A stretch of 64,000 nt of DNA from Larkinella terrae (GTDB taxonomy: Bacteria > Bacteroidota > Bacteroidia > Cytophagales > Spirosomataceae), in contig NZ_WJXZ01000007.1 of the NCBI RefSeq assembly GCF_009668025.1, positions 1 to 64,000 of the forward strand, read 5' to 3'. The position numbers and the translations under genes were made by a program. The notes under the pieces were generated by a model. That model saw only the letters and a list, made by a program, of their open reading frames with translations, searched no databases and was not told the origin of the DNA. Below are positions 1-64,000 of this stretch, piece after piece. Each line of letters starts with the position of its first letter. Positions within the stretch are counted from its first letter, which is position 1.

Positions 1-8
1 ACGAGCTG

Positions 9-121
9 GGATGGTGGCAAGGGTGCGGGGGAACACCTCTTCCCATACCGAACAGAGCCGTTAAGCCCCGTTACGCCGATGGTACTGGAGTCACTTCCGG
101 GAGAGTAGGTTGCCGCCACCA
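9..121 (+). rRNA. rrf: 5S ribosomal RNA
   Basis: Bases 32-60 and 79-115 match the conserved 5S core (CACCTCTTCCCAT, CCGAACAGAG, GTTAAGCCCC, GCCGATGGTACT, GGGAGAGTAGG). The 5' segment TGGTGGC near 12-18 pairs with GCCNCCA-type bases at 115-121, closing helix I, which sets the approximate ends. Being at the very left edge, it is presumably the last gene of a 16S-23S-5S operon lying outside the window. Ends are accurate to a few bases only. Confidence 0.93.
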
Positions 122-130
122 CAGAATGCC

Positions 131-163
131 AGGTCCGTATCCACCGATACGGACCTTTTTTTA
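131..163 (+). terminator. Rho-independent terminator after 5S rRNA
   Basis: An 11-bp perfect stem (AGGTCCGTATC / GATACGGACCT) closes a 4-base loop and is followed by a run of T, ten bases after the 5S gene. It also sits just past the stop of the convergent M1 peptidase gene. Confidence 0.92.
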
Positions 164-168
164 TGGCC

Positions 169-1815
169 TTACGGTTTCAACTGGACAAACACATAATAAT
201 TTGGATCGCTGGTCAATTGAGTGACGCCCGGTGTTTGTAAAAATTGCCAAGCCGTTGTCGGATGTAAATTCTGCTCAGGTCCGGCGTTATTCAGGCAAAC
301 ACGTAAAGGCATATTGAACCCGGGGACGCAATTTGTCCAGCGATACTGCACCCGGTTTTTTACCATTCTATATTCCAGGGTTGGAATGCGGTAATCGCAT
401 AAGTATTGATCGAATACTTTCTGGAAATCAATCCCCGATTGTTGACTAATGTACTCCTCAATCTGTTTCCCTTCTACCGTCTGGTGATAAAAGGTTTGGT
501 TGAGTCCTCGTAGAATTTGCCGCCATTTCTCGTCATTTCCGATAATTTGTCGAATGGTGTGCAGCATGTTTCCTCCCTTGTAATACATATCGCCTGATCC
601 TGAACGGTTTACATTGTAATAGCCGACAATAGGTCTATCGTTTCGGATTAGCGCGCGGGTACCCGTAACATAAGCCGATCCTGCATCTTTTCCGTAATAA
701 TATTCAGTAAACAGATTTTCAGAATAATTGGTGAAGCTCTCGTGCACCCACATATCGGCGATGTCTTTGTACGTAATGTTGTTGGCAAACCATTCGTGGC
801 CAGACTCATGGACAATGATGAAATCCCAGAGAAGTCCAAACCCGGTTCCGGACAAATCCCGGCCCAGATACCCGTTTCGAAAGCGGTTTCCGTACGTAAC
901 TGAACTTTGGTGCTCCATGCCCAAATAGGGGGTTTCGACCAGTTTGTAACCGTCTTCGTAAAATGGATACGGGCCAAACCAGTGTTCGAAGGCTTTCAAC
1001 ATGGGTTTAACCTGCTGAAATTGCCGACGCGCCGAATCTTCGTGTTCAGGCAGCGCATAGAAATCCAGGTTCAGTGACCCTTTTTCACCCTGAAAAGTGT
1101 CTGACCAGTGAACGTAGTTGCCCACATTCAGATTGACGCCGTAATTATTAATGGGATTTCTGACAAACCAGTCGAAGGTATGGCTGCCATCTCCATTTTC
1201 GGTAACCCGGCGTAAACGGCCATTCGACACATCCGTCAATTCTTTCGGCACGGTAACGCTGATGAGCATGCTGTCGGGCTCGTCGTACATGTGATCCTTG
1301 CACGGCCACCAGGCGCTGGCTCCCAATCCCTGACAGGCCGTGGCAATAAACCATTGCCCGGCTTTATCCCGTTTCCAGACAAAACCGCCATCCCAGGGCG
1401 CCCGTTTGGCAACGTGCGGTTTTCCCGCATACGAAACTATCAATGACTCCTGCTGCCCCGTTACCTGTTTTTTCTGAAGCGTAACAAAATACGCATTGCC
1501 GTCCTGCCGGAACGCCAGCTCTTTGCCATCCTGCACAACTTTCTGGACTTTGAGCGGACGCTGCAAATCGATTTGCAGGGTTTGGCTGGGTTTCAGAACG
1601 CGGTATTGAATGGTTGTACTGCCGCTGATTGCGCTGTCGGCCGGATTCAGTTTTACCTGCAAATGATAAAAGGCCAGGTCCCACCAGACCCGTTCGGGAG
1701 TGATGGAACCGCGCAGGGTATCGTCGTGCGTAAACGCAAACTTTTGGGCGGAAGCCGCGACCGAAAGGAACAGGCCGAGCAACAGCCAGGCGGTTTTAGC
1801 TAGTTTATTGATCAT
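169..1815 (-). CDS. M1 family zinc aminopeptidase, secreted
   Basis: A 548-residue metallopeptidase that should release N-terminal residues from peptides. Residues 1-24 form a signal peptide ending ASAQ, so the protein is exported. The zinc site is visible as HESGH at 336-340 with the third ligand Glu in the HES motif at 358-360. GMEHQ at 299-303 is the family's GxMEN-like substrate loop. The length suits the short bacterial M1 form (N-terminal beta domain plus thermolysin-like domain, without the large C-terminal helical domain). It lies downstream of the dipeptidyl peptidase gene on the same strand, 140 bp away across a long imperfect hairpin, so co-expression is possible but not shown. Start is ATG. 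Confidence 0.9.
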   Translation of the reverse strand: MINKLAKTAWLLLGLFLSVAASAQKFAFTHDDTLRGSITPERVWWDLAFYHLQVKLNPADSAISGSTTIQYRVLKPSQTLQIDLQRPLKVQKVVQDGKELAFRQDGNAYFVTLQKKQVTGQQESLIVSYAGKPHVAKRAPWDGGFVWKRDKAGQWFIATACQGLGASAWWPCKDHMYDEPDSMLISVTVPKELTDVSNGRLRRVTENGDGSHTFDWFVRNPINNYGVNLNVGNYVHWSDTFQGEKGSLNLDFYALPEHEDSARRQFQQVKPMLKAFEHWFGPYPFYEDGYKLVETPYLGMEHQSSVTYGNRFRNGYLGRDLSGTGFGLLWDFIIVHESGHEWFANNITYKDIADMWVHESFTNYSENLFTEYYYGKDAGSAYVTGTRALIRNDRPIVGYYNVNRSGSGDMYYKGGNMLHTIRQIIGNDEKWRQILRGLNQTFYHQTVEGKQIEEYISQQSGIDFQKVFDQYLCDYRIPTLEYRMVKNRVQYRWTNCVPGFNMPLRVCLNNAGPEQNLHPTTAWQFLQTPGVTQLTSDPNYYVFVQLKP

Positions 1816-1837
1816 AGGGTAACTACAGGAGACAGTT

Positions 1838-1919
1838 AGACAAAAGAGAAAAGCTAATAGATTATCTCATTGATTTTTAACCGGTTAGTCGCTTATCTAT
1901 TCTCTTTCTTCTTTTGTCT
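1838..1919. repeat. Long imperfect inverted repeat between peptidase genes
   Basis: Arms at about 1838-1862 and 1895-1919 are near-complementary (AGACAAAAG... against ...CTTTTGTCT), and the loop holds a perfect 10-bp palindrome TAACCGGTTA at 1878-1887. It fills the gap between the DPP IV stop and the M1 start. It could be a transcript-stabilising or partial termination hairpin on the minus strand; there is no clean T-run. The right arm contains TTTGTCTG, the core of the motif seen across the EPS island. Confidence 0.5.
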
Positions 1920-1955
1920 GAGTTTAAAACGATATGAATGTTGATTTATGGGACG

Positions 1956-4142
1956 TTAGCGAGGGCCGGGCGGGCAGTACCTCAACAAATAGTTGGTGTA
2001 TAATGTGCGGAGATGTTTAGTCGTCCCTTCGCCTTCCGAAATACTGTGCGTACGGTTTGGATACGGCATGACCTGAAACTGCTTATTGTGTTTAATTAGC
2101 TCATTGATAAGTACTTCAGCGTTGGAGTAATGCACATTGTCATCGCCCGTTCCGTGAATATACAGCAAATTCCCCCGCAAATTTTTGGCGTAGGTGATGG
2201 GCGAACCAGCTACAAAATCTTCCCGGTTTTCCTGCGGTAAACCCATGTAACGTTCCTGATAGATGTTATCGTAGAATAGCTGGTTGCCAACGGCGGCAAT
2301 AGCGATACCTGTTTTATAGATTTCGGGGTATTGAAACAGCAATTGCAGCGTGGTCGAACCTCCTCCGCTCCAGCCCCAAACGGCTACCCGGCTCGTGTCC
2401 AGGTAAGCGCGTTGTTCGAACAATTTTTTGGCGCCCATTGCCTGATCGCGGACGTTAATGCGACCAATCTGCCGGTAAATGGCTTTCCGCCAGGCAGCGC
2501 CCTTGAGCGTGGGCGTTCCCCGGTTGTCCAGCGCAACGTAACAATAACCCGCTTTAGCCATGTCGCCATCAAATTGCGCATTGCTGCCTGCCGAAAAAAC
2601 ATCGTTGGTCGTCGTGGAAGCCGGTTCGCCATAGACATAGAAAACCACCGGATATTTTTTCGTACTGTCAAAAGCAACCGGTTTCCGAATCCAGCCATCC
2701 AGCGTGATTCCATCGGACGTTTTGACCGTAAAAAACTCAACATTTCGGGGCGTTTGTGCTGCCGGAGAGGGGCGGGGAACGGTCCGAATAACCTGATTAT
2801 CGGACAAGCGGACCCACTCGGTTTTCAGGGGAACCTGGTGGCTATTGAACGAATGCTGTGCAAACTGGCCGCCGGGAGCAATGTCGTACGAATGCGTTCC
2901 GGTTTCACTGGCGGGCGAAATCCGTTCCAGCTTCCCTTTTCCTTCCATTTTCGTTCGGTACAAATACCGCTGAGTCGGCTGATTGGGCGAGGCAATGAAG
3001 TAGATATACCGGTTTTTTTCGTCGATGGCGCTGATGGTGGCAATGTCGAAGGCGCCCGGGGTAAGCAGCGTTTCCTTTTTACCGTCGCGGCTAAGCTGGT
3101 ACAAATGCCGCCAGCCATCTTTTTCTGAAACCCATATGAACGATTTGCCGCCGTCGAGCCATTCCCAGCCGCTCGGATTGCCCCGATTCCAGCTTTCTTT
3201 CGTGTCGATCCAGGTGGTGCTGGTTTCCTCGTGAATCGGTGCGACCGAGCCATCGGAGGCCTGGGCGACGAAAAGGATGCTGCGGTTTTGTTTTCGGTTT
3301 AATTGCTGGATAATCAGTTCGTTGGTGTTGGGAAACCATTCCATGCGAACAAGGTAATGCTGCTGCGGATCGCCGGGAATAGCCAGCCACAGGGTTGCGC
3401 CACCGGTTGCCGGAACGACCCCGATGCGCGCTGGCGAAGGGGATTCGCCGACTTTGGGATACTCGACCGGAACGACGCGCGAATAGACCGAATCGGTCGT
3501 GTTGAGCATCAAATAGTCACGGATGGTGCTGGCATCAACCTGCCAATAGGCAATCTGCTTGCTGTCGGGGCTCCAGCGAAAACCGTCGCGGCAGCCAAAT
3601 TCTTCTTCATAAGCCCAGTCGAAAGTGCCGTTGATGCGTTTGCGCGTACCGTCGGTGGTTAACGGAGTCGTTTTTTCGGTTGCAATATCTTCAACGAATA
3701 AATTATTCTTACTCACATACGCAACTTTGGTTCCGTCAGGGGAGATCTTCGCGTAAAGGAGCGACTGACCAGGCTGGCCTTTTCCAACCTGCCGCAACTG
3801 ACCGGTTTTTCGGTTGAGCAGGTAATAATCACCACGGGTGTTATACCGCCAGACCCGGGCGGTATTCGTGAAAATCAGGACGGTGGCAGAATCGCTGCTA
3901 AAGGCAAAACCGGCCACAGTCAGCGGTTTTGTGGCACCAGCGGGTGTTAACTGTTCTTTGGAAACCAGGGTTTTTTCCTGCCCGGAAATGACGGCGGTCT
4001 GGACGATGGCCTCCCGATTAACCGACAGATAAGCCTTGCCATCGGAAGTCCAGCGAACTCCCTGAGCTTGGGCTGCCGATTCCTTTTTTAAGCTGGTAAC
4101 TAGAAGTAAACTGAAAAAAAATGTTCTGACAATCAGTTTCAT
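1956..4142 (-). CDS. Dipeptidyl peptidase IV (S9B family)
   Basis: A 728-residue serine exopeptidase expected to cut Xaa-Pro (and possibly Xaa-hydroxyproline) dipeptides from peptide N-termini. Residues 1-26 look like a signal peptide ending in a region rich in Ala. The N-terminal beta-propeller contains the family motif WAYEEEF followed by the FRWSPDS repeat. The catalytic domain shows GWSGGG with nucleophile Ser592, Asp667 in GTGDDNVHY and His699 in NRTHS, the same order and spacing as in mammalian DPP IV. The start is 4 bp from the stop of the AraC-type regulator gene upstream, so the two form one transcription unit facing the hydroxyproline operon. This context suggests use of collagen-like peptides. 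Confidence 0.93.
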   Translation of the reverse strand: MKLIVRTFFFSLLLVTSLKKESAAQAQGVRWTSDGKAYLSVNREAIVQTAVISGQEKTLVSKEQLTPAGATKPLTVAGFAFSSDSATVLIFTNTARVWRYNTRGDYYLLNRKTGQLRQVGKGQPGQSLLYAKISPDGTKVAYVSKNNLFVEDIATEKTTPLTTDGTRKRINGTFDWAYEEEFGCRDGFRWSPDSKQIAYWQVDASTIRDYLMLNTTDSVYSRVVPVEYPKVGESPSPARIGVVPATGGATLWLAIPGDPQQHYLVRMEWFPNTNELIIQQLNRKQNRSILFVAQASDGSVAPIHEETSTTWIDTKESWNRGNPSGWEWLDGGKSFIWVSEKDGWRHLYQLSRDGKKETLLTPGAFDIATISAIDEKNRYIYFIASPNQPTQRYLYRTKMEGKGKLERISPASETGTHSYDIAPGGQFAQHSFNSHQVPLKTEWVRLSDNQVIRTVPRPSPAAQTPRNVEFFTVKTSDGITLDGWIRKPVAFDSTKKYPVVFYVYGEPASTTTNDVFSAGSNAQFDGDMAKAGYCYVALDNRGTPTLKGAAWRKAIYRQIGRINVRDQAMGAKKLFEQRAYLDTSRVAVWGWSGGGSTTLQLLFQYPEIYKTGIAIAAVGNQLFYDNIYQERYMGLPQENREDFVAGSPITYAKNLRGNLLYIHGTGDDNVHYSNAEVLINELIKHNKQFQVMPYPNRTHSISEGEGTTKHLRTLYTNYLLRYCPPGPR

Positions 4143-4146
4143 ATGG

Positions 4147-5010
4147 TTAGAATAAAGCTTTAATGTACTGACCGGGGGTCAGGTTGTTGATGAGTTTAAA
4201 CTGGCGGTTAAAATTGGATAAATTCGTATAACCGCACGAAAAAGCAATCTGGCTAATGGGTAACTTCGATTCCTGCAACAGCCGACACGCGTGTTCGATG
4301 CGCACTTCGTTCAGCAGTTGCGAATACGTTTTTCGGGTATGCAGCCGGAAAAACCGGCAGAAAGCGCTGGGAGTCAAATGCGCCTGAGCGGCCACATCTT
4401 CCAGCGTGATCGGCGACGCGTACTGGTTCAGAATATAGGTAAAGACATTGTCCAGCCGCTGGTGATCGTCGGGTCGGCGGGGTTGCTCATAGGCCGTCAC
4501 CGACAGGAGTTCCCGGTTGGGATTGGCAGCCATGCGGTCCAAAACCGTCAGCAAAGTCATCAACTGCTCGAAGGGGCGGAGCGTATGCAGTTGCTCCATA
4601 TAGGTCGTGGTAGAAACCGGTTCGTTGAATCGAATCCGGACGCCGTGCCGGGCTTCCTGAAAAAGTTGATTGAGATGATTCAGTTCCGGCAGGCCGAAAA
4701 AAGATTCCTGCAAATGTTCAGGACGCAGGTATACGGAGTAAGAAAGCGACCGCTGGGTGGTTTTCGGGTCGAAATAAGCCGGATCGTTGCGGAATACATG
4801 CGGCAAGTTGGCGCCCAGGAGCAGGAGGTCGTAAGGCCGGAACCGATCGATGCGGTCGCCGACAACCTGGGTTCCCACGCTTTCCTTGATCAGGGTCAGT
4901 TGCAACTCAGGATGAAAATGCAGCCGGTCGTAAAAATGCGGGCCGTCGTCGACCTGCACCCGAAACGAGCGGTCATCTACGGTAGGTACCCGAAACAGCA
5001 GCGGTTTCAT
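4147..5010 (-). CDS. AraC family transcriptional regulator
   Basis: A 287-residue protein with an N-terminal cupin-like sensing domain (HFHPELQLTLI, residues about 28-40, is the usual ligand-pocket start) and a C-terminal double helix-turn-helix at about 190-285. The second helix-turn-helix ends in ISQIAFSCGYTNLSNFNRQFK, the AraC signature. It is divergent from the hydroxyproline operon (212 bp between start codons) and in an operon with DPP IV. The obvious inference is that it controls both directions in response to a product of proline-rich peptide breakdown; the ligand is not known. Confidence 0.92.
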   Translation of the reverse strand: MKPLLFRVPTVDDRSFRVQVDDGPHFYDRLHFHPELQLTLIKESVGTQVVGDRIDRFRPYDLLLLGANLPHVFRNDPAYFDPKTTQRSLSYSVYLRPEHLQESFFGLPELNHLNQLFQEARHGVRIRFNEPVSTTTYMEQLHTLRPFEQLMTLLTVLDRMAANPNRELLSVTAYEQPRRPDDHQRLDNVFTYILNQYASPITLEDVAAQAHLTPSAFCRFFRLHTRKTYSQLLNEVRIEHACRLLQESKLPISQIAFSCGYTNLSNFNRQFKLINNLTPGQYIKALF

Positions 5011-5222
5011 CAGGTCTGAGAAAAGTTAGCGATACGCAGTTGAACAAAGTAGTAATAAAACGAATAAGTGGTACACAATTAGTCGAATAAATGCATTGAA
5101 ATGACTAAACTGGCAAAAATAGTATTACTATCAATCAACTCCTGTGAAGTTGTCCATGCTTCTTTTTGCCAATTTTGTTTACCTGAGTCCTGACAATCAA
5201 CTCTGCTAAAATCCTGCATTTT
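5011..5222. promoter_or_regulatory. Divergent control region, AraC gene and hydroxyproline operon
   Basis: An AT-rich 212-bp region between divergent units. Visible structure: a 9-bp inverted pair TGGCAAAAA (5111-5119) and TTTTTGCCA (5163-5171), and a direct repeat CAATCAACTC at 5132-5141 and 5194-5203 spaced 62 bp apart. Either could be the AraC-type binding site. No exact TAnnTTTG box was found, so promoters are not placed. Confidence 0.45.
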
Positions 5223-6134
5223 ATGGCTATTAACGTAAACTGGAAAGGCGTTTATCCGGCGCTGCTCACGCCCTTCACGGCCGACGACGAACTTGATTTG
5301 CCGCTGTTCGCCAAGAACTTACACGCTCAGCTCGACGCGGGCGTTCACGGAATGATCATTGCCGGATCGCTGGGCGAGGTCAGTACGCTGAGCGGGTCGG
5401 AAAAACTGGCCCTGCTGGAAACCGCCCTGGAAACCACCAACGGCCGGGTGCCGGTGATCATGAACGTTGCCGAAGCGGTTACGAAGGATGCCGTTCGGGG
5501 AGCACGTGAAGCCGAAGCCGCCGGTGCGGATGGCCTGATGTTACTGCCGCCCATGCGGTATTTTGCCGATTCGCGCGAAACCGTCGCGTTTTTCAAAACC
5601 GTTGCGCAGGAAACGTCGCTGCCGGTCATGATTTACAACAATCCGGTCGACTACAAAATCATGACGACTGTGTCCATGTTTGAGGAACTGGCCGAACTGC
5701 CGAACATTCAGGCGGTCAAGGAATCGACCCGCGATTTGACCAACATTACCCGGATGCGGAATGCATTTGGCGATCGCTATCGCATTCTGGGGGGCGTTGA
5801 TACGCTGGCGCTGGAAGCGCAGCTGTCGGGGGCCGACGGCTGGGTGGCCGGTCTGGTCGATGCGTTTCCGCAGGAAACCGTTGCTATTTTTGAACTGGTC
5901 AACGCCGGACGGATTCAGGAAGCGCTTGCTATTTACCGCTGGTTTATGCCCTTGCTGGAGCTGGATATTCAGCCTAAACTGGTGCAATACATTAAGTTAG
6001 CCGCAGCCGCAACGGGAATTGGCTCGGAATACGTTCGGGCTCCGCGACTGACGCTGGTGGGCGAAGAACGGACGCGCGTACTGGCCGTCATCGAAGCTGC
6101 ACTGGCAACCCGGCCCGTTTTGCAAGCGGTTTAA
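5223..6134 (+). CDS. DapA-family aldolase/deaminase, probable hydroxyproline-pathway enzyme
   Basis: A 303-residue member of the dihydrodipicolinate synthase/N-acetylneuraminate lyase family. The Schiff-base lysine is Lys166 in IQAVKEST and the conserved tyrosine is Tyr138 in MIYNNP. The phosphate/carboxylate loop reads AGSLGEVSTLS rather than the GTTGE of true DapA. As first gene of an operon with a hydroxyproline epimerase and an amino-acid oxidase, it most likely acts as 1-pyrroline-4-hydroxy-2-carboxylate deaminase, giving 2,5-dioxopentanoate. A different keto-acid aldolase role cannot be excluded from sequence alone. ATG start; 25 bp before the next gene. Confidence 0.85.
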   Translation: MAINVNWKGVYPALLTPFTADDELDLPLFAKNLHAQLDAGVHGMIIAGSLGEVSTLSGSEKLALLETALETTNGRVPVIMNVAEAVTKDAVRGAREAEAAGADGLMLLPPMRYFADSRETVAFFKTVAQETSLPVMIYNNPVDYKIMTTVSMFEELAELPNIQAVKESTRDLTNITRMRNAFGDRYRILGGVDTLALEAQLSGADGWVAGLVDAFPQETVAIFELVNAGRIQEALAIYRWFMPLLELDIQPKLVQYIKLAAAATGIGSEYVRAPRLTLVGEERTRVLAVIEAALATRPVLQAV

Positions 6135-6159
6135 GCATGGTTTTCGGTTATACGGTTTT

Positions 6160-7161
6160 ATGAACTACAACTTTTATTGCATCGATGCCCACACCTGCGG
6201 CAATCCGGTTCGGGTGGTGACGGGCGGCAGCATTCCGCACCTGACGGGGGCGACGATGAGCGAAAAACGCCAGCATTTTCTGCGCGACTACGACTGGATT
6301 CGGAAGAGCCTGATGTTTGAACCGCGTGGGCACGATATGATGTCGGGCAGTATTTTGTACCCGCCCAGCGACCCCGCCAACGACGTGGGGGTGCTGTTTA
6401 TCGAAACCTCGGGCTGCCTGCCCATGTGCGGCCACGGAACCATCGGAACCGTGACGGTCGCGATTGAACAGGGGCTCGTGGTGCCCAAAACGCCGGGCGT
6501 CCTGAATCTGGAAGTGCCCGCCGGTCTGGTGCGGGTCGAATACCGGCAGGAGGGTCGCAAGGTGAAATCAGTGAAAATCACCAATATCAAATCGTATCTG
6601 GCGGCCGAAAACCTGACCGTCGACTGCCCGGACCTGGGAACTCTGACGGTCGATGTGGCTTACGGCGGTAATTTCTACGCCATCGTTGATCCGCAACCGA
6701 ATTTTCCCGGTTTGCAGCATTACAAAGCGGAGCAACTCATTGCCTGGGCGCGGGTAATGCGGCAGCGGATGAACGAGCAATATACATTTGTGCATCCCGA
6801 AAATCCGACCATCAACGGCTTGAGCCATATTTTGTGGACCGGCGAGCCACTGGCGGCTACTTCCACGGCCCGCAATGCGGTTTTTTACGGCGACAAAGCC
6901 ATTGACCGTTCGCCCTGCGGCACCGGAACCTCAGCCCGACTGGCGCAATGGTACGCCAAGGGCTGGTTAAAACCGGGTCAGGATTTTGTTCACGAAAGCA
7001 TCATCGGTTCCATTTTTACGGGCCGGATCGAGCAGGAAACCGAGTTGGCGGGAAAACCGGCCATTGTGCCGAGCATCGAAGGCTGGGCGATCATCCACGG
7101 TTTTAATCACATCATTCTGGACGAAGACGATCCGTACGTCCACGGTTTTCAGGTAATATGA
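6160..7161 (+). CDS. 4-hydroxyproline 2-epimerase (proline racemase family)
   Basis: A 333-residue enzyme that should convert trans-4-hydroxy-L-proline to cis-4-hydroxy-D-proline. Both catalytic cysteines are present: Cys90 in MCGHG and Cys253 in SPCGTGTSAR. This Cys/Cys pair marks racemases and epimerases; dehydratases of the family carry Thr or Ser in place of one. The pocket around DRSPCGTG fits a hydroxyproline epimerase better than a proline racemase, and the partner genes agree. Its TGA stop overlaps the ATG of the oxidase gene (ATGA), so the two are translationally coupled. Confidence 0.92.
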   Translation: MNYNFYCIDAHTCGNPVRVVTGGSIPHLTGATMSEKRQHFLRDYDWIRKSLMFEPRGHDMMSGSILYPPSDPANDVGVLFIETSGCLPMCGHGTIGTVTVAIEQGLVVPKTPGVLNLEVPAGLVRVEYRQEGRKVKSVKITNIKSYLAAENLTVDCPDLGTLTVDVAYGGNFYAIVDPQPNFPGLQHYKAEQLIAWARVMRQRMNEQYTFVHPENPTINGLSHILWTGEPLAATSTARNAVFYGDKAIDRSPCGTGTSARLAQWYAKGWLKPGQDFVHESIIGSIFTGRIEQETELAGKPAIVPSIEGWAIIHGFNHIILDEDDPYVHGFQVI

Positions 7162-8414
7162 AGCACATCGGGATAATTGGCGGAGGTGTAATTGGTTTAT
7201 TTTCAGCTTACTACCTCGACAAAGCGGGGTATAAAGTAACGGTTTTTGATCGAAACACGCTGACCGACGGCTGTTCGTTCGGGAATGCGGGCATGATTGT
7301 GCCGAGCCACATTATTCCGCTGGCGCAGCCGGGTATGGTGGCGAAAGGAATGCGGATGTTACTGAAGTCGACCAGTCCGTTTTACATCAAACCGCGCCTA
7401 AACGCCGACCTGTTGCGCTGGGGCTGGCTGTTCTACAAACATTCGACGCCCGAACATGTGGAGCGCTCGATTCCGGCGCTGCGCGACATCAGTTTGTTGA
7501 GTAAAAAATTGTACCAGGAACTGGCCGGATCCGGCGATTTATCGTTTGGCTGGCAGGAAGTCGGCTTGCTGATGTTGTATAAAAACGCGGCTACCGAACA
7601 TGAAATGACCGAAGAAGCGGACGTCGCCAACCTGGCCGGGATTGAAGCGCGGCAGTTGTCGGGTGCGCAGGTTCAGGATCTGGAGCCGGATGTCCGTGTG
7701 AATGTGCGGGGGGCGGTTTTTTATCCCGGCGACGCCCATCTGAGCCCCGGGCAGTTGATTCGCTCGCTGGTTACGTACCTGAAAAAGCGCGGAGTGACGC
7801 TGCTGGAACGGCAGGAGGTAAGCGGTTTTGGTCAGACTGGTTCGCGGATTACATCCGTGCGAACGGTTTCGGGCGAGCATTCCATCGACGAGCTGGTGAT
7901 TGCCGCCGGAGCCTGGTCGCCGGAACTGACGCGGTTGCTGGGCTTTCCGCTTTCGTTGCAGGGCGGAAAAGGGTACAGTTTTATGCTGCGAAATCAACGC
8001 CCGAATATCCGGGTTCCGGCCATTATGCTGGAAGCGCGGGCCACGGCCACGCCGATGGGTGCAGATCTGCGGTTTGCCGGGACCCTCGAAGTGGCTGGAA
8101 CGGATCTGTCGGTCAACATGAACCGCGTGCGGGGCATTGTCAATTCCATTCAAAACTATTACCCTGATATGCCCGCTGAATTGCCGGACGTGTCGAAAGT
8201 CTGGAGCGGTTTGCGGCCCTGCTCGCCCGACGGTTTGCCCTATCTGGGCCGGGTTTCGGGTTTTGAGAATCTAACGATGGCGACCGGGCACGGCATGATG
8301 GGCGTAAGTCTGGGACCGGCTTCGGGAAAATTAGTGGCGGATTGCATTGAAAATAAGACGCCGGAAATGGATTTAACTCCGTTCAATCCGAAGCGATTTG
8401 CGGCAAATTCCTGA
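7158..8414 (+). CDS. FAD-dependent D-amino acid oxidase/dehydrogenase (DadA type)
   Basis: A 418-residue flavoprotein with the Rossmann FAD motif IGGGVIGLFSAYYL at about residues 5-19 and the DAO-family C-terminal block WSGLRPCSPDGLPYLG followed by ATGHGMMGVSLGP. It would oxidise cis-4-hydroxy-D-proline, made by the preceding epimerase, to the pyrroline-hydroxycarboxylate used by the first gene of the operon. Start overlaps the epimerase stop by 4 bp. The final pathway enzyme (2,5-dioxopentanoate dehydrogenase) is not encoded next to it or elsewhere in the window. Confidence 0.9.
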   Translation: MKHIGIIGGGVIGLFSAYYLDKAGYKVTVFDRNTLTDGCSFGNAGMIVPSHIIPLAQPGMVAKGMRMLLKSTSPFYIKPRLNADLLRWGWLFYKHSTPEHVERSIPALRDISLLSKKLYQELAGSGDLSFGWQEVGLLMLYKNAATEHEMTEEADVANLAGIEARQLSGAQVQDLEPDVRVNVRGAVFYPGDAHLSPGQLIRSLVTYLKKRGVTLLERQEVSGFGQTGSRITSVRTVSGEHSIDELVIAAGAWSPELTRLLGFPLSLQGGKGYSFMLRNQRPNIRVPAIMLEARATATPMGADLRFAGTLEVAGTDLSVNMNRVRGIVNSIQNYYPDMPAELPDVSKVWSGLRPCSPDGLPYLGRVSGFENLTMATGHGMMGVSLGPASGKLVADCIENKTPEMDLTPFNPKRFAANS

Positions 8415-8546
8415 GAAAATTTCAAGAATGTACGGTTTCCCGAACAAAAAAAGCCGTTTATAGATAATAATGTTTATAAAAACCGTTAACTAACAAGTAG
8501 TTATCAACTTATTGAAAAAATAGTATCTTGCCATTTTCGATTCTGC

Positions 8547-8578
8547 TTGACGGAATTGACAGAAACGCTCTACTTTTG
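8547..8578 (+). promoter_or_regulatory. Bacteroidota-type promoter for the small gene at 8609
   Basis: TACTTTTG (8571-8578) matches the -7 consensus TAnnTTTG exactly, and TTG at 8547-8549 lies 21 bases upstream, as expected for the -33 element of the Bacteroidota primary sigma factor. The start codon follows 30 bp downstream. Confidence 0.7.
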
Positions 8579-8580
8579 TG

Positions 8581-8599
8581 TAGTTATAGACTATAACTA
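8581..8599. promoter_or_regulatory. Perfect 9-bp inverted repeat, putative operator
   Basis: TAGTTATAGACTATAACTA is a perfect palindrome with a single central base, placed 2 bp after the -7 box and therefore over the expected transcription start. That position is typical of a repressor operator. The cognate regulator is unknown. Confidence 0.6.
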
Positions 8600-8608
8600 T
8601 CCCATGCC

Positions 8609-8929
8609 ATGAAAATCAGCCCGCCAGAAGTTGGCCGATATTATTACGTCGGAAATGAACCGACGCTTTTTACGGAAAAACTCCTGCAGGAAATCCTGCC
8701 GCATCACCGTCCCCAACCCATTCGGTTGACCAAGCAATGGTTGACCCTGTTCGGCTTTCGGCCGGATTCCGCCCGCCATTTCTGGTTTTTTCAGGATTTG
8801 AAACTGGTCCCCGGCCTGAATTGCTGGCTGTGCGTGAGCACCCGCCGGTATTTGCATTACGTGCATGAACTCCAGGAATGCTTTGCCGATATTTACCAAA
8901 CCGAACTGCCTCTCAAAACGCAGTCCTAA
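8609..8929 (+). CDS. Small conserved hypothetical protein
   Basis: A 106-residue basic/aromatic protein with no signal peptide or membrane segment. The first ten residues end in a short Tyr-Tyr-Tyr run. The middle LTKQWLTLFGFRPDS and the C-terminal YLHYVHELQECFADIYQTEL resemble small proteins common in Bacteroidota whose C-terminus ends in a hYVHELQNLYFALTG-like helix, often seen near phage or mobile genes; that resemblance is from memory. Function unknown. A clear promoter and palindromic operator precede it, so it is a real, regulated, monocistronic gene. Confidence 0.72.
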   Translation: MKISPPEVGRYYYVGNEPTLFTEKLLQEILPHHRPQPIRLTKQWLTLFGFRPDSARHFWFFQDLKLVPGLNCWLCVSTRRYLHYVHELQECFADIYQTELPLKTQS

Positions 8930-9395
8930 CCATTTCCAACAGCTCCCGGCGGTTTTAGCAGTTTTCCCGGTTTCCGGATAAAATGAAGGCTTTCTGATTC
9001 GTAAGTAGGTTTAGCACGATATTTGCGTATACCTGTTGTCTGATAATTAGGCACTGACCATCTACACCTCCCGCTTCCTTTCAAGAAAAATAGCTGTTGC
9101 TCACAACCGGTTATTCACGGGTATCATTCCAAGGAAACCGCCTGAAATCAGCGCCAGGGCGTTTTGTGGCATATGATTCCGCCAAGTTTTTAGCGCGTTG
9201 AATGCCATTGTCGGCATGTCTAAAGTGCCATTTCCCAGACCGCGTCCAATATTTTAAAGAAATTTTCGCATCCATAGACAAAAAGTTACCATTTAGTTTC
9301 ATTTAGTACACTTATTGCAGGAAACTACTTAGTTACATTCAATTCTTGCCACTTTAACTCCCACTGCACTACCATAACTCAATTGATATACACAA
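8930..9395. other. 466-bp intergenic region before the FIST operon
   Basis: No convincing gene. It contains TTGTCTGATAA at 9036-9046, the motif shared with other EPS units, and a direct repeat CATTTAGT at 9290-9297 and 9300-9307 (period 10 bp, one helical turn). A 63-codon minus-strand frame at 9111-9302 has no protein-like features. Confidence 0.5.
9036..9046. promoter_or_regulatory. TTGTCTGATAA motif, candidate shared operator
   Basis: Exact reverse complement of the TTATCAGACAA sites at 12634 and 30327. Lies 350 bp upstream of the FIST gene. Confidence 0.4.
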
Positions 9396-10535
9396 ATGAA
9401 ACTGAATCAATCTGTTTACAAAGATCAGGCGTGGAATTTTATATCGGAAACGCCGGGTTTTTTGGCTGATAATGTGCAGTTGGTACTGGCGTTCGGTGAA
9501 CGGTTTTTATTGGAACGATTTGATTTATACGACCAGCTTCGGGCGCGTTATCCGAATGCCGACATCGTCATTAATTCAACTTCCGGTGAAATTTACCTCG
9601 ATAAGGTGCACGATGATTCGATTATTGTGACGGCTATTGAGTTTGAAAAAACCGCTGTTCGGACGGTTCAAATCGATATTAGTAAACACACTGAAAGTTA
9701 CAAGGCGGGCGAGAAAATCGCGGAAGCCCTGGACGCACCGGATCTGTCAGCGTTGTTTTTGATTTCCGATGGCAGTTGGGTAAACGGGAGCGACCTGATC
9801 GAAGCGCTCAATCAACTGCTGAAACAGCCGGTTCCCGTATCGGGCGGTTTAGCCGGAGATGGCGCCCGGTTTGAACGGACCGTGGTGGGACTCAACCAGA
9901 ATCCGGCGGCCGGTAAAATTGTCGGCATCGGTTTTTACGGCCACGATCTGAAAGTCGGGCATGGCTCGATGGGCGGCTGGGATGTTTTCGGGCCGGAACG
10001 CGAAGTGACTAAGGCAACGTATAATGTTCTGTATCAGATCGATGACAAGCATGCGCTGGATTTATACAAGGAATATTTAGGGAAATACGCCGAAAGTTTA
10101 CCGTCGGCGGCCCTGCTGTTCCCGCTGTCGATGCGGACAACGGCCGAATCCGAACCGCTGGTAAGAACCATTCTGGCGATTGACGAGGAAACCAAAAGTA
10201 TGACCTTTGCGGGTGAAATGCCCGAAAAAGCGTTGGTGCGGTTTATGAAGGCCAATTTTGACCGACTCATCGATGCCTCGGCTACGGCGGCCAATACGTC
10301 CATGAACCAACTGCATTTTGCGCCCGAACTGGCGATCCTGGTTAGCTGTATCGGCCGGAAACTGGTATTGGGGCAGCGGACTGAAGAAGAAGTGGAAGCG
10401 GCCCGGGAAGTATTCGGGAACAATGCGGTGATGACCGGTTTTTATTCGTACGGCGAGATTTCGCCTTTACAATCCAGCGCCCGGTGCGAACTGCACAACC
10501 AAACGATGACCGTAACGGTCTTTTCTGAGAATTGA
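9396..10535 (+). CDS. FIST domain sensory protein
   Basis: A 379-residue soluble protein with a FIST-N domain (about 25-215; landmarks INSTSGEIY, SVSGGLAGDG-like SGGLAGDGARF) and FIST-C domain (about 220-375; ending NNAVMTGFYSYGEISP). FIST proteins are thought to bind small ligands, perhaps amino acids, and feed signals to kinases. The stop is 3 bp from the start of a hybrid histidine kinase that has no input domain of its own beyond a coiled coil, so this protein is the likely sensor for that kinase. ATG start; no signal peptide, hence cytoplasmic. Confidence 0.88.
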   Translation: MKLNQSVYKDQAWNFISETPGFLADNVQLVLAFGERFLLERFDLYDQLRARYPNADIVINSTSGEIYLDKVHDDSIIVTAIEFEKTAVRTVQIDISKHTESYKAGEKIAEALDAPDLSALFLISDGSWVNGSDLIEALNQLLKQPVPVSGGLAGDGARFERTVVGLNQNPAAGKIVGIGFYGHDLKVGHGSMGGWDVFGPEREVTKATYNVLYQIDDKHALDLYKEYLGKYAESLPSAALLFPLSMRTTAESEPLVRTILAIDEETKSMTFAGEMPEKALVRFMKANFDRLIDASATAANTSMNQLHFAPELAILVSCIGRKLVLGQRTEEEVEAAREVFGNNAVMTGFYSYGEISPLQSSARCELHNQTMTVTVFSEN

Positions 10536-10538
10536 TCC

Positions 10539-12062
10539 ATGGAAACAACTGACCTTCATAAACTGCTTGCCCGACAAATCAACAAGCATCTGACGGACGA
10601 ATGCCTGCAACACGAACGGTTTCAGCATTTTGTAAAAGCCGTCAACGACTCTTACCGGAACTTCGATCGGGACAAGGAGTTATTCGAACATTCAGCGCTT
10701 CTGAACGAAAAAGAGTATGCGACGATCAATCTCAAGCTGAAGGAGGAAATCAGTCAGCGTCGGCAGTCGGAAGAAAAACTGATCGAAGCCATCAAATCGA
10801 TGGAAATTCCGGGCGATGATGAAATGCCGGTTTTCGGACCCGAAAACCTGGTTGCGCTGGTCGATTTTCTGCAAAAGCAGATTGAAAACCGCAAGCAGAT
10901 CGAGAACGAACTGCGGACGGCTAAAGAAATTGCCGAAAATGCAACCCTGGCCAAATCGGATTTTCTGTCCATGATGAGCCACGAAATCCGGACGCCCCTC
11001 AACGGTATTGTCGGCATGACCTACCTGATGAGCCAGGAAGAGGTGTCACCAACACTGGCGGAAAATCTCAAAACCCTGCAGTTTTCGATTGAACACCTGC
11101 AGGCCCTGATCAACGACATTCTGGATTTCAGCAAGATTGAAGCGGGCAAAGTTGATCTGGAAGAAGCTAGTTTTGACTTTAAACACCTGGTTTCCAATAT
11201 CAAACGGGCACATCAGTTCAAAGCGGAGGAAAACGGCACCCGGATCAAACTGATGGTGGACGACGACATTCCCGATTCGCTGCTGGGCGATTCGCTGCGG
11301 ATTGGTCAGGTATTGTCCAACCTGGTTTCCAACGCCATCAAGTTTACCAAAAAAGGTACGATTACCATCGAATTGTCGCTGCTCCATAAGGATGACGAAG
11401 TGGCCTCGATTTACGTTTCGGTGCAGGATACCGGGATCGGCATTGCGCCCGAAAAGCAGGAGGCTATTTTCGAAATGTTTACGCAGGCCAATTCCGCAAC
11501 CACCCGGCAATTTGGTGGAACCGGACTTGGACTGGTGATTACCAAGCGGTTACTGGAACTGCACGGCAGCAAGATCGAAGTTGAAAGTGAGGAAGGAAAA
11601 GGTGCCAAGTTTTCTTTCAAGCTTGATTTACGCATCAGTTCCGGCGTCAAGCAGTCGTACGCTCTGATGGATACCATCAACGACCAGACGCTGAAAGGGG
11701 TCAGGATTTTGCTGGTGGAGGATTATCCCGTGAATGTAAAGGTCGCGCTCAAGTTCCTGAGCCGCTGGGGAGTTGTGGTCGATGTAGCTGAAAATGGTCA
11801 GATTGGCCTCGAAAAATTCCTGGCGGGTTCTTACGACCTCATTCTGATGGACTTGCAAATGCCGGTGATGGACGGATATACGTCGACGCAGCAGATCCGG
11901 GAAACCGATACGAAAATTCCGGTGATTGCGCTAACGGCTTCGGCAACCTACAGCAACCGCGACCGGGCGATTAACGCCGGGATCAACGATTACGTAACGA
12001 AACCGTTCAATCCCAACGACTTGTTTCAGAAGATTGCCAAATATTGCCACCGGCTGAATTAA
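10539..12062 (+). CDS. Soluble hybrid histidine kinase with C-terminal receiver
   Basis: A 507-residue cytoplasmic kinase. Residues 1-135 are helical/coiled coil without membrane segments. HisKA contains SHEIRTPLNG with phosphorylatable His148. The ATPase domain has the N box NAIKF, G1 DTGIGI and G2 GTGLGL. The receiver (about 390-505) has VEDYPVN, acceptor Asp438 in LILMDLQMP and the KPF lysine. The HPt gene follows directly and the FIST gene precedes by 3 bp, giving a compact phosphorelay: FIST input, HisKA, receiver, separate HPt, then probably the response regulator at 12804. Confidence 0.95.
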   Translation: METTDLHKLLARQINKHLTDECLQHERFQHFVKAVNDSYRNFDRDKELFEHSALLNEKEYATINLKLKEEISQRRQSEEKLIEAIKSMEIPGDDEMPVFGPENLVALVDFLQKQIENRKQIENELRTAKEIAENATLAKSDFLSMMSHEIRTPLNGIVGMTYLMSQEEVSPTLAENLKTLQFSIEHLQALINDILDFSKIEAGKVDLEEASFDFKHLVSNIKRAHQFKAEENGTRIKLMVDDDIPDSLLGDSLRIGQVLSNLVSNAIKFTKKGTITIELSLLHKDDEVASIYVSVQDTGIGIAPEKQEAIFEMFTQANSATTRQFGGTGLGLVITKRLLELHGSKIEVESEEGKGAKFSFKLDLRISSGVKQSYALMDTINDQTLKGVRILLVEDYPVNVKVALKFLSRWGVVVDVAENGQIGLEKFLAGSYDLILMDLQMPVMDGYTSTQQIRETDTKIPVIALTASATYSNRDRAINAGINDYVTKPFNPNDLFQKIAKYCHRLN

Positions 12063-12118
12063 AAACCGCCGAAAAAACCACACCTGATTTCCCATCCACC
12101 CTTTATTTTTCAATAGGT

Positions 12119-12493
12119 ATGGAACATCCCGCCGACAATGGTATCGATTTTTTAGATCGTGAACGCTTGGTGCGGCTCTATGAAGACGATACCGAAATGC
12201 TCATTTCGGCAATCGAGACTTTTCTGGATGAAGTAGTGATCAGCTTTTCGGAACTGGAAAACCTGACCGGGTCGCAGAACTGGGAGGGTTTGAGCGAACT
12301 AACGCACCAACTGAGGCCCTGGCTGGGTATGGTGGGACTGACCAGTCTGGAAACCAGGCTGTGGGAAATTGAAATGCTGGCCAGGGAAAATCCGAACGCC
12401 GAAATACTCATGATTTCCTGTACGGATTTCAACCGAAACCTGAGCAAAATGACTCCGATCCTGCAACTTGAATTGAAAGAATTAACCAAATAG
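12119..12493 (+). CDS. HPt phosphotransfer protein
   Basis: A 124-residue four-helix HPt protein. The phosphotransfer residue is His63 in LTHQLRPWLGMVG, matching the HPt pattern AHxLKGxxxxxG. An upstream TTG at 12044 in the same frame would overlap the kinase gene and add 25 residues of disordered sequence; the ATG at 12119 starts right at the domain and is preferred. It completes the relay of the preceding hybrid kinase, which lacks its own HPt. Partner receivers could be those at 12804, 13249 or 36617. Confidence 0.88.
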   Translation: MEHPADNGIDFLDRERLVRLYEDDTEMLISAIETFLDEVVISFSELENLTGSQNWEGLSELTHQLRPWLGMVGLTSLETRLWEIEMLARENPNAEILMISCTDFNRNLSKMTPILQLELKELTK

Positions 12494-12633
12494 CACTCGA
12501 TTTAGATTGAATAAAAATATGCAGATAACAATGCTTCAAATGTTCTGATAATCAGATATAGAATTATTAAATATTAGTTAAATAAGTTCATTTTCAAGCT
12601 AAATGGCTCGTTTTTTGTGAATATTAGTTATAT

Positions 12634-12644
12634 TTATCAGACAA
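12634..12644. promoter_or_regulatory. TTATCAGACAA motif, candidate shared operator
   Basis: Identical 11-mer at 30327 and, inverted, at 9036. Lies 160 bp upstream of the response regulator. Confidence 0.4.
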
Positions 12645-12728
12645 TAATTAAATTAGATAGGATTGTAGTACGGTTTTTGTAGTTGCTTCAATAAGGGTAG
12701 CGCGCATGATACTTGCTACGAACAAATA

Positions 12729-12774
12729 GCTGGGTTTGATGAAACTGAATACCCACCGTATCAAACCCGGCTTT
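12729..12774 (+). terminator. Terminator-like hairpin, possible attenuator
   Basis: A 12-bp stem (GCTGGGTTTGAT / ATCAAACCCGGC, one G-U pair) with a 19-base loop is followed by TTTT. It is 236 bp past the HPt stop but only 30 bp before the response regulator ATG, too close for a promoter to fit comfortably between. It may therefore act as an attenuator in the leader of the regulator/sugar transferase unit. Confidence 0.5.
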
Positions 12775-12803
12775 TGAATGTTTAAATAGTTACAATTCAT
12801 TTT

Positions 12804-13214
12804 ATGGAAAACCAATACCATGTTCTTGTTGTAGAAGATGATACGTACATTCGTAAAGTTCTTCGCCATACTCTGAAAGCTGAATTTGTAATCACAACGC
12901 TGAATAACGGGATTGAAGCGATGGATTGGTTGGAAGCGGGAAATCCTGTCGATATTATTATCACCGACTTGCAAATGCCGTACCTGAGCGGCCAGGACCT
13001 GATCAAAACCATCCGGGCCAGTTCGTTGTTGCGTCAGGTTCCGATCATCGTATTGTCCACCTTCACCGATAGTGCTACCAAGATTGCTTGTCTGGAGCAA
13101 GGCGCTGATGACTATATGATTAAGCCATTCAACCCGATGGAGGTAAGGGCCAAAATCAACGCGATTCTCCGCCGGAGTGGTGCCACTACACCCTCGTCTT
13201 CCACCGGAAACTGA
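12804..13214 (+). CDS. Single-domain response regulator
   Basis: A 136-residue stand-alone receiver. All key residues are present: acidic pair in VVEDD, acceptor Asp55 in IITDLQMP, Ser85/Thr region in IVLSTF and Lys107 in MIKPF. There is no output domain; the last ten residues are a Ser/Thr-rich tail. It is the natural phosphate acceptor for the HPt protein encoded just upstream. The next gene starts 34 bp downstream and carries a degenerate receiver fused to a sugar transferase, suggesting that signalling acts by protein-protein contact on polysaccharide synthesis rather than on DNA. Confidence 0.93.
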   Translation: MENQYHVLVVEDDTYIRKVLRHTLKAEFVITTLNNGIEAMDWLEAGNPVDIIITDLQMPYLSGQDLIKTIRASSLLRQVPIIVLSTFTDSATKIACLEQGADDYMIKPFNPMEVRAKINAILRRSGATTPSSSTGN

Positions 13215-13248
13215 CCATCTTTCTGATTCTTCCTAGCTCTCGATCATC

Positions 13249-14433
13249 ATGATGACGGCTTTAGCAAACGGAACAACTTATCGGGTTTTATACGTTGAAG
13301 ATGACCCGCAAATGGCCGCGACTTTTAATCGGGCGTTTGGCGAAACCGCTTCGATTACGATTGTAACCAGTTTGGAAGAAGCTCTCTTTTGTCTGGATGC
13401 CGACCCGTCGATTGATCTCGTGGTTTACAATGACCGCCTGAACAGTGCTTCTTTTCTGAACAGGATCAAGGACAAGCCGAATTCCGGGCGGTTTTCAACC
13501 ATTTTGCTGACTGGCGAAGGCTCCATTGACCTGGGTGCCGAGCCATACCACGGGCGGGTTACCGATGTTTTTCATTACGGCTATTCCGAAGCGGCTTTTC
13601 AAACGCGCCTGTCGTATCTGATTCTGAAAAAGCAGTATGCGGAGAAAAAGCAGGTAGTCGAAAGCGAAGGCGGGGAGCACAAACACACGAAGGTGCGAAT
13701 GCCCATTGGAAAGCGGATTTTCGACATTACGCTGTCGTTTTTCCTGCTGCTGATGATTTCACCCATTCTGCTGGTGGTGGCTATTCTGGTTAAACTCGAT
13801 TCGAAAGGTCCGATTTTTTACGGTTCCAAGCGCGTGGGCATGGGCTACAAAGTGTTCAACATGTACAAGTTCCGGACGATGCGGACGGATGCCGACCAGA
13901 TGCTGGCCAGCATGGCATCGAAGAATATGTACAACGTGAAAAAAGCGGAAGAACCGGTCGACCAGATTTGCGACGAATGCCAGCTGGTCGGTTCCTGCCA
14001 GCGTCCGCTTTTTCTGGACGACAAGCAGGTGTGCGAAAAAGTGTATTTCCGCAACGAGAAGGCGAAAGCGATGTTTTCGAAATTCAAGGAAGATCCCCGC
14101 GTGACGCGACTGGGCAAAATTCTGCGTAATACCAGTATTGATGAGCTTCCCCAGTTTTATAACATTCTCCGGGGCGATATGTCGTTCGTTGGCAACCGGC
14201 CGCTGCCGCCTTACGAAGCCGAGAAACTGACTGCTTCGGGATACGCCCGGCGGTTTGCAGCTCCGGCCGGTCTGACGGGTCTGTGGCAGGTGACCAAGCG
14301 GGGCGGAGCCGCCGTTTCGGATCAGGAACGCATTCAACTCGACGTGCTTTATGCCAAAAAATACTCCTTCCGGACCGATTTAATGATTGTAATACGAACA
14401 CTGAAAGCGGTATGGCAAAAGGAGAACGTGTAG
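13249..14433 (+). CDS. Degenerate receiver fused to polyprenyl-phosphate sugar-1-phosphate transferase
   Basis: A 394-residue fusion. Residues about 8-125 have the receiver fold pattern (VLYVEDDP at the acidic pocket), but the acceptor position reads LVVYN with Asn61, followed by Asp62, and the KPF lysine is replaced (VFHYGYS). Residues about 145-390 are a bacterial sugar transferase of the WcaJ/PglC superfamily: membrane hairpin LSFFLLLMISPILLVVAILV, then KRVGMGYKVFNMYKFRTM and the LRNTSIDELPQFYNIL and GLTGLWQV blocks. An insertion carries four cysteines (241, 244, 250, 262; CxxC-x5-C-x11-C), a possible metal site known in related Bacteroidota proteins. It should start repeat-unit assembly by loading the first sugar-phosphate on undecaprenyl phosphate. 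The last 22 bp overlap the next gene. Confidence 0.93.
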   Translation: MMTALANGTTYRVLYVEDDPQMAATFNRAFGETASITIVTSLEEALFCLDADPSIDLVVYNDRLNSASFLNRIKDKPNSGRFSTILLTGEGSIDLGAEPYHGRVTDVFHYGYSEAAFQTRLSYLILKKQYAEKKQVVESEGGEHKHTKVRMPIGKRIFDITLSFFLLLMISPILLVVAILVKLDSKGPIFYGSKRVGMGYKVFNMYKFRTMRTDADQMLASMASKNMYNVKKAEEPVDQICDECQLVGSCQRPLFLDDKQVCEKVYFRNEKAKAMFSKFKEDPRVTRLGKILRNTSIDELPQFYNILRGDMSFVGNRPLPPYEAEKLTASGYARRFAAPAGLTGLWQVTKRGGAAVSDQERIQLDVLYAKKYSFRTDLMIVIRTLKAVWQKENV

Positions 14434-15365
14434 ACAGCGCACCGCTAATTTCGCTGATTACAATCAATTACAACCAGGCAGTGGTGACCTGCCAGTTGCT
14501 GGAATCGACCCGGCGGTTAAAATACCCGCGTTTTGAAGTTATCGTGGTTGATAACGCGTCCGTTGAAGATCCGACCGATCTCATCATGAGCGGCAATTAT
14601 CCCAACGTGAAAGTCGTCGTCAGCCCGGTCAATCTCGGGTTTTCGGGCGGCAACAACCTCGGAATGCAACATGCCAGCGGTGACTACTTTTTTTTCCTGA
14701 ACAACGACACCGAGGTGACGCCGGATCTGTTGCATCAACTGCTGGAGCCTTTCCAAACCAATCCGAAAATCGGGATTACCTGCCCCAAAATTCGCTATTA
14801 CGATCACCCGACCGTCATTCAGTACGCCGGTTATTATCCATTGAACCGGTATACGGGCCGCACCTGGTCAATTGGCCTGGGCGAAACCGATCGCGGTCAG
14901 CACGACAAATCGGGACTCACCAATTTTGCCCACGGCGCTGCCATGATGGCCAGCCGCCGGGCGGTTGAGATAGGAGGGGCGATGGACGAATCGTTCTTTT
15001 TGTATTACGAAGAACTGGACTGGTCGATGCAGATTCAGCGGGCCGGTTTTCAGATTTATTACCAGGCTTCGGCCCTGATTTACCACAAGGAATCGATCAG
15101 CGTGGGTAAAACCAATCCCATGAAGGTTTATTACCACACGCGAAACCGCTTATTGTTCATGCGGAGAAATGTCAGCGGTTTTCCGTTGTTTTTCTTCGTC
15201 CTGTATTACTTCTGTTTTGCGCTCACCAAAGCGGCAATCGTTTATGCCGTTAAACGACAAACGGCGTATCTCGTCGCGCTGAAAAATGCCGTCCTCTGGC
15301 ATTTTACGAATAAGATTCACCGACCGGAAAAAGAAGTTTTCCCGCCCGTGATTGCGGGTGTTTAA
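14412..15365 (+). CDS. GT2 family glycosyltransferase (rhamnosyltransferase-like)
   Basis: A 317-residue GT-A enzyme. Residues about 12-120 show ISLITINYN, VVDNASVED and the metal-binding FLNNDTEVTPD; FFLYYEELDWSMQIQ is the usual acceptor-side ED motif. A hydrophobic stretch near 255-280 may dock it to the membrane. The ATG at 14412 overlaps the sugar transferase gene by 22 bp; a longer upstream frame reads through that gene and is not used. It probably adds an early sugar to the lipid-linked repeat unit. Confidence 0.9.
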   Translation: MAKGERVDSAPLISLITINYNQAVVTCQLLESTRRLKYPRFEVIVVDNASVEDPTDLIMSGNYPNVKVVVSPVNLGFSGGNNLGMQHASGDYFFFLNNDTEVTPDLLHQLLEPFQTNPKIGITCPKIRYYDHPTVIQYAGYYPLNRYTGRTWSIGLGETDRGQHDKSGLTNFAHGAAMMASRRAVEIGGAMDESFFLYYEELDWSMQIQRAGFQIYYQASALIYHKESISVGKTNPMKVYYHTRNRLLFMRRNVSGFPLFFFVLYYFCFALTKAAIVYAVKRQTAYLVALKNAVLWHFTNKIHRPEKEVFPPVIAGV

Positions 15366-15377
15366 CGACTCTTTTTT

Positions 15378-16577
15378 ATGGAAATCGTATTGGCAGCCTG
15401 TGGCTGTATCGTCCTTTATACGTACTTCGGATACGCGTTGATTGTATGGATTCTGATTCGGATTCGGGGGCAGCGACCGGTTTTGAAGACCGACACGGCT
15501 TTTATGCCCGACGTAACGTTGATTATTCCGGCTTACAACGAGAGGGCTTTCCTGCCGCTCAAAGTGGCCAACTCGTTGGGTCAAACGTATTCTCCCGATC
15601 GGATTCAGTTTTTATTCGTCACCGAAGGATCGACGGACGGTTCTGCTGAATTTCTGCTTTCTGAGTATGGCTCAAGAGTAAAAATTCTGGGGGGCACGGA
15701 GCGCCTGGGCAAAGTAGCCGCCATGAACCGGGCCATGCAGCAGGTAACCACGCCACTGGCTATTTTCACTGATGCCAACACGATCCTGAATACGCAGGCG
15801 GTTGAAAAAATTGTCAGTCATTTTCGGGACCCGGAAGTGGGAGCCGTAGCGGGCGAAAAGCGGATTCTGACCAATGCCAGCGAGTCGGCGGCCGGTTCGG
15901 GCGAGGGGCTCTACTGGAAATACGAATCCCTGCTTAAACAACTCGATTCGGAATTGTACACCATTGTGGGGGCCGCCGGTGAATTATTTGCCATTCGGAC
16001 GGAACTATACGAACCGGTTGAAACAGATACCATTCTCGACGATTTTGTCATTTCCCTGCGAATTGCCGGACAAGGATACCGGGTGGCTTATGAGCCGGAA
16101 GCTTTCGCCATGGAACGCCCTTCGTTCTCGATTGTTGACGAACAGAAGCGGAAAATACGGATTGCCGCGGGCGGTTTTCAGTCGATGGTGCGTCTCAAAT
16201 ACCTGCTGAATCCGTTTCGGTATGGCTGGCTCACCTTCGAGTACGTTTCGCACCGGGTGATGCGATGGGCGCTGGTGCCGTTTTGTCTGCCACTGATTCT
16301 GCTCGCGAATGCGTACCTGGCCATCGAAGCTTTTTCGTCGCCCTCTCCCTGGGCACACGGCTGGTCGGCCCTATTTATTCTCCAGTGCCTTTTTTACACT
16401 GCCGCTTGGGTGGGCTACGGGTTAGAGAAAAAGCGGTTAAAATGGGCAGCGGTTTTTATCCCTTTTTACTTTACCTTCATGAATGCGTGCATTCTGGCGG
16501 GACTGGCGCGGTATTTGAAAGGCGCTCAGTCCGGAACCTGGGAAAAAGTCCGCCGGGCCGATGAGATGGGCATTTGA
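15378..16577 (+). CDS. Membrane GT2 glycosyltransferase with altered nucleotide-binding motif
   Basis: A 399-residue processive-type GT2 with one N-terminal membrane segment (about 3-25) and three or four C-terminal ones (about 295-385). The GT-A core has IIPAYNE, FTDANT, GEKRI, ILDDFVISLRI and a QKRKIRIAAGG motif in the QxxRW position. Where the family (and the close paralogue at 37292) has VDDGSTDG, this protein has VTEGSTDG, so the first aspartate that normally contacts the nucleotide is missing. It may still work with Glu, use a different donor, or be a non-catalytic partner. Twelve bp follow the previous gene; same operon. Confidence 0.9.
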   Translation: MEIVLAACGCIVLYTYFGYALIVWILIRIRGQRPVLKTDTAFMPDVTLIIPAYNERAFLPLKVANSLGQTYSPDRIQFLFVTEGSTDGSAEFLLSEYGSRVKILGGTERLGKVAAMNRAMQQVTTPLAIFTDANTILNTQAVEKIVSHFRDPEVGAVAGEKRILTNASESAAGSGEGLYWKYESLLKQLDSELYTIVGAAGELFAIRTELYEPVETDTILDDFVISLRIAGQGYRVAYEPEAFAMERPSFSIVDEQKRKIRIAAGGFQSMVRLKYLLNPFRYGWLTFEYVSHRVMRWALVPFCLPLILLANAYLAIEAFSSPSPWAHGWSALFILQCLFYTAAWVGYGLEKKRLKWAAVFIPFYFTFMNACILAGLARYLKGAQSGTWEKVRRADEMGI

Positions 16578-16724
16578 CCCACAACTTCGTTATACCTCCC
16601 TGATTTACCTGTTAGTACTACCTGCTCATACCTCCCGGAGAAATAACAGGCGATTCTAAAATCGTAACGACTATTACTTACTCTTAGAGATTGTCCAAAA
16701 ATAGTAAATCATGTTTTCTATGGT

Positions 16725-16804
16725 GCCCCCAACCCCCTAAAGGCCGGGCGGCCGGTGCCGGGCTTTAATCGGCATTTTAAAGCCCCCTTTAGGGGGTTGG
16801 GGGC
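16725..16804. repeat. Palindromic intergenic repeat, family A, copy 1
   Basis: Perfect 19-bp terminal inverted repeats (GCCCCCAACCCCCTAAAGG at 16725-16743 and its complement at 16786-16804). The interior includes CTTTAATCGGCATTTT next to AAAGCCCCC. The copy at 54634-54703 has the same arms and the same core in reverse orientation. Confidence 0.85.
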
Positions 16805-16904
16805 CGACCGAAGAAAGGGAAAATTTGAATTTTAGACAGTCACTTACTATTGATCAGTAAATGACTTTTTCTACGAAAGAAACGTTCTTGTGCGGTTAAT
16901 TTAT

Positions 16905-16915
16905 TTTGTCTGTTA
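16905..16915. promoter_or_regulatory. TTTGTCTGTTA, variant of the shared motif
   Basis: Within TATTTTGTCTGTTA; one mismatch from TTGTCTGATA. A second variant in the same intergenic region lies at 17537. Confidence 0.3.
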
Positions 16916-17536
16916 TTTGCCGACAATTAAATAATTATTTGTACAACTATTGAACGAGTAATTAAAATTTAATTTAATGTACGGAAGCGGTTTTTTATTC
17001 TATCACCGGAAATGTCCTATTTGCCAGACTATATAATGTACAATTTTTCCGTTTCGATATCTAACCCCGCTGCCAAATTCTGAATGGGTTGGGATGGGCA
17101 GTTTACTTCCGTCCGTGAGGAAATTAGGCTTTGCCTTCTCGTTTAGCTATTTTTAATGATTCTATCCAGCCTCCGGTACAACTCCCCGACTTTTAAAATT
17201 GGCTTTTTATCAATAGAAGCGGGTTCAATCGCTGCGCAATCGCATAACCATTGAATCATTACTGAGATTTGTGATTAAACCAGACTTGCCGCTTTGCCCA
17301 ACCTATATAAAATCGGTTGTGCGCAAATCAACAAACCGGCGTGCCAAACTGTAGCAGATAATCCATTTTTCAAAAAAAAGTCAGGAGTAATAAAATTGAT
17401 AAGATTAATTTAATCTCTATCAAAATAAGCTGGGGCTGGGCGCAATAATATTTTCCTATTTTAATCAGGATGAGTAAGTTATTGTCCTATATTTTAGCTG
17501 ATTATGGTGGTTTTTCGGGGTGTTTCGAAATACTAT

Positions 17537-17548
17537 TTTGTCTGGTAA
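17537..17548. promoter_or_regulatory. TTTGTCTGGTAA, variant of the shared motif
   Basis: Within TATTTTGTCTGGTAA, 154 bp before the ATG of the secreted glycosidase gene; shares the extended left side TATTTTGTCTG with the site at 16905. Confidence 0.35.
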
Positions 17549-17701
17549 CCAAGTCTTGAATCCGTAAATAAAATATTAAAAGCTGGTTAAAAACCGGTAT
17601 GATTTTTGAGTACTTCAACACTATAATAAGTGAAATTCTTTCAGTGAATTTTACTCTTTATGTGAATTTTATTCAATAAGTCCTGTATTAATACTTACAA
17701 T

Positions 17702-20700
17702 ATGAAACAAAAATTACTTCTCTGTACCTTATTGATTGCATCTTTTATCGTTTTTATAGGTGTTGCCGAACCACTTGAAAAGGGATCTTTTCTAGATAGC
17801 TATTCCAGTTTACTGGCTGCCCGAAAAACTCAGTTTTATGGTATTTCGCTAAATGCGCTGACTAACTTCAGAGCGCTGCCGGGAAAAATTGAAGCCGAAA
17901 GTTACGATGCCATGAGCGGTGTCAATACGGAAAACACGTCGGATACGGGCGGAGGACTGAACGTGGGCTGGATTGAAATGAATGACTGGATGGATTACAA
18001 CGTCAACGTTCCAACCGCCGGCATTTATACCCTGAAATTTCGTCTGGCGACGGGCCAGCCGGACGGCAAACTGGAACTGCGCAGTTCGACCGGCGTGGTA
18101 CTGGGAACGCTGAACGTTCCCCAGAGCGGTGGCTGGCAGGGATGGACCACGGTCAATATGATCGCTACCTTACCCGCCGGTGACCAGATTTTGCGCGTTT
18201 TCGCCAAACAGGGCGCCTGGAATTTCAACTGGTTTGAAGTGGCAGCCGCCAGAGCCGTCCCGGCTAAAATTGAAGCCGAAAGTTATGATTTAGCCAGCGA
18301 TGTTAAACCCGAAACCACCTCGGATACGGGCGGAGGAGAAGATGTGGGCTGGATCGATGATAACGACTGGATGGATTACAATGTCCGGGTGCCTTTCAAC
18401 GGTTCGTATAAATTCAATTTCAGAGTAGCCCGGAGTTACGGCGGTGACGGTAAAATCCAGATCAAAACCGCTTCGGGTACAGTATTGAGTACAGTGACGG
18501 TGAGTCCGACGGGCGGCTGGCAAACCTGGGCAACCGTCAGCGGAACCTGTAACTTGACTGCCGGTGATCAGATCATTCGGATTAACGCTTTGCTGGGTGG
18601 CTGGAATTTCAACTGGTTTGAAGTCATCAGTCTAACCCCGCCACCGACGCAGTCCACCATCACGTTCGCGGCTCTGCCCGACAAAACCGTGGGCGATGCA
18701 CCTTTTAATCTGGTGGCTACCAGCAACAATACCCAGACACCGATCACGTTTGCCTCCTCCAATCCGTCCATTGTTTCGGTTTCCAACAGCACGGGTAGCT
18801 GGAAAGCAACGGTCGTTGCAGCCGGAACGGCGAATATTACCGCTTCACAAGCCGGGAACAGCAATTACACGGCGGCCGCTAATGTAGTTCGCACGCAGGT
18901 CATTCAGGCCGCGCCGATTACACCACCCCCGTCGACAACGGGCACGCTGGGTACCAAAATTACGATCGATCCCAAAAGATGGTATCAGCTCAACAACATC
19001 ACGTACGGAATGGACGGTTTGTTCGACGGCGTAACCAACGTGGTTGTGAATACCGGTTATGGAAAAATTCTGGAAAACTTTGATGCCTATTACCCGTTGC
19101 TACCCGGTGAGCAGTTCAATTTGAAAGGGGTTAAATTTTACGATGGTGAAGGGACGATGACCGATAAACCCATGACCCTGTCGGTCATCACCGACCAGTG
19201 GCAGCGGATTCCTGTCGCGACCTTTACCGGACAGGAATACAATAACTGGGTGGGACCGGACCCCAATCGGCAGGCTACTGGTGATGCTAAATTTTTGCTG
19301 AATACGCCCATCACCAACGCCCGTTATCTGGTCATCAACGCCTGGTGGGGTTATCCGACCGAAATCGAATTGTACGGTTCGTATACACCCCCAACCAATC
19401 CGGTAACACCGGCTCCCCTGAAATCCATCAAACTGAAGGATGTCATGCACATCAATGCTTTCGAGTGGGACGTTGAGGACGCGCAGTCGTCGCTGGTCGA
19501 TGAGTCGAAACTGACGGCGCTCAAAACGTTTACGGGCATTCGGCATTACATGGACTGGGAAAAACTGGAGTCGACCGAAGGCGGTTACACGTTTAACCCG
19601 ACCCACAGTGGCAGCTGGAACTATGACTTATTGTACGAACGCCTGAAGGCGGAAGGGGTCGAGGTGCTGGCGTGTTTGAAAACCATTCCACCGTGGTTGC
19701 AGGCCACGTATCCGGATGGCGAGCGCGATTCGGAAAACGTACCGGTTCGCTTCGGGAAAGACTTTTCAAGCCCTCTTTCGTACATCGAGCAGGCCAAAGT
19801 TGCCTTCCAGTACATCGGTCGCTACGGTTACAATCCCAACGTCGATCCGTCGTTGATGAAGGTCAATTCGGCCCAGCGCTGGAACGGAGACGGTATCAAT
19901 ACTGTAAAAATCGGCCTGGGTTACATCAAGTATATTGAGTGCGACAATGAGCGGGATAAATGGTGGAAAGGCCGCAAAGGTTACCAAACCGCTTACGAAT
20001 ACGCTGCGAACCTGTCCGCTTTTTACGACGGACACAAGAATACGATGGGACCGGGCGTGGGCGTGAAAAATGCCGATCCGAATGTGAAAGTGGTAATGGC
20101 CGGTTTGGCCGGAGCAACCACCGGTGCGGATTACGTCCGGGCAATGGTGGAATGGTGCCGCCAATACCGGGGCTACAAAGCAGATGGCTCGGTGAACCTG
20201 TGCTGGGATGTGATCAACTACCACCTGTATTCGGACAACGCGAACTCCCTGCAAAGCGGTACGTCGACGCGCGGAGCAGCTCCTGAAGTCGCCATTACGG
20301 CCGACGTCGCCAAGGGTTATGTTCAGATGGCGTACCAGTACGTGAAGGATATGCCGGTCTGGATGAGCGAAGCCGGTTACGATGTGAACCAGGGAAGTCC
20401 GTTGAAAGCCATTGCGATCGGTAACAAGTCCGTATTGCAAACCCAGGCCGACTGGATTCTGCGGACGTCGTTACTGTATGCCCGCTCGGGTGTTGAAAAA
20501 GTATTCCTGTATCAGGTTTACGACGATTATGCGCCCAGCCCCGGCCAGTTTGCGTCGATGGGTTTAATCAATACCGACAAAACCCGCAAACCCGCCGGCG
20601 ATTTCATTTATCAGACTAAAAAGGCGTTTGGCGAATTTGTTTACAAGCAAACGCTGAGCAACAATCCCATCGTGGATCGGTACGAACTGAACGGAAAATC

Positions 20701-21229
20701 AGCCTACATGCTGGTGGTTCCCGACGAAATTGGCCGGACGGCTTCGTACACACTGGATCTGGGAACGGCAACGCAGGCCAAAGTGTACACGCCGAAAGCG
20801 GGCAGCAACGCAATGGATATGCAACTGGTGAGCACCACGCAGGGGAAGCTGACCATGACCGTAACGGAAACACCGGTTTTTGTAACGTCGGCCGATGTAG
20901 TGGTCGATAACGGCGGGAGCGCCCGGGTTGGTGTTGATAAGAATCTGGGATCGGCGGAAAGCACTCAACTGCACAATGCGATCAAGGTGTATCCGAACCC
21001 AACGGTTGATTACATCAGCATTGATCTGCAAAACGAAAACGAGAATAAGCTGGAAGTAAAACTGTTTAGCGCGACGCTTGGAACGCTGCACAAAGAAATA
21101 AATATCGACAAGAATGAAGCGGCTTTTACGGGAAAAATCGACGTTTCTTCGTTGCCAACCGGCGTTTATATTCTCGAAATCAAGCAGGGCAACGACCGCG
21201 CTTTCCGCAAAATCATTAAGATGAAATAG
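17702..21229 (+). CDS. Secreted multidomain glycoside hydrolase (CBM6 x2, TIM barrel, T9SS type A)
   Basis: A 1175-residue exported protein. Order: signal peptide (about 1-22); two tandem CBM6 modules (about 60-190 and 195-315), each with IEAESYD, DTGGG, WMDYNV and WNFNWFEV; a bacterial Ig-like/linker segment (about 320-405); a beta-sandwich (about 415-570); a clan GH-A-like TIM barrel (about 580-990); and a T9SS type A sorting domain (about 1095-1175, VYPNPTVDYI... GVYILEI). Likely acid/base is Glu750 in IECDNERD and nucleophile Glu890 in VWMSEAGYD; the GH family is not assigned. Its position inside the EPS island suggests it trims or remodels the polymer outside the cell. A strong terminator follows. 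Confidence 0.88.
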   Translation: MKQKLLLCTLLIASFIVFIGVAEPLEKGSFLDSYSSLLAARKTQFYGISLNALTNFRALPGKIEAESYDAMSGVNTENTSDTGGGLNVGWIEMNDWMDYNVNVPTAGIYTLKFRLATGQPDGKLELRSSTGVVLGTLNVPQSGGWQGWTTVNMIATLPAGDQILRVFAKQGAWNFNWFEVAAARAVPAKIEAESYDLASDVKPETTSDTGGGEDVGWIDDNDWMDYNVRVPFNGSYKFNFRVARSYGGDGKIQIKTASGTVLSTVTVSPTGGWQTWATVSGTCNLTAGDQIIRINALLGGWNFNWFEVISLTPPPTQSTITFAALPDKTVGDAPFNLVATSNNTQTPITFASSNPSIVSVSNSTGSWKATVVAAGTANITASQAGNSNYTAAANVVRTQVIQAAPITPPPSTTGTLGTKITIDPKRWYQLNNITYGMDGLFDGVTNVVVNTGYGKILENFDAYYPLLPGEQFNLKGVKFYDGEGTMTDKPMTLSVITDQWQRIPVATFTGQEYNNWVGPDPNRQATGDAKFLLNTPITNARYLVINAWWGYPTEIELYGSYTPPTNPVTPAPLKSIKLKDVMHINAFEWDVEDAQSSLVDESKLTALKTFTGIRHYMDWEKLESTEGGYTFNPTHSGSWNYDLLYERLKAEGVEVLACLKTIPPWLQATYPDGERDSENVPVRFGKDFSSPLSYIEQAKVAFQYIGRYGYNPNVDPSLMKVNSAQRWNGDGINTVKIGLGYIKYIECDNERDKWWKGRKGYQTAYEYAANLSAFYDGHKNTMGPGVGVKNADPNVKVVMAGLAGATTGADYVRAMVEWCRQYRGYKADGSVNLCWDVINYHLYSDNANSLQSGTSTRGAAPEVAITADVAKGYVQMAYQYVKDMPVWMSEAGYDVNQGSPLKAIAIGNKSVLQTQADWILRTSLLYARSGVEKVFLYQVYDDYAPSPGQFASMGLINTDKTRKPAGDFIYQTKKAFGEFVYKQTLSNNPIVDRYELNGKSAYMLVVPDEIGRTASYTLDLGTATQAKVYTPKAGSNAMDMQLVSTTQGKLTMTVTETPVFVTSADVVVDNGGSARVGVDKNLGSAESTQLHNAIKVYPNPTVDYISIDLQNENENKLEVKLFSATLGTLHKEINIDKNEAAFTGKIDVSSLPTGVYILEIKQGNDRAFRKIIKMK

Positions 21230-21256
21230 TAGGTTTATAGAGTGATTTGGGAATAC

Positions 21257-21291
21257 AAAACCGCCATCCGAAATTCGGATGGCGGTTTTTA
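21257..21291. terminator. Strong (bidirectional) terminator
   Basis: CCGCCATCCGAA pairs perfectly with TTCGGATGGCGG, preceded by AAAA and followed by TTTTT. It separates the glycosidase gene from the convergent glycosyltransferase operon and can serve both. Confidence 0.92.
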
Positions 21292-21314
21292 TTTGCCAAC
21301 AATTAAGATGAAAA

Positions 21315-22094
21315 TTAAGGAGCTAAATGCAGATCGTAATTGTATTTGATTTGGCGATAAACCGTTCGGGCGAGGCTAATAAAAGGATTGTTGCTTTGCT
21401 GTCGCCAGTTGTTCCGCGTAACCGTACTGGGTTCATCTGATGAGTTGATCTGATCGAACATGGAACTATAATCGGTCAGAAAAAGACCTTTTCCTTTCTT
21501 CCGGATAAAAGAAAGACACATGAGGTATTCGGCTTTATCGGATTTGATTCCTTCCACGTATTTGCCGAATTTATTCAGGAAAGTACTTCTCCGTAAATGA
21601 GGATGGTCGCTGTAATAATAAATCTTGTTGTAATCACTGTACCAGGGTTTATAATTCATCTGCGAAAAATGCTTTATATACGGCGTTAGATAGGGATACG
21701 CAAAGTAAGCGTAGAAGCGCACAATATCCAGATCGGCTTCCTGTTTCATGATCAGCAGTGCCTCACTGAACAGTTCAGCAAACGTCGGCTTGGGAACAAA
21801 GTCTTCCTGCACATAGAGCGTATACGGCGTTTTAACGGCTTCCTGTCCTTTGTTAAGATTGTTGGCTAATCCCTTATTTTTGGGAGTTCCTACTAAACGG
21901 AATTCGTACGTTTCCAGCATTTTCTGAATCGCTTGCTGGTGCTCCGGTTTGCTGGCATCATCCGAGACGATAATTTCCCCAAACGAACATTTCAAATCTC
22001 GAAAAGACTTTAACAAACGCTCCAACGAACTGCTTCTGTTGTAGTGCGTGATCAGTAGTGTAACGTCCGGGAAATGATTTTTAAGAGCCGTCAT
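21315..22094 (-). CDS. GT2 family glycosyltransferase, tandem duplicate 1
   Basis: A 259-residue GT-A protein: TLLITHYNRSSSLERLL near the N-terminus, IIVSDDASK as nucleotide-binding motif, and YVQEDFVP in place of the classical DxD. No membrane segment. It is very similar throughout to the product of 22140-22922 (same SDDASKPEHQQAIQKM, SDHPHLRRSTFL, SDKAE blocks), so the two arose by tandem duplication. The ATG at 22094 aligns with the paralogue's start; an in-frame ATG at 22115 would add seven residues. Last gene of a long minus-strand operon beginning near 30006. Confidence 0.88.
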   Translation of the reverse strand: MTALKNHFPDVTLLITHYNRSSSLERLLKSFRDLKCSFGEIIVSDDASKPEHQQAIQKMLETYEFRLVGTPKNKGLANNLNKGQEAVKTPYTLYVQEDFVPKPTFAELFSEALLIMKQEADLDIVRFYAYFAYPYLTPYIKHFSQMNYKPWYSDYNKIYYYSDHPHLRRSTFLNKFGKYVEGIKSDKAEYLMCLSFIRKKGKGLFLTDYSSMFDQINSSDEPSTVTRNNWRQQSNNPFISLARTVYRQIKYNYDLHLAP

Positions 22095-22139
22095 AGCGTT
22101 GTATTGGAAAAGCATTAAAATAGCTTATACTTTATTTTA

Positions 22140-22922
22140 TCACTTTGTAGTAGCTAACTCGAAACTGTTTTTAACTAACCTGAATTTTAAATAAAACCAC
22201 CGTACAAAAAGAAAGGGGAGACTTTTGTTCTGCCGCCAGTCACTGCGTCCAATCGTACTGGGTTCGAGCGATGAATTTACCTGATCGAACATCTCGCTGA
22301 AATTGTTCAGGAACAGCCCTTTCCCTTTCCGATGCAGAAACGACAGGCACATGAGGAATTCGGCCTTATCCGACTGAATTCCTTCCACATAGCGGCCAAA
22401 TTTGTCCAGAAAAGTACTTCTCCGCAGGTGGGGATGATCGCTGTAATAGTAAAATTTTAAATGATCGGCGTGCCAGATCCCGGGTTTATAAAGCATCTGT
22501 GAAAAACCGTTTTTATACGGTTTCATATACGGATAAGGGTAATAAGCATAAAACCGCACGATGTCCAGATCCGACTCCTGATTCATGATTTGCAAAGCAT
22601 CTTTAAAATGCGCGGCAAAGCTGGATTTCGGAACAAAATCTTCCTGCACGTAGAGCGTATACGGCGTTTTGACAGCATCCTGACCTTTATTAATGTTATT
22701 GGCCAGGCCCTTGTTCTTGGGCGTTGAGATCAGACGAAACGGATAAGTATTCATCATTTTCTGAATCGCCTGCTGGTGTTCCGGTTTGCTGGCGTCGTCG
22801 GAAACAATGATTTCCCCAAACGAACAGTCTAAGTCCTGAAATGCCTTCAATAATCGCTCTAATGAGCTACTTCGATTGTAGTGGGTTATCAGTAATGTAA
22901 CCTCTGGAAAATGATTTTTCAT
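22140..22922 (-). CDS. GT2 family glycosyltransferase, tandem duplicate 2
   Basis: A 260-residue GT-A protein closely related to its downstream neighbour. Motifs VTLLITHYNR, IVSDDASK and YVQEDFVPK are retained, as is the basic/aromatic C-terminal tail. Divergence is concentrated after residue 150, which often sets acceptor choice, so the copies may add similar sugars at different positions. Two bp separate it from the T9SS cargo gene upstream, so it is firmly in the operon. GC is lower than in the 5-8 kb region. Confidence 0.88.
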   Translation of the reverse strand: MKNHFPEVTLLITHYNRSSSLERLLKAFQDLDCSFGEIIVSDDASKPEHQQAIQKMMNTYPFRLISTPKNKGLANNINKGQDAVKTPYTLYVQEDFVPKSSFAAHFKDALQIMNQESDLDIVRFYAYYPYPYMKPYKNGFSQMLYKPGIWHADHLKFYYYSDHPHLRRSTFLDKFGRYVEGIQSDKAEFLMCLSFLHRKGKGLFLNNFSEMFDQVNSSLEPSTIGRSDWRQNKSLPFLFVRWFYLKFRLVKNSFELATTK

Positions 22923-22924
22923 GC

Positions 22925-23929
22925 TTACCTAAACAGTAAAACCTGTCCTCTTTTTGTATATTCTATCGCCTGATTATTCTCGTCCTGAATGGTATATTTA
23001 ATAATCCACGCATAGACGCCGGTTTCACACGGGTTTTCCAGATAGGTTCCATTCCATTTTGTTTCCCGGTCCGTACTTGAAAAAATGGCGTTGCCCCAGC
23101 GGTTATAAATGATCAGTTTGGCGGCAATAACTTCGGTGTAATAAATGTCCAGCAGGTCGTTGGTGCCGTCATTGTTCGGGCTAAACGAATCCGGTACATC
23201 AATCCGGGATAACCGGCACGAACTGCATTGTTTTATCTGGATATCATCCAGCGCAAAATCATTACCGCAACCACCCAGTTCATTATTGATTAATCGAATA
23301 ATCAGTTGATCGGTATTGGCCGGAACCGTAAAGAGGACAGCGTAACGAACCCAGATTGGCGAGCGCGTGCGGGGAATAGTACCGGTTTTTCCCGTTTGAA
23401 TACTTTCGCCATCGCTGGTTTCAATTTGCATCGTTATATCGGGATCATGCGGCACTTCCAAACCGCACGTTCCGTCGGGCATGATCAAATTTAAATTCAC
23501 CACCCACATCGATAATTCGTAGGTAGTGCCACTGCAAAGCCCGGTTATGGTTTGCTGATAAAAACTCCCCTTATAAGGCGGATTGATAACCAGCATATTT
23601 CCATTTACGTCATCCGGCGTGTGATCTTCAGCGAGCCCGTGCCAGCTTGAGGTATAACAGGTTTTATCAACCGAACTTCGGACGGCATATTGCCCGTCAT
23701 TCGGGCAGCCATCGGTCACGTACGTATACGGAATCTGTTCGGGTAACAGGGTAGTTATTCCATTGGTACCAAACGTCTGATTGGTGTTTATTTCGGCGGC
23801 TAATCGATTACAGGACTGCGCAAAACAAGGGCACTGAATGACTAAAAAACAACTAATTAATACCGGTATGGCGATCGTTTTACGACCTGTTGGCTGATTG
23901 ATACGAAAGTGCTTAATGCAGGAAAACAT
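22925..23929 (-). CDS. Secreted protein with T9SS type B (CHU_C) sorting domain
   Basis: A 334-residue exported protein. A signal peptide occupies about 18-39, ending CPCFAQ. The middle (about 40-240) is a beta-rich domain of unknown family with paired cysteines. Residues about 245-334 form the gliding-motility-associated C-terminal domain used as T9SS type B signal: FSPNNDGTND, LIIYNRWGN, WNGTY, GVYAWIIKY. The longer frame to 24106 overlaps the next gene and lacks a signal peptide at its start, so the ATG at 23929 is used. Sitting among glycosyltransferases, it could be a surface adhesin or polymer-binding protein; that is inference. Confidence 0.85.
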   Translation of the reverse strand: MFSCIKHFRINQPTGRKTIAIPVLISCFLVIQCPCFAQSCNRLAAEINTNQTFGTNGITTLLPEQIPYTYVTDGCPNDGQYAVRSSVDKTCYTSSWHGLAEDHTPDDVNGNMLVINPPYKGSFYQQTITGLCSGTTYELSMWVVNLNLIMPDGTCGLEVPHDPDITMQIETSDGESIQTGKTGTIPRTRSPIWVRYAVLFTVPANTDQLIIRLINNELGGCGNDFALDDIQIKQCSSCRLSRIDVPDSFSPNNDGTNDLLDIYYTEVIAAKLIIYNRWGNAIFSSTDRETKWNGTYLENPCETGVYAWIIKYTIQDENNQAIEYTKRGQVLLFR

Positions 23930-23945
23930 GACTTTCGCAGTTGAA

Positions 23946-24845
23946 TCATGACGGCGTCGAACTGGATGGCGTGAGGTAAAACCCAAGCTCCCGAATGGCC
24001 TTACCGACCCGAACCATAAATGCTTTGCCCAAATTGCCATCGGCAACCAGCCGACGATCGCTCGTCCAGACGCGCGCACCCGGATCGGTAACCCGAAACG
24101 TGGCACCTTTGCCCTGTTGCTGCAGGGAAAGCGACATCAGGCCATCCTCGCAGCGACCCGTTGGGGGAGGGGGCGTGCCTGCCGCGATCAACTCGGCAAC
24201 GGAGCCTTCCCGGCCCGAATCCAGATCAAAACCGCCCACCGCCAGGGCATCTTCCCGGCGAAAAGCAAAGTTGAAACCGTATACGTTCAGGTACGGTTTA
24301 TGACGGTTTCGTACCCAACTGATCAATTGAGCGGCTTTTTCGTAGCAGGCCAGGGCTAGACGGGACGATTTCGGACTGGGCAGAAACGAATACAAACCGT
24401 AGGTACAGGCAATGCCGGGCGTATTCAACGGTGCCGTCAGGGCTTCCACCCAACCCGCCGGATAAAGGCAATCGGCGTCGGCATTGGCGTGAATCCGGCC
24501 CCGGGCTGCCAGCAAACCCGCCTGTCGGGCATAGGCCACTCCCGGCTGTTTTTCAATAATGGAACGGACGCCACATTTATCCAGTAGTTCCTGAGTCCGA
24601 TCCGACGAATTGTTGTTAACTACAAGTAACTCGGTCGGGACGGAAACCTTTTGATCTGCCAGCGATGAAAGGGTATTGAGCAGGTTGGCTTCCTCGTTAT
24701 AAGCCGGTATAACAATGGATATTTCCGGATTATCGACCTGAAACCGGGCCAATCGGGTCCGGAGATCATAGATTCGCTGGGCAGGAACATTGTCGGCCTG
24801 GTAAACAAATGTATGTTTAGAAAGCCATCCGGGTAACATACTCAT
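23946..24845 (-). CDS. GT2 family glycosyltransferase
   Basis: A 299-residue GT-A enzyme. EISIVIPAYNEEANL starts the fold at about residue 40, LLVVNNNSSDRTQ is the nucleotide motif and HANADADCLYP carries the DxD. The segment GFNFAFRREDAL plus EDGLMSLSLQQQGK is typical of GT2 acceptor-side motifs. No clear transmembrane helix. It is 25 bp downstream of the PKD lipoprotein gene within the EPS operon and probably extends the repeat unit. A second ATG two codons downstream is an equally possible start. Confidence 0.88.
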   Translation of the reverse strand: MSMLPGWLSKHTFVYQADNVPAQRIYDLRTRLARFQVDNPEISIVIPAYNEEANLLNTLSSLADQKVSVPTELLVVNNNSSDRTQELLDKCGVRSIIEKQPGVAYARQAGLLAARGRIHANADADCLYPAGWVEALTAPLNTPGIACTYGLYSFLPSPKSSRLALACYEKAAQLISWVRNRHKPYLNVYGFNFAFRREDALAVGGFDLDSGREGSVAELIAAGTPPPPTGRCEDGLMSLSLQQQGKGATFRVTDPGARVWTSDRRLVADGNLGKAFMVRVGKAIRELGFYLTPSSSTPS

Positions 24846-24870
24846 TGCACGGTTCGTTTATGGGTATCGG

Positions 24871-25482
24871 TTAACGGGGAAGTAATTTAAAATTGCAAAC
24901 GCCATTGGTAATGGTGACCGTCCCCGACCAGGAACGTCGCCTTGATTTGGCGTAAAATGAATACGTGCCTTGTGAACGATAAAAGGTTACATAACCGTCC
25001 GTGCCACAGCCACCCGGCGTGCCGGTCGGTAGAAAAGAGGTTATCGCTCCCTGCAAAACATTGTCGACGTACACCTCTATATCGGTGCTGTCACCGCGGG
25101 CGTTCGTCCAGAACATGACGCTTCCGGCGACGTTGACGCCATCTACATTGATGCTGTTGGCGGCATCGTCACTCCCGACCTCGTTCTTGGCCGTCAGTTG
25201 AATGTTATAAATTCCATTGGTCCGGTATTGAACCGTGGGGTTTTCTTCGGTCGACGTTTGTCCGTCGCCAAAGTTCCACTGGTAGCGATCGGCGTGCTGG
25301 GATTTATTGGTCAGTTTATAAGCACCGGCCTTACCGGTTACGGCTTCAATACTAAAGTTGGCAATGGGTTTGGGATTGACGGTTGGCTGGCAACTAATGA
25401 CAAAGATTAAAACGGCACTAATGCAGCTTAATGAGATTATTAAGTTTCTGGTGTGAGAGAATACCGGTACTGATTTTTTCAT
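24871..25482 (-). CDS. PKD-domain lipoprotein
   Basis: A 203-residue lipoprotein. Residues about 12-31 are a lipoprotein signal with Cys31 in FVISCQP. A PKD domain follows (about 40-110; YQWNFGDGQTS, YNIQLTAKNEVGSD). The last 85 residues are a small beta-rich domain with GTPGGCGTDGYVTFYRSQG and a terminal cysteine in GVCNFKLL, possibly forming a disulfide. PKD folds mediate protein or polysaccharide contacts on the surface. It lies 11 bp from the flippase gene upstream in the same operon, so a role in holding or exporting the polymer is plausible but unproven. Confidence 0.82.
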   Translation of the reverse strand: MKKSVPVFSHTRNLIISLSCISAVLIFVISCQPTVNPKPIANFSIEAVTGKAGAYKLTNKSQHADRYQWNFGDGQTSTEENPTVQYRTNGIYNIQLTAKNEVGSDDAANSINVDGVNVAGSVMFWTNARGDSTDIEVYVDNVLQGAITSFLPTGTPGGCGTDGYVTFYRSQGTYSFYAKSRRRSWSGTVTITNGVCNFKLLPR

Positions 25483-25493
25483 GGTTAGTTGTA

Positions 25494-26930
25494 TCAGAGA
25501 GATTTTCGTAATGCTTTTATTTCAACCAACGGAATTTTATACATCAGGGTTAAGCCGATATAAATAAAACCGCCTATTAAAATCTGAGTTACGGTATTGA
25601 TAATTCCTTCGTGCCCGACATACGTTTTATAAATGGTCAATACCACGTACATGATCAGGCAGAACAAAACCGGTTTAATGAAGTTTGCTACGAAATCCCG
25701 CAGGAAATCACCGATTAAATAATGGACAATCGCAAAGTTGATCGCGACATTAATAATAGTTGCGGTGAGAAACGCGAGTGCAATACCAGTAATGCCCCAA
25801 TAGTGCGCGAACAGGTAAATGATCGGAATTTTTATAATCAGCGTTACCAGGTTCAGATAAAAGAGCAGATTCGGTTTTCCTTTTGAAAATGCCAGGGTAA
25901 AGAGCGGGTGGCTCAGGCAGCTAAACAGGCTTACAAAGACGAAAATTTTGATCAGATCGATGGTTTGTTCCCAACCGGGGCCGTAAAACAGCGGGACGAG
26001 GCTGTCGGCGGTGATGAATAAACCGGCGAGTAAGGGCAGGTTCAGGTAGCTGATCAGATCCAGAATTTGCAGGTACGATTTTTTTAACTCCGCGTTACTT
26101 TCCTTCATTTTGGCAATGAGCGGATAAGCCACCTGCAAGACAATCGGGTTTAATTTGGTCATTGGAAAAACCGCTAACTGATAGGCAATGGTATAATAGC
26201 CCAGCAGCTTAACGCCCAACATATTTCCTACAATGATATTATCGGAATTGGATTGAATAAACCCCAAAACACCGTCGCCAACATTATAAATCCCAAACTT
26301 TAGGTGCTCTTTGATCGTGCTAATATTGAAATATAGGAGAGGGACAAATAGCTTTATCCCCAATGCAATACAGAGAATGGTTCGGACGGTTTGCATGGCA
26401 AGCTGACCGAATATTAAGGACGTTTCTTCGTACCCATTGAACGCCAGTGTAATCGCAACGGCAGTTCCACTGATGGCACCCGTAATTTCAATCAAAGCAA
26501 CGGATTTAAACCGCAGTTCTTTTTGCAGAATGAATAAATAAATCTGCCCGAAATAGATAATAACGAAGTAGAACGAAGCAATTTTGATGACTTTATCCAG
26601 CCGGGGTTCGTTATAAAAAGCAACGACAAGTGGTGAGCTGAAAAAGACAATGATAAAAATAGTCGTGCCCAGAATCAGGCCCATAAAATAGAGCGTCGAC
26701 AGGACTTTTCGGTCGCTTTCCTGCTTGTAAATAATTGAATTGGAAAAACCGAGGTTGCTGAAAATGTAGAAAAAGTTAATAATCAGCGTGCTGACGCTCA
26801 CTACCCCAAACACGGACGGTTCCAGAAGCCGGGCCAGGATCGAAACCTGCACGAATTGTAGAACCGTGGAAATAACGGTTGAAATCGTTATCCACTTGCC
26901 CCCGCTGATTGCTTTTTGCTTATTATCCAT
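25494..26930 (-). CDS. Polysaccharide flippase (Wzx/MOP superfamily)
   Basis: A 478-residue integral membrane protein with roughly 12-14 hydrophobic helices spread evenly over its length. The N-terminal GGKWITISTVISTVLQFVQV followed by LEPSVFGVVSV is typical of lipopolysaccharide-biosynthesis/oligosaccharide flippases. It should move the undecaprenyl-linked repeat unit across the inner membrane. 28 bp downstream of the Wzz-like gene. Its codon use is more AT-rich than the flanking peptidase and GH genes, as often seen for flippases. Confidence 0.92.
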   Translation of the reverse strand: MDNKQKAISGGKWITISTVISTVLQFVQVSILARLLEPSVFGVVSVSTLIINFFYIFSNLGFSNSIIYKQESDRKVLSTLYFMGLILGTTIFIIVFFSSPLVVAFYNEPRLDKVIKIASFYFVIIYFGQIYLFILQKELRFKSVALIEITGAISGTAVAITLAFNGYEETSLIFGQLAMQTVRTILCIALGIKLFVPLLYFNISTIKEHLKFGIYNVGDGVLGFIQSNSDNIIVGNMLGVKLLGYYTIAYQLAVFPMTKLNPIVLQVAYPLIAKMKESNAELKKSYLQILDLISYLNLPLLAGLFITADSLVPLFYGPGWEQTIDLIKIFVFVSLFSCLSHPLFTLAFSKGKPNLLFYLNLVTLIIKIPIIYLFAHYWGITGIALAFLTATIINVAINFAIVHYLIGDFLRDFVANFIKPVLFCLIMYVVLTIYKTYVGHEGIINTVTQILIGGFIYIGLTLMYKIPLVEIKALRKSL

Positions 26931-26958
26931 AATCGTGATACCGGCCTAAAGATTGAGG

Positions 26959-29181
26959 TTACGTCAGTTTGCCGTATCGAAGGGTACGTTGTTGTTCCAG
27001 CGACCGCATCGAGCGTTGCAGTTCGACCGAACTTTCGGGCTGAATGGGCCTTTCCCGGGCGTCGGCGCGGCTGGGTGCGTCGATGTAACTATTGTCAACG
27101 CGATTCAGAACGGCTAAAACCGGGTGCGAGACACTCTTCAGATACATCGCCAGCAGTTGCTTTTCCGTCCGGGCCCAGATGCTGTTCACATCGGTAATGA
27201 GCAGGGAAACCGTACTCAGGTGAAGCAGATAAACCGGGATGGGACTGGTGATGATGGCCGGTATTTCGAGCAAAATCTTGTCGTAGGCGGACGGATCGAA
27301 CTTTTGACCGTTTTCAAACAAGTCCTCCAATTCGGTCAGATTCATGAAATCGGTCCGGCGGGTATACGGAAAAAACGTAATTCCTTCCTGATCGACGATC
27401 TGCTGGTCGTCGGTCAGACGCGGGTAACAGTAGGCAATACGCTGGCCCGATTCGGCATAAATACGGGCCAGACCGTTGGCCGTCCAGGTTTTTCCCTGTT
27501 TCGAGCGGACGCTGAACAGGGTGATCACCGGCGGATAACTACGGGTCAATCCAATTTTGGCCAGCTCGATATTGATGGCGCTGCAGAGCTGCTCGAACAT
27601 GCTGAAGGCCGTCCGACCGGCAACGGAATCCATCGTGAACTTCCGAACTGTTGGGAAAAGCGCGGCAACCGGCCGACCAATCATCGCTTCAGCTTGCTCC
27701 GGCGAACTGATCCGGCGGTCGAACCAATACCGGCAAGCAGCCAGTAGCAACGCCAGGAAGATGCCGACGGCTCCGCCCAGACCTACGAACAACCATCTTT
27801 TCGATTCGGCCGTTGCCGGAAAACCGGGCGGGTCCAGTACCGTCAGCGCCCCATCCACCAGAATATCCTGACGGCGGGTCGTAGCCTGATTCAGACTCTG
27901 AACGGCGGCCAGGTATTCTTTTTCGGCAATGCCCAACTCCCGGTTTAGCTGGCGGAGCTGCGATTCCAGCGGGCTGTATTGCCGCGTTTTAGTATCGTAA
28001 TCTTCGATCTGTTTTTTAGAAACTTCCAGGCGGGCGGCCGATTCTTCAAATTCGATTACTTTGGTCAGCCACTCGTTGATCAACAACTGCTGCGGAATGG
28101 CATCGGGGGAATCCGTAGCCGCGTAATATTTGCTGGCGATGGTCTTCATCTCCTCCGAAATCTGATTGACGCGGGCTTTTAAGCGGTCGATCGTGGCTTT
28201 TGGTTGGCCGTATGCCTGTCCGTTGATCAACTGGTTTTCGGCTTCCGTCAAAGCCGCCTGCTTGGCTTTCATTTCGGAGCTGACGGTCAGGAGCGTACCC
28301 CGCTGACCCAACCGCCGGCTTAATACATCGACTGCGGCTTTGGCGGCCTTATTCTTCATCAACTCCTGGTTGTATTCGTTGGAAATGACTTCCTTTGAAT
28401 CCGCCATATTTTTTGATTCTTCCCGAAAATCAAGCACTTTATACTGGATACTGAATGCCTGAATCCGGGATTCGGCATCGTCCAGTTTCTTCTTGGCCTT
28501 CCTGAATTCCTCGTTGTAATAATTGACAACGGTATTGGTTTCGGTGGTTTTGAGCGCGATATACCGTTTGTTCAGAATGTCGATGGCCAGGCTGATGATT
28601 TTCTGGGCGATAGCCGGATCTTCCGATTCGTATTCCAGGTCCAGCATGTCGCTCGAATTCTTGCGGCTGGCCTTTAACTTCTTGGAAATAACGCCCGGAC
28701 TGTAGTCTGATTCCGGTTTAGTGATCAGTTTTTTAATCGGATTGTCGCCCTCCATCATCAACAGGCTGTCAATTTTGGCAGGCAAACGGGCCGGGTCTTT
28801 GATCAGTGAAAGCCGTAAGTTCTCAGGAACCGCTTTCCGGAGTTTCTGAAAACCGGGTTCCGACAAAACAGTGAGTTTGGGGGCTTCCAGCGGCAGGTGC
28901 AGCGCCAGCAGGCTGGTTCCGATCTGCCGCATCGTTTCCTGCGAATTCAGTGTCGTTAATAAATTTTCGAAAGAAGCCGCCGAATGATCGATGTAACCGT
29001 TCTGATTATCAGTCAGCAACGAATAGCCAGACGCCAGACCTGTATAGAGAGTAGCCTGTGATTTATAAACTTTAGGCATATCCTGCGTCAGAAAGAAAAC
29101 CGTTATGGCGGTAATACAGGGGAGCAGAATAAACCAGAGTGCATGTTGCTTTAAAAGTCGCAGTAGAACCCGGGGTGTCAT
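26959..29181 (-). CDS. Wzz-type chain-length protein with degenerate BY-kinase domain
   Basis: A 740-residue inner-membrane protein. Membrane helices lie at about 14-34 and 468-490, with a long periplasmic coiled coil between them ending in the GNVR-like block SQLRQLNRELGIAEKEY. The cytoplasmic C-terminus aligns with a bacterial tyrosine-kinase/P-loop domain, but is eroded: Walker A reads SKQGKTW, the Walker A' aspartates are absent (YCYPRLTDD), Walker B ends LLEIP instead of IIDTPP, and there is no C-terminal tyrosine cluster. It probably sets chain length and bridges to the outer-membrane exporter without kinase activity. Confidence 0.9.
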   Translation of the reverse strand: MTPRVLLRLLKQHALWFILLPCITAITVFFLTQDMPKVYKSQATLYTGLASGYSLLTDNQNGYIDHSAASFENLLTTLNSQETMRQIGTSLLALHLPLEAPKLTVLSEPGFQKLRKAVPENLRLSLIKDPARLPAKIDSLLMMEGDNPIKKLITKPESDYSPGVISKKLKASRKNSSDMLDLEYESEDPAIAQKIISLAIDILNKRYIALKTTETNTVVNYYNEEFRKAKKKLDDAESRIQAFSIQYKVLDFREESKNMADSKEVISNEYNQELMKNKAAKAAVDVLSRRLGQRGTLLTVSSEMKAKQAALTEAENQLINGQAYGQPKATIDRLKARVNQISEEMKTIASKYYAATDSPDAIPQQLLINEWLTKVIEFEESAARLEVSKKQIEDYDTKTRQYSPLESQLRQLNRELGIAEKEYLAAVQSLNQATTRRQDILVDGALTVLDPPGFPATAESKRWLFVGLGGAVGIFLALLLAACRYWFDRRISSPEQAEAMIGRPVAALFPTVRKFTMDSVAGRTAFSMFEQLCSAINIELAKIGLTRSYPPVITLFSVRSKQGKTWTANGLARIYAESGQRIAYCYPRLTDDQQIVDQEGITFFPYTRRTDFMNLTELEDLFENGQKFDPSAYDKILLEIPAIITSPIPVYLLHLSTVSLLITDVNSIWARTEKQLLAMYLKSVSHPVLAVLNRVDNSYIDAPSRADARERPIQPESSVELQRSMRSLEQQRTLRYGKLT

Positions 29182-29190
29182 ACGATTGGC

Positions 29191-30006
29191 TTAATTACGT
29201 TTTAACCGCTGGAGGGGCACACCCACCATAGCTTCGAGATAATAGATATTTTTCATCAATTCGCCTTTGGCCGACTCGGTAATCGACTTGACCTGGGCGT
29301 AACTGTTGTTGGCACTGGCCAGCGCGCGCGGTTCTATTTTCCCCTGCTGCATTTCGGCTTCGGCCACCCGATAGGCGGTGAGCGCCGATTGTTCATCCTG
29401 AATCCGGACCGCCAGAACCCGCTGGGCGGTCAGCATGTCCTGATAAACCGTGATCAGGTCGCGCTTCAATTCCATCGCGACGGATTCCTTTTTTTGCATG
29501 GCTGCCTGATAATTCGCGCGGTTTAGCCGCAGCAGTTGGCGACGCCCGAAAATGTCGAACAAACTCAGGTTTACGTTCACGCCCGCCCGATAGCCATTGG
29601 CGATTTGCCCCAGCAGGTCAGAGGTGTAGGAATTGGAGGAGAAAATAGCCTGATTACCCATCGAATAGTTGACAAACCCGTTCGCATTCTGCAGAATCTG
29701 GAGCTTGGCAACCTTATAGGCGGCATTCAGTGACACCGCCGTTTCGTTTTCTAATTTGATCAATGGTGAGTGGGCGACCGCCAGATCGTATATATCATCG
29801 AACGGCAGCAACTGGCCTGACAGATCCTGGCTGACGTCAAGTCCGATGCTGTTATCCGGCACCGTTACGGGTTGGGTGGTTGAAACCGGTTTGGATACAG
29901 CTGGCTTCTGGGCATAGCTTCGCTCAGCCCAAAAAAGTAAATAACAAGACAAGAATAAGATGGTTCGGCTGGTTGGTATCCTAAATCCGTAGACGCTCTT
30001 TATCAT
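29191..30006 (-). CDS. Half-length TolC-like outer membrane protein
   Basis: A 271-residue exported protein (signal peptide about 14-33, ending SYAQ). From residue 70 on it follows the outer-membrane efflux (TolC) pattern: LAVAHSPLIKLENETAV, then a beta stretch with NLSLFDIFGRRQLLRLNRANYQAAM and long helices to the end. Usual TolC proteins are 420-500 residues with two such repeats; only one is present, with no stop-interrupted second half downstream. First gene of the minus-strand EPS operon and 10 bp from the Wzz-like gene. No Wza-like exporter is in the window, so this may be the outer-membrane part. Confidence 0.82.
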   Translation of the reverse strand: MIKSVYGFRIPTSRTILFLSCYLLFWAERSYAQKPAVSKPVSTTQPVTVPDNSIGLDVSQDLSGQLLPFDDIYDLAVAHSPLIKLENETAVSLNAAYKVAKLQILQNANGFVNYSMGNQAIFSSNSYTSDLLGQIANGYRAGVNVNLSLFDIFGRRQLLRLNRANYQAAMQKKESVAMELKRDLITVYQDMLTAQRVLAVRIQDEQSALTAYRVAEAEMQQGKIEPRALASANNSYAQVKSITESAKGELMKNIYYLEAMVGVPLQRLKRN

Positions 30007-30016
30007 TTTTTAAAAC

Positions 30017-30028
30017 CAGACAAATAGG
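30017..30028. promoter_or_regulatory. CAGACAAATAGG, candidate shared operator
   Basis: Identical 12-mer at 30331-30342. On the minus strand it reads CCTATTTGTCTG immediately before the TolC-like gene. Confidence 0.4.
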
Positions 30029-30326
30029 TCAGTCATAGTACTACAAATAGCAAAGGAGTAGCAAAAACAATACCACTCTCACGGATGCGTTTACCCCATC
30101 GGATGGATGCTTAATAGGTTAAACTGTTGGTATATAGCGTAATATGGTGAGATTCACTCGTTCAGATGTTTAAGAATCTTCAATAAATTTTATTTTTAAC
30201 CAACTTTTAAAAATGGTTAAATTGATTTTAATCTAAAATTCCGACTTTTTAAGTAACTCCCTTATTTTGAAATTTAAGCATAGTATTTGCTTTTAGTGTA
30301 CCGAAATTTCCTAATACTGCTGTTTT

Positions 30327-30342
30327 TTATCAGACAAATAGG
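30327..30342. promoter_or_regulatory. TTATCAGACAAATAGG, candidate shared operator
   Basis: Combines the exact 11-mer of 12634 (and inverted 9036) with the 12-mer of 30017. Best single instance of the motif. Confidence 0.45.
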
Positions 30343-30408
30343 TTGTAGGTGCCGGGAGCAGGTACCGAATGAATACGCGATTCAAAATTTATATAAGCCA
30401 GCGATCGA

Positions 30409-31611
30409 ATGAACTTCGTTATTACGTCCCGTCAGCCCTGGGAGGAAAAGAATTTAGGGAGCAATATCCGGGATATGGCCCGGAGCTTATCCAAAGAGCA
30501 TCAGGTTCTTTTCATCAACGATCCGTTGGACTGGTCGTCGCTGTTTGCCAAAAAATCCCCCCGTGTGCAGCAGCGGAATTCTTTCATCGAGCAGTACAAA
30601 GGCGACCGGCTGGTTCAGGCGGAGAAAAATCTCTGGGTGCTGAGTCCGCAGCGTTTATTGACGTCCATCAATTGGTTGCCCGATATGGTGGTGTACGATT
30701 GGCTGAACCGCTATAATGGCAATGTCATTGCCGCCGAAATCAAAGCCGCCGTTCAGCAATTGAACTGGAAATCATTCATTTTGCTGAATGACAACGACAT
30801 GCTTCAGGGATTTTATCTCAAAGAATTGCTGAAGCCCAAAGCCGCTGTTTATTACCTGCGGGACAATTTTCTGGCGGTCGATTACTGGAAGCGGCACGGT
30901 GAGCGTCTCGAACCCAAGCTGATGAGCAAGGTTGATCTGGTGGCCAGCAATTCCATTTACCTGGCCAATCAGGCGGCCCGCTACAATCCGAATTCGGTGT
31001 ACGTCGGCCAGGGCTGCGATTTGTCGCTGTTTGACCCAAACCGCGTTGGCGAGGTTCCGGCGGATATGGCCGTGCTTCCCAAACCGATCGTGGGCTACGC
31101 CGGTGCGTTGACCGGCCTTCGGCTGGACGTGGATCTGATTGAAACCGTGGCGCTCCGGCGACCCGACTGGCAGATTGTGCTCATCGGATCAACCGACGAT
31201 TCCTTTCAGAAAGAACGGCTTGAAGCCATTCCGAACATTAAATTCCTCGGTTCCAAGCCTTCTCACCAGATTCCGGCCTACGTGGCCGGGATGGATGTGT
31301 TGATCAACCCGCAGAAACTGAACGAAGTAACGATCGGGAATTACCCGCGCAAGATCGATGAATACCTGGCGATGGGAAAACCGGTGGTTGCCCTCAAAAC
31401 GGAAACCATGTCGTTGTTTGCGAAACACGTTTATCTGGCCGAAAATCCCGATCAGTTCATTGCCGGTATTGACGACGCCCTCAACGGGCGACAGCTTTCA
31501 ACGGCCGAAGAACGCATTGCGTTTGCCCTTGAACATACCTGGGAAAACTCGCTGGGTCTGATGATCGATGCCATCGACCGCCTGATTGCGAAGCAACCCC
31601 AAACGGCCTAA
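30409..31611 (+). CDS. Glycosyltransferase, GT-B fold (GT4-like)
   Basis: A 400-residue soluble GT-B enzyme. The C-terminal half shows GYAGALTGLRLDVDLI, WQIVLIGSTDDS, IKFLGSKPSHQIPAYVAGMDVLINP and KIDEYLAMGKPVVALKT, the donor-binding Rossmann domain in which the last Glu contacts the sugar nucleotide. The N-terminal domain begins FVITSRQPWEEKNLGSN. It probably transfers a sugar to the lipid-linked intermediate at the cytoplasmic face. The acyltransferase gene follows after 13 bp. Confidence 0.9.
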   Translation: MNFVITSRQPWEEKNLGSNIRDMARSLSKEHQVLFINDPLDWSSLFAKKSPRVQQRNSFIEQYKGDRLVQAEKNLWVLSPQRLLTSINWLPDMVVYDWLNRYNGNVIAAEIKAAVQQLNWKSFILLNDNDMLQGFYLKELLKPKAAVYYLRDNFLAVDYWKRHGERLEPKLMSKVDLVASNSIYLANQAARYNPNSVYVGQGCDLSLFDPNRVGEVPADMAVLPKPIVGYAGALTGLRLDVDLIETVALRRPDWQIVLIGSTDDSFQKERLEAIPNIKFLGSKPSHQIPAYVAGMDVLINPQKLNEVTIGNYPRKIDEYLAMGKPVVALKTETMSLFAKHVYLAENPDQFIAGIDDALNGRQLSTAEERIAFALEHTWENSLGLMIDAIDRLIAKQPQTA

Positions 31612-31624
31612 CCAAACGTATCCG

Positions 31625-32278
31625 ATGAATTTGAAAGCCTACGTCGACAGTCGTCCCGGTTTTAAAAAGTTTATCCACTGGCTGCTGATTCCCCGGCACG
31701 AAGCCCGGCCCCGCCGGTGGGTGAGCTGGTTTGTCAACCCCTTCATTCACAAGCGCCACGGGACTTCCAAAATCCGCTCGTCCGTGCGGATGGATGTCCT
31801 GCCGTTTAGCGGTTTTTCGTTGGGAGCACACAGCATCGTCGAAGCGTTTGGGGTCATCAACAACGGCGTCGGGAGTGTGACCATCGGCGATAATTGCACG
31901 GTCGGAATCGGGTCGGTGGTGATTGGTCCGGTGCAAATCGCGAATGATGTGATTATTGCCCAGCACGTCGTCATGTCGGGCCTGAATCACCGTTACGAAG
32001 ACGTCAAGATGTCAATTCGGGAGCAGCCCGTCACCACCCGCCCGATCGTGATTGAGGAAGAATGCTGGATCGGGGCCAATGTGGTCATTACCGCGGGCGT
32101 TACCATCGGACGGCATTCCGTCGTGGCTGCGGGGAGCGTGGTTACCCGCGACGTACCGGCTTATTCGGTCGTTGGCGGCAACCCCACCCGGATTTTGAAA
32201 CAATACGATCCGGCATCCAACACCTGGGTAAAACCCGCGACCAGTCCGGCCCCAAAACCGGTCGAAGTCCCGGAGTAA
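31625..32278 (+). CDS. Hexapeptide-repeat O-acyltransferase (LbH family)
   Basis: A 217-residue left-handed beta-helix enzyme. Hexapeptide repeats run from about residue 60 to 185 (VTIGDNCTVGIGSVVIG, CWIGANVVITAGVTIG, HSVVAAGSVVTRDVPAYSVVGGNP). The loop with MSGLNHRYED supplies the catalytic-type histidine of maltose/galactoside acetyltransferases. It should acetylate a sugar of the polymer, using acetyl-CoA. The ATG at 31625 is preferred to an upstream non-ATG start that overlaps the GT gene. Stop is 6 bp from the convergent GMC gene. Confidence 0.9.
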   Translation: MNLKAYVDSRPGFKKFIHWLLIPRHEARPRRWVSWFVNPFIHKRHGTSKIRSSVRMDVLPFSGFSLGAHSIVEAFGVINNGVGSVTIGDNCTVGIGSVVIGPVQIANDVIIAQHVVMSGLNHRYEDVKMSIREQPVTTRPIVIEEECWIGANVVITAGVTIGRHSVVAAGSVVTRDVPAYSVVGGNPTRILKQYDPASNTWVKPATSPAPKPVEVPE

Positions 32279-32284
32279 AACCGC

Positions 32285-34000
32285 TTATAAATTGAGTTTC
32301 TTCAGCTCATCCACGGCGTGGGCGCAGGCGCGGGCGGTCAGCGCCATGTAAGTCAGCGACGGATTCTGGCAGGCCGAGGAAGTCATGCAACTGCCGTCCG
32401 TTATGTAAACGTTTTTGACATCGTGCATCTGATTGAAGCCGTTGAGCACAGACGTTTTCGGGTCGTGGCCCATCCGGGCGGTGCCCATTTCGTGCACGGC
32501 TGAACCGGGAGTCAGATCGTAGTAAAATTGCTGAACGTTGCGAAAACCGGCCTGCGTGAGCATTTCCCCGGCACTTTCTTTAATATCCTTCCGCATATTA
32601 ATCTCGTTTTCGCGGTACTCAAAATTAACCCGCACCAGCGGCAGTCCCCACTGATCGGTTTGTTTGTCGTCCAGAGAAACCCGGTTGTCGTCGTACGGCA
32701 GCGTTTCGCCCCAGGCCCCAATAAAAATGGTCCACGGCCCCGGCTGGGCCAGTTTGGCTTTGAAGTCGGCACCAAAACCGCCCTCTAATTTGTAGCGATC
32801 CGACCATTCTGCCCGTTCGCCGTCGCCCTGATAGGCAAACCCCCGGCGGTAATCCGGACGTTGCGTCTGGGCGTTGATGTTCCGGAAACGCGGCACGTAA
32901 AAACCGATCGGCCGCCGTCCGGCATAATACTGATCGCCAAAATCGGCGTGTTCGCCCATGGCCCCGCCCATCATGAAATGGTCCATGAGGTTGTGCCCGA
33001 TCTGTCCGCTCGTATTGCCCAAACCGTTCGGAAACCGCCGGGAAGTTGAATTCAACAAAATCGCCGTGGTGGCAATGGTGGAGGCATTCAGGAAAATAAT
33101 CCGGGCAAAATAATCGGTCACCTGTTTGGTATGCGCGTCGATAACGCGGACGCCGGTGGCCCGGTTGGTTTTTTCGTCCAGCAACACCTCCGTAACGATG
33201 GAGTCGGGGCGCAGCGTCAGGTTCCCCGTGGCGGCTGCCGCTGGCAAGGTGGCTGAATTACTGCTGAAATAACCGCCGTATGGACACCCCCGGCTGCATA
33301 AATTACGGTATTGGCACGGCCCGCGACCGTTCCAGCCCCGCGTCAGGTTAGCAGTTCGGGCGATGGTCACCAGCCGGTCTTTATAATTCTGACGGACTTT
33401 CTTCGCAAAATGGGTTTCGATGCAGTTCAATTCCATCGGCGGCAGAAACTGCCCGTCGGGAAGGTGCGAAAGTCCTTCGGCCTGACCGCTGATACCCACA
33501 AATTTCTCGACGTAACCATACCAGGGCGCCAGGTCTTTATACCGGATGGGCCAGTCGACAGCGATGCCCTCTTTGGCATTGGCTTCAAAATCGAGATCGC
33601 TCAGGCGGTAACATTGCCGTCCCCAGGTAAGTGAGCGGCCGCCCACCTGATAGCCCCGAATCCAGGAAAACGGTTTTTCCTGAATATACGGATGTTCGCG
33701 GTCGTTGACGAAAAACTGTTTGGTGTCCTCGCTGTACGCCGAACAACTGCTCTGCACCGGATTTTCGGCCTGGTCTTTCAAATTGCCGGTGAGCCGGTTC
33801 GGAAATTCCCAGGGGCTTTTCATGGCCGTGGGGTAGTCGGTAATGTGTTCCACATGGCGACCCCGTTCCAGCACCAGGGTTTTCAAGCCTCTTTCGCACA
33901 GTTCTTTTGCCGACCAGCCACCGCTGATGCCGGAACCGACCACAATGGCATCGAACGTGTGTTCCTTTTTGCCTTTTGTATTGATAAAAACGGGATTCAT
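32285..34000 (-). CDS. FADGDH-like GMC oxidoreductase, catalytic subunit (pair 1)
   Basis: A 571-residue FAD enzyme. The dinucleotide motif VVGSGISGG is at 20-28; the C-terminal block HEMGTARMGHDPKTSV, then ITDGSCMTSSACQNPSLTYMALTARA, holds the active-site His. Three cysteines at 229, 235 and 239 (C-x5-C-x3-C) match the spacing of the [3Fe-4S] ligands in bacterial FAD-dependent glucose dehydrogenase. A sugar or polyol dehydrogenase is likely; substrate unknown. The ATG at 34000 leaves 13 bp after the small-subunit gene; the longer frame to 34066 overlaps that gene. No cytochrome c subunit is encoded nearby. Confidence 0.9.
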   Translation of the reverse strand: MNPVFINTKGKKEHTFDAIVVGSGISGGWSAKELCERGLKTLVLERGRHVEHITDYPTAMKSPWEFPNRLTGNLKDQAENPVQSSCSAYSEDTKQFFVNDREHPYIQEKPFSWIRGYQVGGRSLTWGRQCYRLSDLDFEANAKEGIAVDWPIRYKDLAPWYGYVEKFVGISGQAEGLSHLPDGQFLPPMELNCIETHFAKKVRQNYKDRLVTIARTANLTRGWNGRGPCQYRNLCSRGCPYGGYFSSNSATLPAAAATGNLTLRPDSIVTEVLLDEKTNRATGVRVIDAHTKQVTDYFARIIFLNASTIATTAILLNSTSRRFPNGLGNTSGQIGHNLMDHFMMGGAMGEHADFGDQYYAGRRPIGFYVPRFRNINAQTQRPDYRRGFAYQGDGERAEWSDRYKLEGGFGADFKAKLAQPGPWTIFIGAWGETLPYDDNRVSLDDKQTDQWGLPLVRVNFEYRENEINMRKDIKESAGEMLTQAGFRNVQQFYYDLTPGSAVHEMGTARMGHDPKTSVLNGFNQMHDVKNVYITDGSCMTSSACQNPSLTYMALTARACAHAVDELKKLNL

Positions 34001-34013
34001 AACGTTGAGAGGG

Positions 34014-34586
34014 TTATTTGGTAGCCCAGGATTTCTGGCCGGGAGCGAGCGGAATGCATCCCGCAAAACGTCCGGGTACGAGTTCGTAGGCCAATCCCCG
34101 CGTCATGCCCATCTCCGAAGTGCAGTAGCCGATGCAGGTATATTCTTTTAAAATGGTAAAAAAGGAGCTGCCCACCAGTTTTCGTTCCACCTTTCCGGGC
34201 AGTCCGCTGAGCGGTTTTCCCTGTTCTTCAAAATGCCGCATAACCTCGTTTTGCTGCTCCTTGCTGCATTGCGCATACGGTTTTCCGAGCGTATCCCGGG
34301 AATAGGACTCAACGTCTTTCAGGCCATTGATGAAGCGGTTTTGACTCACAACCGGCGTATTTTCAATGATCATTTTCCGGATAAAATCCGGTACACCGGC
34401 TTCGATGGCGCCGGGCGTGTCGGTCTTGGGCAGGATGGTTTCGGCCAGGGCATCCAGCAGGGCCTTCTGTTCATTTAAAAAAGCGATGTCCGGTTCCTTA
34501 CGCCAGGAAAACCACTTGAAGCCACCAAAGGCAGCAACGCTACTACCCACCAAAGCGATGCCCCAAAGAGCCCGGCGACGTTTCAT
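34014..34586 (-). CDS. Gluconate 2-dehydrogenase subunit 3-like small subunit (pair 1)
   Basis: A 190-residue partner of the preceding-family GMC dehydrogenase. The N-terminus MKRRRALWGIALVGSSVAAFGG is Tat-like (consecutive arginines before a hydrophobic stretch), fitting export of the folded complex with its co-factor-bearing large subunit as hitch-hiker. The family signature is ALAETILPKTDTPGAIEAGVPDFI; the C-terminus ends in YVPGR-like YELVPGRFAGCIPL. It is the promoter-proximal gene of the pair. Confidence 0.88.
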   Translation of the reverse strand: MKRRRALWGIALVGSSVAAFGGFKWFSWRKEPDIAFLNEQKALLDALAETILPKTDTPGAIEAGVPDFIRKMIIENTPVVSQNRFINGLKDVESYSRDTLGKPYAQCSKEQQNEVMRHFEEQGKPLSGLPGKVERKLVGSSFFTILKEYTCIGYCTSEMGMTRGLAYELVPGRFAGCIPLAPGQKSWATK

Positions 34587-34633
34587 AACTCGGTTAGATT
34601 GGTTTGTGGTTTAAACTAACAGACGGCTTTGAA

Positions 34634-36100
34634 TCAGGCCAGCGCTGGTTCGGGCTCGGGCTTTTTAGCGGGCTTGTCCCAGCGTTCGCAGGAGGTAAAC
34701 AGAACCGTACTGACAAATATGATAGTCCCGGTCGGAAACTGGCCCAGAACCGGATTGGAATAGCCCATGACCATGATGCCCACGTATTCGCACAGGAAAA
34801 CCCGCATCACCATGAGCGTCCAGGGGTCCCTGAGTTTTAGCACTTTGCGGACACCAATTCCCGCAATCGCCACCAGCATTGCGACGTAAATCCAGACGCC
34901 CACAATCCCGGTTTCAATCCAGAGTTCAACGTACCAGCTATCCGGAGCAATCTGGGACGCAAAATGCCAGGGAGAATACCGGACGCCCACGCTCTCGGAA
35001 GTGCCCAAACCGGCCCCGAACGGCAGCCGTTTCATCAATCGGGACAGCTTTTCCTGATTTTGAAGGCGGAGAATGAAGGACGGATCTTCCAGGGGCCGGA
35101 CGGCCGTGCGCATGCGCTGAATCTGGTAGTTTCCGCTGCCGATTTCCGTGAATTTCAGAATCACAAACAAGGGAACGGCCACGGCCGCGCCGAGTACCAG
35201 TTTGGTGACGTCCCGCTTCAAAACCAGGTAGAACGGAAAGCCCGCCAGAATGACGAAAAGAGCGCTGCGGGTTCCGGAAACCGCAAAACCCCAGAAATAG
35301 ACCAGCATCAGAAAGAAATAGAACAGCTTGTAAAGCAGTCTTTTCTCTTCGAGCGCCAGAATGAGGGCAACCAGCGTAATACCGGCCATTTCCGCGCCAA
35401 ACTGAGCGGCATCGGAATAGAACGAAAAGCTGCGAAGGTGGCCAAACAGCAGGTGGGTTTTGGCTCCTACGGTATTCATCCAGATTTGTTCGGCATTGGT
35501 TAAGCCGAGGTATTGCTGTTTGAACGACCATAACGCGGCCAGAAACGACCAGAAAAGCCAGGTAACGAGCAGGTATTGAATGTCACCTTTTCGAATCGGA
35601 TTGACCAGAATGATGCAGGCGGCAAAAATCCACTGCATGGAAAACGGCCGGATGTGAAAAAACCAGGCCGGGCGATAGGGCGCTTCCGGGTTGAAGTATT
35701 CCAGACAGGTGTAAACAAACCAGAAACCCACCAGGTACATAATGGGATGCCTGAGCTTACTCCATTGCATTCGTTTACTGTTCAGAAGCAGGCTTAGCAT
35801 GGTGAGGGCCAGAACGCCATCGACCATCATCCCGAATGGCAGACTGAGGGGCAGAAACCGGGCAAAAACGTTGACCAGAAAGCTGACCTGAATATAAACC
35901 AGAAAGCCCACACGCGGCTCTGAAAGCACGCCCGCCAGGATAACCAGCCCCATTGGTACAACAACGACCAGGGCCGCCCCCACGATTTCATGCGTGCCGA
36001 TGGCGTAACCGGCAACGACCGCGCAGATCGTTCCAATGAGGCTAAAAAGCCAGAACCGGTTTTGCAATCGAAAAGATGGGAGGGCAACAGAATCGAGCAT
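34634..36100 (-). CDS. O-antigen ligase/polymerase-like membrane protein (Wzy candidate)
   Basis: A 488-residue protein with about 10-12 hydrophobic helices and one large periplasmic loop (about 310-400) rich in Arg, as in Wzy polymerases and O-antigen ligases. The loop ends with RLPFGAGLGTSESVG and a WYVELWIETGIVGVWIY segment, the typical ligase/polymerase C-terminal pattern. In an island that also has Wzx- and Wzz-like proteins, it is the best polymerase candidate. It sits 47 bp upstream of the oxidoreductase pair on the same strand. Confidence 0.87.
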   Translation of the reverse strand: MLDSVALPSFRLQNRFWLFSLIGTICAVVAGYAIGTHEIVGAALVVVVPMGLVILAGVLSEPRVGFLVYIQVSFLVNVFARFLPLSLPFGMMVDGVLALTMLSLLLNSKRMQWSKLRHPIMYLVGFWFVYTCLEYFNPEAPYRPAWFFHIRPFSMQWIFAACIILVNPIRKGDIQYLLVTWLFWSFLAALWSFKQQYLGLTNAEQIWMNTVGAKTHLLFGHLRSFSFYSDAAQFGAEMAGITLVALILALEEKRLLYKLFYFFLMLVYFWGFAVSGTRSALFVILAGFPFYLVLKRDVTKLVLGAAVAVPLFVILKFTEIGSGNYQIQRMRTAVRPLEDPSFILRLQNQEKLSRLMKRLPFGAGLGTSESVGVRYSPWHFASQIAPDSWYVELWIETGIVGVWIYVAMLVAIAGIGVRKVLKLRDPWTLMVMRVFLCEYVGIMVMGYSNPVLGQFPTGTIIFVSTVLFTSCERWDKPAKKPEPEPALA

Positions 36101-36616
36101 TAGATAACAGCGGGTAAACAGTCAGCATATATCGTACAAGCTGTTGCTGCAAAAACCCGGCCAATTAACGCTCTAAATGCGGGTTTTATGGGTAAGGGAT
36201 AATTAATGATTCGATAAATGCAAAATTGTAAAAATTATATTTTAAGGGTAAACTGCACATAAGCCAGGATTGCCGCCGTATAATCAATATACTTAGTTTT
36301 TATACTTAAAAAGCAGAAATAATTTACACATTTCTTGTTTTCACTCTTATATTTGTCTCAATGTTTGATAATTAAGTAATGCTAATTAAGAAAGTGGGGC
36401 TGGAAATCGGAATTAGCCAAATTTTGTACAATTGTTGAAAGAAAAATTGGCTTTTTTAGAGGGTTATTCGGTTAGTAACTTAATGATCAGAAAGAAATAC
36501 GTGTTGTTTTAATAGCATGACATTTGGAGGTAAACGAGTAATTATTACTAATTTTTATAAAAAATTTCTATTTTCTCTGTTCTATCCTCATTTTTTACCG
36601 TAGATTGAATACAACC
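36101..36616. other. 516-bp intergenic region
   Basis: AT-rich and non-coding. It separates the divergent polymerase and pseudo-receiver genes. Seen in it: a small hairpin AAAACCCG/CGGGTTTT (36152-36187), a TATTTGTCT site at 36350-36358 related to the shared motif, and a palindrome AGTAATTATTACT at 36537-36549. Confidence 0.5.
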
Positions 36617-37024
36617 ATGAAAAGCCCAAAGTTAAATTTACTCATTGCGGAGCAAAATCCATTTTTAGCGGGTATCCTTCAGCAAACACTTTCTTCAGAA
36701 TTTAATGTAAAAATCGCGACCAACGGCATCGAAGCTGTCGAGTTTATCGAACAGGGAAAGAAACCGGACCTGGTTATCACGGAGTTGAATCTGCACCATT
36801 TTGACGGGATCGACCTGATTCGGCTGCTTCGTGGAAGCCAGCGCTACAAAAATATCCCCATCTTGGCGCTTTCCGGAACGCTGAACAGTACGCTCCGGAT
36901 CCAGTCGTTGGAAATGGGGGCCGATGATTGTGTGGCCAAACCGTTTAATCCGCTTGAAATAAAAGCCCGCGTAATGGCATTGATCCGGCGGACTGCATTT
37001 AACGGCCACCGCATGATTGCCTGA
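36617..37024 (+). CDS. Stand-alone pseudo-receiver (Asp to Glu)
   Basis: A 135-residue receiver-fold protein related to the regulator at 12804 (shared GADD.. KPFNP.EI.A....IRR end). The phosphoacceptor Asp is replaced by Glu56 in LVITELNLHHFDG, and the acidic pocket reads IAEQN instead of EDD; Ser86 and Lys108 remain. Asp-to-Glu changes can mimic the phosphorylated state, so it may be locked on, or act as a decoy for the HPt protein. The ATG at 36617 is chosen over an upstream TTG. No output domain. It precedes two membrane glycosyltransferases. Confidence 0.88.
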   Translation: MKSPKLNLLIAEQNPFLAGILQQTLSSEFNVKIATNGIEAVEFIEQGKKPDLVITELNLHHFDGIDLIRLLRGSQRYKNIPILALSGTLNSTLRIQSLEMGADDCVAKPFNPLEIKARVMALIRRTAFNGHRMIA

Positions 37025-37091
37025 TGCCGTCCATTCTTCCTGTCACTATTTAATTGTTTGCGATTACCAGACTACCGTCTAAACCGTTCGA

Positions 37092-37131
37092 CTCATCATT
37101 TATGCCCTTGCGTGTCGGGGCATAAATGATG
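37092..37131. terminator. Perfect 15-bp hairpin downstream of the pseudo-receiver
   Basis: TCATCATTTATGCCC (37092-37106) pairs with GGGCATAAATGATGA (37117-37131) across a 10-base loop, 68 bp after the stop. It lacks a T-run, so it may be an RNA-processing or stabilising hairpin rather than a classical terminator. Confidence 0.45.
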
Positions 37132-37226
37132 AAAATTCACTAAATATTTAGAGTTCGGCATATTTTGCCAACAGATGAAGCTCTGGCACTTATTTTGTCG
37201 TAGTATAAATACCTCACCTACTTCTA

Positions 37227-37239
37227 TTTGTCGGACAAA
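37227..37239. promoter_or_regulatory. TTTGTCGGACAAA palindrome, variant of the shared motif
   Basis: Two TTTGTC half-sites face each other around one base, within CTATTTGTCGGACAAAAA, 53 bp before the GT2 start codon. It suggests that TTTGTC is the half-site of the motif seen at 9036, 12634 and 30327. Confidence 0.4.
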
Positions 37240-37291
37240 AAAGTGTGCCTTTTACCAACGTGATGACCTTTGAACCTCCACTTAAGTTTTT

Positions 37292-38518
37292 ATGAACGTT
37301 ACATCTATTATTGAAATTTTAGTAGCCATTTGCGTACTAATGGTATTTTATACGTATCTGGGTTATGGGATTGTGGTATGGGGAATGGTGGTGTTCAAAC
37401 GAATTTTTGTTAAATACAATACGCCGGTATTAAAAGAGGAGTTTTGCCCCGAGGTGACGCTGGTCGTACCGGCTTTCAATGAAATTGCCTACATAAAAGA
37501 TAAGGTCAAAAACTGTCTGGATCAGGATTATCCCGCAACCAGGCTGCACCTGATGTTTGTCGACGACGGTTCGACGGACGGAACGGGTGAGTACCTGGAT
37601 CAGGTTGAAGCGACATCGTCCCGCATCACGGTGGTGAGAGGAGGGAAGCGAATGGGCAAAATCGGGGCCATCAACAACGCGATGGGTCAGGTTCATACGC
37701 CCATTACGGTTTTTTCGGATGCCAATGCCAATCTGAATCTGTCGGCGGTTAGCAACATGGTTCGCCATTACCAGGATGAAAAAGTGGGCGCGGTGGCCGG
37801 TGAAAAACGGATTCTGACCGCCGAAGCGGATTCGGCGGCTGGCAGCGGAGAAGGTATCTACTGGAAGTACGAGTCGTTTTTGAAAAAAATGGATTCCGAA
37901 CTTCATTCCATCGTGGGAGCCGACGGCGCGCTTTTCTCCATCCGTACGAACTTGTACGAAACCGTTGCTACTAACACCTTATTGGACGATTTTATTATTT
38001 CCCTCCAGATTGCGGGCAAAGGATTCCGGGTGATTTATGAGCCGGATGCCTACGCCATGGAAAGTCCGTCGTTTTCGGTCGGCGACGAGAAGAAGCGGAA
38101 AGTTCGGATTGCGGCCGGTGGTTTTCAGGCTATTAGCCGGTTGACGTACCTGCTCAATATCCTCAAATACGGTATTCTTAGCTTTCAGTATATCTCCCAC
38201 CGGGTGCTGCGTTGGGCCGTAACGCCCTTTTGCCTGCCGCTGATCTGGCTGCTGAACGTTGTGATTTTTTTAAGTCACCTGGAAGCGCAGTCGCCAACCC
38301 AGACCCTGGTTTTCTGGGGTGGACTTCTGATCGCGCAAACCATCTTCTACGCCTTTGCTTACCTCGGTTATTTACTGGAAAACCGGAAAATGCGCTGGAA
38401 AATCGCCTTTGTGCCGTATTACTTCGTGTTCATGAACTGGTGCGTTATTCTGGGCTTTATCCGGTATTTAAAACAAAACGAATCCGGCATTTGGGAAAAA
38501 GCGCGCCGGGCAGCTTAA
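37292..38518 (+). CDS. Membrane GT2 glycosyltransferase
   Basis: A 408-residue processive-type GT2 with one N-terminal helix (about 8-30) and three or four C-terminal helices (about 300-395). The core is intact: VVPAFNE, FVDDGSTDGTG, FSDANA, GEKRI, LLDDFIISLQI and KKRKVRIAAGG. It is a close paralogue of the protein at 15378-16577, from which it differs most clearly in keeping the VDDGSTDG motif. It probably builds part of the EPS backbone or adds a sugar at the membrane. A separate start region with the TTTGTCGGACAAA palindrome precedes it. Confidence 0.92.
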   Translation: MNVTSIIEILVAICVLMVFYTYLGYGIVVWGMVVFKRIFVKYNTPVLKEEFCPEVTLVVPAFNEIAYIKDKVKNCLDQDYPATRLHLMFVDDGSTDGTGEYLDQVEATSSRITVVRGGKRMGKIGAINNAMGQVHTPITVFSDANANLNLSAVSNMVRHYQDEKVGAVAGEKRILTAEADSAAGSGEGIYWKYESFLKKMDSELHSIVGADGALFSIRTNLYETVATNTLLDDFIISLQIAGKGFRVIYEPDAYAMESPSFSVGDEKKRKVRIAAGGFQAISRLTYLLNILKYGILSFQYISHRVLRWAVTPFCLPLIWLLNVVIFLSHLEAQSPTQTLVFWGGLLIAQTIFYAFAYLGYLLENRKMRWKIAFVPYYFVFMNWCVILGFIRYLKQNESGIWEKARRAA

Positions 38519-38575
38519 GAACTTTGGTATAGAAAATGCTATGTTACTAATGAAAGATAATTAGTTAACATTCAT

Positions 38576-39772
38576 ATGGAACTGTTCGGGCTGGGAGTAT
38601 TTTTTTTGGTTGGGTCATACCTGCTTTTTAATGTTGGTTACCTGCTTATTTCGGCGGTAGCGGCCCATTTCGGCGGAAAGGATGACGAACCGCCGACGAA
38701 ACAGCCCCGGCAGGTGCGGAAGATTGCCGTTTTGATTCCGGCTTACAAAGAAGATACCGTCATTCTGGATTCCGTTCAGGCCAATCTGCAACAGAATTAC
38801 CCCACTGCTTCATACGATCTCTTCGTTATTGCTGATTCGTTCAAGCCCCAGACGCTCGAGCGATTGGCCGAACTACCCATCAAAGTCATCGTGGTGAGTT
38901 TCGAACAGTCGACCGTTCAGAAATCGATTACGCAGGCCCTGCTGCAATTACCCCGGAATGTCTACGACATCGTTTTAATCTCTGACGCCGACAATCACAT
39001 GGCTCCCGATTACCTGCAACGCATCAACCTGGCTTTCGACAGCGGCTGGCGGGCGGTTCAGGGGCATCGGGTCGCGAAAAACACAAACACGAGTGTAGCG
39101 GTTTTTGACGCGATGAACGAAGAAGTGAACAACAATCTGTTCCGGCGCGGTCAGCGGGCGCTGGGCTTGTCGGCTTCGCTGATTGGCTCGGGAATGGCGT
39201 TCGAACCCGAAACGATGAAGCGGCTGATGACCCAAATTCAGTCGGTCGGCGGGTACGACAAGGAACTGGAAATGCTCCTGCTCGGCGAAGGAATTCGCAT
39301 TGCCTACCTGAATGATGCGTTGATTTACGACGAGAAAGTCCAGAATCTGGAGGTATTCGAACGGCAGCGCACTCGCTGGATTGCGGCCCAGGTGCATTTC
39401 GTCAAGCTCTATTCTGGCGTCGGGGTTCGGCATTTACTGAGAGGGAACACACACGCTTTCAATGCGTTTCTGAAATCCCTACTCATTCCGCGCGTCCTGT
39501 TTCTGGCGCTCCTGTCCTTTGGCTTTCTGGTGGGGCTGGTCGTTGGCTACCGACCGGTTTGGGAGTTCTTCGGCGTATTGCTCGGAACCCTGCTGTTCAG
39601 CCTGCTGATCTCGATTCCCGGTTATTTGTGGCAGAAAATTTCGATGAAAGACGTGCTGACGTTCCCGCTCCTGGTTTTCCGCATGATCCGTTCCCTGCTG
39701 AAGATAAAAGCCGCCGGCAAGAAATTCCTGCATACGCCCCACGGGGAAACAACGGTTGCAAAAGAAAATTGA
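38576..39772 (+). CDS. Membrane GT2 glycosyltransferase (cellulose synthase-like)
   Basis: A 398-residue enzyme with an N-terminal membrane segment (about 5-30) and C-terminal helices at about 300-360. Catalytic motifs: VLIPAYKED, FVIADS, ISDADNHM (DxD), GYDKELEMLLL and QRTRW (QxxRW), the full set of a processive beta-glycosyltransferase. It is 57 bp after the previous GT2 and probably co-transcribed. The stop abuts a palindromic repeat filling the gap to the convergent oxidoreductase gene. Confidence 0.9.
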   Translation: MELFGLGVFFLVGSYLLFNVGYLLISAVAAHFGGKDDEPPTKQPRQVRKIAVLIPAYKEDTVILDSVQANLQQNYPTASYDLFVIADSFKPQTLERLAELPIKVIVVSFEQSTVQKSITQALLQLPRNVYDIVLISDADNHMAPDYLQRINLAFDSGWRAVQGHRVAKNTNTSVAVFDAMNEEVNNNLFRRGQRALGLSASLIGSGMAFEPETMKRLMTQIQSVGGYDKELEMLLLGEGIRIAYLNDALIYDEKVQNLEVFERQRTRWIAAQVHFVKLYSGVGVRHLLRGNTHAFNAFLKSLLIPRVLFLALLSFGFLVGLVVGYRPVWEFFGVLLGTLLFSLLISIPGYLWQKISMKDVLTFPLLVFRMIRSLLKIKAAGKKFLHTPHGETTVAKEN

Positions 39773-39872
39773 GTTATTTCGCGGAGTTGAGCGGAGAAAA
39801 AAAAGAGTTAAGCAGAGTTTTTTATATTTCTCCGCTTAACTCCTTTTCCTTTGCGTATCTCCGCGAAATAAC
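39773..39872. repeat. Palindromic intergenic repeat, family B, copy 1
   Basis: Terminal arms GTTATTTCGCGGAG (39773-39786) and CTCCGCGAAATAAC (39859-39872) are perfectly inverted. Inside are purine-rich units (GAGCGGAGAAA, GAGTTAAGCAGAG) mirrored by TTTCTCCGCTTAACTCC. It fills the whole gap between convergent genes. A related element lies at 50701-50794. Confidence 0.8.
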
Positions 39873-39882
39873 CCTCAAAAAC

Positions 39883-41595
39883 TTATAAATTCATCTTCTT
39901 CATTTCCTTCACTGCGTAATCCGCAGCCCGGGCCGTCAAGGCCATGTAGGTCAGCGACGGGTTTTGGGTCGAGGTCGAAGTCATGCTCGCACCATCGGTC
40001 ACGAACACATTTTTGCAGTGGTGCAACTGGCTCCATTTGTTGAGCATCGACGTTTTCGGATCTTTGCCCATCCGGACTCCCCCCATTTCGTGAATATCTA
40101 TGCCCGGATTGCGGTTTTCATCGCGAACGCGGAGATTCTTGAAACCGGCTGCCGTGAACATTTCCATCATCTGCTCCTGGTAATCCTTGACCATCTTATC
40201 GTCATTGTCGTCATAGGCAACGGAAAACCGTATTTGCGGAATGCCGAACGGGTCTTTCAGGTCTTTGTCCAGAGCCACGAAGTTCGTCACTTTCGGAATG
40301 GTTTCACCCATCATGTGCGAATTGACGCTCCAGCCGCCCAGCGTCGGATTGGCGAGGCTGTTCTTCAGATCCACCCCAAAACCGTCCTGATTCGTCCGGG
40401 ACATGCGGTTGGCCGAAAAACCGGCCGCGTAACCCCGCAGAAAGTCGGTTTCCTGTTTAAAGACGTTACGGAACCGCGGAATATACGGCCCGTTTGGCCG
40501 CCGTCCTTCCGTCGTCGAATCCAGAAAACCGTCGTATTCGCCCGAAATGCCTGCCCGGTAATTGTGGAATGCTACGTATTTTCCCAACACGCCACTGTCG
40601 TTCCCCAAACCGTTCGGAAACCGGTTCGAAGTCGAGTTCAGCAGCACCAGGTTCGTATTCATCGCTGCGGCATTCACGAAAATGATCCGCGCGTAAAATT
40701 CGATCATTTGCTTCGTCGTCGCATCGATGACACGTACGCCGGTGGCCTTGCCCTTTTTCTCGTCGTAAATAATCGAGTGAACCACCGAATGGGGCCGCAG
40801 GGTCAGCTTACCGGTTTTGGCCGCCCATGGGAGCGTCGAAGCGTTGCTGCTGAAATAACCACCGAATGGACAGCCGCGCACGCAGATGTTCCGGTGCTGG
40901 CATTTCGCCCGGCCCTGCTGCAGGTGAATCGGCTGCGGCTGGGTAATGTGAGCGGCCCGGCCCATGATGACGGGACGATCCTTGTATTTGGCCGCCATTT
41001 GCTGGCTGAAATATTTTTCGACGCAGTTCCATTCGTGCGGAGGCAGAAACTCACCGTCCGGTAATTGGGGCAGCCCGTCCTTGTTGCCCGTAATCCCGGC
41101 AAACTTTTCGACGTGGCTGTACCAGGGCGCGATGTCTGCGTAGCCGATGGGCCATTCAACGGCGAAACCGTCGCGGGCCGGGCCGTCGAAGTCAAACTGG
41201 CTCCAGCGTTGGGTCTGGCGGGCCCACAACAGGGATTTTCCGCCGACCTGATAGCCGCGAATCCAGTCGAACGGTTTTTCCTGAACGTAAGGGTGTTCAG
41301 CGTCTTTTACAAAAAAATGGGCCGAAGCCTCGTGGAACGCGTAACATTTTCCGACAATCGGATTCTCCTGCCGGATCGCCAGCGGAAGTTGCCCCCGGTG
41401 TTCCATTTCCCAGGTGTTGAGCATGGTGGTCGGGTAGTCAACGACGTGTTTGACGTCGCGGCCGCGTTCCAGCACCAGGGTCCGTAATCCTTTCTCTGTC
41501 AATTCTTTCGCAGCCCAGCCGCCACTGATTCCCGATCCGATCACGATGGCATCGTAGGTAGTTGCTTTTACTGCATCGATTGCAAAATTTGCCAT
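39883..41595 (-). CDS. FADGDH-like GMC oxidoreductase, catalytic subunit (pair 2)
   Basis: A 570-residue paralogue of the enzyme at 32285-34000. GSGISGG at 20-26 binds FAD; Cys232, Cys238 and Cys242 repeat the C-x5-C-x3-C [3Fe-4S]-type spacing; the C-terminal block HEMGGVRMGKDPKTSML, then VTDGASMTSTSTQNPSLTYMALTARA, is conserved. It is 14 bp downstream of its small-subunit gene. Substrate unknown. A 366-codon frame on the opposite strand (39964-41064) is a shadow of this GC-rich gene. Confidence 0.9.
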   Translation of the reverse strand: MANFAIDAVKATTYDAIVIGSGISGGWAAKELTEKGLRTLVLERGRDVKHVVDYPTTMLNTWEMEHRGQLPLAIRQENPIVGKCYAFHEASAHFFVKDAEHPYVQEKPFDWIRGYQVGGKSLLWARQTQRWSQFDFDGPARDGFAVEWPIGYADIAPWYSHVEKFAGITGNKDGLPQLPDGEFLPPHEWNCVEKYFSQQMAAKYKDRPVIMGRAAHITQPQPIHLQQGRAKCQHRNICVRGCPFGGYFSSNASTLPWAAKTGKLTLRPHSVVHSIIYDEKKGKATGVRVIDATTKQMIEFYARIIFVNAAAMNTNLVLLNSTSNRFPNGLGNDSGVLGKYVAFHNYRAGISGEYDGFLDSTTEGRRPNGPYIPRFRNVFKQETDFLRGYAAGFSANRMSRTNQDGFGVDLKNSLANPTLGGWSVNSHMMGETIPKVTNFVALDKDLKDPFGIPQIRFSVAYDDNDDKMVKDYQEQMMEMFTAAGFKNLRVRDENRNPGIDIHEMGGVRMGKDPKTSMLNKWSQLHHCKNVFVTDGASMTSTSTQNPSLTYMALTARAADYAVKEMKKMNL

Positions 41596-41609
41596 ATCTG
41601 TTCGGGCTG

Positions 41610-42164
41610 CTATTTATTTTGTTGATTTTTTGAGGTCGAATTTTTGGCCACCACAGGCACGCATCCGTGGTAGCGACCCGGGACGAACTCGTAGTGTATG
41701 ATGTTGTTCATGACGTATTCCGAAGTCATGTAGCCCTGGATGGTCATACCTTTCACCATCGAAAAGAATCCTTTCTGATCCGGTTCCGTGGATTGACTTA
41801 CGGTTTTGAGCAACTCCGTTTTTTGGGTGGCATCGAGCGACGCGAACGACTTACTGAAGGTTTTCTGGGCGAGCGCTTCCACCGCCGTCAGGCCTTTGGT
41901 CAGGTTTTCCTGCGCCGACGGTTCCAGGCAATCCGTTACGATTTTCTGGATAAACGTGTGAACGCCCAGCGCTTTCGCGCCCGGTGTGTCGGTGGCCGGA
42001 ATGATGACTTCCACGACTTCGGCCAGGAGCGCATCGGCATTCGGAGCCAGAAGCGACGGCCCTGACGGAATGCCTGCCCGGTTCCAGCCGCTTGCCCAGC
42101 CCGGCAGACTCACCAGTCCCCCAACGGCCACCGCCAAACTTTGTAATGCTTTTCGTCTTTCCAC
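41610..42164 (-). CDS. Gluconate 2-dehydrogenase subunit 3-like small subunit (pair 2)
   Basis: A 184-residue paralogue of the protein at 34014-34586, sharing LLAEVVEVIIPATDTPGAKALGVHTFI and the C-terminal YEFVPGRYHGCVPV. The start codon is GTG at 42164: no in-frame ATG lies at a suitable place, and the resulting N-terminus MERRKALQSLAVAVGGLVS matches the arginine-pair plus hydrophobic Tat-like leader of the first pair. It should chaperone and export the large subunit. Confidence 0.87.
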   Translation of the reverse strand: MERRKALQSLAVAVGGLVSLPGWASGWNRAGIPSGPSLLAPNADALLAEVVEVIIPATDTPGAKALGVHTFIQKIVTDCLEPSAQENLTKGLTAVEALAQKTFSKSFASLDATQKTELLKTVSQSTEPDQKGFFSMVKGMTIQGYMTSEYVMNNIIHYEFVPGRYHGCVPVVAKNSTSKNQQNK

Positions 42165-42525
42165 GAGGTGATTTGTTAGAATTGGGTTTAGTTTTTAGAT
42201 CTAGTTTTCGGTATTCCGTTTGCGGTTTTCGCCGGGCCAACGTTTCGGTGGCTAACCCGTTTTCTCGATTCAACATTCTGTATTCGCTATTCGATAGTAT
42301 AAAATGAACGCGTCTAACACCGAAAATGGAAAACCGTATACCAAAAAGGAAAGTGAGATTGGATTTTACCTACAAAAAACGGGATGGATAATCTAACAAA
42401 TATAATTAAAAAGTACGATGGGATAGGACAATTGGGAGAGAACTTGTTCGGGAAACGCAAAATGGAAGGAAACAAAAAAGACCTGCCATTGCTGACAGGT
42501 CCGTATCCCCACAAGTGGAACGAAA
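42165..42525. other. 361-bp intergenic region
   Basis: Presumed promoter region of the second oxidoreductase pair plus the terminator of the DUF4242 gene (42473-42502). A 66-codon minus-strand frame here overlaps the terminator and has no protein-like features. Nothing else is evident. Confidence 0.5.
42473..42502 (-). terminator. Rho-independent terminator of the DUF4242 gene
   Basis: On the minus strand GGACCTGTCAGCAATGGCAGGTC forms a stem with one mismatch and a 4-base loop, followed by TTTTTTG. It is 24 bp past the stop codon. Confidence 0.85.
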
Positions 42526-43143
42526 CTATTGACCCTGTTTGACCGGGTGAACTTCAGCCGGAATCAGTCCGTGGGCTTCTTTGTGCGTGTTGATGACCGA
42601 GTTGGCATCTTTGGCTTCCGAGAGGCAAATTACCGTGCCGGTTTCTTCGTCCACCCAGTAATTGATAAAGTTGACGTTGTATTTGCCCTGAACCGCCAGG
42701 TCCTTGGCGTGTGCTTCCGCAACGGCTTTGGCCGTTACGTTGCCCGGTCCCAGTTCGTGAATGTCCAGAAACAGGGTTGAATTGGCACCCATCGCCGATT
42801 CGTGGCCGGTGCTGACAGGCTGGACCTTGGCCGGAACCAGTCCGTGCGCATCCCGGTGGGTTTTGTAAACCGAGGCCGAATCCGGTGACTCCGAAAGGCA
42901 GTAGACTTTACCGGCGGCTTCGTCTACCCAGAATTTAATAAAATTAACGTCGTATTTACCCTGCGTGGCCAGATCCTTTTTATGGGCTTCCATCACGGCT
43001 TCGAACGTCACCTTGCCCGGTTCGAGGTTATGCACGTCCAGAAAAAGATATTTCTTTGGAGATGAATCCACTTCGTTGGCGGATTTTTGGCAGGAGAACG
43101 AAACAAGGCTCAACGCGATCAATAGTAGGTTTACTGTTTTCAT
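42526..43143 (-). CDS. Lipoprotein with two tandem DUF4242 (nickel-binding-like) domains
   Basis: A 205-residue lipoprotein: signal with lipobox SLVSFSC and Cys18, then two repeats (about 33-110 and 120-200). Each repeat reads LFLDxHxLxPGxVTxxAVxEAHxKDLAxQGKYxVNFIxxWVDE, then CLSExxDxxSV, THxxAHGLxPAxVxPV. This is the DUF4242/SCO4226 family, small ferredoxin-like proteins, one of which binds nickel. The conserved His residues could bind metal, but function is not established. ATG at 43143 starts the lipoprotein signal; a longer frame to 43173 is not needed. Confidence 0.85.
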   Translation of the reverse strand: MKTVNLLLIALSLVSFSCQKSANEVDSSPKKYLFLDVHNLEPGKVTFEAVMEAHKKDLATQGKYDVNFIKFWVDEAAGKVYCLSESPDSASVYKTHRDAHGLVPAKVQPVSTGHESAMGANSTLFLDIHELGPGNVTAKAVAEAHAKDLAVQGKYNVNFINYWVDEETGTVICLSEAKDANSVINTHKEAHGLIPAEVHPVKQGQ

Positions 43144-43462
43144 TTTTTTGTTGGTTAATTGTATAGCCGCCATTTATTGCGGCTGTACGAGTGTGTATTG
43201 CATTTTTGCGTTACAAAGTTCTCGCTTTCAGCCGTTCTGAAAATCACCGAAAACCGTGATTTGCTGTCCCTGAGTTCCGTGATTTTTGACCTGTATACTG
43301 TTCTTGTCTCTCATTTTCAAGGTTTTGCGGCCTGTTGTAACCGCTCGTTGGCCGAAGTCTTTTATATTTTCGGGACCAGCGTTTCGTTTCAATCGCTTTT
43401 GTTCTAATTTCAGACCTTCCGAAAATGAACAATTGATAATCAGACAGAATCCGGCTTAATCT

Positions 43463-44542
43463 ATGAAGCGCACTCCTTCTTCTTCCTCGTCGAAACAAAA
43501 CCGTCGGCGCTTCATGAAAGCGCAACTGGCCTTTGGTTTGGGCGCCCTTTCAACCGCCGGTAAGCTGTCGTTAGACGATGATTCGATGAGCAATCCACCG
43601 GTTTTATCCGCTGCCGACTTACTCAAACACTATCAGAGTTGCCTGGGCGGGCCCTTTCCGAAACCGTCGTCCCTGCTTCCCCAGCTCCGGGAAACGATTC
43701 GAAAAGACGGTTATCGCATTGAGTCGCTGACGTACGAAACGGAACCGAATAACCGGGTACCGGCCCTGTTATTGATTCCGGATTCGGCAACGGCCAGTCG
43801 CCCGGCACCGGGCATTGCGGTCTGGCATCAACATAACGGCGAGTACCACCTGGGCAAATCCGAACCGGCCGGGCTGGCCGGAAATCCCATGCACTACACC
43901 GCCGTGGCGCTGGTGCGCGAGGGCTACGTAGTGCTCTGCCCCGATGCGCTTTGTTTCGAGGAACGGCAGGACCCGACCGGAAAGCTGAAAAAAGGCGATT
44001 TTGAGCGGTTTGAGTTTCTGCGCGAAGTGGTGCGGGGCCGCAGCATGGCCTGGAAAAATGTGCTGGAAATGCGCCGGGCCATCGATTATTTGTCCGGTCG
44101 TCCGGAAGTAATCGCCAGTCAGCTAGGTTGTTACGGCCATTCGATGGGTTCCACGCATTCGTGGCTGGTGGGACCGCTGGAGCCCCGGCTGAAGTGCATT
44201 GTCGGCAACTGCTGCCTGCCGAGCTATGCCGCCATCGAACACGAACATTTGCTGCACTGCTTTCCCAACTTCGTGCCCGGCTGGCATCAGTTTGGCGATA
44301 CGCCCGACATCGCGGCCCTCATTGCTCCGCGCGCCCTGCACCTGAACTTTGGCGAGCAGGATTCCGGTTCGCCGATTGATTTTGTGCGCAAAAGTCTGCC
44401 CCGCATTGAGGCAGCGTATAAAAAGGCGGGTGCAGCGGGCAATTTTACCTCATTTATTGAAGCCGGGCAGGCCCACGTACTCTCCGAAGCAATGTGGCAG
44501 CGGGTGAAGGAAACTTTTGCGCGGCATCTGAAGTTCTCCTGA
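43463..44542 (+). CDS. Alpha/beta hydrolase, acetyl-esterase-like, Tat-exported
   Basis: A 359-residue hydrolase. The N-terminus has a twin-arginine motif NRRRFMKAQ followed by a hydrophobic stretch to about residue 35. The nucleophile elbow GCYGHSMGS is at about 225, the acid is probably in FGEQDSGSP and the His in EAGQAHVLS. The overall layout resembles the dienelactone hydrolase/acetylxylan esterase group (Abhydrolase 7 type). Substrate unknown. It is 20 bp upstream of the split YedE genes; a functional link is not obvious. Confidence 0.82.
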   Translation: MKRTPSSSSSKQNRRRFMKAQLAFGLGALSTAGKLSLDDDSMSNPPVLSAADLLKHYQSCLGGPFPKPSSLLPQLRETIRKDGYRIESLTYETEPNNRVPALLLIPDSATASRPAPGIAVWHQHNGEYHLGKSEPAGLAGNPMHYTAVALVREGYVVLCPDALCFEERQDPTGKLKKGDFERFEFLREVVRGRSMAWKNVLEMRRAIDYLSGRPEVIASQLGCYGHSMGSTHSWLVGPLEPRLKCIVGNCCLPSYAAIEHEHLLHCFPNFVPGWHQFGDTPDIAALIAPRALHLNFGEQDSGSPIDFVRKSLPRIEAAYKKAGAAGNFTSFIEAGQAHVLSEAMWQRVKETFARHLKFS

Positions 44543-44562
44543 TCGTAGCGAACACATAAACT

Positions 44563-45135
44563 ATGGATTTACTGGAATTAATCCGCAAACCCTGGCCGTG
44601 GTACGTGGCCGGGCCGTTGATTGGGCTCACAGTGCCCGCGTTGCTCCTGGTCGGCAACAAATCATTCGGTATTTCGTCGTCGCTCCGGCACATCTGTGCG
44701 GCCTGCGTCCCGGCCGGACTGCCGTTTTTTAAGTACAACTGGCGGGACGGGATCTGGAACCTGGTTTTTGTAACCGGAATTCTGATCGGCGGTTTTCTGA
44801 CGGTTCAGTTTCTGGATAATCCGAACGACATGGAGATTGCTCCCCAAACCGTTGCCGATCTCAAAGCGCTGGGCGTCAACAGCTTTTCGGGACTGATGCC
44901 GTCGGATATTTTCAGTGTCGCCAATTTGTTCAACCTGAAAGGCTTTATCTTTTTTGTCGTGGGCGGTTTTCTGGTGGGCTTCGGAACGCGCATGGCCGGA
45001 GGCTGCACATCGGGCCACTCCATCATGGGAATTTCCAACCTGCAAGGACCGTCGGTGGTGGCCACCTGCTGTTTTATGGCGGGCGGTTTTGCCATGACAC
45101 ACCTGTTTTTACCTTACATCATGCAATTGTTCTAA
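44563..45135 (+). CDS. YeeE/YedE family transporter half 1
   Basis: A 190-residue membrane protein with about four or five helices. The family motif GGCTSGHSIMG (about 146-156), whose cysteine is thought to relay thiosulfate or persulfide sulfur, is intact. Its partner half is the next gene, 14 bp downstream. Such two-gene pairs together build the sulfur-compound channel that is a single chain in E. coli YeeE. No rhodanese or TusA-like gene is adjacent in the window. Confidence 0.88.
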   Translation: MDLLELIRKPWPWYVAGPLIGLTVPALLLVGNKSFGISSSLRHICAACVPAGLPFFKYNWRDGIWNLVFVTGILIGGFLTVQFLDNPNDMEIAPQTVADLKALGVNSFSGLMPSDIFSVANLFNLKGFIFFVVGGFLVGFGTRMAGGCTSGHSIMGISNLQGPSVVATCCFMAGGFAMTHLFLPYIMQLF

Positions 45136-45149
45136 ACCCGATTCCAACC

Positions 45150-45638
45150 ATGGAAACCAAATTTGTACCGGGGCCAACGATCGTCGAGGAAACCGGTAAT
45201 GACATGAAACGGCCGGAAGGGCTGGCCGGAAATCTGAAATACGGTATTCTTGGAATTCTGTTTGGGATCGTCTTTGTCAAAGCCGAAATCGTCTCCTGGT
45301 TCCGGATTCAGGAAATGTTCCGGCTGCAAAGTTTTCACATGTACGGCGTCATCGGCTCGGCCATCGCCGTGGCCATGCTGTCCGTCTGGATCATCAAACG
45401 GTTCAAAATCAAAACCATAGCGGGCGAAGACGTGGTGTTTCATACCAAAACGTTCCGACCCGGGCAGGTCTACGGCGGTTTGTTGTTCGGCCTGGGCTGG
45501 GCCCTGACCGGCGCTTGTCCCGGCCCGTTATTTGCCCAAATTGGGGCTGGTTACGTGGTCGTGATTGTAACGCTCCTGAGCGCCATTGCCGGAACCTGGG
45601 TTTACGGTTACTTCCGGGATAAACTGGCCCCGCGTTAA
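45150..45638 (+). CDS. YeeE/YedE family transporter half 2 (DUF6691 type)
   Basis: A 162-residue membrane protein with about four helices, complementing the previous gene. The matching cysteine motif is GACPGPLFAQIG (about 126-137). The N-terminal 30 residues are a polar cytoplasmic lead. Its TAA stop overlaps the stop of the convergent regulator gene (45635-45637), so the two 3' ends are interlocked without a terminator between them. Confidence 0.87.
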   Translation: METKFVPGPTIVEETGNDMKRPEGLAGNLKYGILGILFGIVFVKAEIVSWFRIQEMFRLQSFHMYGVIGSAIAVAMLSVWIIKRFKIKTIAGEDVVFHTKTFRPGQVYGGLLFGLGWALTGACPGPLFAQIGAGYVVVIVTLLSAIAGTWVYGYFRDKLAPR

Positions 45639-46624
45639 ACCACCGCGTTCTTGTTGTACCTCGCCCGGTATTCCAGGGGCGACAGGCCGGTAATTTTCCG
45701 GAATACTTCCCGAAACGCTTTCACATCCGAATAGCCCACCTCGTACATCACTTCGTTCACAATTTTGCGACTGGTTTCGAGGGCTTTCTTGGCCGACTCG
45801 ATTTTGACCCGTTGCGAATATTCGATGGGCGTATTTCCGGTGGCTTTGATAAACCGCCGGTCGAAGTTCCGGCGACCGACCGAAAACCGGGCTGACAAAT
45901 CTTCTACCGATATTTTTTCATCCAGTTTACTTTCAATGTACGACTGCGCCTGCATCACCATGTCATCGCCGTGTAACTTCTGGCCGTTGAAGATGGCGAA
46001 CGCCGACTGGCTGTTCCGGTCTATTTCGATCTGAAAGATTTTGGAGCAGTAAATGGCGGTTTGCCGGTCGTAGTATTTCTCCACGAGGTAGATCATCAGG
46101 TTCAGGAATGAATAGGCACCCCCGTTCGTATAAATGCCATTTTCGTCCGTAATCAGTTGATCGGCTTGCAGATGTACCCGGGGATACTGATTTCGGAACG
46201 TATCCGCAGCGGACCAGTGCGTCGAGCAGTTCTTCCCATCCAGCAAACCGGATGACGCCAGCAAAAAGGCCCCGGTACACATGCTGGCCAGTTCGGCTCC
46301 ATGTTTATACTGGTTTTTGATCCAGTCGATCAGCAGTTGATTTCCTTTCACGGCTTTTTGGTGGCTCCGGTCCAGCGAAGGAATAATGATGAGATCGGTT
46401 TTGGTAATTGCCGAAATGTGAACCTGGGCTTTCACGGTAAACAAACCGCCGTAAACTTCCGCCTTATCGGAAATTCCGGCCAGCGCGACGGTGAACAACT
46501 CCTTTTTGCCGGTTTCCTGCCAGTAGTCATTGGCGCGGGAAATGACCTCGTAAGCCCCAACAATACAGGCGATGGTGCTCAGGTTGCTCTGTCCGTCTGG
46601 AACGATGATCGTCAGATGTTTCAT
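45635..46624 (-). CDS. GlxA-type AraC regulator with DJ-1/PfpI domain
   Basis: A 329-residue regulator. Residues about 4-185 form a DJ-1/PfpI-like domain with the characteristic [18 protein letters not shown] nucleophile-elbow segment. Residues about 225-325 hold the AraC double helix-turn-helix ([36 protein letters not shown]). It is divergent from the SRPBCC gene at 46753 (128 bp between starts), a common pairing, and probably controls it. Confidence 0.92.
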
Positions 46625-46752
46625 CGGCTTTTTTTCTCAAAGATAGAAATTCTATCGTGTCCAAATCAACCCATTACAAAGTCCATTTTACACCCTCTCG
46701 AAGTGCAATTCAGACAATACATTTGCAGCATAAACTTTACAACAAATCAACA

Positions 46753-47202
46753 ATGACAACATCCGATTTTACCAAAACCCTGCTGGTCGACCAAACGCCG
46801 GGCGAAGTTTTCAAGGCCATCAACGATGTTCGCGGCTGGTGGTCCGAAGATTTTGATGGCGATTCCCAAACGCTGAACGACGAATTTGCGGTCCGGTTCG
46901 GCGACGTCCATTATTCCCGCCAGAAACTGGTCGAGGTCGTCCCGGACCAGAAAATCGTCTGGCTGGTGACGGACAGCCGGTTGAATTTCCTGCAAGACAA
47001 AAGCGAGTGGACCGGCACCCACATCCGTTTTGACATTTCCGCCCTCGGTGACCAAACGCAAATCCGCTTCACGCATCTCGGCCTGGTGCCCGAAATTGAA
47101 TGCTTCAACGATTGTTCCAGCGGCTGGCGGTTTTACCTGGGAAGTCTATTGAACCGGATCACAACCGGGATTGGACAGCCGAATCTGGTGAGTCAAGCCT
47201 GA
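46753..47202 (+). CDS. SRPBCC domain protein (AHSA1-like)
   Basis: A 149-residue helix-grip protein. Motifs typical of the START-like/AHSA1 family: [53 protein letters not shown] and [16 protein letters not shown]. These domains bind hydrophobic ligands or act as stress-related co-chaperones. The ATG at 46753 starts the domain; a GTG 96 bp upstream would add a non-conserved lead and is rejected. It is a duplicate of the N-terminal half of the gene at 47509. Confidence 0.87.
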
Positions 47203-47276
47203 TTTTCGGATTCATTAATTAAAATGGATCTTTTATTTTTTATTGTAAAATATTGATTATGAGATGAATTGTCGGG

Positions 47277-47440
47277 CGGCCGCGTAGCGGTCAAATGTTT
47301 GTAGGAGAAATAGATGCCAATTTGTGGCCCCGCGTGCCGTCAGGTACGCAACTATTTCACACTCTTCGATTGCGTACCTGACGGCACGCGTGCGAATTTT
47401 GATAGCTACTTTACTACAAACATACCGTGCCTCTGGCACG
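47277..47440. repeat. Composite palindromic repeat between SRPBCC genes
   Basis: A perfect 21-bp inverted repeat has arms 47331-47351 and 47370-47390 (core CGTGCCGTCAGGTACGCAA) and an 18-base loop. Imperfect pairing extends outward to TTTGTAG (about 47298) and CTACAAA (about 47420). Short hairpins flank it on both sides: CCGCGTAGCGG at 47280-47290 and CGTGCCTCTGGCACG at 47426-47440. It looks like a MITE-like or REP-like insertion in the gap between the duplicated genes. Confidence 0.8.
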
Positions 47441-47508
47441 TAATTGAATCATAATACTTTCTATTTACAACTACACTAAAAGGGAAATATTTCTAAACAA
47501 CGCATACC

Positions 47509-48315
47509 ATGAACAATCAAAGTTTCACAACCACCCTGACCGTCGACCAGTCTCCGAAAGCTGTTTTTGATGCCATCACGAACGTTCGCGGCTGGTGGTC
47601 CGAAGAAATTGTGGGCAATGCCGCAAATCTCAACGATGAATTTTTGTACCAGTATCAGGACGTTCATCGCTGCAAAATGAAGGTAATCGAAGTCGTTCCG
47701 GAGAAAAAAGCCGTCTGGCAGGTGCTGGACAATTATTTTAGTTTTACGGAAGACAAAAGCGAGTGGATCGGGACGAAAGTCATCTTTGAAATCTCGGAAC
47801 AGGATCACAAAACGCAGCTCCGCTTTACGCACGAAGGCCTGGTGCCCGACTACGAATGCTACAACGCGTGTGTACACGGCTGGACGCAATACATTGACCG
47901 CAGCCTGTTCAGCCTGATTACCACCGGGAAAGGGCAGCCCAACAGCAGCAAAACCGCTTACACCGTCCACGAAGTGGCCGCCCGATTCCACGAACTGGCT
48001 CAGCAGGAAAAGTGGTTTGAGATTCAGGACGAGCTTTTTGCGAATGATGTCAGGAGCCTGGAACCGGCCCATTCGCCGTATTTTGAGAGCACGGCGGGTA
48101 AAGTTCCCGTTCGGCAGAAAGGCGAGGATTGGGTGAAACGGGTTGAGGCCGGTCATCGGATGCACACCACCGCGCCCGTTGTGGGCGGCAATCATTTTGC
48201 GGTTGGACGGGAAGTCGATATCACGGTGCAGGGCCACGGCCGAATCCAGCTCAACGAAATCATGCTCTACGAAGTGAAAAACGGACAGATTATTTCCGAG
48301 CAATTCTTCTATTAG
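47509..48315 (+). CDS. SRPBCC-SnoaL fusion protein
   Basis: A 268-residue two-domain protein. Residues 1-145 are an SRPBCC domain clearly homologous to the protein at 46753 (VRGWWSEE, EDKSEWIGTK, LRFTHEGLVPDYECYN, LITTGKGQPN). Residues about 155-268 form a SnoaL/NTF2-like domain (VAARFHELAQQEKWFEIQDELF, ending VKNGQIISEQFFY). Both are small-molecule pockets; the combined function is unknown. Probably co-regulated with the first SRPBCC gene unless the intervening palindrome ends transcription. Confidence 0.85.
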   Translation: MNNQSFTTTLTVDQSPKAVFDAITNVRGWWSEEIVGNAANLNDEFLYQYQDVHRCKMKVIEVVPEKKAVWQVLDNYFSFTEDKSEWIGTKVIFEISEQDHKTQLRFTHEGLVPDYECYNACVHGWTQYIDRSLFSLITTGKGQPNSSKTAYTVHEVAARFHELAQQEKWFEIQDELFANDVRSLEPAHSPYFESTAGKVPVRQKGEDWVKRVEAGHRMHTTAPVVGGNHFAVGREVDITVQGHGRIQLNEIMLYEVKNGQIISEQFFY

Positions 48316-48339
48316 ACCCCATTCTCGTTTCGGGAATTC

Positions 48340-48380
48340 AACATACCCGGTTTTATTCGCGAATCGAACCGGGTATGTTT
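48340..48380 (+). terminator. Hairpin terminator after the SRPBCC-SnoaL gene
   Basis: AACATACCCGGTT (48340-48352) pairs with AACCGGGTATGTT (48367-48379), with a palindromic ATTCGCGAAT in the loop and a short T tail. Twenty-five bp past the stop. Confidence 0.65.
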
Positions 48381-48474
48381 GGACGGTTGGGCCGTCTTAC
48401 TAATAAAAACCGTTGGTCGGGGCAGTATCCGGCCCATCGATTGGGCTATTAGCTATTGACACGTAGCCAAACCA

Positions 48475-50691
48475 ATGCAATTCCTAAACCCTGCTTTTAC
48501 ACGTTTCTCAAAACGATTAGGCTTTTTTTGCCTGAGTTCTTTCCTGTTGATTACTACGGTTTTACGGGCGGAAACCGTCTTTTCGGTGCAATCCGGCGGT
48601 TACCGGTTTTCCTGGAATCTGGCGAAGGACTCGGCGGTTTTGACGAAAGAAAAACCGGCCGCTACGCTCTGGAAAGGCAGTTTATTGCCCGCTTTCTGGC
48701 TTCGGACCGCATCCGGCGAAAATCAGTACGTGAAGGCCACCATTTCCGACGCGGCCAGCCTGCGCGAAACCGGCGGTTTCGTTCAGCTGACGTTCGGGAC
48801 CATCGGTACGGGCGTGCTGGAACTCGCTTACAGTCAGAGTATTGTTCGAATCAGTAAGCTGACCGTAAACTGGAAAGGCGATGCGCCGAAGCTCATTTCG
48901 ATGCATTTCGGCACCTCGCCCCTGAAAACCGCCGAGAAAAACCGGTCGCCGAATCCGGAGCAACCGTTCTGGCCGGATTGGGAAGCCGCCGGGGTTTGCA
49001 TTCCGGGCGCGAAGGGAAACCCGATTCAGAGCTTTTTCCGGATGTGGGATTTTGGCCATGCCACCCTACCACTGGGAAGTTTCGGCCCGAGCCTGGGAAC
49101 GCCCTACGCGGCCGCCTATCCCCGCCCGATCTACAGTTGCGCGATGGGCAACGATTCCGGCTGGCTGGTGCTGGGCGCAGGATCGATTCCGGATGCGGCT
49201 ATGGTGTTCAAAATTCAGGCGTCCAACGGCAGTTTGCAGTATTTGTACCGGGAAGATCTGTGGAATAAACCGGCCGGATCGCAGCGCGTCTGGACGGAGC
49301 CTCTCCGAATCGCCTGGGCTGCAACGGCTTACGATGCCTGCGAAACGTATTTTAATTCCTTTGGTCCCTTCACGCCGGTTTCCGAAACCCACCAGCTCAA
49401 CGTCTGGAACACCTGGGGCGACTTCAAAAACCGGGACTTCGATCTGAAAGCCATCACCGACAAAGCCCTTGCTTTTAAAGCCGATGTACTCGCCATCGAC
49501 GATTCCTGGGAAAGTTCGCAGGGCAGCGGTTTGTGGTATAAAGAGCGGTTTCCGAACTATAAAACCGACCTGGATTATGCCCGTTCGAAAGGATTGAAAA
49601 CCGGCTATTGGCAGAACGTGATCTGGATTGATAAGCCGGAACAGTTCGGGCTGACGGCCGACGATCTGCTCTGCGGAGCCGACGGCCAGCCCGTCAAAAC
49701 GTCCTGGAACATGAACCCGCACGGCAGCGGAAATTACTGTCTCGACCCCAGCTCGGCCAATGCCGCTGCCTTGATTCGAAACCGTACGCAGCGGATTGTG
49801 AAGGAGTTAAAGCCGGATTTGTTGAAACTGGATTTCGGCTACGGCGTTCCGAGTCCGGACATGGCAACGGCCCGAAACCCGGCGTTTCGGGGTGAAAAAC
49901 TGGCGTACACGCTCATCAAACTGATTGCCGATGCCGCCCGCGAAATCAATCCGAACATCACGGTGCAGTATTATTCCATTCATCCGCTGTTTCGGGATAT
50001 TCAGAACCTGCTCGCGCTCGACGATCTGGGCGACGCCGGTGGGCGGGAAGCGGAAGGCCACGGCCAGTGGAGCATCTGGAGTTCGCTGGCGGGTCGGCAG
50101 GGCATGGCTATCATGGCGTCGAGCGGTTACGACTGGAATGCCGACGACGAAGTGCTGCTCAACACGGCGATTATCGGGTCGCAGGGGGCGGTTTTACCCC
50201 GAAAGCTGAATGACGGTTCGGCGGTTCCGGCCCGAAAAATCAGTCGCCGGGTGGCGCTGGCGCTCTGGCACCGGCGGTCGGTGGGCTGGACTCCGCTCTG
50301 GCTGAACAGTCAGAAAGGCGATTTCTTGCAGGAACCGAAGCCCAACTGCTGGGGGCGTCTGGAAAACGGCCGGTTAACGGCTCTCGCCCTGCGCGAAAGC
50401 CCGCTTCCTTTGGATCGATCACGCATTCAAAATATTCAGTTTCAGGGCCGCTGGGCGATTATTTCCCAGGACGAACAAAGTATTTTTGAAGCGAAAAAAG
50501 TGGCACTGGTTCCGTTCGACGGCGGTTTTGTGGAAATGCCGTTTGGGAAAGCCCCGTTGAAAGTGGTAGCGGTTTTCAACCAGGAAGAAAAACCGTTTAA
50601 ATTTTGGGAATGGAAAGCCGGGAAGATCCGAATCGATGCCCGAACGCTGCGTGACAATCCTTCTTTGAATGGATTTCTGGTTTATAAATGA
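48475..50691 (+). CDS. Alpha-galactosidase-like glycoside hydrolase (clan GH-D, GH36/27 type)
   Basis: A 738-residue exported enzyme (signal peptide about 12-33). An N-terminal beta-sandwich (to about 300) precedes a TIM barrel with VWNTWGDF, LAIDDSWE, KLDFGYG (probable nucleophile Asp453) and LALDDLGDAGGRE (acid/base among Asp516-Asp520), the arrangement of clan GH-D retaining galactosidases. Exact family and linkage cannot be fixed by reading. It is followed by a palindromic repeat and a GH2 gene, forming a degradation cluster with the rhamnosidase further on. Confidence 0.82.
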   Translation: MQFLNPAFTRFSKRLGFFCLSSFLLITTVLRAETVFSVQSGGYRFSWNLAKDSAVLTKEKPAATLWKGSLLPAFWLRTASGENQYVKATISDAASLRETGGFVQLTFGTIGTGVLELAYSQSIVRISKLTVNWKGDAPKLISMHFGTSPLKTAEKNRSPNPEQPFWPDWEAAGVCIPGAKGNPIQSFFRMWDFGHATLPLGSFGPSLGTPYAAAYPRPIYSCAMGNDSGWLVLGAGSIPDAAMVFKIQASNGSLQYLYREDLWNKPAGSQRVWTEPLRIAWAATAYDACETYFNSFGPFTPVSETHQLNVWNTWGDFKNRDFDLKAITDKALAFKADVLAIDDSWESSQGSGLWYKERFPNYKTDLDYARSKGLKTGYWQNVIWIDKPEQFGLTADDLLCGADGQPVKTSWNMNPHGSGNYCLDPSSANAAALIRNRTQRIVKELKPDLLKLDFGYGVPSPDMATARNPAFRGEKLAYTLIKLIADAAREINPNITVQYYSIHPLFRDIQNLLALDDLGDAGGREAEGHGQWSIWSSLAGRQGMAIMASSGYDWNADDEVLLNTAIIGSQGAVLPRKLNDGSAVPARKISRRVALALWHRRSVGWTPLWLNSQKGDFLQEPKPNCWGRLENGRLTALALRESPLPLDRSRIQNIQFQGRWAIISQDEQSIFEAKKVALVPFDGGFVEMPFGKAPLKVVAVFNQEEKPFKFWEWKAGKIRIDARTLRDNPSLNGFLVYK

Positions 50692-50700
50692 GAAAAGTAA

Positions 50701-50794
50701 GTTGTTTCGCAGCGTTAAGCGGAGAAAAGGAGAGTTTAACAGAGAAAAAACTCCGCTTAGCTCTGCGTACCTCCGCTTGGCTCCGCGAAACAAC
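50701..50794. repeat. Palindromic intergenic repeat, family B, copy 2
   Basis: Ends GTTGTTTCGC (50701-50710) and GCGAAACAAC (50785-50794) are inverted. The interior GTTAAGCGGAGAAAAGGAGAG is mirrored by CTCCGCTTAGCTCTGCG and related to the element at 39773. It fills the gap between the alpha-galactosidase-like and GH2 genes. Confidence 0.8.
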
Positions 50795-50809
50795 ATTTTT
50801 GCGAACAAC

Positions 50810-53236
50810 ATGAAATTATTCCTTCTAGCCTGTAGCTTTTTGACGACGATCCACGCCTATGCCCAATCACGAACGCGGCTTTTCGATTCCGATTGGCGGT
50901 TTTTGAAAGACTCCACCGTGCAGGCCGAAAGCCATGCGTTCAACGACGCCAGTTGGCGGAAACTCGACCTGCCCCACGACTGGAGCATCGAGGATCTGCC
51001 GAACCAAAGCCCGGATCAGGTGGCCGGACCGTTTTCGCGGGCCAGTGTGGGCGCCACTTCCACCGGATATACCGTTGGCGGCACGGGCTGGTACCGGAAG
51101 TTGTTCAAAATCAATGCGTCTGAGAAAGGAAAAACCGTATCGATTTATTTCGACGGCGTTCACATGGAAACCGATGTCTGGCTGAACGGGCATCATCTGG
51201 GCTACCACGCGTACGGATATACGCCCTTCTCTTACGATTTGACAACCCATTTGCTGCCGCCGGGTCAGGACAACGTGCTGGCGGTTCGGGTAAAAAATAA
51301 CGGCAAAAACAGTCGCTGGTACACCGGTTCGGGCATTTACCGCCACGTCTGGCTGACGGTTACGGAACCGGTTCACATCACGCCCTTCAGTATTTCGATC
51401 ACCACACCGGAGGTTTCCGAGAAAACCGCTCAGGTACAGGTTGTTACCACCGTTGAAAACCCGTCCGGAAAACCGGTGCCGATCATTCTTGAAACTTCAT
51501 TAATCGCACCAAATGGAAAAACCGTTGGCAAAAACCAGCAAACGATTACCGTCGCGGCCAACGGACAAACCGAAGGAAGGCAATTGATGACGATTGCCAA
51601 TCCGCAGCGGTGGTCGCCCGAAACCCCCCGGCTTTACCGGACCAAAGTGGTGATTCTTTCCGGCCAAAAACGGCTCGACAGCGTGACGACTGCCACCGGA
51701 ATCCGGTCGATTGCGTACAGCGCCGAAACCGGGTTCCTGCTGAACGGGAAGCGGTTTTTGATGAAGGGTGGCTGTGTTCACCACGACAACGGGCCGCTGG
51801 GTGCGGTGGCCATCGACCGGGCCGAGGAACGCAAGGTGGAACTCCTGAAAGCCAATGGATTCAATGCCGTTCGAACGAGCCACAACCCGCCGTCGACGGC
51901 GTTTCTGGATGCCTGCGACCGGGTGGGTTTGCTGGTCATTGACGAAGCGTTCGACATGTGGCAGCGGCCCAAAAAACCGCAGGATTACCACCGGTTTTTC
52001 GATGAATGGTGGCAGCGGGATTTGCAGGCCATGATTCACCGCGACCGCAACCATCCGTCGGTGGTGATCTGGAGTATCGGCAACGAAATCAACGAACGCG
52101 CCGAACCCTCAGGGCTGGCGATCACAAAAAAACTAGCGGAAGAAGCCCGGCGGCTGGACCCCACCCGCCCGGTGACGGAAGCGCTTTGCGTGTTCTGGGA
52201 ACATCCCGGCAAAGTCTGGACCGACTCCGATCCGGCGTTCGCGCTGCTGGACATTGGCGGCTATAATTACGAGTGGAAGAATTACGAATCGGACCACCAG
52301 CGGTTTCCGGACCGGGTGATGGTCGGAACGGAAACGTTCGCGAAAGAAGCGTTTCAGAACTGGCAGATGGTGGAAAAACACCCGTACGTCATCGGTGATT
52401 TTGTCTGGACGGCGATGGATTACATGGGCGAAACCGCCATCGGTCATTCGCTTTTGCAGCCCAAAACCGACAAAGACAGCACGATTGCGGTTTTTCCGTG
52501 GCCGTGGTTCAACGCCTACTGCGGGGATCTGGACCTGATCGGTTTCAAAAAACCGCAGTCGCATTACCGGGATGTGGTCTGGCGGAACAGCAAAATCGAA
52601 CTGGCGGTCCACAGTCCGATTCCGGCTGGCATGAAGGAAACCGTGACCAACTGGGGCTGGCCGGACGAACAGCCGAGCTGGACCTGGGCGGGGGCGGAAG
52701 GGCAGCCGCTTCAGGTGCGAATTTTTTCGCGCAGCCCGCGGGTGAAACTGGAGCTGAACGGCAAAGTGATTGGGGAGCAAACGATACCGGATACGTCCAT
52801 TACGGCCACGTTTACGGTTCCGTATCAGCCGGGCGTTTTGAAAGCAACCGGTTTTGAAAACGGTAAACCAGGCGCTACGGTTGAACTGAAAACCGCCGGA
52901 AAACCGCATCACCTTCGGCTCCGGGCGGATCGTTCGATCATCCGTGCCGATCGCAACGATCTGTCGTACGTCGCCGTGGAGGTGGTGGACGAACAAGGCA
53001 ACCTGATTCCGTCGGCGGCTGTTCCGGTTTCATTCCAACTCAGCGGGGAAGGCCAGCTGGCGGGTGTCGGCAATGCCAATCCGACCGACCTGAGCAGTTT
53101 TCAAAAACCGCAGAAAGCCACTTTCCGGGGCCGCTGTCTGGCGATTCTCCGCCCGAATGCCCAACCGGGTGCCATGAGGTTGAAAGCCACCACTCCGGGT
53201 TTGCAAGCTGGGGAGATTAAGGTTTCAGTGCGCTAA
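50810..53236 (+). CDS. GH2 family beta-galactosidase, secreted
   Basis: An 808-residue enzyme. The ATG at 50810 begins a signal peptide ending AYAQS; the longer frame to 50669 reads through the upstream repeat and is rejected. Domains: jelly-roll sugar-binding (about 20-190; LPHDWSIED, VHMETDVWLNGHHLGYHAYGYTPF), Ig-like (about 195-300), TIM barrel (about 300-600), then a DUF4982-like domain and an Ig-like C-terminus. Acid/base Glu426 is in GNEINE and nucleophile Glu508 in VGTETF; RTSHNPPS is the conserved GH2 loop. Galactoside cleavage is most likely. Confidence 0.92.
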   Translation: MKLFLLACSFLTTIHAYAQSRTRLFDSDWRFLKDSTVQAESHAFNDASWRKLDLPHDWSIEDLPNQSPDQVAGPFSRASVGATSTGYTVGGTGWYRKLFKINASEKGKTVSIYFDGVHMETDVWLNGHHLGYHAYGYTPFSYDLTTHLLPPGQDNVLAVRVKNNGKNSRWYTGSGIYRHVWLTVTEPVHITPFSISITTPEVSEKTAQVQVVTTVENPSGKPVPIILETSLIAPNGKTVGKNQQTITVAANGQTEGRQLMTIANPQRWSPETPRLYRTKVVILSGQKRLDSVTTATGIRSIAYSAETGFLLNGKRFLMKGGCVHHDNGPLGAVAIDRAEERKVELLKANGFNAVRTSHNPPSTAFLDACDRVGLLVIDEAFDMWQRPKKPQDYHRFFDEWWQRDLQAMIHRDRNHPSVVIWSIGNEINERAEPSGLAITKKLAEEARRLDPTRPVTEALCVFWEHPGKVWTDSDPAFALLDIGGYNYEWKNYESDHQRFPDRVMVGTETFAKEAFQNWQMVEKHPYVIGDFVWTAMDYMGETAIGHSLLQPKTDKDSTIAVFPWPWFNAYCGDLDLIGFKKPQSHYRDVVWRNSKIELAVHSPIPAGMKETVTNWGWPDEQPSWTWAGAEGQPLQVRIFSRSPRVKLELNGKVIGEQTIPDTSITATFTVPYQPGVLKATGFENGKPGATVELKTAGKPHHLRLRADRSIIRADRNDLSYVAVEVVDEQGNLIPSAAVPVSFQLSGEGQLAGVGNANPTDLSSFQKPQKATFRGRCLAILRPNAQPGAMRLKATTPGLQAGEIKVSVR

Positions 53237-53268
53237 ATAGCAGGTAGTTAGCGGATTATAAATTTAAA

Positions 53269-53754
53269 TCAGTCGATTCGGATCAGGTCAATTTTGAAGA
53301 TCAGAATGGAATTGGCCGGAATACCACTTTGGGCCTGCGAACCGTAGGCCAGGCTGGGAGGCAGATACAGCGTGATGCTGCCCCCGGCCGAAATCAAGGG
53401 AATGCCTTCCTGCCAGCCAAGAATAAGCTGATTCAGGCCAAAGGTAATCCCGTTCGCGCTGTCAAACGTATTGCCGTTGGTCAGTTTGCCGGCATAATTA
53501 ACCGTTACCGTGGAGCAAACCGTGGGTTTTGCCCCCGAACCGGGTGCCTGAATAGTGTAATAAAAGCCGCGATCATCGGCCGTAGCGGCAATTTTATTGG
53601 AGTCGATGTATTGTTTTAACGCAGTTATCTCCGCCTGGGGAGCCTTCAGCGTGACCGGAGTGGGGTCGCAGGGCGTCTGTTCGACATTGGGCTGGCAGCC
53701 AATCGTAACAGCTACGAGGGCCAGCAGAATAAAACCGTATTTTATCATATTCAT
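53269..53754 (-). CDS. FKBP-type peptidyl-prolyl isomerase lipoprotein
   Basis: A 161-residue lipoprotein with lipobox VTIGC (Cys20) and a C-terminal FKBP domain (about 75-160): VTVNYAGKLTNGNTFDS, LGWQEGIPLISAGGSITLYLPPSLAYG and IPANSILIFKIDLI. It should assist folding of exported proteins in the periplasm. A TTG start at 53790 would add 12 residues; the ATG at 53754 fits the lipoprotein signal better. Convergent with the GH2 gene 32 bp away. Confidence 0.92.
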   Translation of the reverse strand: MNMIKYGFILLALVAVTIGCQPNVEQTPCDPTPVTLKAPQAEITALKQYIDSNKIAATADDRGFYYTIQAPGSGAKPTVCSTVTVNYAGKLTNGNTFDSANGITFGLNQLILGWQEGIPLISAGGSITLYLPPSLAYGSQAQSGIPANSILIFKIDLIRID

Positions 53755-53805
53755 AAACGTAGGGTGCAAGCTACCCTTTTTTTGTGACAACAGATGCCGT
53801 TTTGA

Positions 53806-54570
53806 TCATCGAATGCGGATTTTGACAACCAGTAAATTCATGACGCTATTGACCAGAAAGGCCAGAAAAAACGACCATCCGACCGAAAACTCAACCAGCA
53901 GAAAGGCTTGTAGAAACAGAAAGGTCGTGAATCCAAATAAGCCCAAAACAAGACCGCGCAGAATGACGATGGTGCCATTTTTGCCCTGCGTATAATGCGT
54001 AAAAACCGCCAGAATGGAGGTCATGATGGGAAACGGCGTCAGAATACCGCTCCAGGTTGGGCCTAATAAACTGGCCAGGCCGGTAATGGCAACCATAAAA
54101 AGCGTGGCAACGATCATTCGGATGGGTAAATCATAGGGCAAACGCCGGGAACCAGTTGGCCGATTGGTCGGATTGGGAAATACGCGCAACGCGAGCGCAA
54201 TGCTCCCCATCGAAATCGCATAAATGGCGACCAAATGTAGCTTGACGTAATTGAAGAGCAGGGCGGGCAGCAGGTAGCTGAGGTAGGAGAGCAGCAGGGT
54301 TGGAAGCCAGCTGAGGTGCCGGGAAAGGTAGGTGTAGCTCAGGCAGAAGCAAACCAGCGAAACCACTCCGGCCAGAATGCCGGGCACCGAACGGATGCCG
54401 AACGCGGTTCCCTGTTCCAGAATGAAAAAGAGCAGAATTGGCCCCGCAATCCAGGGCATACTGGCAATTAACCCACCTATTTTATTCCCCCAACGACGGC
54501 TGATCAGTGTGATTACCCCAACAACTGAAGGCATCAGAATGACTTTGATCAGCAAAAGGGAATAATTCAT
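53806..54570 (-). CDS. Conserved integral membrane protein, function unknown
   Basis: A 254-residue protein with about seven or eight hydrophobic helices. Two sections resemble each other in pattern (GNKIGGLIASMPWIAGPILLF near 25-45; GPTWSGILTPFPIMTSILAV near 165-185), suggesting an inverted internal repeat as in small transporters. No family was recognised. Start ATG at 54570; the longer frame to 54627 runs toward the palindromic repeat. No tight linkage to neighbours: the FKBP gene follows after 51 bp on the same strand. Confidence 0.75.
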   Translation of the reverse strand: MNYSLLLIKVILMPSVVGVITLISRRWGNKIGGLIASMPWIAGPILLFFILEQGTAFGIRSVPGILAGVVSLVCFCLSYTYLSRHLSWLPTLLLSYLSYLLPALLFNYVKLHLVAIYAISMGSIALALRVFPNPTNRPTGSRRLPYDLPIRMIVATLFMVAITGLASLLGPTWSGILTPFPIMTSILAVFTHYTQGKNGTIVILRGLVLGLFGFTTFLFLQAFLLVEFSVGWSFFLAFLVNSVMNLLVVKIRIR

Positions 54571-54633
54571 TTTGGGAACCAATGATTGGAATGCTGTAAA
54601 AGTATTCGTTCCGGGCCGCTCCGCCAAAGGTGT

Positions 54634-54703
54634 TCTGCCCCCAACCCCCTAAAGGGGGCTTTGAAATGCCGATTAAAGCCCCCTTTAGGGGGTTGGGGGC
54701 AGA
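54634..54703. repeat. Palindromic intergenic repeat, family A, copy 2
   Basis: Perfect 29-bp inverted arms (54634-54662 and 54675-54703) surround the 12-base loop GAAATGCCGATT. The arms carry GCCCCCAACCCCCTAAAGGG as in copy 1 at 16725. Its reverse complement contains CTTTAATCGGCATTTC, one base different from the core of copy 1. Confidence 0.88.
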
Positions 54704-54728
54704 CTTCGGCAAAGAAAAGGAAGTTGGT

Positions 54729-57533
54729 TTACTGCACCGTAAAAACGTACATTCCGGCGCCAATGGCCAGCACGGTTTTGTCGTTTTCGGTTCGCAAAAC
54801 TTTGACGTCGCTGCGGTTTTCAAGCGGTTTTCCGCTTTCGGAAATCGAGCGACCAACCGACGCGGGCAGAAAAACCGTTGCCGTGGTGTTGGCCGGAATG
54901 CTGACCGTCAGCTCCAGTTGCTGACCGGTTTTTTTCCAGTCGCTCCGAATCGGGCCGTAGGGCGAAACGTAGCGAACGTTGGTCTGCGTGATGTCGCCCA
55001 CCAGCTCCGGTTTGATCACGATGGCTTTGAAACCCGGCACATTTTCGTCCTGCTGAATGCCGCCCAGGCCGCTGTAAAGCCATTCCATCAGGTGCCCCAG
55101 CATGAAATGGTTGTTGGACACAAACCGCAGCGCGGGCCAGGATTCCGTGAGCGCGGTGGCACCGTGCGCGAGTTGGTAGCCGTAGCCGGGCACATCCGAG
55201 CGGTTGTTCATGGCATAAATGGCATCCGACGCATCGACTTTCGTCAGCGCCAGCAGTAAATACCGGAACCCAATGTCGCCCGCCGTCAGGCTGTACTTGT
55301 TGTCTTTGAGACTCTTCAGCAAACTTGCCGTAACCGTGGCTTTATTTTCGGGCGTCACCAGATTCATGTAAATCGGCATCGCGTTAGAGGTCTGGCTACC
55401 AGAGCCGTAGTAGCCTTTCTCCGCGTCGTAATATTTTCCGTTGAAGGCCTTTTTTACGCTTTCGGCCAGTTGCTGAAACTGGTCGGCGTCGGCGGTTTTT
55501 CCCAGCAAACGGGCGGTTTTTTCCAGAATCGTCAGGTCGTAATAATAGGTAGCGGTTGCCGTAATGCCCTTCGGCGTCAGTTGCGATTCGCCGGGCGGTT
55601 TTGGCCCCAGGTCACACCAGTCGCCCAGACCGTGGGTCAGAATGTGGTCGTTGGCTTTGGTGCCCAGATACGCCACGTATTTCTTCATCATGTCGTAGCT
55701 CTCCGTCAGAATGCTTTTGTCGCCGTACCATTGGTAAGTATACCAGGGCAGAATCACCCCCGCGCTGCCCCATTCGGGCGAATCGCGAAAACCGCTCACA
55801 AAAGCGGTGTATTCCGGTGCAATGTCGGGAATCAGGCCGTTCGCCAACTGCGCCGACTGCATATCCCGGATGATCTTCGGCAATAGCGTCGCCAGATCGT
55901 AAGTGTAGCGGGCCGAACCGCTCATGAGGTGGGTTTCTTCCAGCCAGCCCAGTTTTTCGCGGTGCGGGCAGTCCGTTAACGTGCTGACCATGTTGCTCTT
56001 AATGGCCCAGGTAATCAGCCGGTCGATTCGGTTGAAGAGGTCGTTCGAACACGAAAACGTCCCGACGGTTTCGGCAGAACCCCGAATGTGCAGCCCTTTG
56101 ATGGCGGTCAGAACCGGCAAATCGACCACCGGTTTTGAAGGTACATTTGCGAGATGCGAATCGGGAACTGCCCCTTCAATTTGCAGATACCGAAAACCGT
56201 AGTACGTAAAGCGCGGCTGCCAGGTTTCACTGCCACTTCCTTTCAGCGTGTACTGGTAAAAATGCGGATCGCCGGTGGCCTTCTGGGTTACCAGACTGTC
56301 ATCGCCCAGCAATTCGCCGGGCGTAATTTTAACGACTGAACCGGTTTTTCCCCGAACGGAAATCTGCGGAATACCAGACATGTTCTGCCCCAGATCGACG
56401 ACGAAAACACCGGGTTTCGGTTCCGTAATCCGAACGGGAGTGAAAGTTTCCATGATTTTCACCGGCGGAGCGGTTTGCGACCGCAGCTGGGGCGATCCCT
56501 GAACGATGAGCGGAGTTTGCCAGTTTGAATCGTTGTAACCCGCTGACATCCAGTTGGTCAGTTCGTTTCGCGCATCCCAGTCTTCCCCGCCGTAAATACT
56601 GGAATAGGTAATCGGGCTTTTGGTTACTTTCCACGATTGATCGGTAACGATTTGCTCTTTCGAACCGTCGGTGTACTCCAGTTGGAGGTTGCAGATCAGT
56701 TTCGGATAGCCAAACGAGCCCACAATTTTCCGGTAACGTTCAACGGGAATGTTGTAAAAACCGTTGCCGAGAAGCACGCCCAACACATTCGCGCCCTTGC
56801 GGAGGGAGGTAGTTAAGTCGTACGTGGCGTAGAGGGCATACTGGTCGTAATTGGTCCAGCCGGGATCGATGAAATGGTCTTTCACGCGCTGTCCGTTGAG
56901 TTTCAATTCGTAGTGGCCCAAACCGGAAATAAATGCCGTAGCGCGTTTCAGGGGCTTTTTCAGGCTAAATTCCTTCCGAAACTGCGGCAGTGCATTCTGC
57001 GCCGATTGGCGGTCGCCCAGCGGTTTTTTGGAGGTTGGGTTGTGAACGAACGGCACAATTCGCTCCGACGCGGGCAGGTCTTCCAGCGCAATCCACTGCG
57101 CTTTCCCCCAATCGGATTTGTCGGGTAGACCCATCTGCCAGGTGGCCGGAGCGCTCCAGACCGACGGCTGGCCGTCTTTGTCCCAGGTCTGCACTTTCCA
57201 GAAATACGACTGGCCAGCCTGCAGTGGTTTTCCTTCGTAAGCCACCTGAATGGATTGATCCGAAATCCGTTTGCCCGAATCCCAGAGATTGCCCTGATTG
57301 GCGGCCAGGGTCTTTGGATTATCAGACACTAGGATGCGGTAAGCGGTTTGCTTTTGCCCCCGAACCGCCGACACAATCTGCCAGCTTAACCGGGGCTGAC
57401 GACTCTCGACACCCAGCGGATTATCGCGGTAGTCGCAGCGGAGCCGGGTCAGGGAAACGAGGGCGGGTTTAGCTGCCCAGGCATTGGAGCAGATTAGGAG
57501 AAAAAAGAAAAGACGATAGTAAACTAACTTCAT
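54729..57533 (-). CDS. Alpha-L-rhamnosidase (GH78), secreted
   Basis: A 934-residue enzyme with signal peptide (about 1-20, ending NAWA). Domain order matches GH78: N-terminal fibronectin-like domain (LRCDYRDNPLGVESRQPRLSWQI), beta-sandwich Bac_rhamnosid_N (about 185-330), CBM67-like domain, the (alpha/alpha)6 catalytic barrel, and a C-terminal beta domain. The catalytic region contains LTDCPHREKLGWLEETH at about 521-535 (acid cluster with Glu532/533) and DSPEWGSAGVILPWYTYQW. It should remove terminal rhamnose from plant polymers such as pectin, or possibly from the cell's own EPS. Confidence 0.93.
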   Translation of the reverse strand: MKLVYYRLFFFLLICSNAWAAKPALVSLTRLRCDYRDNPLGVESRQPRLSWQIVSAVRGQKQTAYRILVSDNPKTLAANQGNLWDSGKRISDQSIQVAYEGKPLQAGQSYFWKVQTWDKDGQPSVWSAPATWQMGLPDKSDWGKAQWIALEDLPASERIVPFVHNPTSKKPLGDRQSAQNALPQFRKEFSLKKPLKRATAFISGLGHYELKLNGQRVKDHFIDPGWTNYDQYALYATYDLTTSLRKGANVLGVLLGNGFYNIPVERYRKIVGSFGYPKLICNLQLEYTDGSKEQIVTDQSWKVTKSPITYSSIYGGEDWDARNELTNWMSAGYNDSNWQTPLIVQGSPQLRSQTAPPVKIMETFTPVRITEPKPGVFVVDLGQNMSGIPQISVRGKTGSVVKITPGELLGDDSLVTQKATGDPHFYQYTLKGSGSETWQPRFTYYGFRYLQIEGAVPDSHLANVPSKPVVDLPVLTAIKGLHIRGSAETVGTFSCSNDLFNRIDRLITWAIKSNMVSTLTDCPHREKLGWLEETHLMSGSARYTYDLATLLPKIIRDMQSAQLANGLIPDIAPEYTAFVSGFRDSPEWGSAGVILPWYTYQWYGDKSILTESYDMMKKYVAYLGTKANDHILTHGLGDWCDLGPKPPGESQLTPKGITATATYYYDLTILEKTARLLGKTADADQFQQLAESVKKAFNGKYYDAEKGYYGSGSQTSNAMPIYMNLVTPENKATVTASLLKSLKDNKYSLTAGDIGFRYLLLALTKVDASDAIYAMNNRSDVPGYGYQLAHGATALTESWPALRFVSNNHFMLGHLMEWLYSGLGGIQQDENVPGFKAIVIKPELVGDITQTNVRYVSPYGPIRSDWKKTGQQLELTVSIPANTTATVFLPASVGRSISESGKPLENRSDVKVLRTENDKTVLAIGAGMYVFTVQ

Positions 57534-57607
57534 AAAGGTCTAATTGGGCCGGTTCGGTAGCAAAAAACAAATATCACAAGAAAGGAGGAAGCTTTTTAGT
57601 GAAAAAT

Positions 57608-57625
57608 TAACTAATATATTAGTTA
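57608..57625. promoter_or_regulatory. 18-bp perfect palindrome, putative operator
   Basis: TAACTAATATATTAGTTA lies between the divergent rhamnosidase (start 57533) and TlpA-like (start 57743) genes. A further half-site ATTAGTT follows at about 57640. The shape suits a MarR- or TetR-type dimer; no such regulator gene is in the window. Confidence 0.5.
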
Positions 57626-57742
57626 TTGAACTTGTTTATTAGTTGTTTTGAATTGCCCTGCGGGTTTGGGCGAAGATTGGGCGGTGAGTACAGCTCAATG
57701 GAGGTAAATCCGCCCCAAAAGTACCCTCTAATCCCTGCTCTT

Positions 57743-58963
57743 ATGAAAAACTTCCTGTTGATTGCAAGTATTCAATTTCTGATTGGCTACTCATTTGAAG
57801 CATTTTCACAACATACTTCACAAGCTTATCCGCTTACCAGTGTGTTTGATTCGACTGCTTATTCCTTTTCTTATATTCATCCGGCTATAACCGGTCTCCG
57901 TGCAAAACTACCTGCTATTGAATCAAAGTATCATTCGTTATCCCGCAGTATAAAATTGCCTGATTTTAATACAGAAATTGCGGTTTTGATTGGAAGGACT
58001 ACCTCAAATGTGGATTTCATAGTTATCGACCAGAACTTTAATCACGATTTATCGGATGATAAGGTCGAGTATTTTCCGGATACGTTAAAAAGTCCAACAA
58101 GAGGGAATTACAAACGCTTTTCGTCTGATTTAACGATTACAGGACGTAGCTATCCAATCCAATTTGATTATTCCATTATCAAGCCTGTTCAGCTAAACAT
58201 TGATCATGGTGATTCGTTGGAAAACAAGATTCATTTCATGGTGCGGCCCTACCAATACCGGTATACGCAAATAAAAACAGATACAGCTACATATAAGCTG
58301 GTTTTGTTTTCAAAGAATATTTTTGATTTTTCAAAAAACTCTTCATATCTGCTTATTGTGCCGGATCGGATTAACATCAAAACGGTAAAAAGCACGTATA
58401 AAACCGATAATAAATATATGAAAGGAGACATCATTTTAGCTGGTAATAATAAGTATATTTTTGAAAAAATATCAGCAGCCGGCGATTACATTTACTTGCG
58501 GACAATAGACGTTAAGTCAGAGATTTATGGAGACAAAGTGGGCTTTCTGGCAGCGGATTTTTCGGGAAACGATATCTTGTCGAAAGCACCGATTTTATCG
58601 AAGGCTCTAAAGGGAAAATATGTTTTACTGGATTTTTGGGGAACCTGGTGCGCTCCCTGTCTAAAGATTTTGCCGGATTTGAAGAAAATGCATACGACGC
58701 TCGATAATAAAAAGATAACGATGGTTGGGGTATGTTACGATAAAAATGTCGAAATCGTAGAAAACTTCCTGAAGAAAAGAGAAATTGACTGGACTCAATT
58801 GTTTGATCCACAGTCGGGTAGTGTCTTTGGGAAACAATTTGCAGTGTCGTCTTATCCAACTTTTATTGTCATTGACCCTTCCGGCAAAATTGTTTTTAAA
58901 GACGAAGGATTGACGGGATTTCAAAGGTTGAAGGAACAAATTGAGACAATTAGTAATAAATAA
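57743..58963 (+). CDS. TlpA-like thioredoxin-domain protein, secreted
   Basis: A 406-residue exported protein (signal peptide about 1-23, ending AFSQ). Residues about 280-400 are a TlpA/AhpC-TSA thioredoxin fold with active site WCAPC (Cys303, Cys306), cis-Pro loop in SSYPTFIVID. Residues 25-270 are a beta-rich N-terminal domain typical of Bacteroidota thiol-disulfide proteins, family unclear. It should reduce or exchange disulfides in the periplasm. Its base composition is strikingly AT-rich compared with neighbours (for example 21 G+C in the 60 bases from 58081), hinting at separate origin. ATG at 57743 begins the signal; the frame extends to 57626. Confidence 0.88.
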   Translation: MKNFLLIASIQFLIGYSFEAFSQHTSQAYPLTSVFDSTAYSFSYIHPAITGLRAKLPAIESKYHSLSRSIKLPDFNTEIAVLIGRTTSNVDFIVIDQNFNHDLSDDKVEYFPDTLKSPTRGNYKRFSSDLTITGRSYPIQFDYSIIKPVQLNIDHGDSLENKIHFMVRPYQYRYTQIKTDTATYKLVLFSKNIFDFSKNSSYLLIVPDRINIKTVKSTYKTDNKYMKGDIILAGNNKYIFEKISAAGDYIYLRTIDVKSEIYGDKVGFLAADFSGNDILSKAPILSKALKGKYVLLDFWGTWCAPCLKILPDLKKMHTTLDNKKITMVGVCYDKNVEIVENFLKKREIDWTQLFDPQSGSVFGKQFAVSSYPTFIVIDPSGKIVFKDEGLTGFQRLKEQIETISNK

Positions 58964-58976
58964 TGAATGGATTCGG

Positions 58977-59020
58977 CAGTAGTCAGTTATTGGGCAAAAC
59001 TGTGTAATAACTGGCTACTG
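58977..59020. terminator. Hairpin between convergent TlpA and cupin genes
   Basis: CAGTAGTCAGTTATT (58977-58991) pairs with AATAACTGGCTACTG (59006-59020) with one G-U pair. No T-run follows, so termination is possible but not certain; it lies 14 bp after the TlpA-like stop. Confidence 0.45.
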
Positions 59021-59058
59021 TCAAATTCATACATTACTTTAAAAGTTAATTATTCACC

Positions 59059-59514
59059 TTATTTATATTCCTTCGTATAACCCGGCCGGCCATTTTTAAT
59101 GATGAAAATGATCAGCACCTTGGCGGGTGTTGACGGATCCGGATTTCGGGTCAATGAGTGCATGATCTTCCGTTTCTCGTAAAACATTTGCCCGGCGGAA
59201 TAGGTCTTCGGAGCGCCTTTGTCCAGCCCGATCTCAACTTTTCCTTCGACAATGTACCCAAAAAGCTCGGCGTCGTGCCGGTGGGCTACGGTATCCTGGC
59301 CGCCCGGAGCAACCGTCATCAGGGAGGAATCCATTTTGTAGTCCTTTAGCTCCGGGTCCGTCAGCATCGTCGCAAAAACCGGTGCGAAACTCAGCGGATT
59401 GGACTTTTGTTCGGCCTTCGCATCGTGCTGGTGCTGGGCAAAACCGGTCGTAAGACTCAGGAAAAAGAGGAAGGAAGCAGGCAGTGTTTTTAAGGGGGCG
59501 GTTTTTAGGAACAT
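59059..59514 (-). CDS. Secreted cupin-domain protein
   Basis: A 151-residue exported protein: signal peptide about 1-26 (ending GFAQ), then a single cupin barrel with motif 1 DTVAHRHDAELFGYIVEGKVEIGL and motif 2 MFYEKRKIMHSLTRN. The His residues HRH, with Glu and the later His, would bind a metal ion. Cupins range from dioxygenases to sugar-binding proteins; the activity is open. The ATG at 59514 is preferred to a GTG at 59559 because it starts the signal peptide, but a perfect hairpin overlaps this start. Confidence 0.8.
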   Translation of the reverse strand: MFLKTAPLKTLPASFLFFLSLTTGFAQHQHDAKAEQKSNPLSFAPVFATMLTDPELKDYKMDSSLMTVAPGGQDTVAHRHDAELFGYIVEGKVEIGLDKGAPKTYSAGQMFYEKRKIMHSLTRNPDPSTPAKVLIIFIIKNGRPGYTKEYK

Positions 59515-59547
59515 TTTGCGGGCGTTTATGGGTAAACGCCCGCAAAA
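59514..59547 (-). promoter_or_regulatory. Perfect 15-bp hairpin abutting the cupin start codon
   Basis: On the minus strand TTTTGCGGGCGTTTA (59547-59533), loop CCCA, and TAAACGCCCGCAAAA (59528-59514), whose last A is the first base of the ATG. It could hide the ribosome entry site. There is no T-run for termination. Confidence 0.5.
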
Positions 59548-59614
59548 TAGCTGGATCACAATCGTTTCCGGTAGTCCAGTTGAAGAAACCGGGTAGCCCA
59601 GTCCGGGTACTTTA

Positions 59615-60667
59615 TTAACTGACTTTTTCCTTCGACACTTCCAGGGCTTTTCGCACCGCCGGGGCCACTTTGCTTCCGAACAATTCGATGGAATGCAGGA
59701 TTTTGGAATGTGGAATCTGGTGGCCGCCGATCACCTGAGCCAGATAGCGCGTATTCTGAAACAGCTCGTGGAACTTCAGAATCCGGTCGATGATCTGCTG
59801 CGGACTCCCCACCAGCAACGGCCCGTACTGGCGCATGTACTCGAATTGATCCCGGCCCAACGGCGACCAGCCCCGTTCCCGGCCAATCCGGTTCATCATC
59901 GATTCGTAGGGCGGAAACAGTTCATTGGCAGCCTGTTGCGAATCGTCCGCGACATAAAAGTGCGAGTTGATGCCCAACGGTAACTGGCTGACGTCATGCC
60001 CGGCATTGCGGGCCGATTGCCGGAATAAATTGATGAAGGGCACAAACCGGTCGGGCGTACCGCCGAGCATGGCCAGCGTCATGGGTAAATTCATCGTACC
60101 GGCCCGCACCGCCGACGAGGGCGTGCCGCCAACCGCCAGCCAGATAGGCAGCGACGACTGATAAGGGCGGGGGTAAACGCCCAGATTGTTGATCGAAGGC
60201 CGGTGTTTGCCCTGCCAGGTAACGATCTCGTGCTGGTTGATCGTGACGAGCAGGTCCAGGTGTTCCTCAAACAGTTCGTCGTAATCTTTCAGGTCGTACC
60301 CGAACAGGGGAAACGATTCGATAAAAGACCCGCGACCCGCCATGATTTCGGCCCGGCCGTTGGAAATCAGGTCCAGCGAAGCAAAATTCTGGAAGACCCG
60401 GACCGGATCGGCCGAGCTCAAAACCGTTACGGAACTCGACAGGCGGATGTTTTTGGTGATGGTGGCCGCAGCCGCCAGAATCACTTCGGGCGCCGACACC
60501 ATAAAATCGGGGCGGTGGTGTTCGCCCAACGCAAAAACATCCAGCCCCACTTCGTCGGCCAGTTTGATTTCTTCCAGCAATTGCTGCATGCGCTGGTGGG
60601 CGTTGACGGCTTTTCCGGCAACGCCATCGGGATGGACTTCACCAAAGCTACTGATACCTAATTCCAT
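59615..60667 (-). CDS. LLM class flavin-dependent oxidoreductase
   Basis: A 350-residue luciferase-like monooxygenase family protein. The ATG at 60667 begins [10 protein letters not shown], the typical first strand; the longer frame adds unconserved residues. Landmarks: [56 protein letters not shown] and [15 protein letters not shown] (FMN/F420-binding region), [16 protein letters not shown]. An FMN-dependent monooxygenase is likely, substrate unknown. It is 119 bp downstream of the reductase gene on the same strand, with a hairpin between them (60689-60724). Confidence 0.9.
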
Positions 60668-60786
60668 TGTTATTGAACGAATGTTAAAGTTGAACCGATG
60701 CACAGGCGTAAACCTGTGTTCAACCGGAACAGAATTATCCGTATAAAAGTTGGTTGTCCGGAACGCTCCCCTGATCAATCGGGGGA

Positions 60787-61728
60787 TTAAACTGTCACAA
60801 CTACTTTTCCGGCGGTTTTTCCCGTTTCAATCTGCAAATGGGCTTCCGCCATCTGGTCGAACGAATACGTCCGGAAGATGTGGGATTTCAGGCTGCCTTT
60901 TTCCAGTAAACCGGCCAGGGTTTTCATATCTTCTCCGTTGGATTGCACCCGGTACCGAATGCCGTTGACGCCCCGGGCAGCCGCTTTTTCGGCGACCTGT
61001 TCGTTCAACCCGCTCGGAATGCTGAGAATCGTTCCGCCGGGCTTGATGATTTCCAGCGAGCGGTCAATCGTGTCACCCCCAATCGCATCGTAAACCATAT
61101 CCACCGCCGAAACGGCTTCTTCGAACCTCTGCGCCTGGTAATCAATGTGTTCGTCGGCTCCCAGGCTCAGTACGAAATCTTTGTTTCCCGCCGATGAGGT
61201 TCCGATGACGTACGCGCCCAGGTGTTTAGCGATCTGAACGACATAATTCCCGACACCGCCAGCTGCCGCATGCACCAGCAACCGTTGGCCGGGTTGGAGG
61301 TTGGCGTGATCCACCAGGCCCTGCCAGGCCGTGAGGGCCGCCAGCGTAGCGGCTGCGGCTTCTTCGTGGGAAATAGTTGAGGGTTTCAGGGCTAGTTGCG
61401 AAGCGGGAGCCGCCACGTATTCGGCGTAAGCTCGACCGTGCCCCGGAAAATTAATCATTCCGAAAACCGCATCACCAACTTGAAAACCGGTAACTGCTTT
61501 GCCTACTTCCGTCACAATGCCGGAAACATCCCAGCCCAGAATGATGGGGTTGAGTTCTTTCAATAAACCGTATACGCCTTTACCCGCCCGGGTTTTTACA
61601 TCCACCGGATTGATGCTGAGGGCTTTGGTCTGAATCAGCACTTCGTTGTCGTTGATGGTCGGTGTGGGAAGTTCGGTCTGGATCAAGTGTTCGACACCGC
61701 CAAAACCGTCGAGAATGATTGCTTTCAT
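60787..61728 (-). CDS. NADP-dependent quinone oxidoreductase-like protein (zinc-free MDR family)
   Basis: A 313-residue medium-chain reductase. [31 protein letters not shown] and the cofactor motif [23 protein letters not shown] (about 145-167) identify a QOR-type enzyme. The zinc-binding cysteines of alcohol dehydrogenases are absent. It probably detoxifies quinones or enones using NADPH. It is divergent from the AraC regulator at 61818 (89 bp between starts), which likely controls it, and may be followed by the LLM gene in one operon. Confidence 0.9.
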
Positions 61729-61817
61729 TGTTGAAGTTGATTTTGTTGACGCAAATTTGTACTATAAAATGGTTTATAAGCCGGTATAAATTTTCTCTTT
61801 TTTGGTAAATTTACGTC

Positions 61818-62660
61818 ATGATCAAAGAAAGCCTGCACGAACCGTTCGAGATTGTCTACAAAACGCTGGATGAATGCCCGAAACTGGCGCACCAGCATTC
61901 GTTTTTTGAACTGGTCTATATCCTGTCGGGAACTGGCAGGCAATGCATCAATAAAAACCAGTTTGCGTACCACGCCGGACACCTGTTTCTGATCACGCCG
62001 GAAGATTGTCACTCGCTGGAAATCGAAACCACCACGGAGTTATTTTTTCTGCGGTTCAACGACATTTACATCCAGTCGAACGCGTTTCACACCGGTAACA
62101 TCCAGCGCCTGGAGTTTATCCTTCAAAATGCCAATCACCAGCCGGGTTGTATCCTGAAAAACCAGTCGGACAAAAGCCTGGTGCGGCCGGTGGTGGAGGC
62201 CATAATTCGGGAGTACGTAAATCGGGATCTGTACAACAAGGAACTGATTCGGCACCTCGTCAATACGCTCATCGTGGTGGTGGCCCGCAATATTGCCAAA
62301 TACATGCCCGAGCAGGTGGGCGAAAACACCGACGAAAAAGCGCTCGACATTCTAAATTACATCCAGACGCATATTTACGAGCCGGAAAAAATCCGGGCCG
62401 AAGTCGTTAGCGGCCATTTCGGTATTTCGGAAACGTATCTGGGGCGGTATTTCAAGAAGCACACCTCCGAAACCATGCAGCAATACATCACCAATTACCG
62501 GGTGAAACTCATTGAAAACCGCCTGCAGCACAGCGACATGCGCATCACCGAAATTGCGCAGGAACTGGGTTTTACGGACGAAAGCCACCTGAACAAATTC
62601 TTCCGAAAACAGAAGGGGAGAAGTCCATCGGCGTTTCGGAAAGTCTTAGTGGCAAACTGA
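61818..62660 (+). CDS. AraC family transcriptional regulator
   Basis: A 280-residue regulator with an N-terminal cupin-like sensor (HQHSFFELVYILSG, about 29-43; LITPEDCHSLE) and C-terminal double helix-turn-helix (about 185-278): FGISETYLGRYFKKHTS, then MRITEIAQELGFTDESHLNKFFRKQKGRSP. It is divergent from the quinone oxidoreductase gene and the probable regulator of it and the LLM gene. The LytS-type kinase gene starts 32 bp downstream. Confidence 0.93.
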   Translation: MIKESLHEPFEIVYKTLDECPKLAHQHSFFELVYILSGTGRQCINKNQFAYHAGHLFLITPEDCHSLEIETTTELFFLRFNDIYIQSNAFHTGNIQRLEFILQNANHQPGCILKNQSDKSLVRPVVEAIIREYVNRDLYNKELIRHLVNTLIVVVARNIAKYMPEQVGENTDEKALDILNYIQTHIYEPEKIRAEVVSGHFGISETYLGRYFKKHTSETMQQYITNYRVKLIENRLQHSDMRITEIAQELGFTDESHLNKFFRKQKGRSPSAFRKVLVAN

Positions 62661-62691
62661 GTTAGGCGGTTTTTTGGTGCAACACGACACG

Positions 62692-63774
62692 ATGATTAAC
62701 GATAAATGGCTACGAATCACTGGAATTACGCTCCTGGTAGCCCTCTCTGTAGCGATCGATGATTTTTACCAGCAACCGCTTACCGGGCTGGTCTTTATCA
62801 AGTTTTTGATTGGGGTGGGGGCCATCACGGCGACCTGGCACTTAAACCGGGCGATCCTTTTCCGCTACCGGGCCGCTTTTCCGGCTAAAAATCAATCGGG
62901 CAAACGGTTGTTGCTAACGTTTCTGAGCAGCGTTATCGCCACAACCCTGCTCACGTTTGTGTTGCGAATCGTCGAACACCTGGCCCTGGGCGGTAGCTTA
63001 CAGAACTACTTTCCGCGTCATCAGGTGACGTCCTTTACCATCAATCATGTTACGCTGAAGCTGAGCATTTTCGGGCTGGATGTCATGTACGGCATTCAGT
63101 ATGCGGTTTTCTTCATGACGGTTTATGGGGTGCTGTTTTATATCGGGGCTTCCACTTCGTACCGAAACCGGCTTAAACTCGTCGAACAGGAGAAAGAAGA
63201 ACTGCGGGCTGCGCACCTGCAAAGCCAGCTCGATGCGCTGAAGCAGCATGTGAACCCGCACTTTTTGTTTAACGCGCTCAATTCGCTGTCCTCACTGATC
63301 AGCGAAGATCCCAAACAGGCGGAAAAATTTGTGGATAAACTCAGCGAGGTGTATCGTTACTTACTGCGGTCCAATCAGCAGCATCTGACAACCCTGGAAG
63401 CGGAATTGCAGTTTCTGGCGGCCTATTATCACCTGCTGCAAACGCGCCACGGTGCGGCCCTGCAGCTGGAAGTGACCGTGGAAGATTCCTATTATTCGTA
63501 CCAATTACCGCCCCTGAGTCTGCAACTGCTGGTCGAAAATGCCGTCAAACACAATGTGGCCTCCGCCCGTCGGCCCCTGCACATTCAGGTGCTGGTGGAC
63601 AGTCAGAACCGGTTGTTGGTGCGCAATACCCTGCAGCGGAAAACCACCCGGGTTCTGTCGAATGGCGTTGGGTTGACCAATATTGTTACCAAGTACCAGA
63701 TGCTGAATCTGCCTCAACCCATTGTGGACGAAACGGAGACGCAGTTTACGGTAGCGTTGCCGTTGCTGGGCTGA
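62692..63774 (+). CDS. LytS-type sensor histidine kinase
   Basis: A 360-residue membrane kinase. Four hydrophobic segments lie in the first 155 residues, followed by a short coiled coil (about 165-190). The His_kinase domain has LKQHVNPHFLFNALNSL with phosphorylatable His, then ENAVKHN as ATP-binding N box and NGVGLTNI as G box. Kinases of this family normally pair with a LytTR response regulator; none is next to it in this window, since the following gene is a convergent sugar isomerase. The ATG at 62692 is used; an upstream TTG frame is rejected. Confidence 0.9.
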   Translation: MINDKWLRITGITLLVALSVAIDDFYQQPLTGLVFIKFLIGVGAITATWHLNRAILFRYRAAFPAKNQSGKRLLLTFLSSVIATTLLTFVLRIVEHLALGGSLQNYFPRHQVTSFTINHVTLKLSIFGLDVMYGIQYAVFFMTVYGVLFYIGASTSYRNRLKLVEQEKEELRAAHLQSQLDALKQHVNPHFLFNALNSLSSLISEDPKQAEKFVDKLSEVYRYLLRSNQQHLTTLEAELQFLAAYYHLLQTRHGAALQLEVTVEDSYYSYQLPPLSLQLLVENAVKHNVASARRPLHIQVLVDSQNRLLVRNTLQRKTTRVLSNGVGLTNIVTKYQMLNLPQPIVDETETQFTVALPLLG

Positions 63775-63796
63775 TGCAAAGATCCGCAAATCCTGG

Positions 63797-64000
63797 TCAA
63801 CAAACCCGAATCACTTCCACATTCAGCAACGCGCCCAGCTTGGTCAGCTTCGAGGCAATGTGACCGATGCCCACTGCGCAGTGGTGCGCCGGGCCGTGGC
63901 TGTTCCAGGTCTGGACAAAGTGGCGGGCCCCCAGCGAAAAACGGTAGCGGCTGTTGGTGTTGCCAATTTGCAGGATCGGTCCGGGCACCGACTCGCCCTC
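63797..64000 (-). CDS. L-fucose/L-arabinose isomerase-like protein, C-terminal fragment (cut by window edge)
   Basis: The last 67 codons of a minus-strand gene that continues past base 64000. The sequence reads GPILQIGNTNSRYRF, then WNSHGPAHHCAVGIGHIASKLTKLGAL. This resembles the C-terminal substrate-pocket region of L-fucose isomerase-family enzymes (the ANWGANHGVLTIGH segment). It would interconvert an aldose and ketose, fitting the nearby galactoside and rhamnoside hydrolases. The sugar cannot be named from the fragment. Twenty-two bp separate it from the convergent kinase gene. Confidence 0.75.
   Translation of the reverse strand, partial: EGESVPGPILQIGNTNSRYRFSLGARHFVQTWNSHGPAHHCAVGIGHIASKLTKLGALLNVEVIRVC

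Follow-up and report, generated by a model that had tools for sequence, protein, structure and literature searches.

Conserved gene order in Larkinella supports a functional connection of a FIST-kinase-HPt module with a pair formed by a single-domain receiver (SDRR) and a phosphoglycosyl transferase (PGT), and the chances are about even that the corresponding phosphorelay gates, post-translationally, the first step of an exopolysaccharide (EPS) pathway. The link rests on the five-gene order proposed in the original prediction, which recurs in 9/9 Larkinella genomes, on FIST being linked to the pair in six of the family's genera and at one locus (L214) of a distant family, and on 20 control PGTs (hand-picked lower-scoring PGT matches, mostly from other families), 0/20 of which have an SDRR, an HPt or a FIST gene beside them. 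The constant part of the system is the SDRR-PGT pair, and the input varies.

All five ORFs of the locus are found at 9396-14433 of the window (the whole 64,000-nucleotide stretch that was analysed) in the genome of Larkinella, a soil bacterium. They are consecutive, as had been claimed, and each has Pfam domains, the N-terminal part of the fifth product being assigned by a structural model. The FIST, hybrid kinase and HPt genes make up one unit, 9396-12493. The first product, P0001 (379 aa; 9396..10535, forward strand, as are all features below unless marked), is a FIST_N-FIST_C protein (Pfam FIST, 155.2 bits; FIST_C, 128 bits) and a putative sensor of a small ligand. The kinase ORF begins 4 nt past the FIST stop and encodes P0002 (507 aa; 10539..12062), a hybrid histidine kinase with HisKA (His148), HATPase_c and Response_reg/REC (Asp438) domains; its N-terminal ~125 aa have no Pfam match, no membrane sensor domain is detected by Pfam, and the protein falls below the NCBIfam cut-offs for near_NosP_CTERM (172.8 bits vs 400) and NahK (146.8 bits vs 1500). 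P0003 (124 aa; 12119..12493) is an HPt protein with phospho-His63, numbered from the ATG at 12119, and its Pfam Hpt score of 25.8 bits (cut-off 24.6) was taken on a longer form of the protein, 12044-12493. The three residues on which the original prediction placed the phosphotransfer chemistry (kinase His148 and Asp438, HPt His63) are thus all present; the kinase motifs with His148 and Asp438 are kept in 35/35 aligned FIST-adjacent kinases, and His63 in 23/23 aligned stand-alone HPts.

Past an intergenic gap of 310 bp (12494..12803) lies the second group, the SDRR gene followed by the gene for a PGT with a fused receiver-like domain, and the locus likely comprises two transcription units split at this gap. 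A block inside the gap, 12632-12680, is conserved in an alignment of 7 Larkinella sequences and is the probable promoter of the second unit. The strict Bacteroidota consensus TTTG-N16..24-TANNTTTG has no match at the locus, and the window as a whole has 4 matches vs 2.35 expected. The motif TTATCAGACAA occurs in the window at 9036 (reverse strand), 12634 (forward) and 30327 (forward), and 23 times in the genome, the reversed control occurring once; a regulon defined by it was considered and dropped, as the 23 genome sites show no extended consensus. Downstream, a GT2 glycosyltransferase gene (14412..15365, with a start chosen by the analyst) shares its first 22 nt with the end of the PGT gene; another GT2 gene (15378..16577) starts 12 nt after the first.

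The SDRR, P0004 (136 aa; 12804..13214; Pfam Response_reg), has a complete set of receiver residues (E11, D12, D55, S85, K107), with Asp55 as the acceptor and Lys107 as the switch, and has no output domain. Its top PDB matches are receivers of the OmpR/PhoB type, and it scores below the NCBIfam EpsW cut-off (64.4 bits vs 200). The N-terminal part of the product of the next gene (P0005; 13249-14433) has no Pfam match and takes a receiver fold in the model (pLDDT mostly 85-97 over residues 11-130, helix alpha4 absent), with a TMt of about 0.7-0.8 to receiver domains by Foldseek. This domain, residues 12-139 (13282..13665), has Asn61 at the place of the acceptor Asp and Tyr110 at that of the switch Lys and, judged by these residues, is a pseudo-receiver incapable of accepting phosphate. 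Because both residues are missing, the relay would end at the SDRR, and the fused domain would be at most a docking or gating domain. The original proposal of direct relay control over EPS initiation therefore stands in part: the conserved linkage supports a functional connection between module and pair, and the fused domain is no phosphate acceptor.

Small monotopic PGTs have a catalytic Asp-Glu dyad, as is known from work on PglC. P0005 fits this type, with a Bac_transf match of 201.1 bits (gene 13249-14433), Asp298-Glu299 in a PglC-like domain spanning residues 153-394 (13705..14430), and a TMt of 0.76-0.80 to the PglC fold; D298 and E299 are kept in 79/79 family loci. It is not a large monotopic PGT of the WbaP/EpsZ type, as its N-terminal part models as a receiver, and it falls below the NCBIfam cut-offs for EPS_sugtrans (253.3 bits vs 295.55) and EpsZ (158.5 bits vs 800). 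The PGT domain further carries a four-cysteine insert, C241-x2-C-x5-C-x11-C262 (13969..14034), which is found in 79/79 family loci and, by eye, is absent from the remaining 6 PGTs encoded in the genome.

The pairing of the two genes extends well beyond the window. An SDRR gene lies directly upstream of the PGT gene in 80/80 of the loci examined, out of a longer list, from the host's family (Spirosomataceae), and in 22/28 loci of a phylum-wide draw, where PGTs with an N-terminal extension have the SDRR upstream in 18/18 cases. When the fused domains were placed on the profile of the separate receivers (88/96 placed) and counted from the beta3 Asp, exactly one of the two receivers was found to carry the acceptor Asp in 71/80 family loci. 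The notion that the fused domain never keeps this residue was ruled out, as it has the Asp in 18/80 family loci, 17 of them in a clade whose SDRR has Glu instead. A Fisher test on the acceptors gives p 1.7e-10, a value that ignores relatedness (the 17 are one clade) and is no proof. In the 7 FIST-linked loci of Spirosoma, the SDRR has Glu and the fused domain has Asp without the switch Lys. Conserved residues are also found on the SDRR (E113, K117 and R124, in 78, 79 and 78 of 80 loci) and on the fused domain (D106 in 80/80, R/K120 in 78/80, Y123 in 80/80), at presumed interface positions; that the two receivers pair through alpha4-beta5-alpha5 in the manner of PhoB is a lead only, because the model lacks alpha4.

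What lies next to the pair differs from locus to locus. The survey of FIST co-occurrence with REC-sugar transferase fusions that the original prediction had called for found FIST no more than 10 kb from a PGT of this kind in 21/92 genomes holding both, vs 0.36 expected under uniform placement, the counts not being independent as the linked genomes are mostly Larkinella (9) and Spirosoma (7). Across the six genera the arrangements vary (at L135 the FIST label was given by hand to an edge fragment, all that is present of the domain), and at L214, in the distant family, FIST occurs with an HK-REC-HPt protein. A quick tree of 99 PGTs, with long branches flagged and L026 (Spirosoma telluris, frame break) left out, implies at least six changes of FIST linkage. 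An HPt is encoded within 6 kb in 13/80 family loci, in 8/20 wider loci (picked among loci that already had a receiver upstream, plus a second G349 locus) and in 0/20 controls. Kinase proximity was dropped as evidence, with 32/80 family loci vs 6/20 controls; no kinase lies within 6 kb in 48/80 family loci. Among the other arrangements, HK-REC-HPt, SDRR and PGT follow one another in the same direction in L196-L198, an H-NOX gene plus HNOBA-HK-REC-HPt stands beside the pair in L195 and L200, HNOBA-HK-REC-HPt does so in L201 and L202, and FIST-HK, H-NOX, HK-REC-HPt and SDRR-PGT occur all together in L086 and L134. In G048, FIST-HK is beside the pair and an HPt is absent there; like the many pairs with no kinase close by and the Glu of the FIST-linked Spirosoma SDRRs, this counts against the proposed relay.

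In the proposed mechanism, the cytosolic FIST protein would bind a small ligand, nitric oxide (NO), bound via haem, being the likeliest candidate, and the ligand-bound protein would alter autophosphorylation of the cytosolic hybrid kinase, as suggested by NosP-NahK; by the same analogy, which also provides the presumed sign of control, NO would inhibit the kinase and lower EPS initiation. Phosphate could pass from His148 to Asp438, then to HPt His63 and SDRR Asp55, a path whose chemistry the residues make possible and whose direction is inferred. The phosphorylated SDRR may then dock on the degenerate receiver at the PGT N-terminus, as its constant adjacency and the complementary acceptors suggest, and the docked SDRR would raise or lower the transfer of sugar phosphate to the lipid carrier, by analogy with EpsW-EpsZ.

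Because P0001 falls below the NCBIfam NosP equivalog cut-off (41.7 bits vs 450), it is filed as NosP-like only, and the putative ligand sensor of the original prediction can be sharpened to a NosP-like sensor that probably, by inference, binds NO. NO is the likeliest signal because FIST and H-NOX genes are close to each other in 13/39 genomes vs 0.19 expected; the FIST match is weak or fragmentary in 4 of the 13 close pairs (G047, G050, G094, G132), and the H-NOX is broken in another (G053). In the family, just 1/36 genomes has H-NOX no more than 10 kb from the PGT, so that the NO argument there rests on FIST near H-NOX; H-NOX is absent from all 9 Larkinella genomes, that of the window included. 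It is quite conceivable, if on the less probable side, that the relay is right and FIST binds a different small molecule, as the AlphaFold2 model of P0001 (pLDDT 90.9) comes closest, among solved folds, to FBXO22 and to Toblerone-fold enzymes that handle rings, such as chorismatase and barbiturase, with no solved haem proteins among the fold matches, and as the NosP model is missed by far and no His is invariant across 21 aligned FIST proteins (H367 alone reaches 90%). Against this stand the proximity of FIST to H-NOX, even with five weak or broken matches among the 13, and the H-NOX or HNOBA kinases that adjoin SDRR-PGT in L195, L200, L201, L202 and L086.

It is rather unlikely that SDRR-PGT is a true regulatory unit fed by other kinases while the FIST-kinase-HPt module of Larkinella is a mere neighbour that signals to another regulator, e.g., a LytTR protein. 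Such a reading would accommodate the two transcription units of the window, the lack of FIST within 7 kb of the pair in 60/80 family loci, and other Spirosoma loci where FIST-HK-HPt adjoins a LytTR regulator instead (a REC-LytTR gene in L160, by Pfam), and the loci L147, L161 and L162, where it adjoins receiver genes of like length; the linkage in every Larkinella genome, six genera and one distant family, at a frequency far above the expected one, argues against it. Less probable still is an SDRR without action on the PGT, serving as a phosphate sink or acting on another EPS protein, with the fused domain used only for dimerisation or stability. SDRR genes do precede small PGTs devoid of the fused domain (L176, L181-L183), and this domain is therefore unneeded for pairing, but the adjacency throughout the family loci, the complementary acceptors and the precedent of direct action by EpsW on EpsZ (PMC12802240) speak for control of the PGT by the SDRR.

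Both halves of this relay to the PGT have published precedent. In Myxococcus xanthus, the phosphorylated single-domain receiver EpsW activates the PGT EpsZ, likewise with no DNA-binding output (PMC12802240). EpsZ belongs to the large monoPGTs, having a transmembrane bundle and a DUF, and the kinase that feeds EpsW is the chemosensory kinase Dif; the Larkinella enzyme, by contrast, is a small PGT to which a degenerate receiver is fused, and the neighbour of its SDRR is a FIST-hybrid kinase-HPt relay. NosP-NahK-HptB of Pseudomonas aeruginosa is a relay from a FIST sensor through a kinase to an HPt (PMC11784011). NosP systems (NosP-NahK-HptB, PMC11784011; NosP-NosK-NosR, PMC12570481) share with the Larkinella locus a FIST gene beside a soluble kinase; their kinase hands phosphate to an HPt (HptB) in the control of biofilms, and their outputs are RsmA signalling or c-di-GMP proteins, whereas the Larkinella HPt gene is beside the SDRR-PGT pair. 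H-NOX-HNOBA systems resemble the loci L195, L200, L086 and L134, which have an H-NOX gene and an HPt-bearing hybrid kinase near the pair, and differ from the genome of the window and the other 8 Larkinella genomes, where the H-NOX gene is absent. The discussion of PMC12802240 refers, with a citation of a network study, to small monotopic PGTs that have a receiver domain in the same chain; that mention, in the available text, is silent on an obligatory separate receiver gene, lost acceptors and the four-cysteine insert. No publication connecting a Bacteroidota PGT with a relay of the FIST or H-NOX kind turned up in a search that had most subscription papers outside its reach. The original remark that the system was not recognised as described is thus only half right, as it would hold for the joined circuit and not for its halves.

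A wider generalisation is tentative and doubtful as a whole: in Bacteroidota, NosP-like FIST and H-NOX, two unrelated NO sensors, may have been repeatedly recruited to one output, an SDRR that switches an EPS-starting PGT by pairing with a fused dead receiver, without transcription or c-di-GMP. One paralogous clade would have the live and dead roles swapped (separate Glu, fused Asp), and the invariant four-cysteine site might give the PGT another input, based on a metal or on Fe-S.

If the proposed circuit is true, it unites FIST/H-NOX sensing via an HPt relay with receiver control of the first polysaccharide step, which consumes the lipid carrier, and the principle of EpsW-EpsZ would extend beyond myxobacteria to many Bacteroidota. 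The complementary live and dead receivers offer a clean mutational handle, and the control of biofilm polymers in response to NO would become testable in this phylum; the Larkinella cell may switch slime-making directly and not through gene expression.

The five genes that the original prediction placed at 9396–14433 were borne out by ORF calls and Pfam, all being present at these coordinates with the domains proposed: a FIST protein (P0001), a hybrid kinase (P0002), an HPt protein (P0003), a single-domain receiver (SDRR, P0004, at 12804) and a receiver-like domain fused to a phosphoglycosyl transferase (PGT, P0005, at 13249), the enzyme that starts EPS assembly. The FIST and kinase genes are 3 nt apart, the HPt ATG at 12119 is 56 nt past the kinase stop, and 34 nt separate the SDRR from the fused PGT, which is followed by two tightly packed GT2 genes. 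Because a 310-bp gap, containing a block kept in an alignment of seven Larkinella sequences, separates HPt from SDRR, the five genes and the GT2 genes most likely form two transcription units. Farther downstream the window contains a flippase-like gene (25494–26930), a Wzy_C gene (34634–36100), an outer membrane efflux protein gene and more glycosyltransferase genes, consistent with a Wzx/Wzy-type exopolysaccharide locus.

Other features of the window were also recorded. The sequence TTATCAGACAA has three exact copies, at 9036–9046 (-), 12634–12644 (+) and 30327–30337 (+), and 23 in the genome, against one for the reversed control; no wider consensus was found around its genome sites. A 106-aa ORF at 8609–8929, matched by neither Pfam nor NCBIfam, has a similarly placed counterpart of 105–106 aa in most Larkinella loci. 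Genes at 4147–8414 encode an AraC-type regulator, DHDPS-family and proline-racemase-family proteins and an FAD amino-acid oxidase, which we take to resemble a hydroxyproline catabolic cluster. The 1175-aa product of 17702–21229, downstream of the EPS genes, combines two CBM6 stretches with a type IX secretion tail.

The SDRR-PGT pair is the constant element. A lone receiver is directly upstream of the PGT, on the same strand, in all 80 Spirosomataceae loci examined and in none of 20 controls, hand-picked lower-scoring PGTs of the phylum. A phylum-wide draw of 296 genomes gave 28 new loci with DNA, one from the same family as the window; 22 have the lone receiver, which precedes 18/18 PGTs with an N-terminal extension and 4/10 small PGTs.

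The best matches of the window PGT come from Larkinella members (87% identity to L. rosea), which places the window in a genome of this genus. Residues 12–139 of this protein have no Pfam match, and the predicted structure is a receiver fold (pLDDT mostly 85–97, TMt about 0.7–0.8 against receiver structures), which upholds the receiver-like nature proposed for the fused domain; the model lacks helix alpha4, and Asn61 and Tyr110 occupy the acceptor and switch Lys positions. The C-terminal part resembles PglC (TMt 0.76–0.80). The PGT domain also carries an insert (13969–14034) with a C-x2-C-x5-C-x11-C pattern, possibly a metal or Fe-S site, whose four Cys recur invariantly at this position across 79 family loci; among distant small PGTs it is present in L175, L178, L179 and L184 and absent from L173, L177 and L181–L183. 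In Spirosoma telluris (L026, 10004–11172) the fused protein is recorded as two ORFs, owing to a frame break or an error in sequencing.

The separate receiver has the acceptor Asp and the fused domain a non-Asp residue in 54/80 family loci, while 17/80 have Glu in the separate receiver and Asp in the fused domain; therefore, exactly one partner carries an acceptor in 71/80, with Asp in both in one locus and in neither in eight. The pairs with exchanged acceptors, 17 in all, fall into a single clade on a quick PGT tree, thus reflecting one or few events; they are 17 of the 18 loci of the L127–L146 clade (second PGT loci, mostly Spirosoma), where the live and dead roles seem to be exchanged. All 25 Glu-bearing separate receivers are also changed at the second residue of the acidic pair, and fused domains with Asp lack the switch Lys. 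Among the 20 wider loci, chosen with a receiver upstream already seen, 19 receivers have the acceptor Asp.

The modules beside the pair are variable. FIST, hybrid kinase and HPt genes precede it in 9/9 Larkinella genomes, so that the gene order is conserved outside the window. In G048 FIST and kinase precede the pair without HPt; in G052 and G110 they are divergent beside it, followed by H-NOX and HK-REC-HPt genes; seven Spirosoma genomes have FIST, kinase and HPt 4–7 kb away, beside the exchanged-acceptor clade; and in G336, which belongs to a different family, divergent genes for FIST and PAS-HK-REC-HPt adjoin the pair. The co-occurrence survey found recurrent linkage: of the 92 family genomes holding both genes, 21 have FIST at most 10 kb from the PGT (G113 by an edge fragment), against 0.36 expected from uniform placement, and a quick tree of 99 PGTs requires at least six changes of FIST linkage and nine of HPt linkage. 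Within 6 kb, FIST was found in 19/80 family, 1/20 wider and 0/20 control loci, and HPt in 13/80, 8/20 and 0/20. Any kinase within 6 kb was discarded as a linkage signal (32/80, 8/20 and 6/20, the controls being comparable), and from these counts many pairs have no kinase nearby.

Some other modules involve HNOBA kinases. An H-NOX gene and HNOBA-PAS-HK-REC-HPt adjoin the pair on the same strand in L195 and are 4.5 kb away in L200, and HNOBA-HK-REC-HPt neighbors it in L201 and L202 (the L201 Hpt was matched by a custom profile and is absent from the Pfam listing at 1e-4). In L196–L198, HK-REC-HPt, SDRR and PGT run in one direction. Several Runella and Spirosoma loci and one Arsenicibacter locus have a three-receiver hybrid kinase, two more genes and a REC-HK gene ahead of the pair, which Pfam resolves in L021 (3043–9039) as CHASE3-GAF-HK with extra receivers, CheR, CheB and REC-HK; L018, L022–L026, L058 and L062 look similar by custom profiles and gene sizes, Pfam having been used for L021 only.

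NosP proteins are described as heme-bearing FIST proteins that sense NO and steer the neighboring kinase (PMC12570481). NO as the signal is supported by the proximity of FIST to H-NOX (within 10 kb in 13/39 genomes, five resting on weak or broken matches, against 0.19 expected), by L159 (5679–11402), where H-NOX, HK-REC-HPt, FIST and HK-REC stand in a row on one strand as two putative NO-type sensors in one cluster, and by the H-NOX/HNOBA kinases beside the pair in other families. Against NO, only 1/36 family genomes has H-NOX 10 kb or less from the PGT, and no H-NOX was found in Larkinella genomes. P0001 scores 41.7 bits with the NosP model (cut-off 450); the fold neighbors of its structure model (pLDDT 90.9) are FBXO22 and Toblerone-fold enzymes, with no heme proteins among them, and no His is invariant among 21 FIST proteins of the family.

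The original prediction did not recognize the system as described. Both halves are in fact published: NosP-NahK hands phosphate to HptB in Pseudomonas (PMC11784011), and EpsW~P activates the PGT EpsZ in Myxococcus (PMC12802240), whose discussion mentions receiver domains in small monoPGTs. Their joining, however, was not found, our literature search returning no report of a NosP-like relay with an EpsW-EpsZ-like output, of a separate-plus-fused receiver pair with complementary acceptors, or of the recurrence of either in Bacteroidota. The likeness lies in the order of FIST sensor, kinase and HPt and in a receiver paired with a PGT, but P0001, P0002, P0004 and P0005 fall below the cut-offs of the NosP, NahK, EpsW and EpsZ models, respectively, and are therefore not classed as members. 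By analogy with the two systems joined, we infer a chain in which phosphate would pass from the FIST-governed kinase through HPt to the SDRR, and SDRR~P would act on the PGT. Docking would most naturally occur on the degenerate receiver that the PGT carries; because some small PGTs without a fused domain also have an SDRR upstream, the SDRR may contact the catalytic domain directly too.
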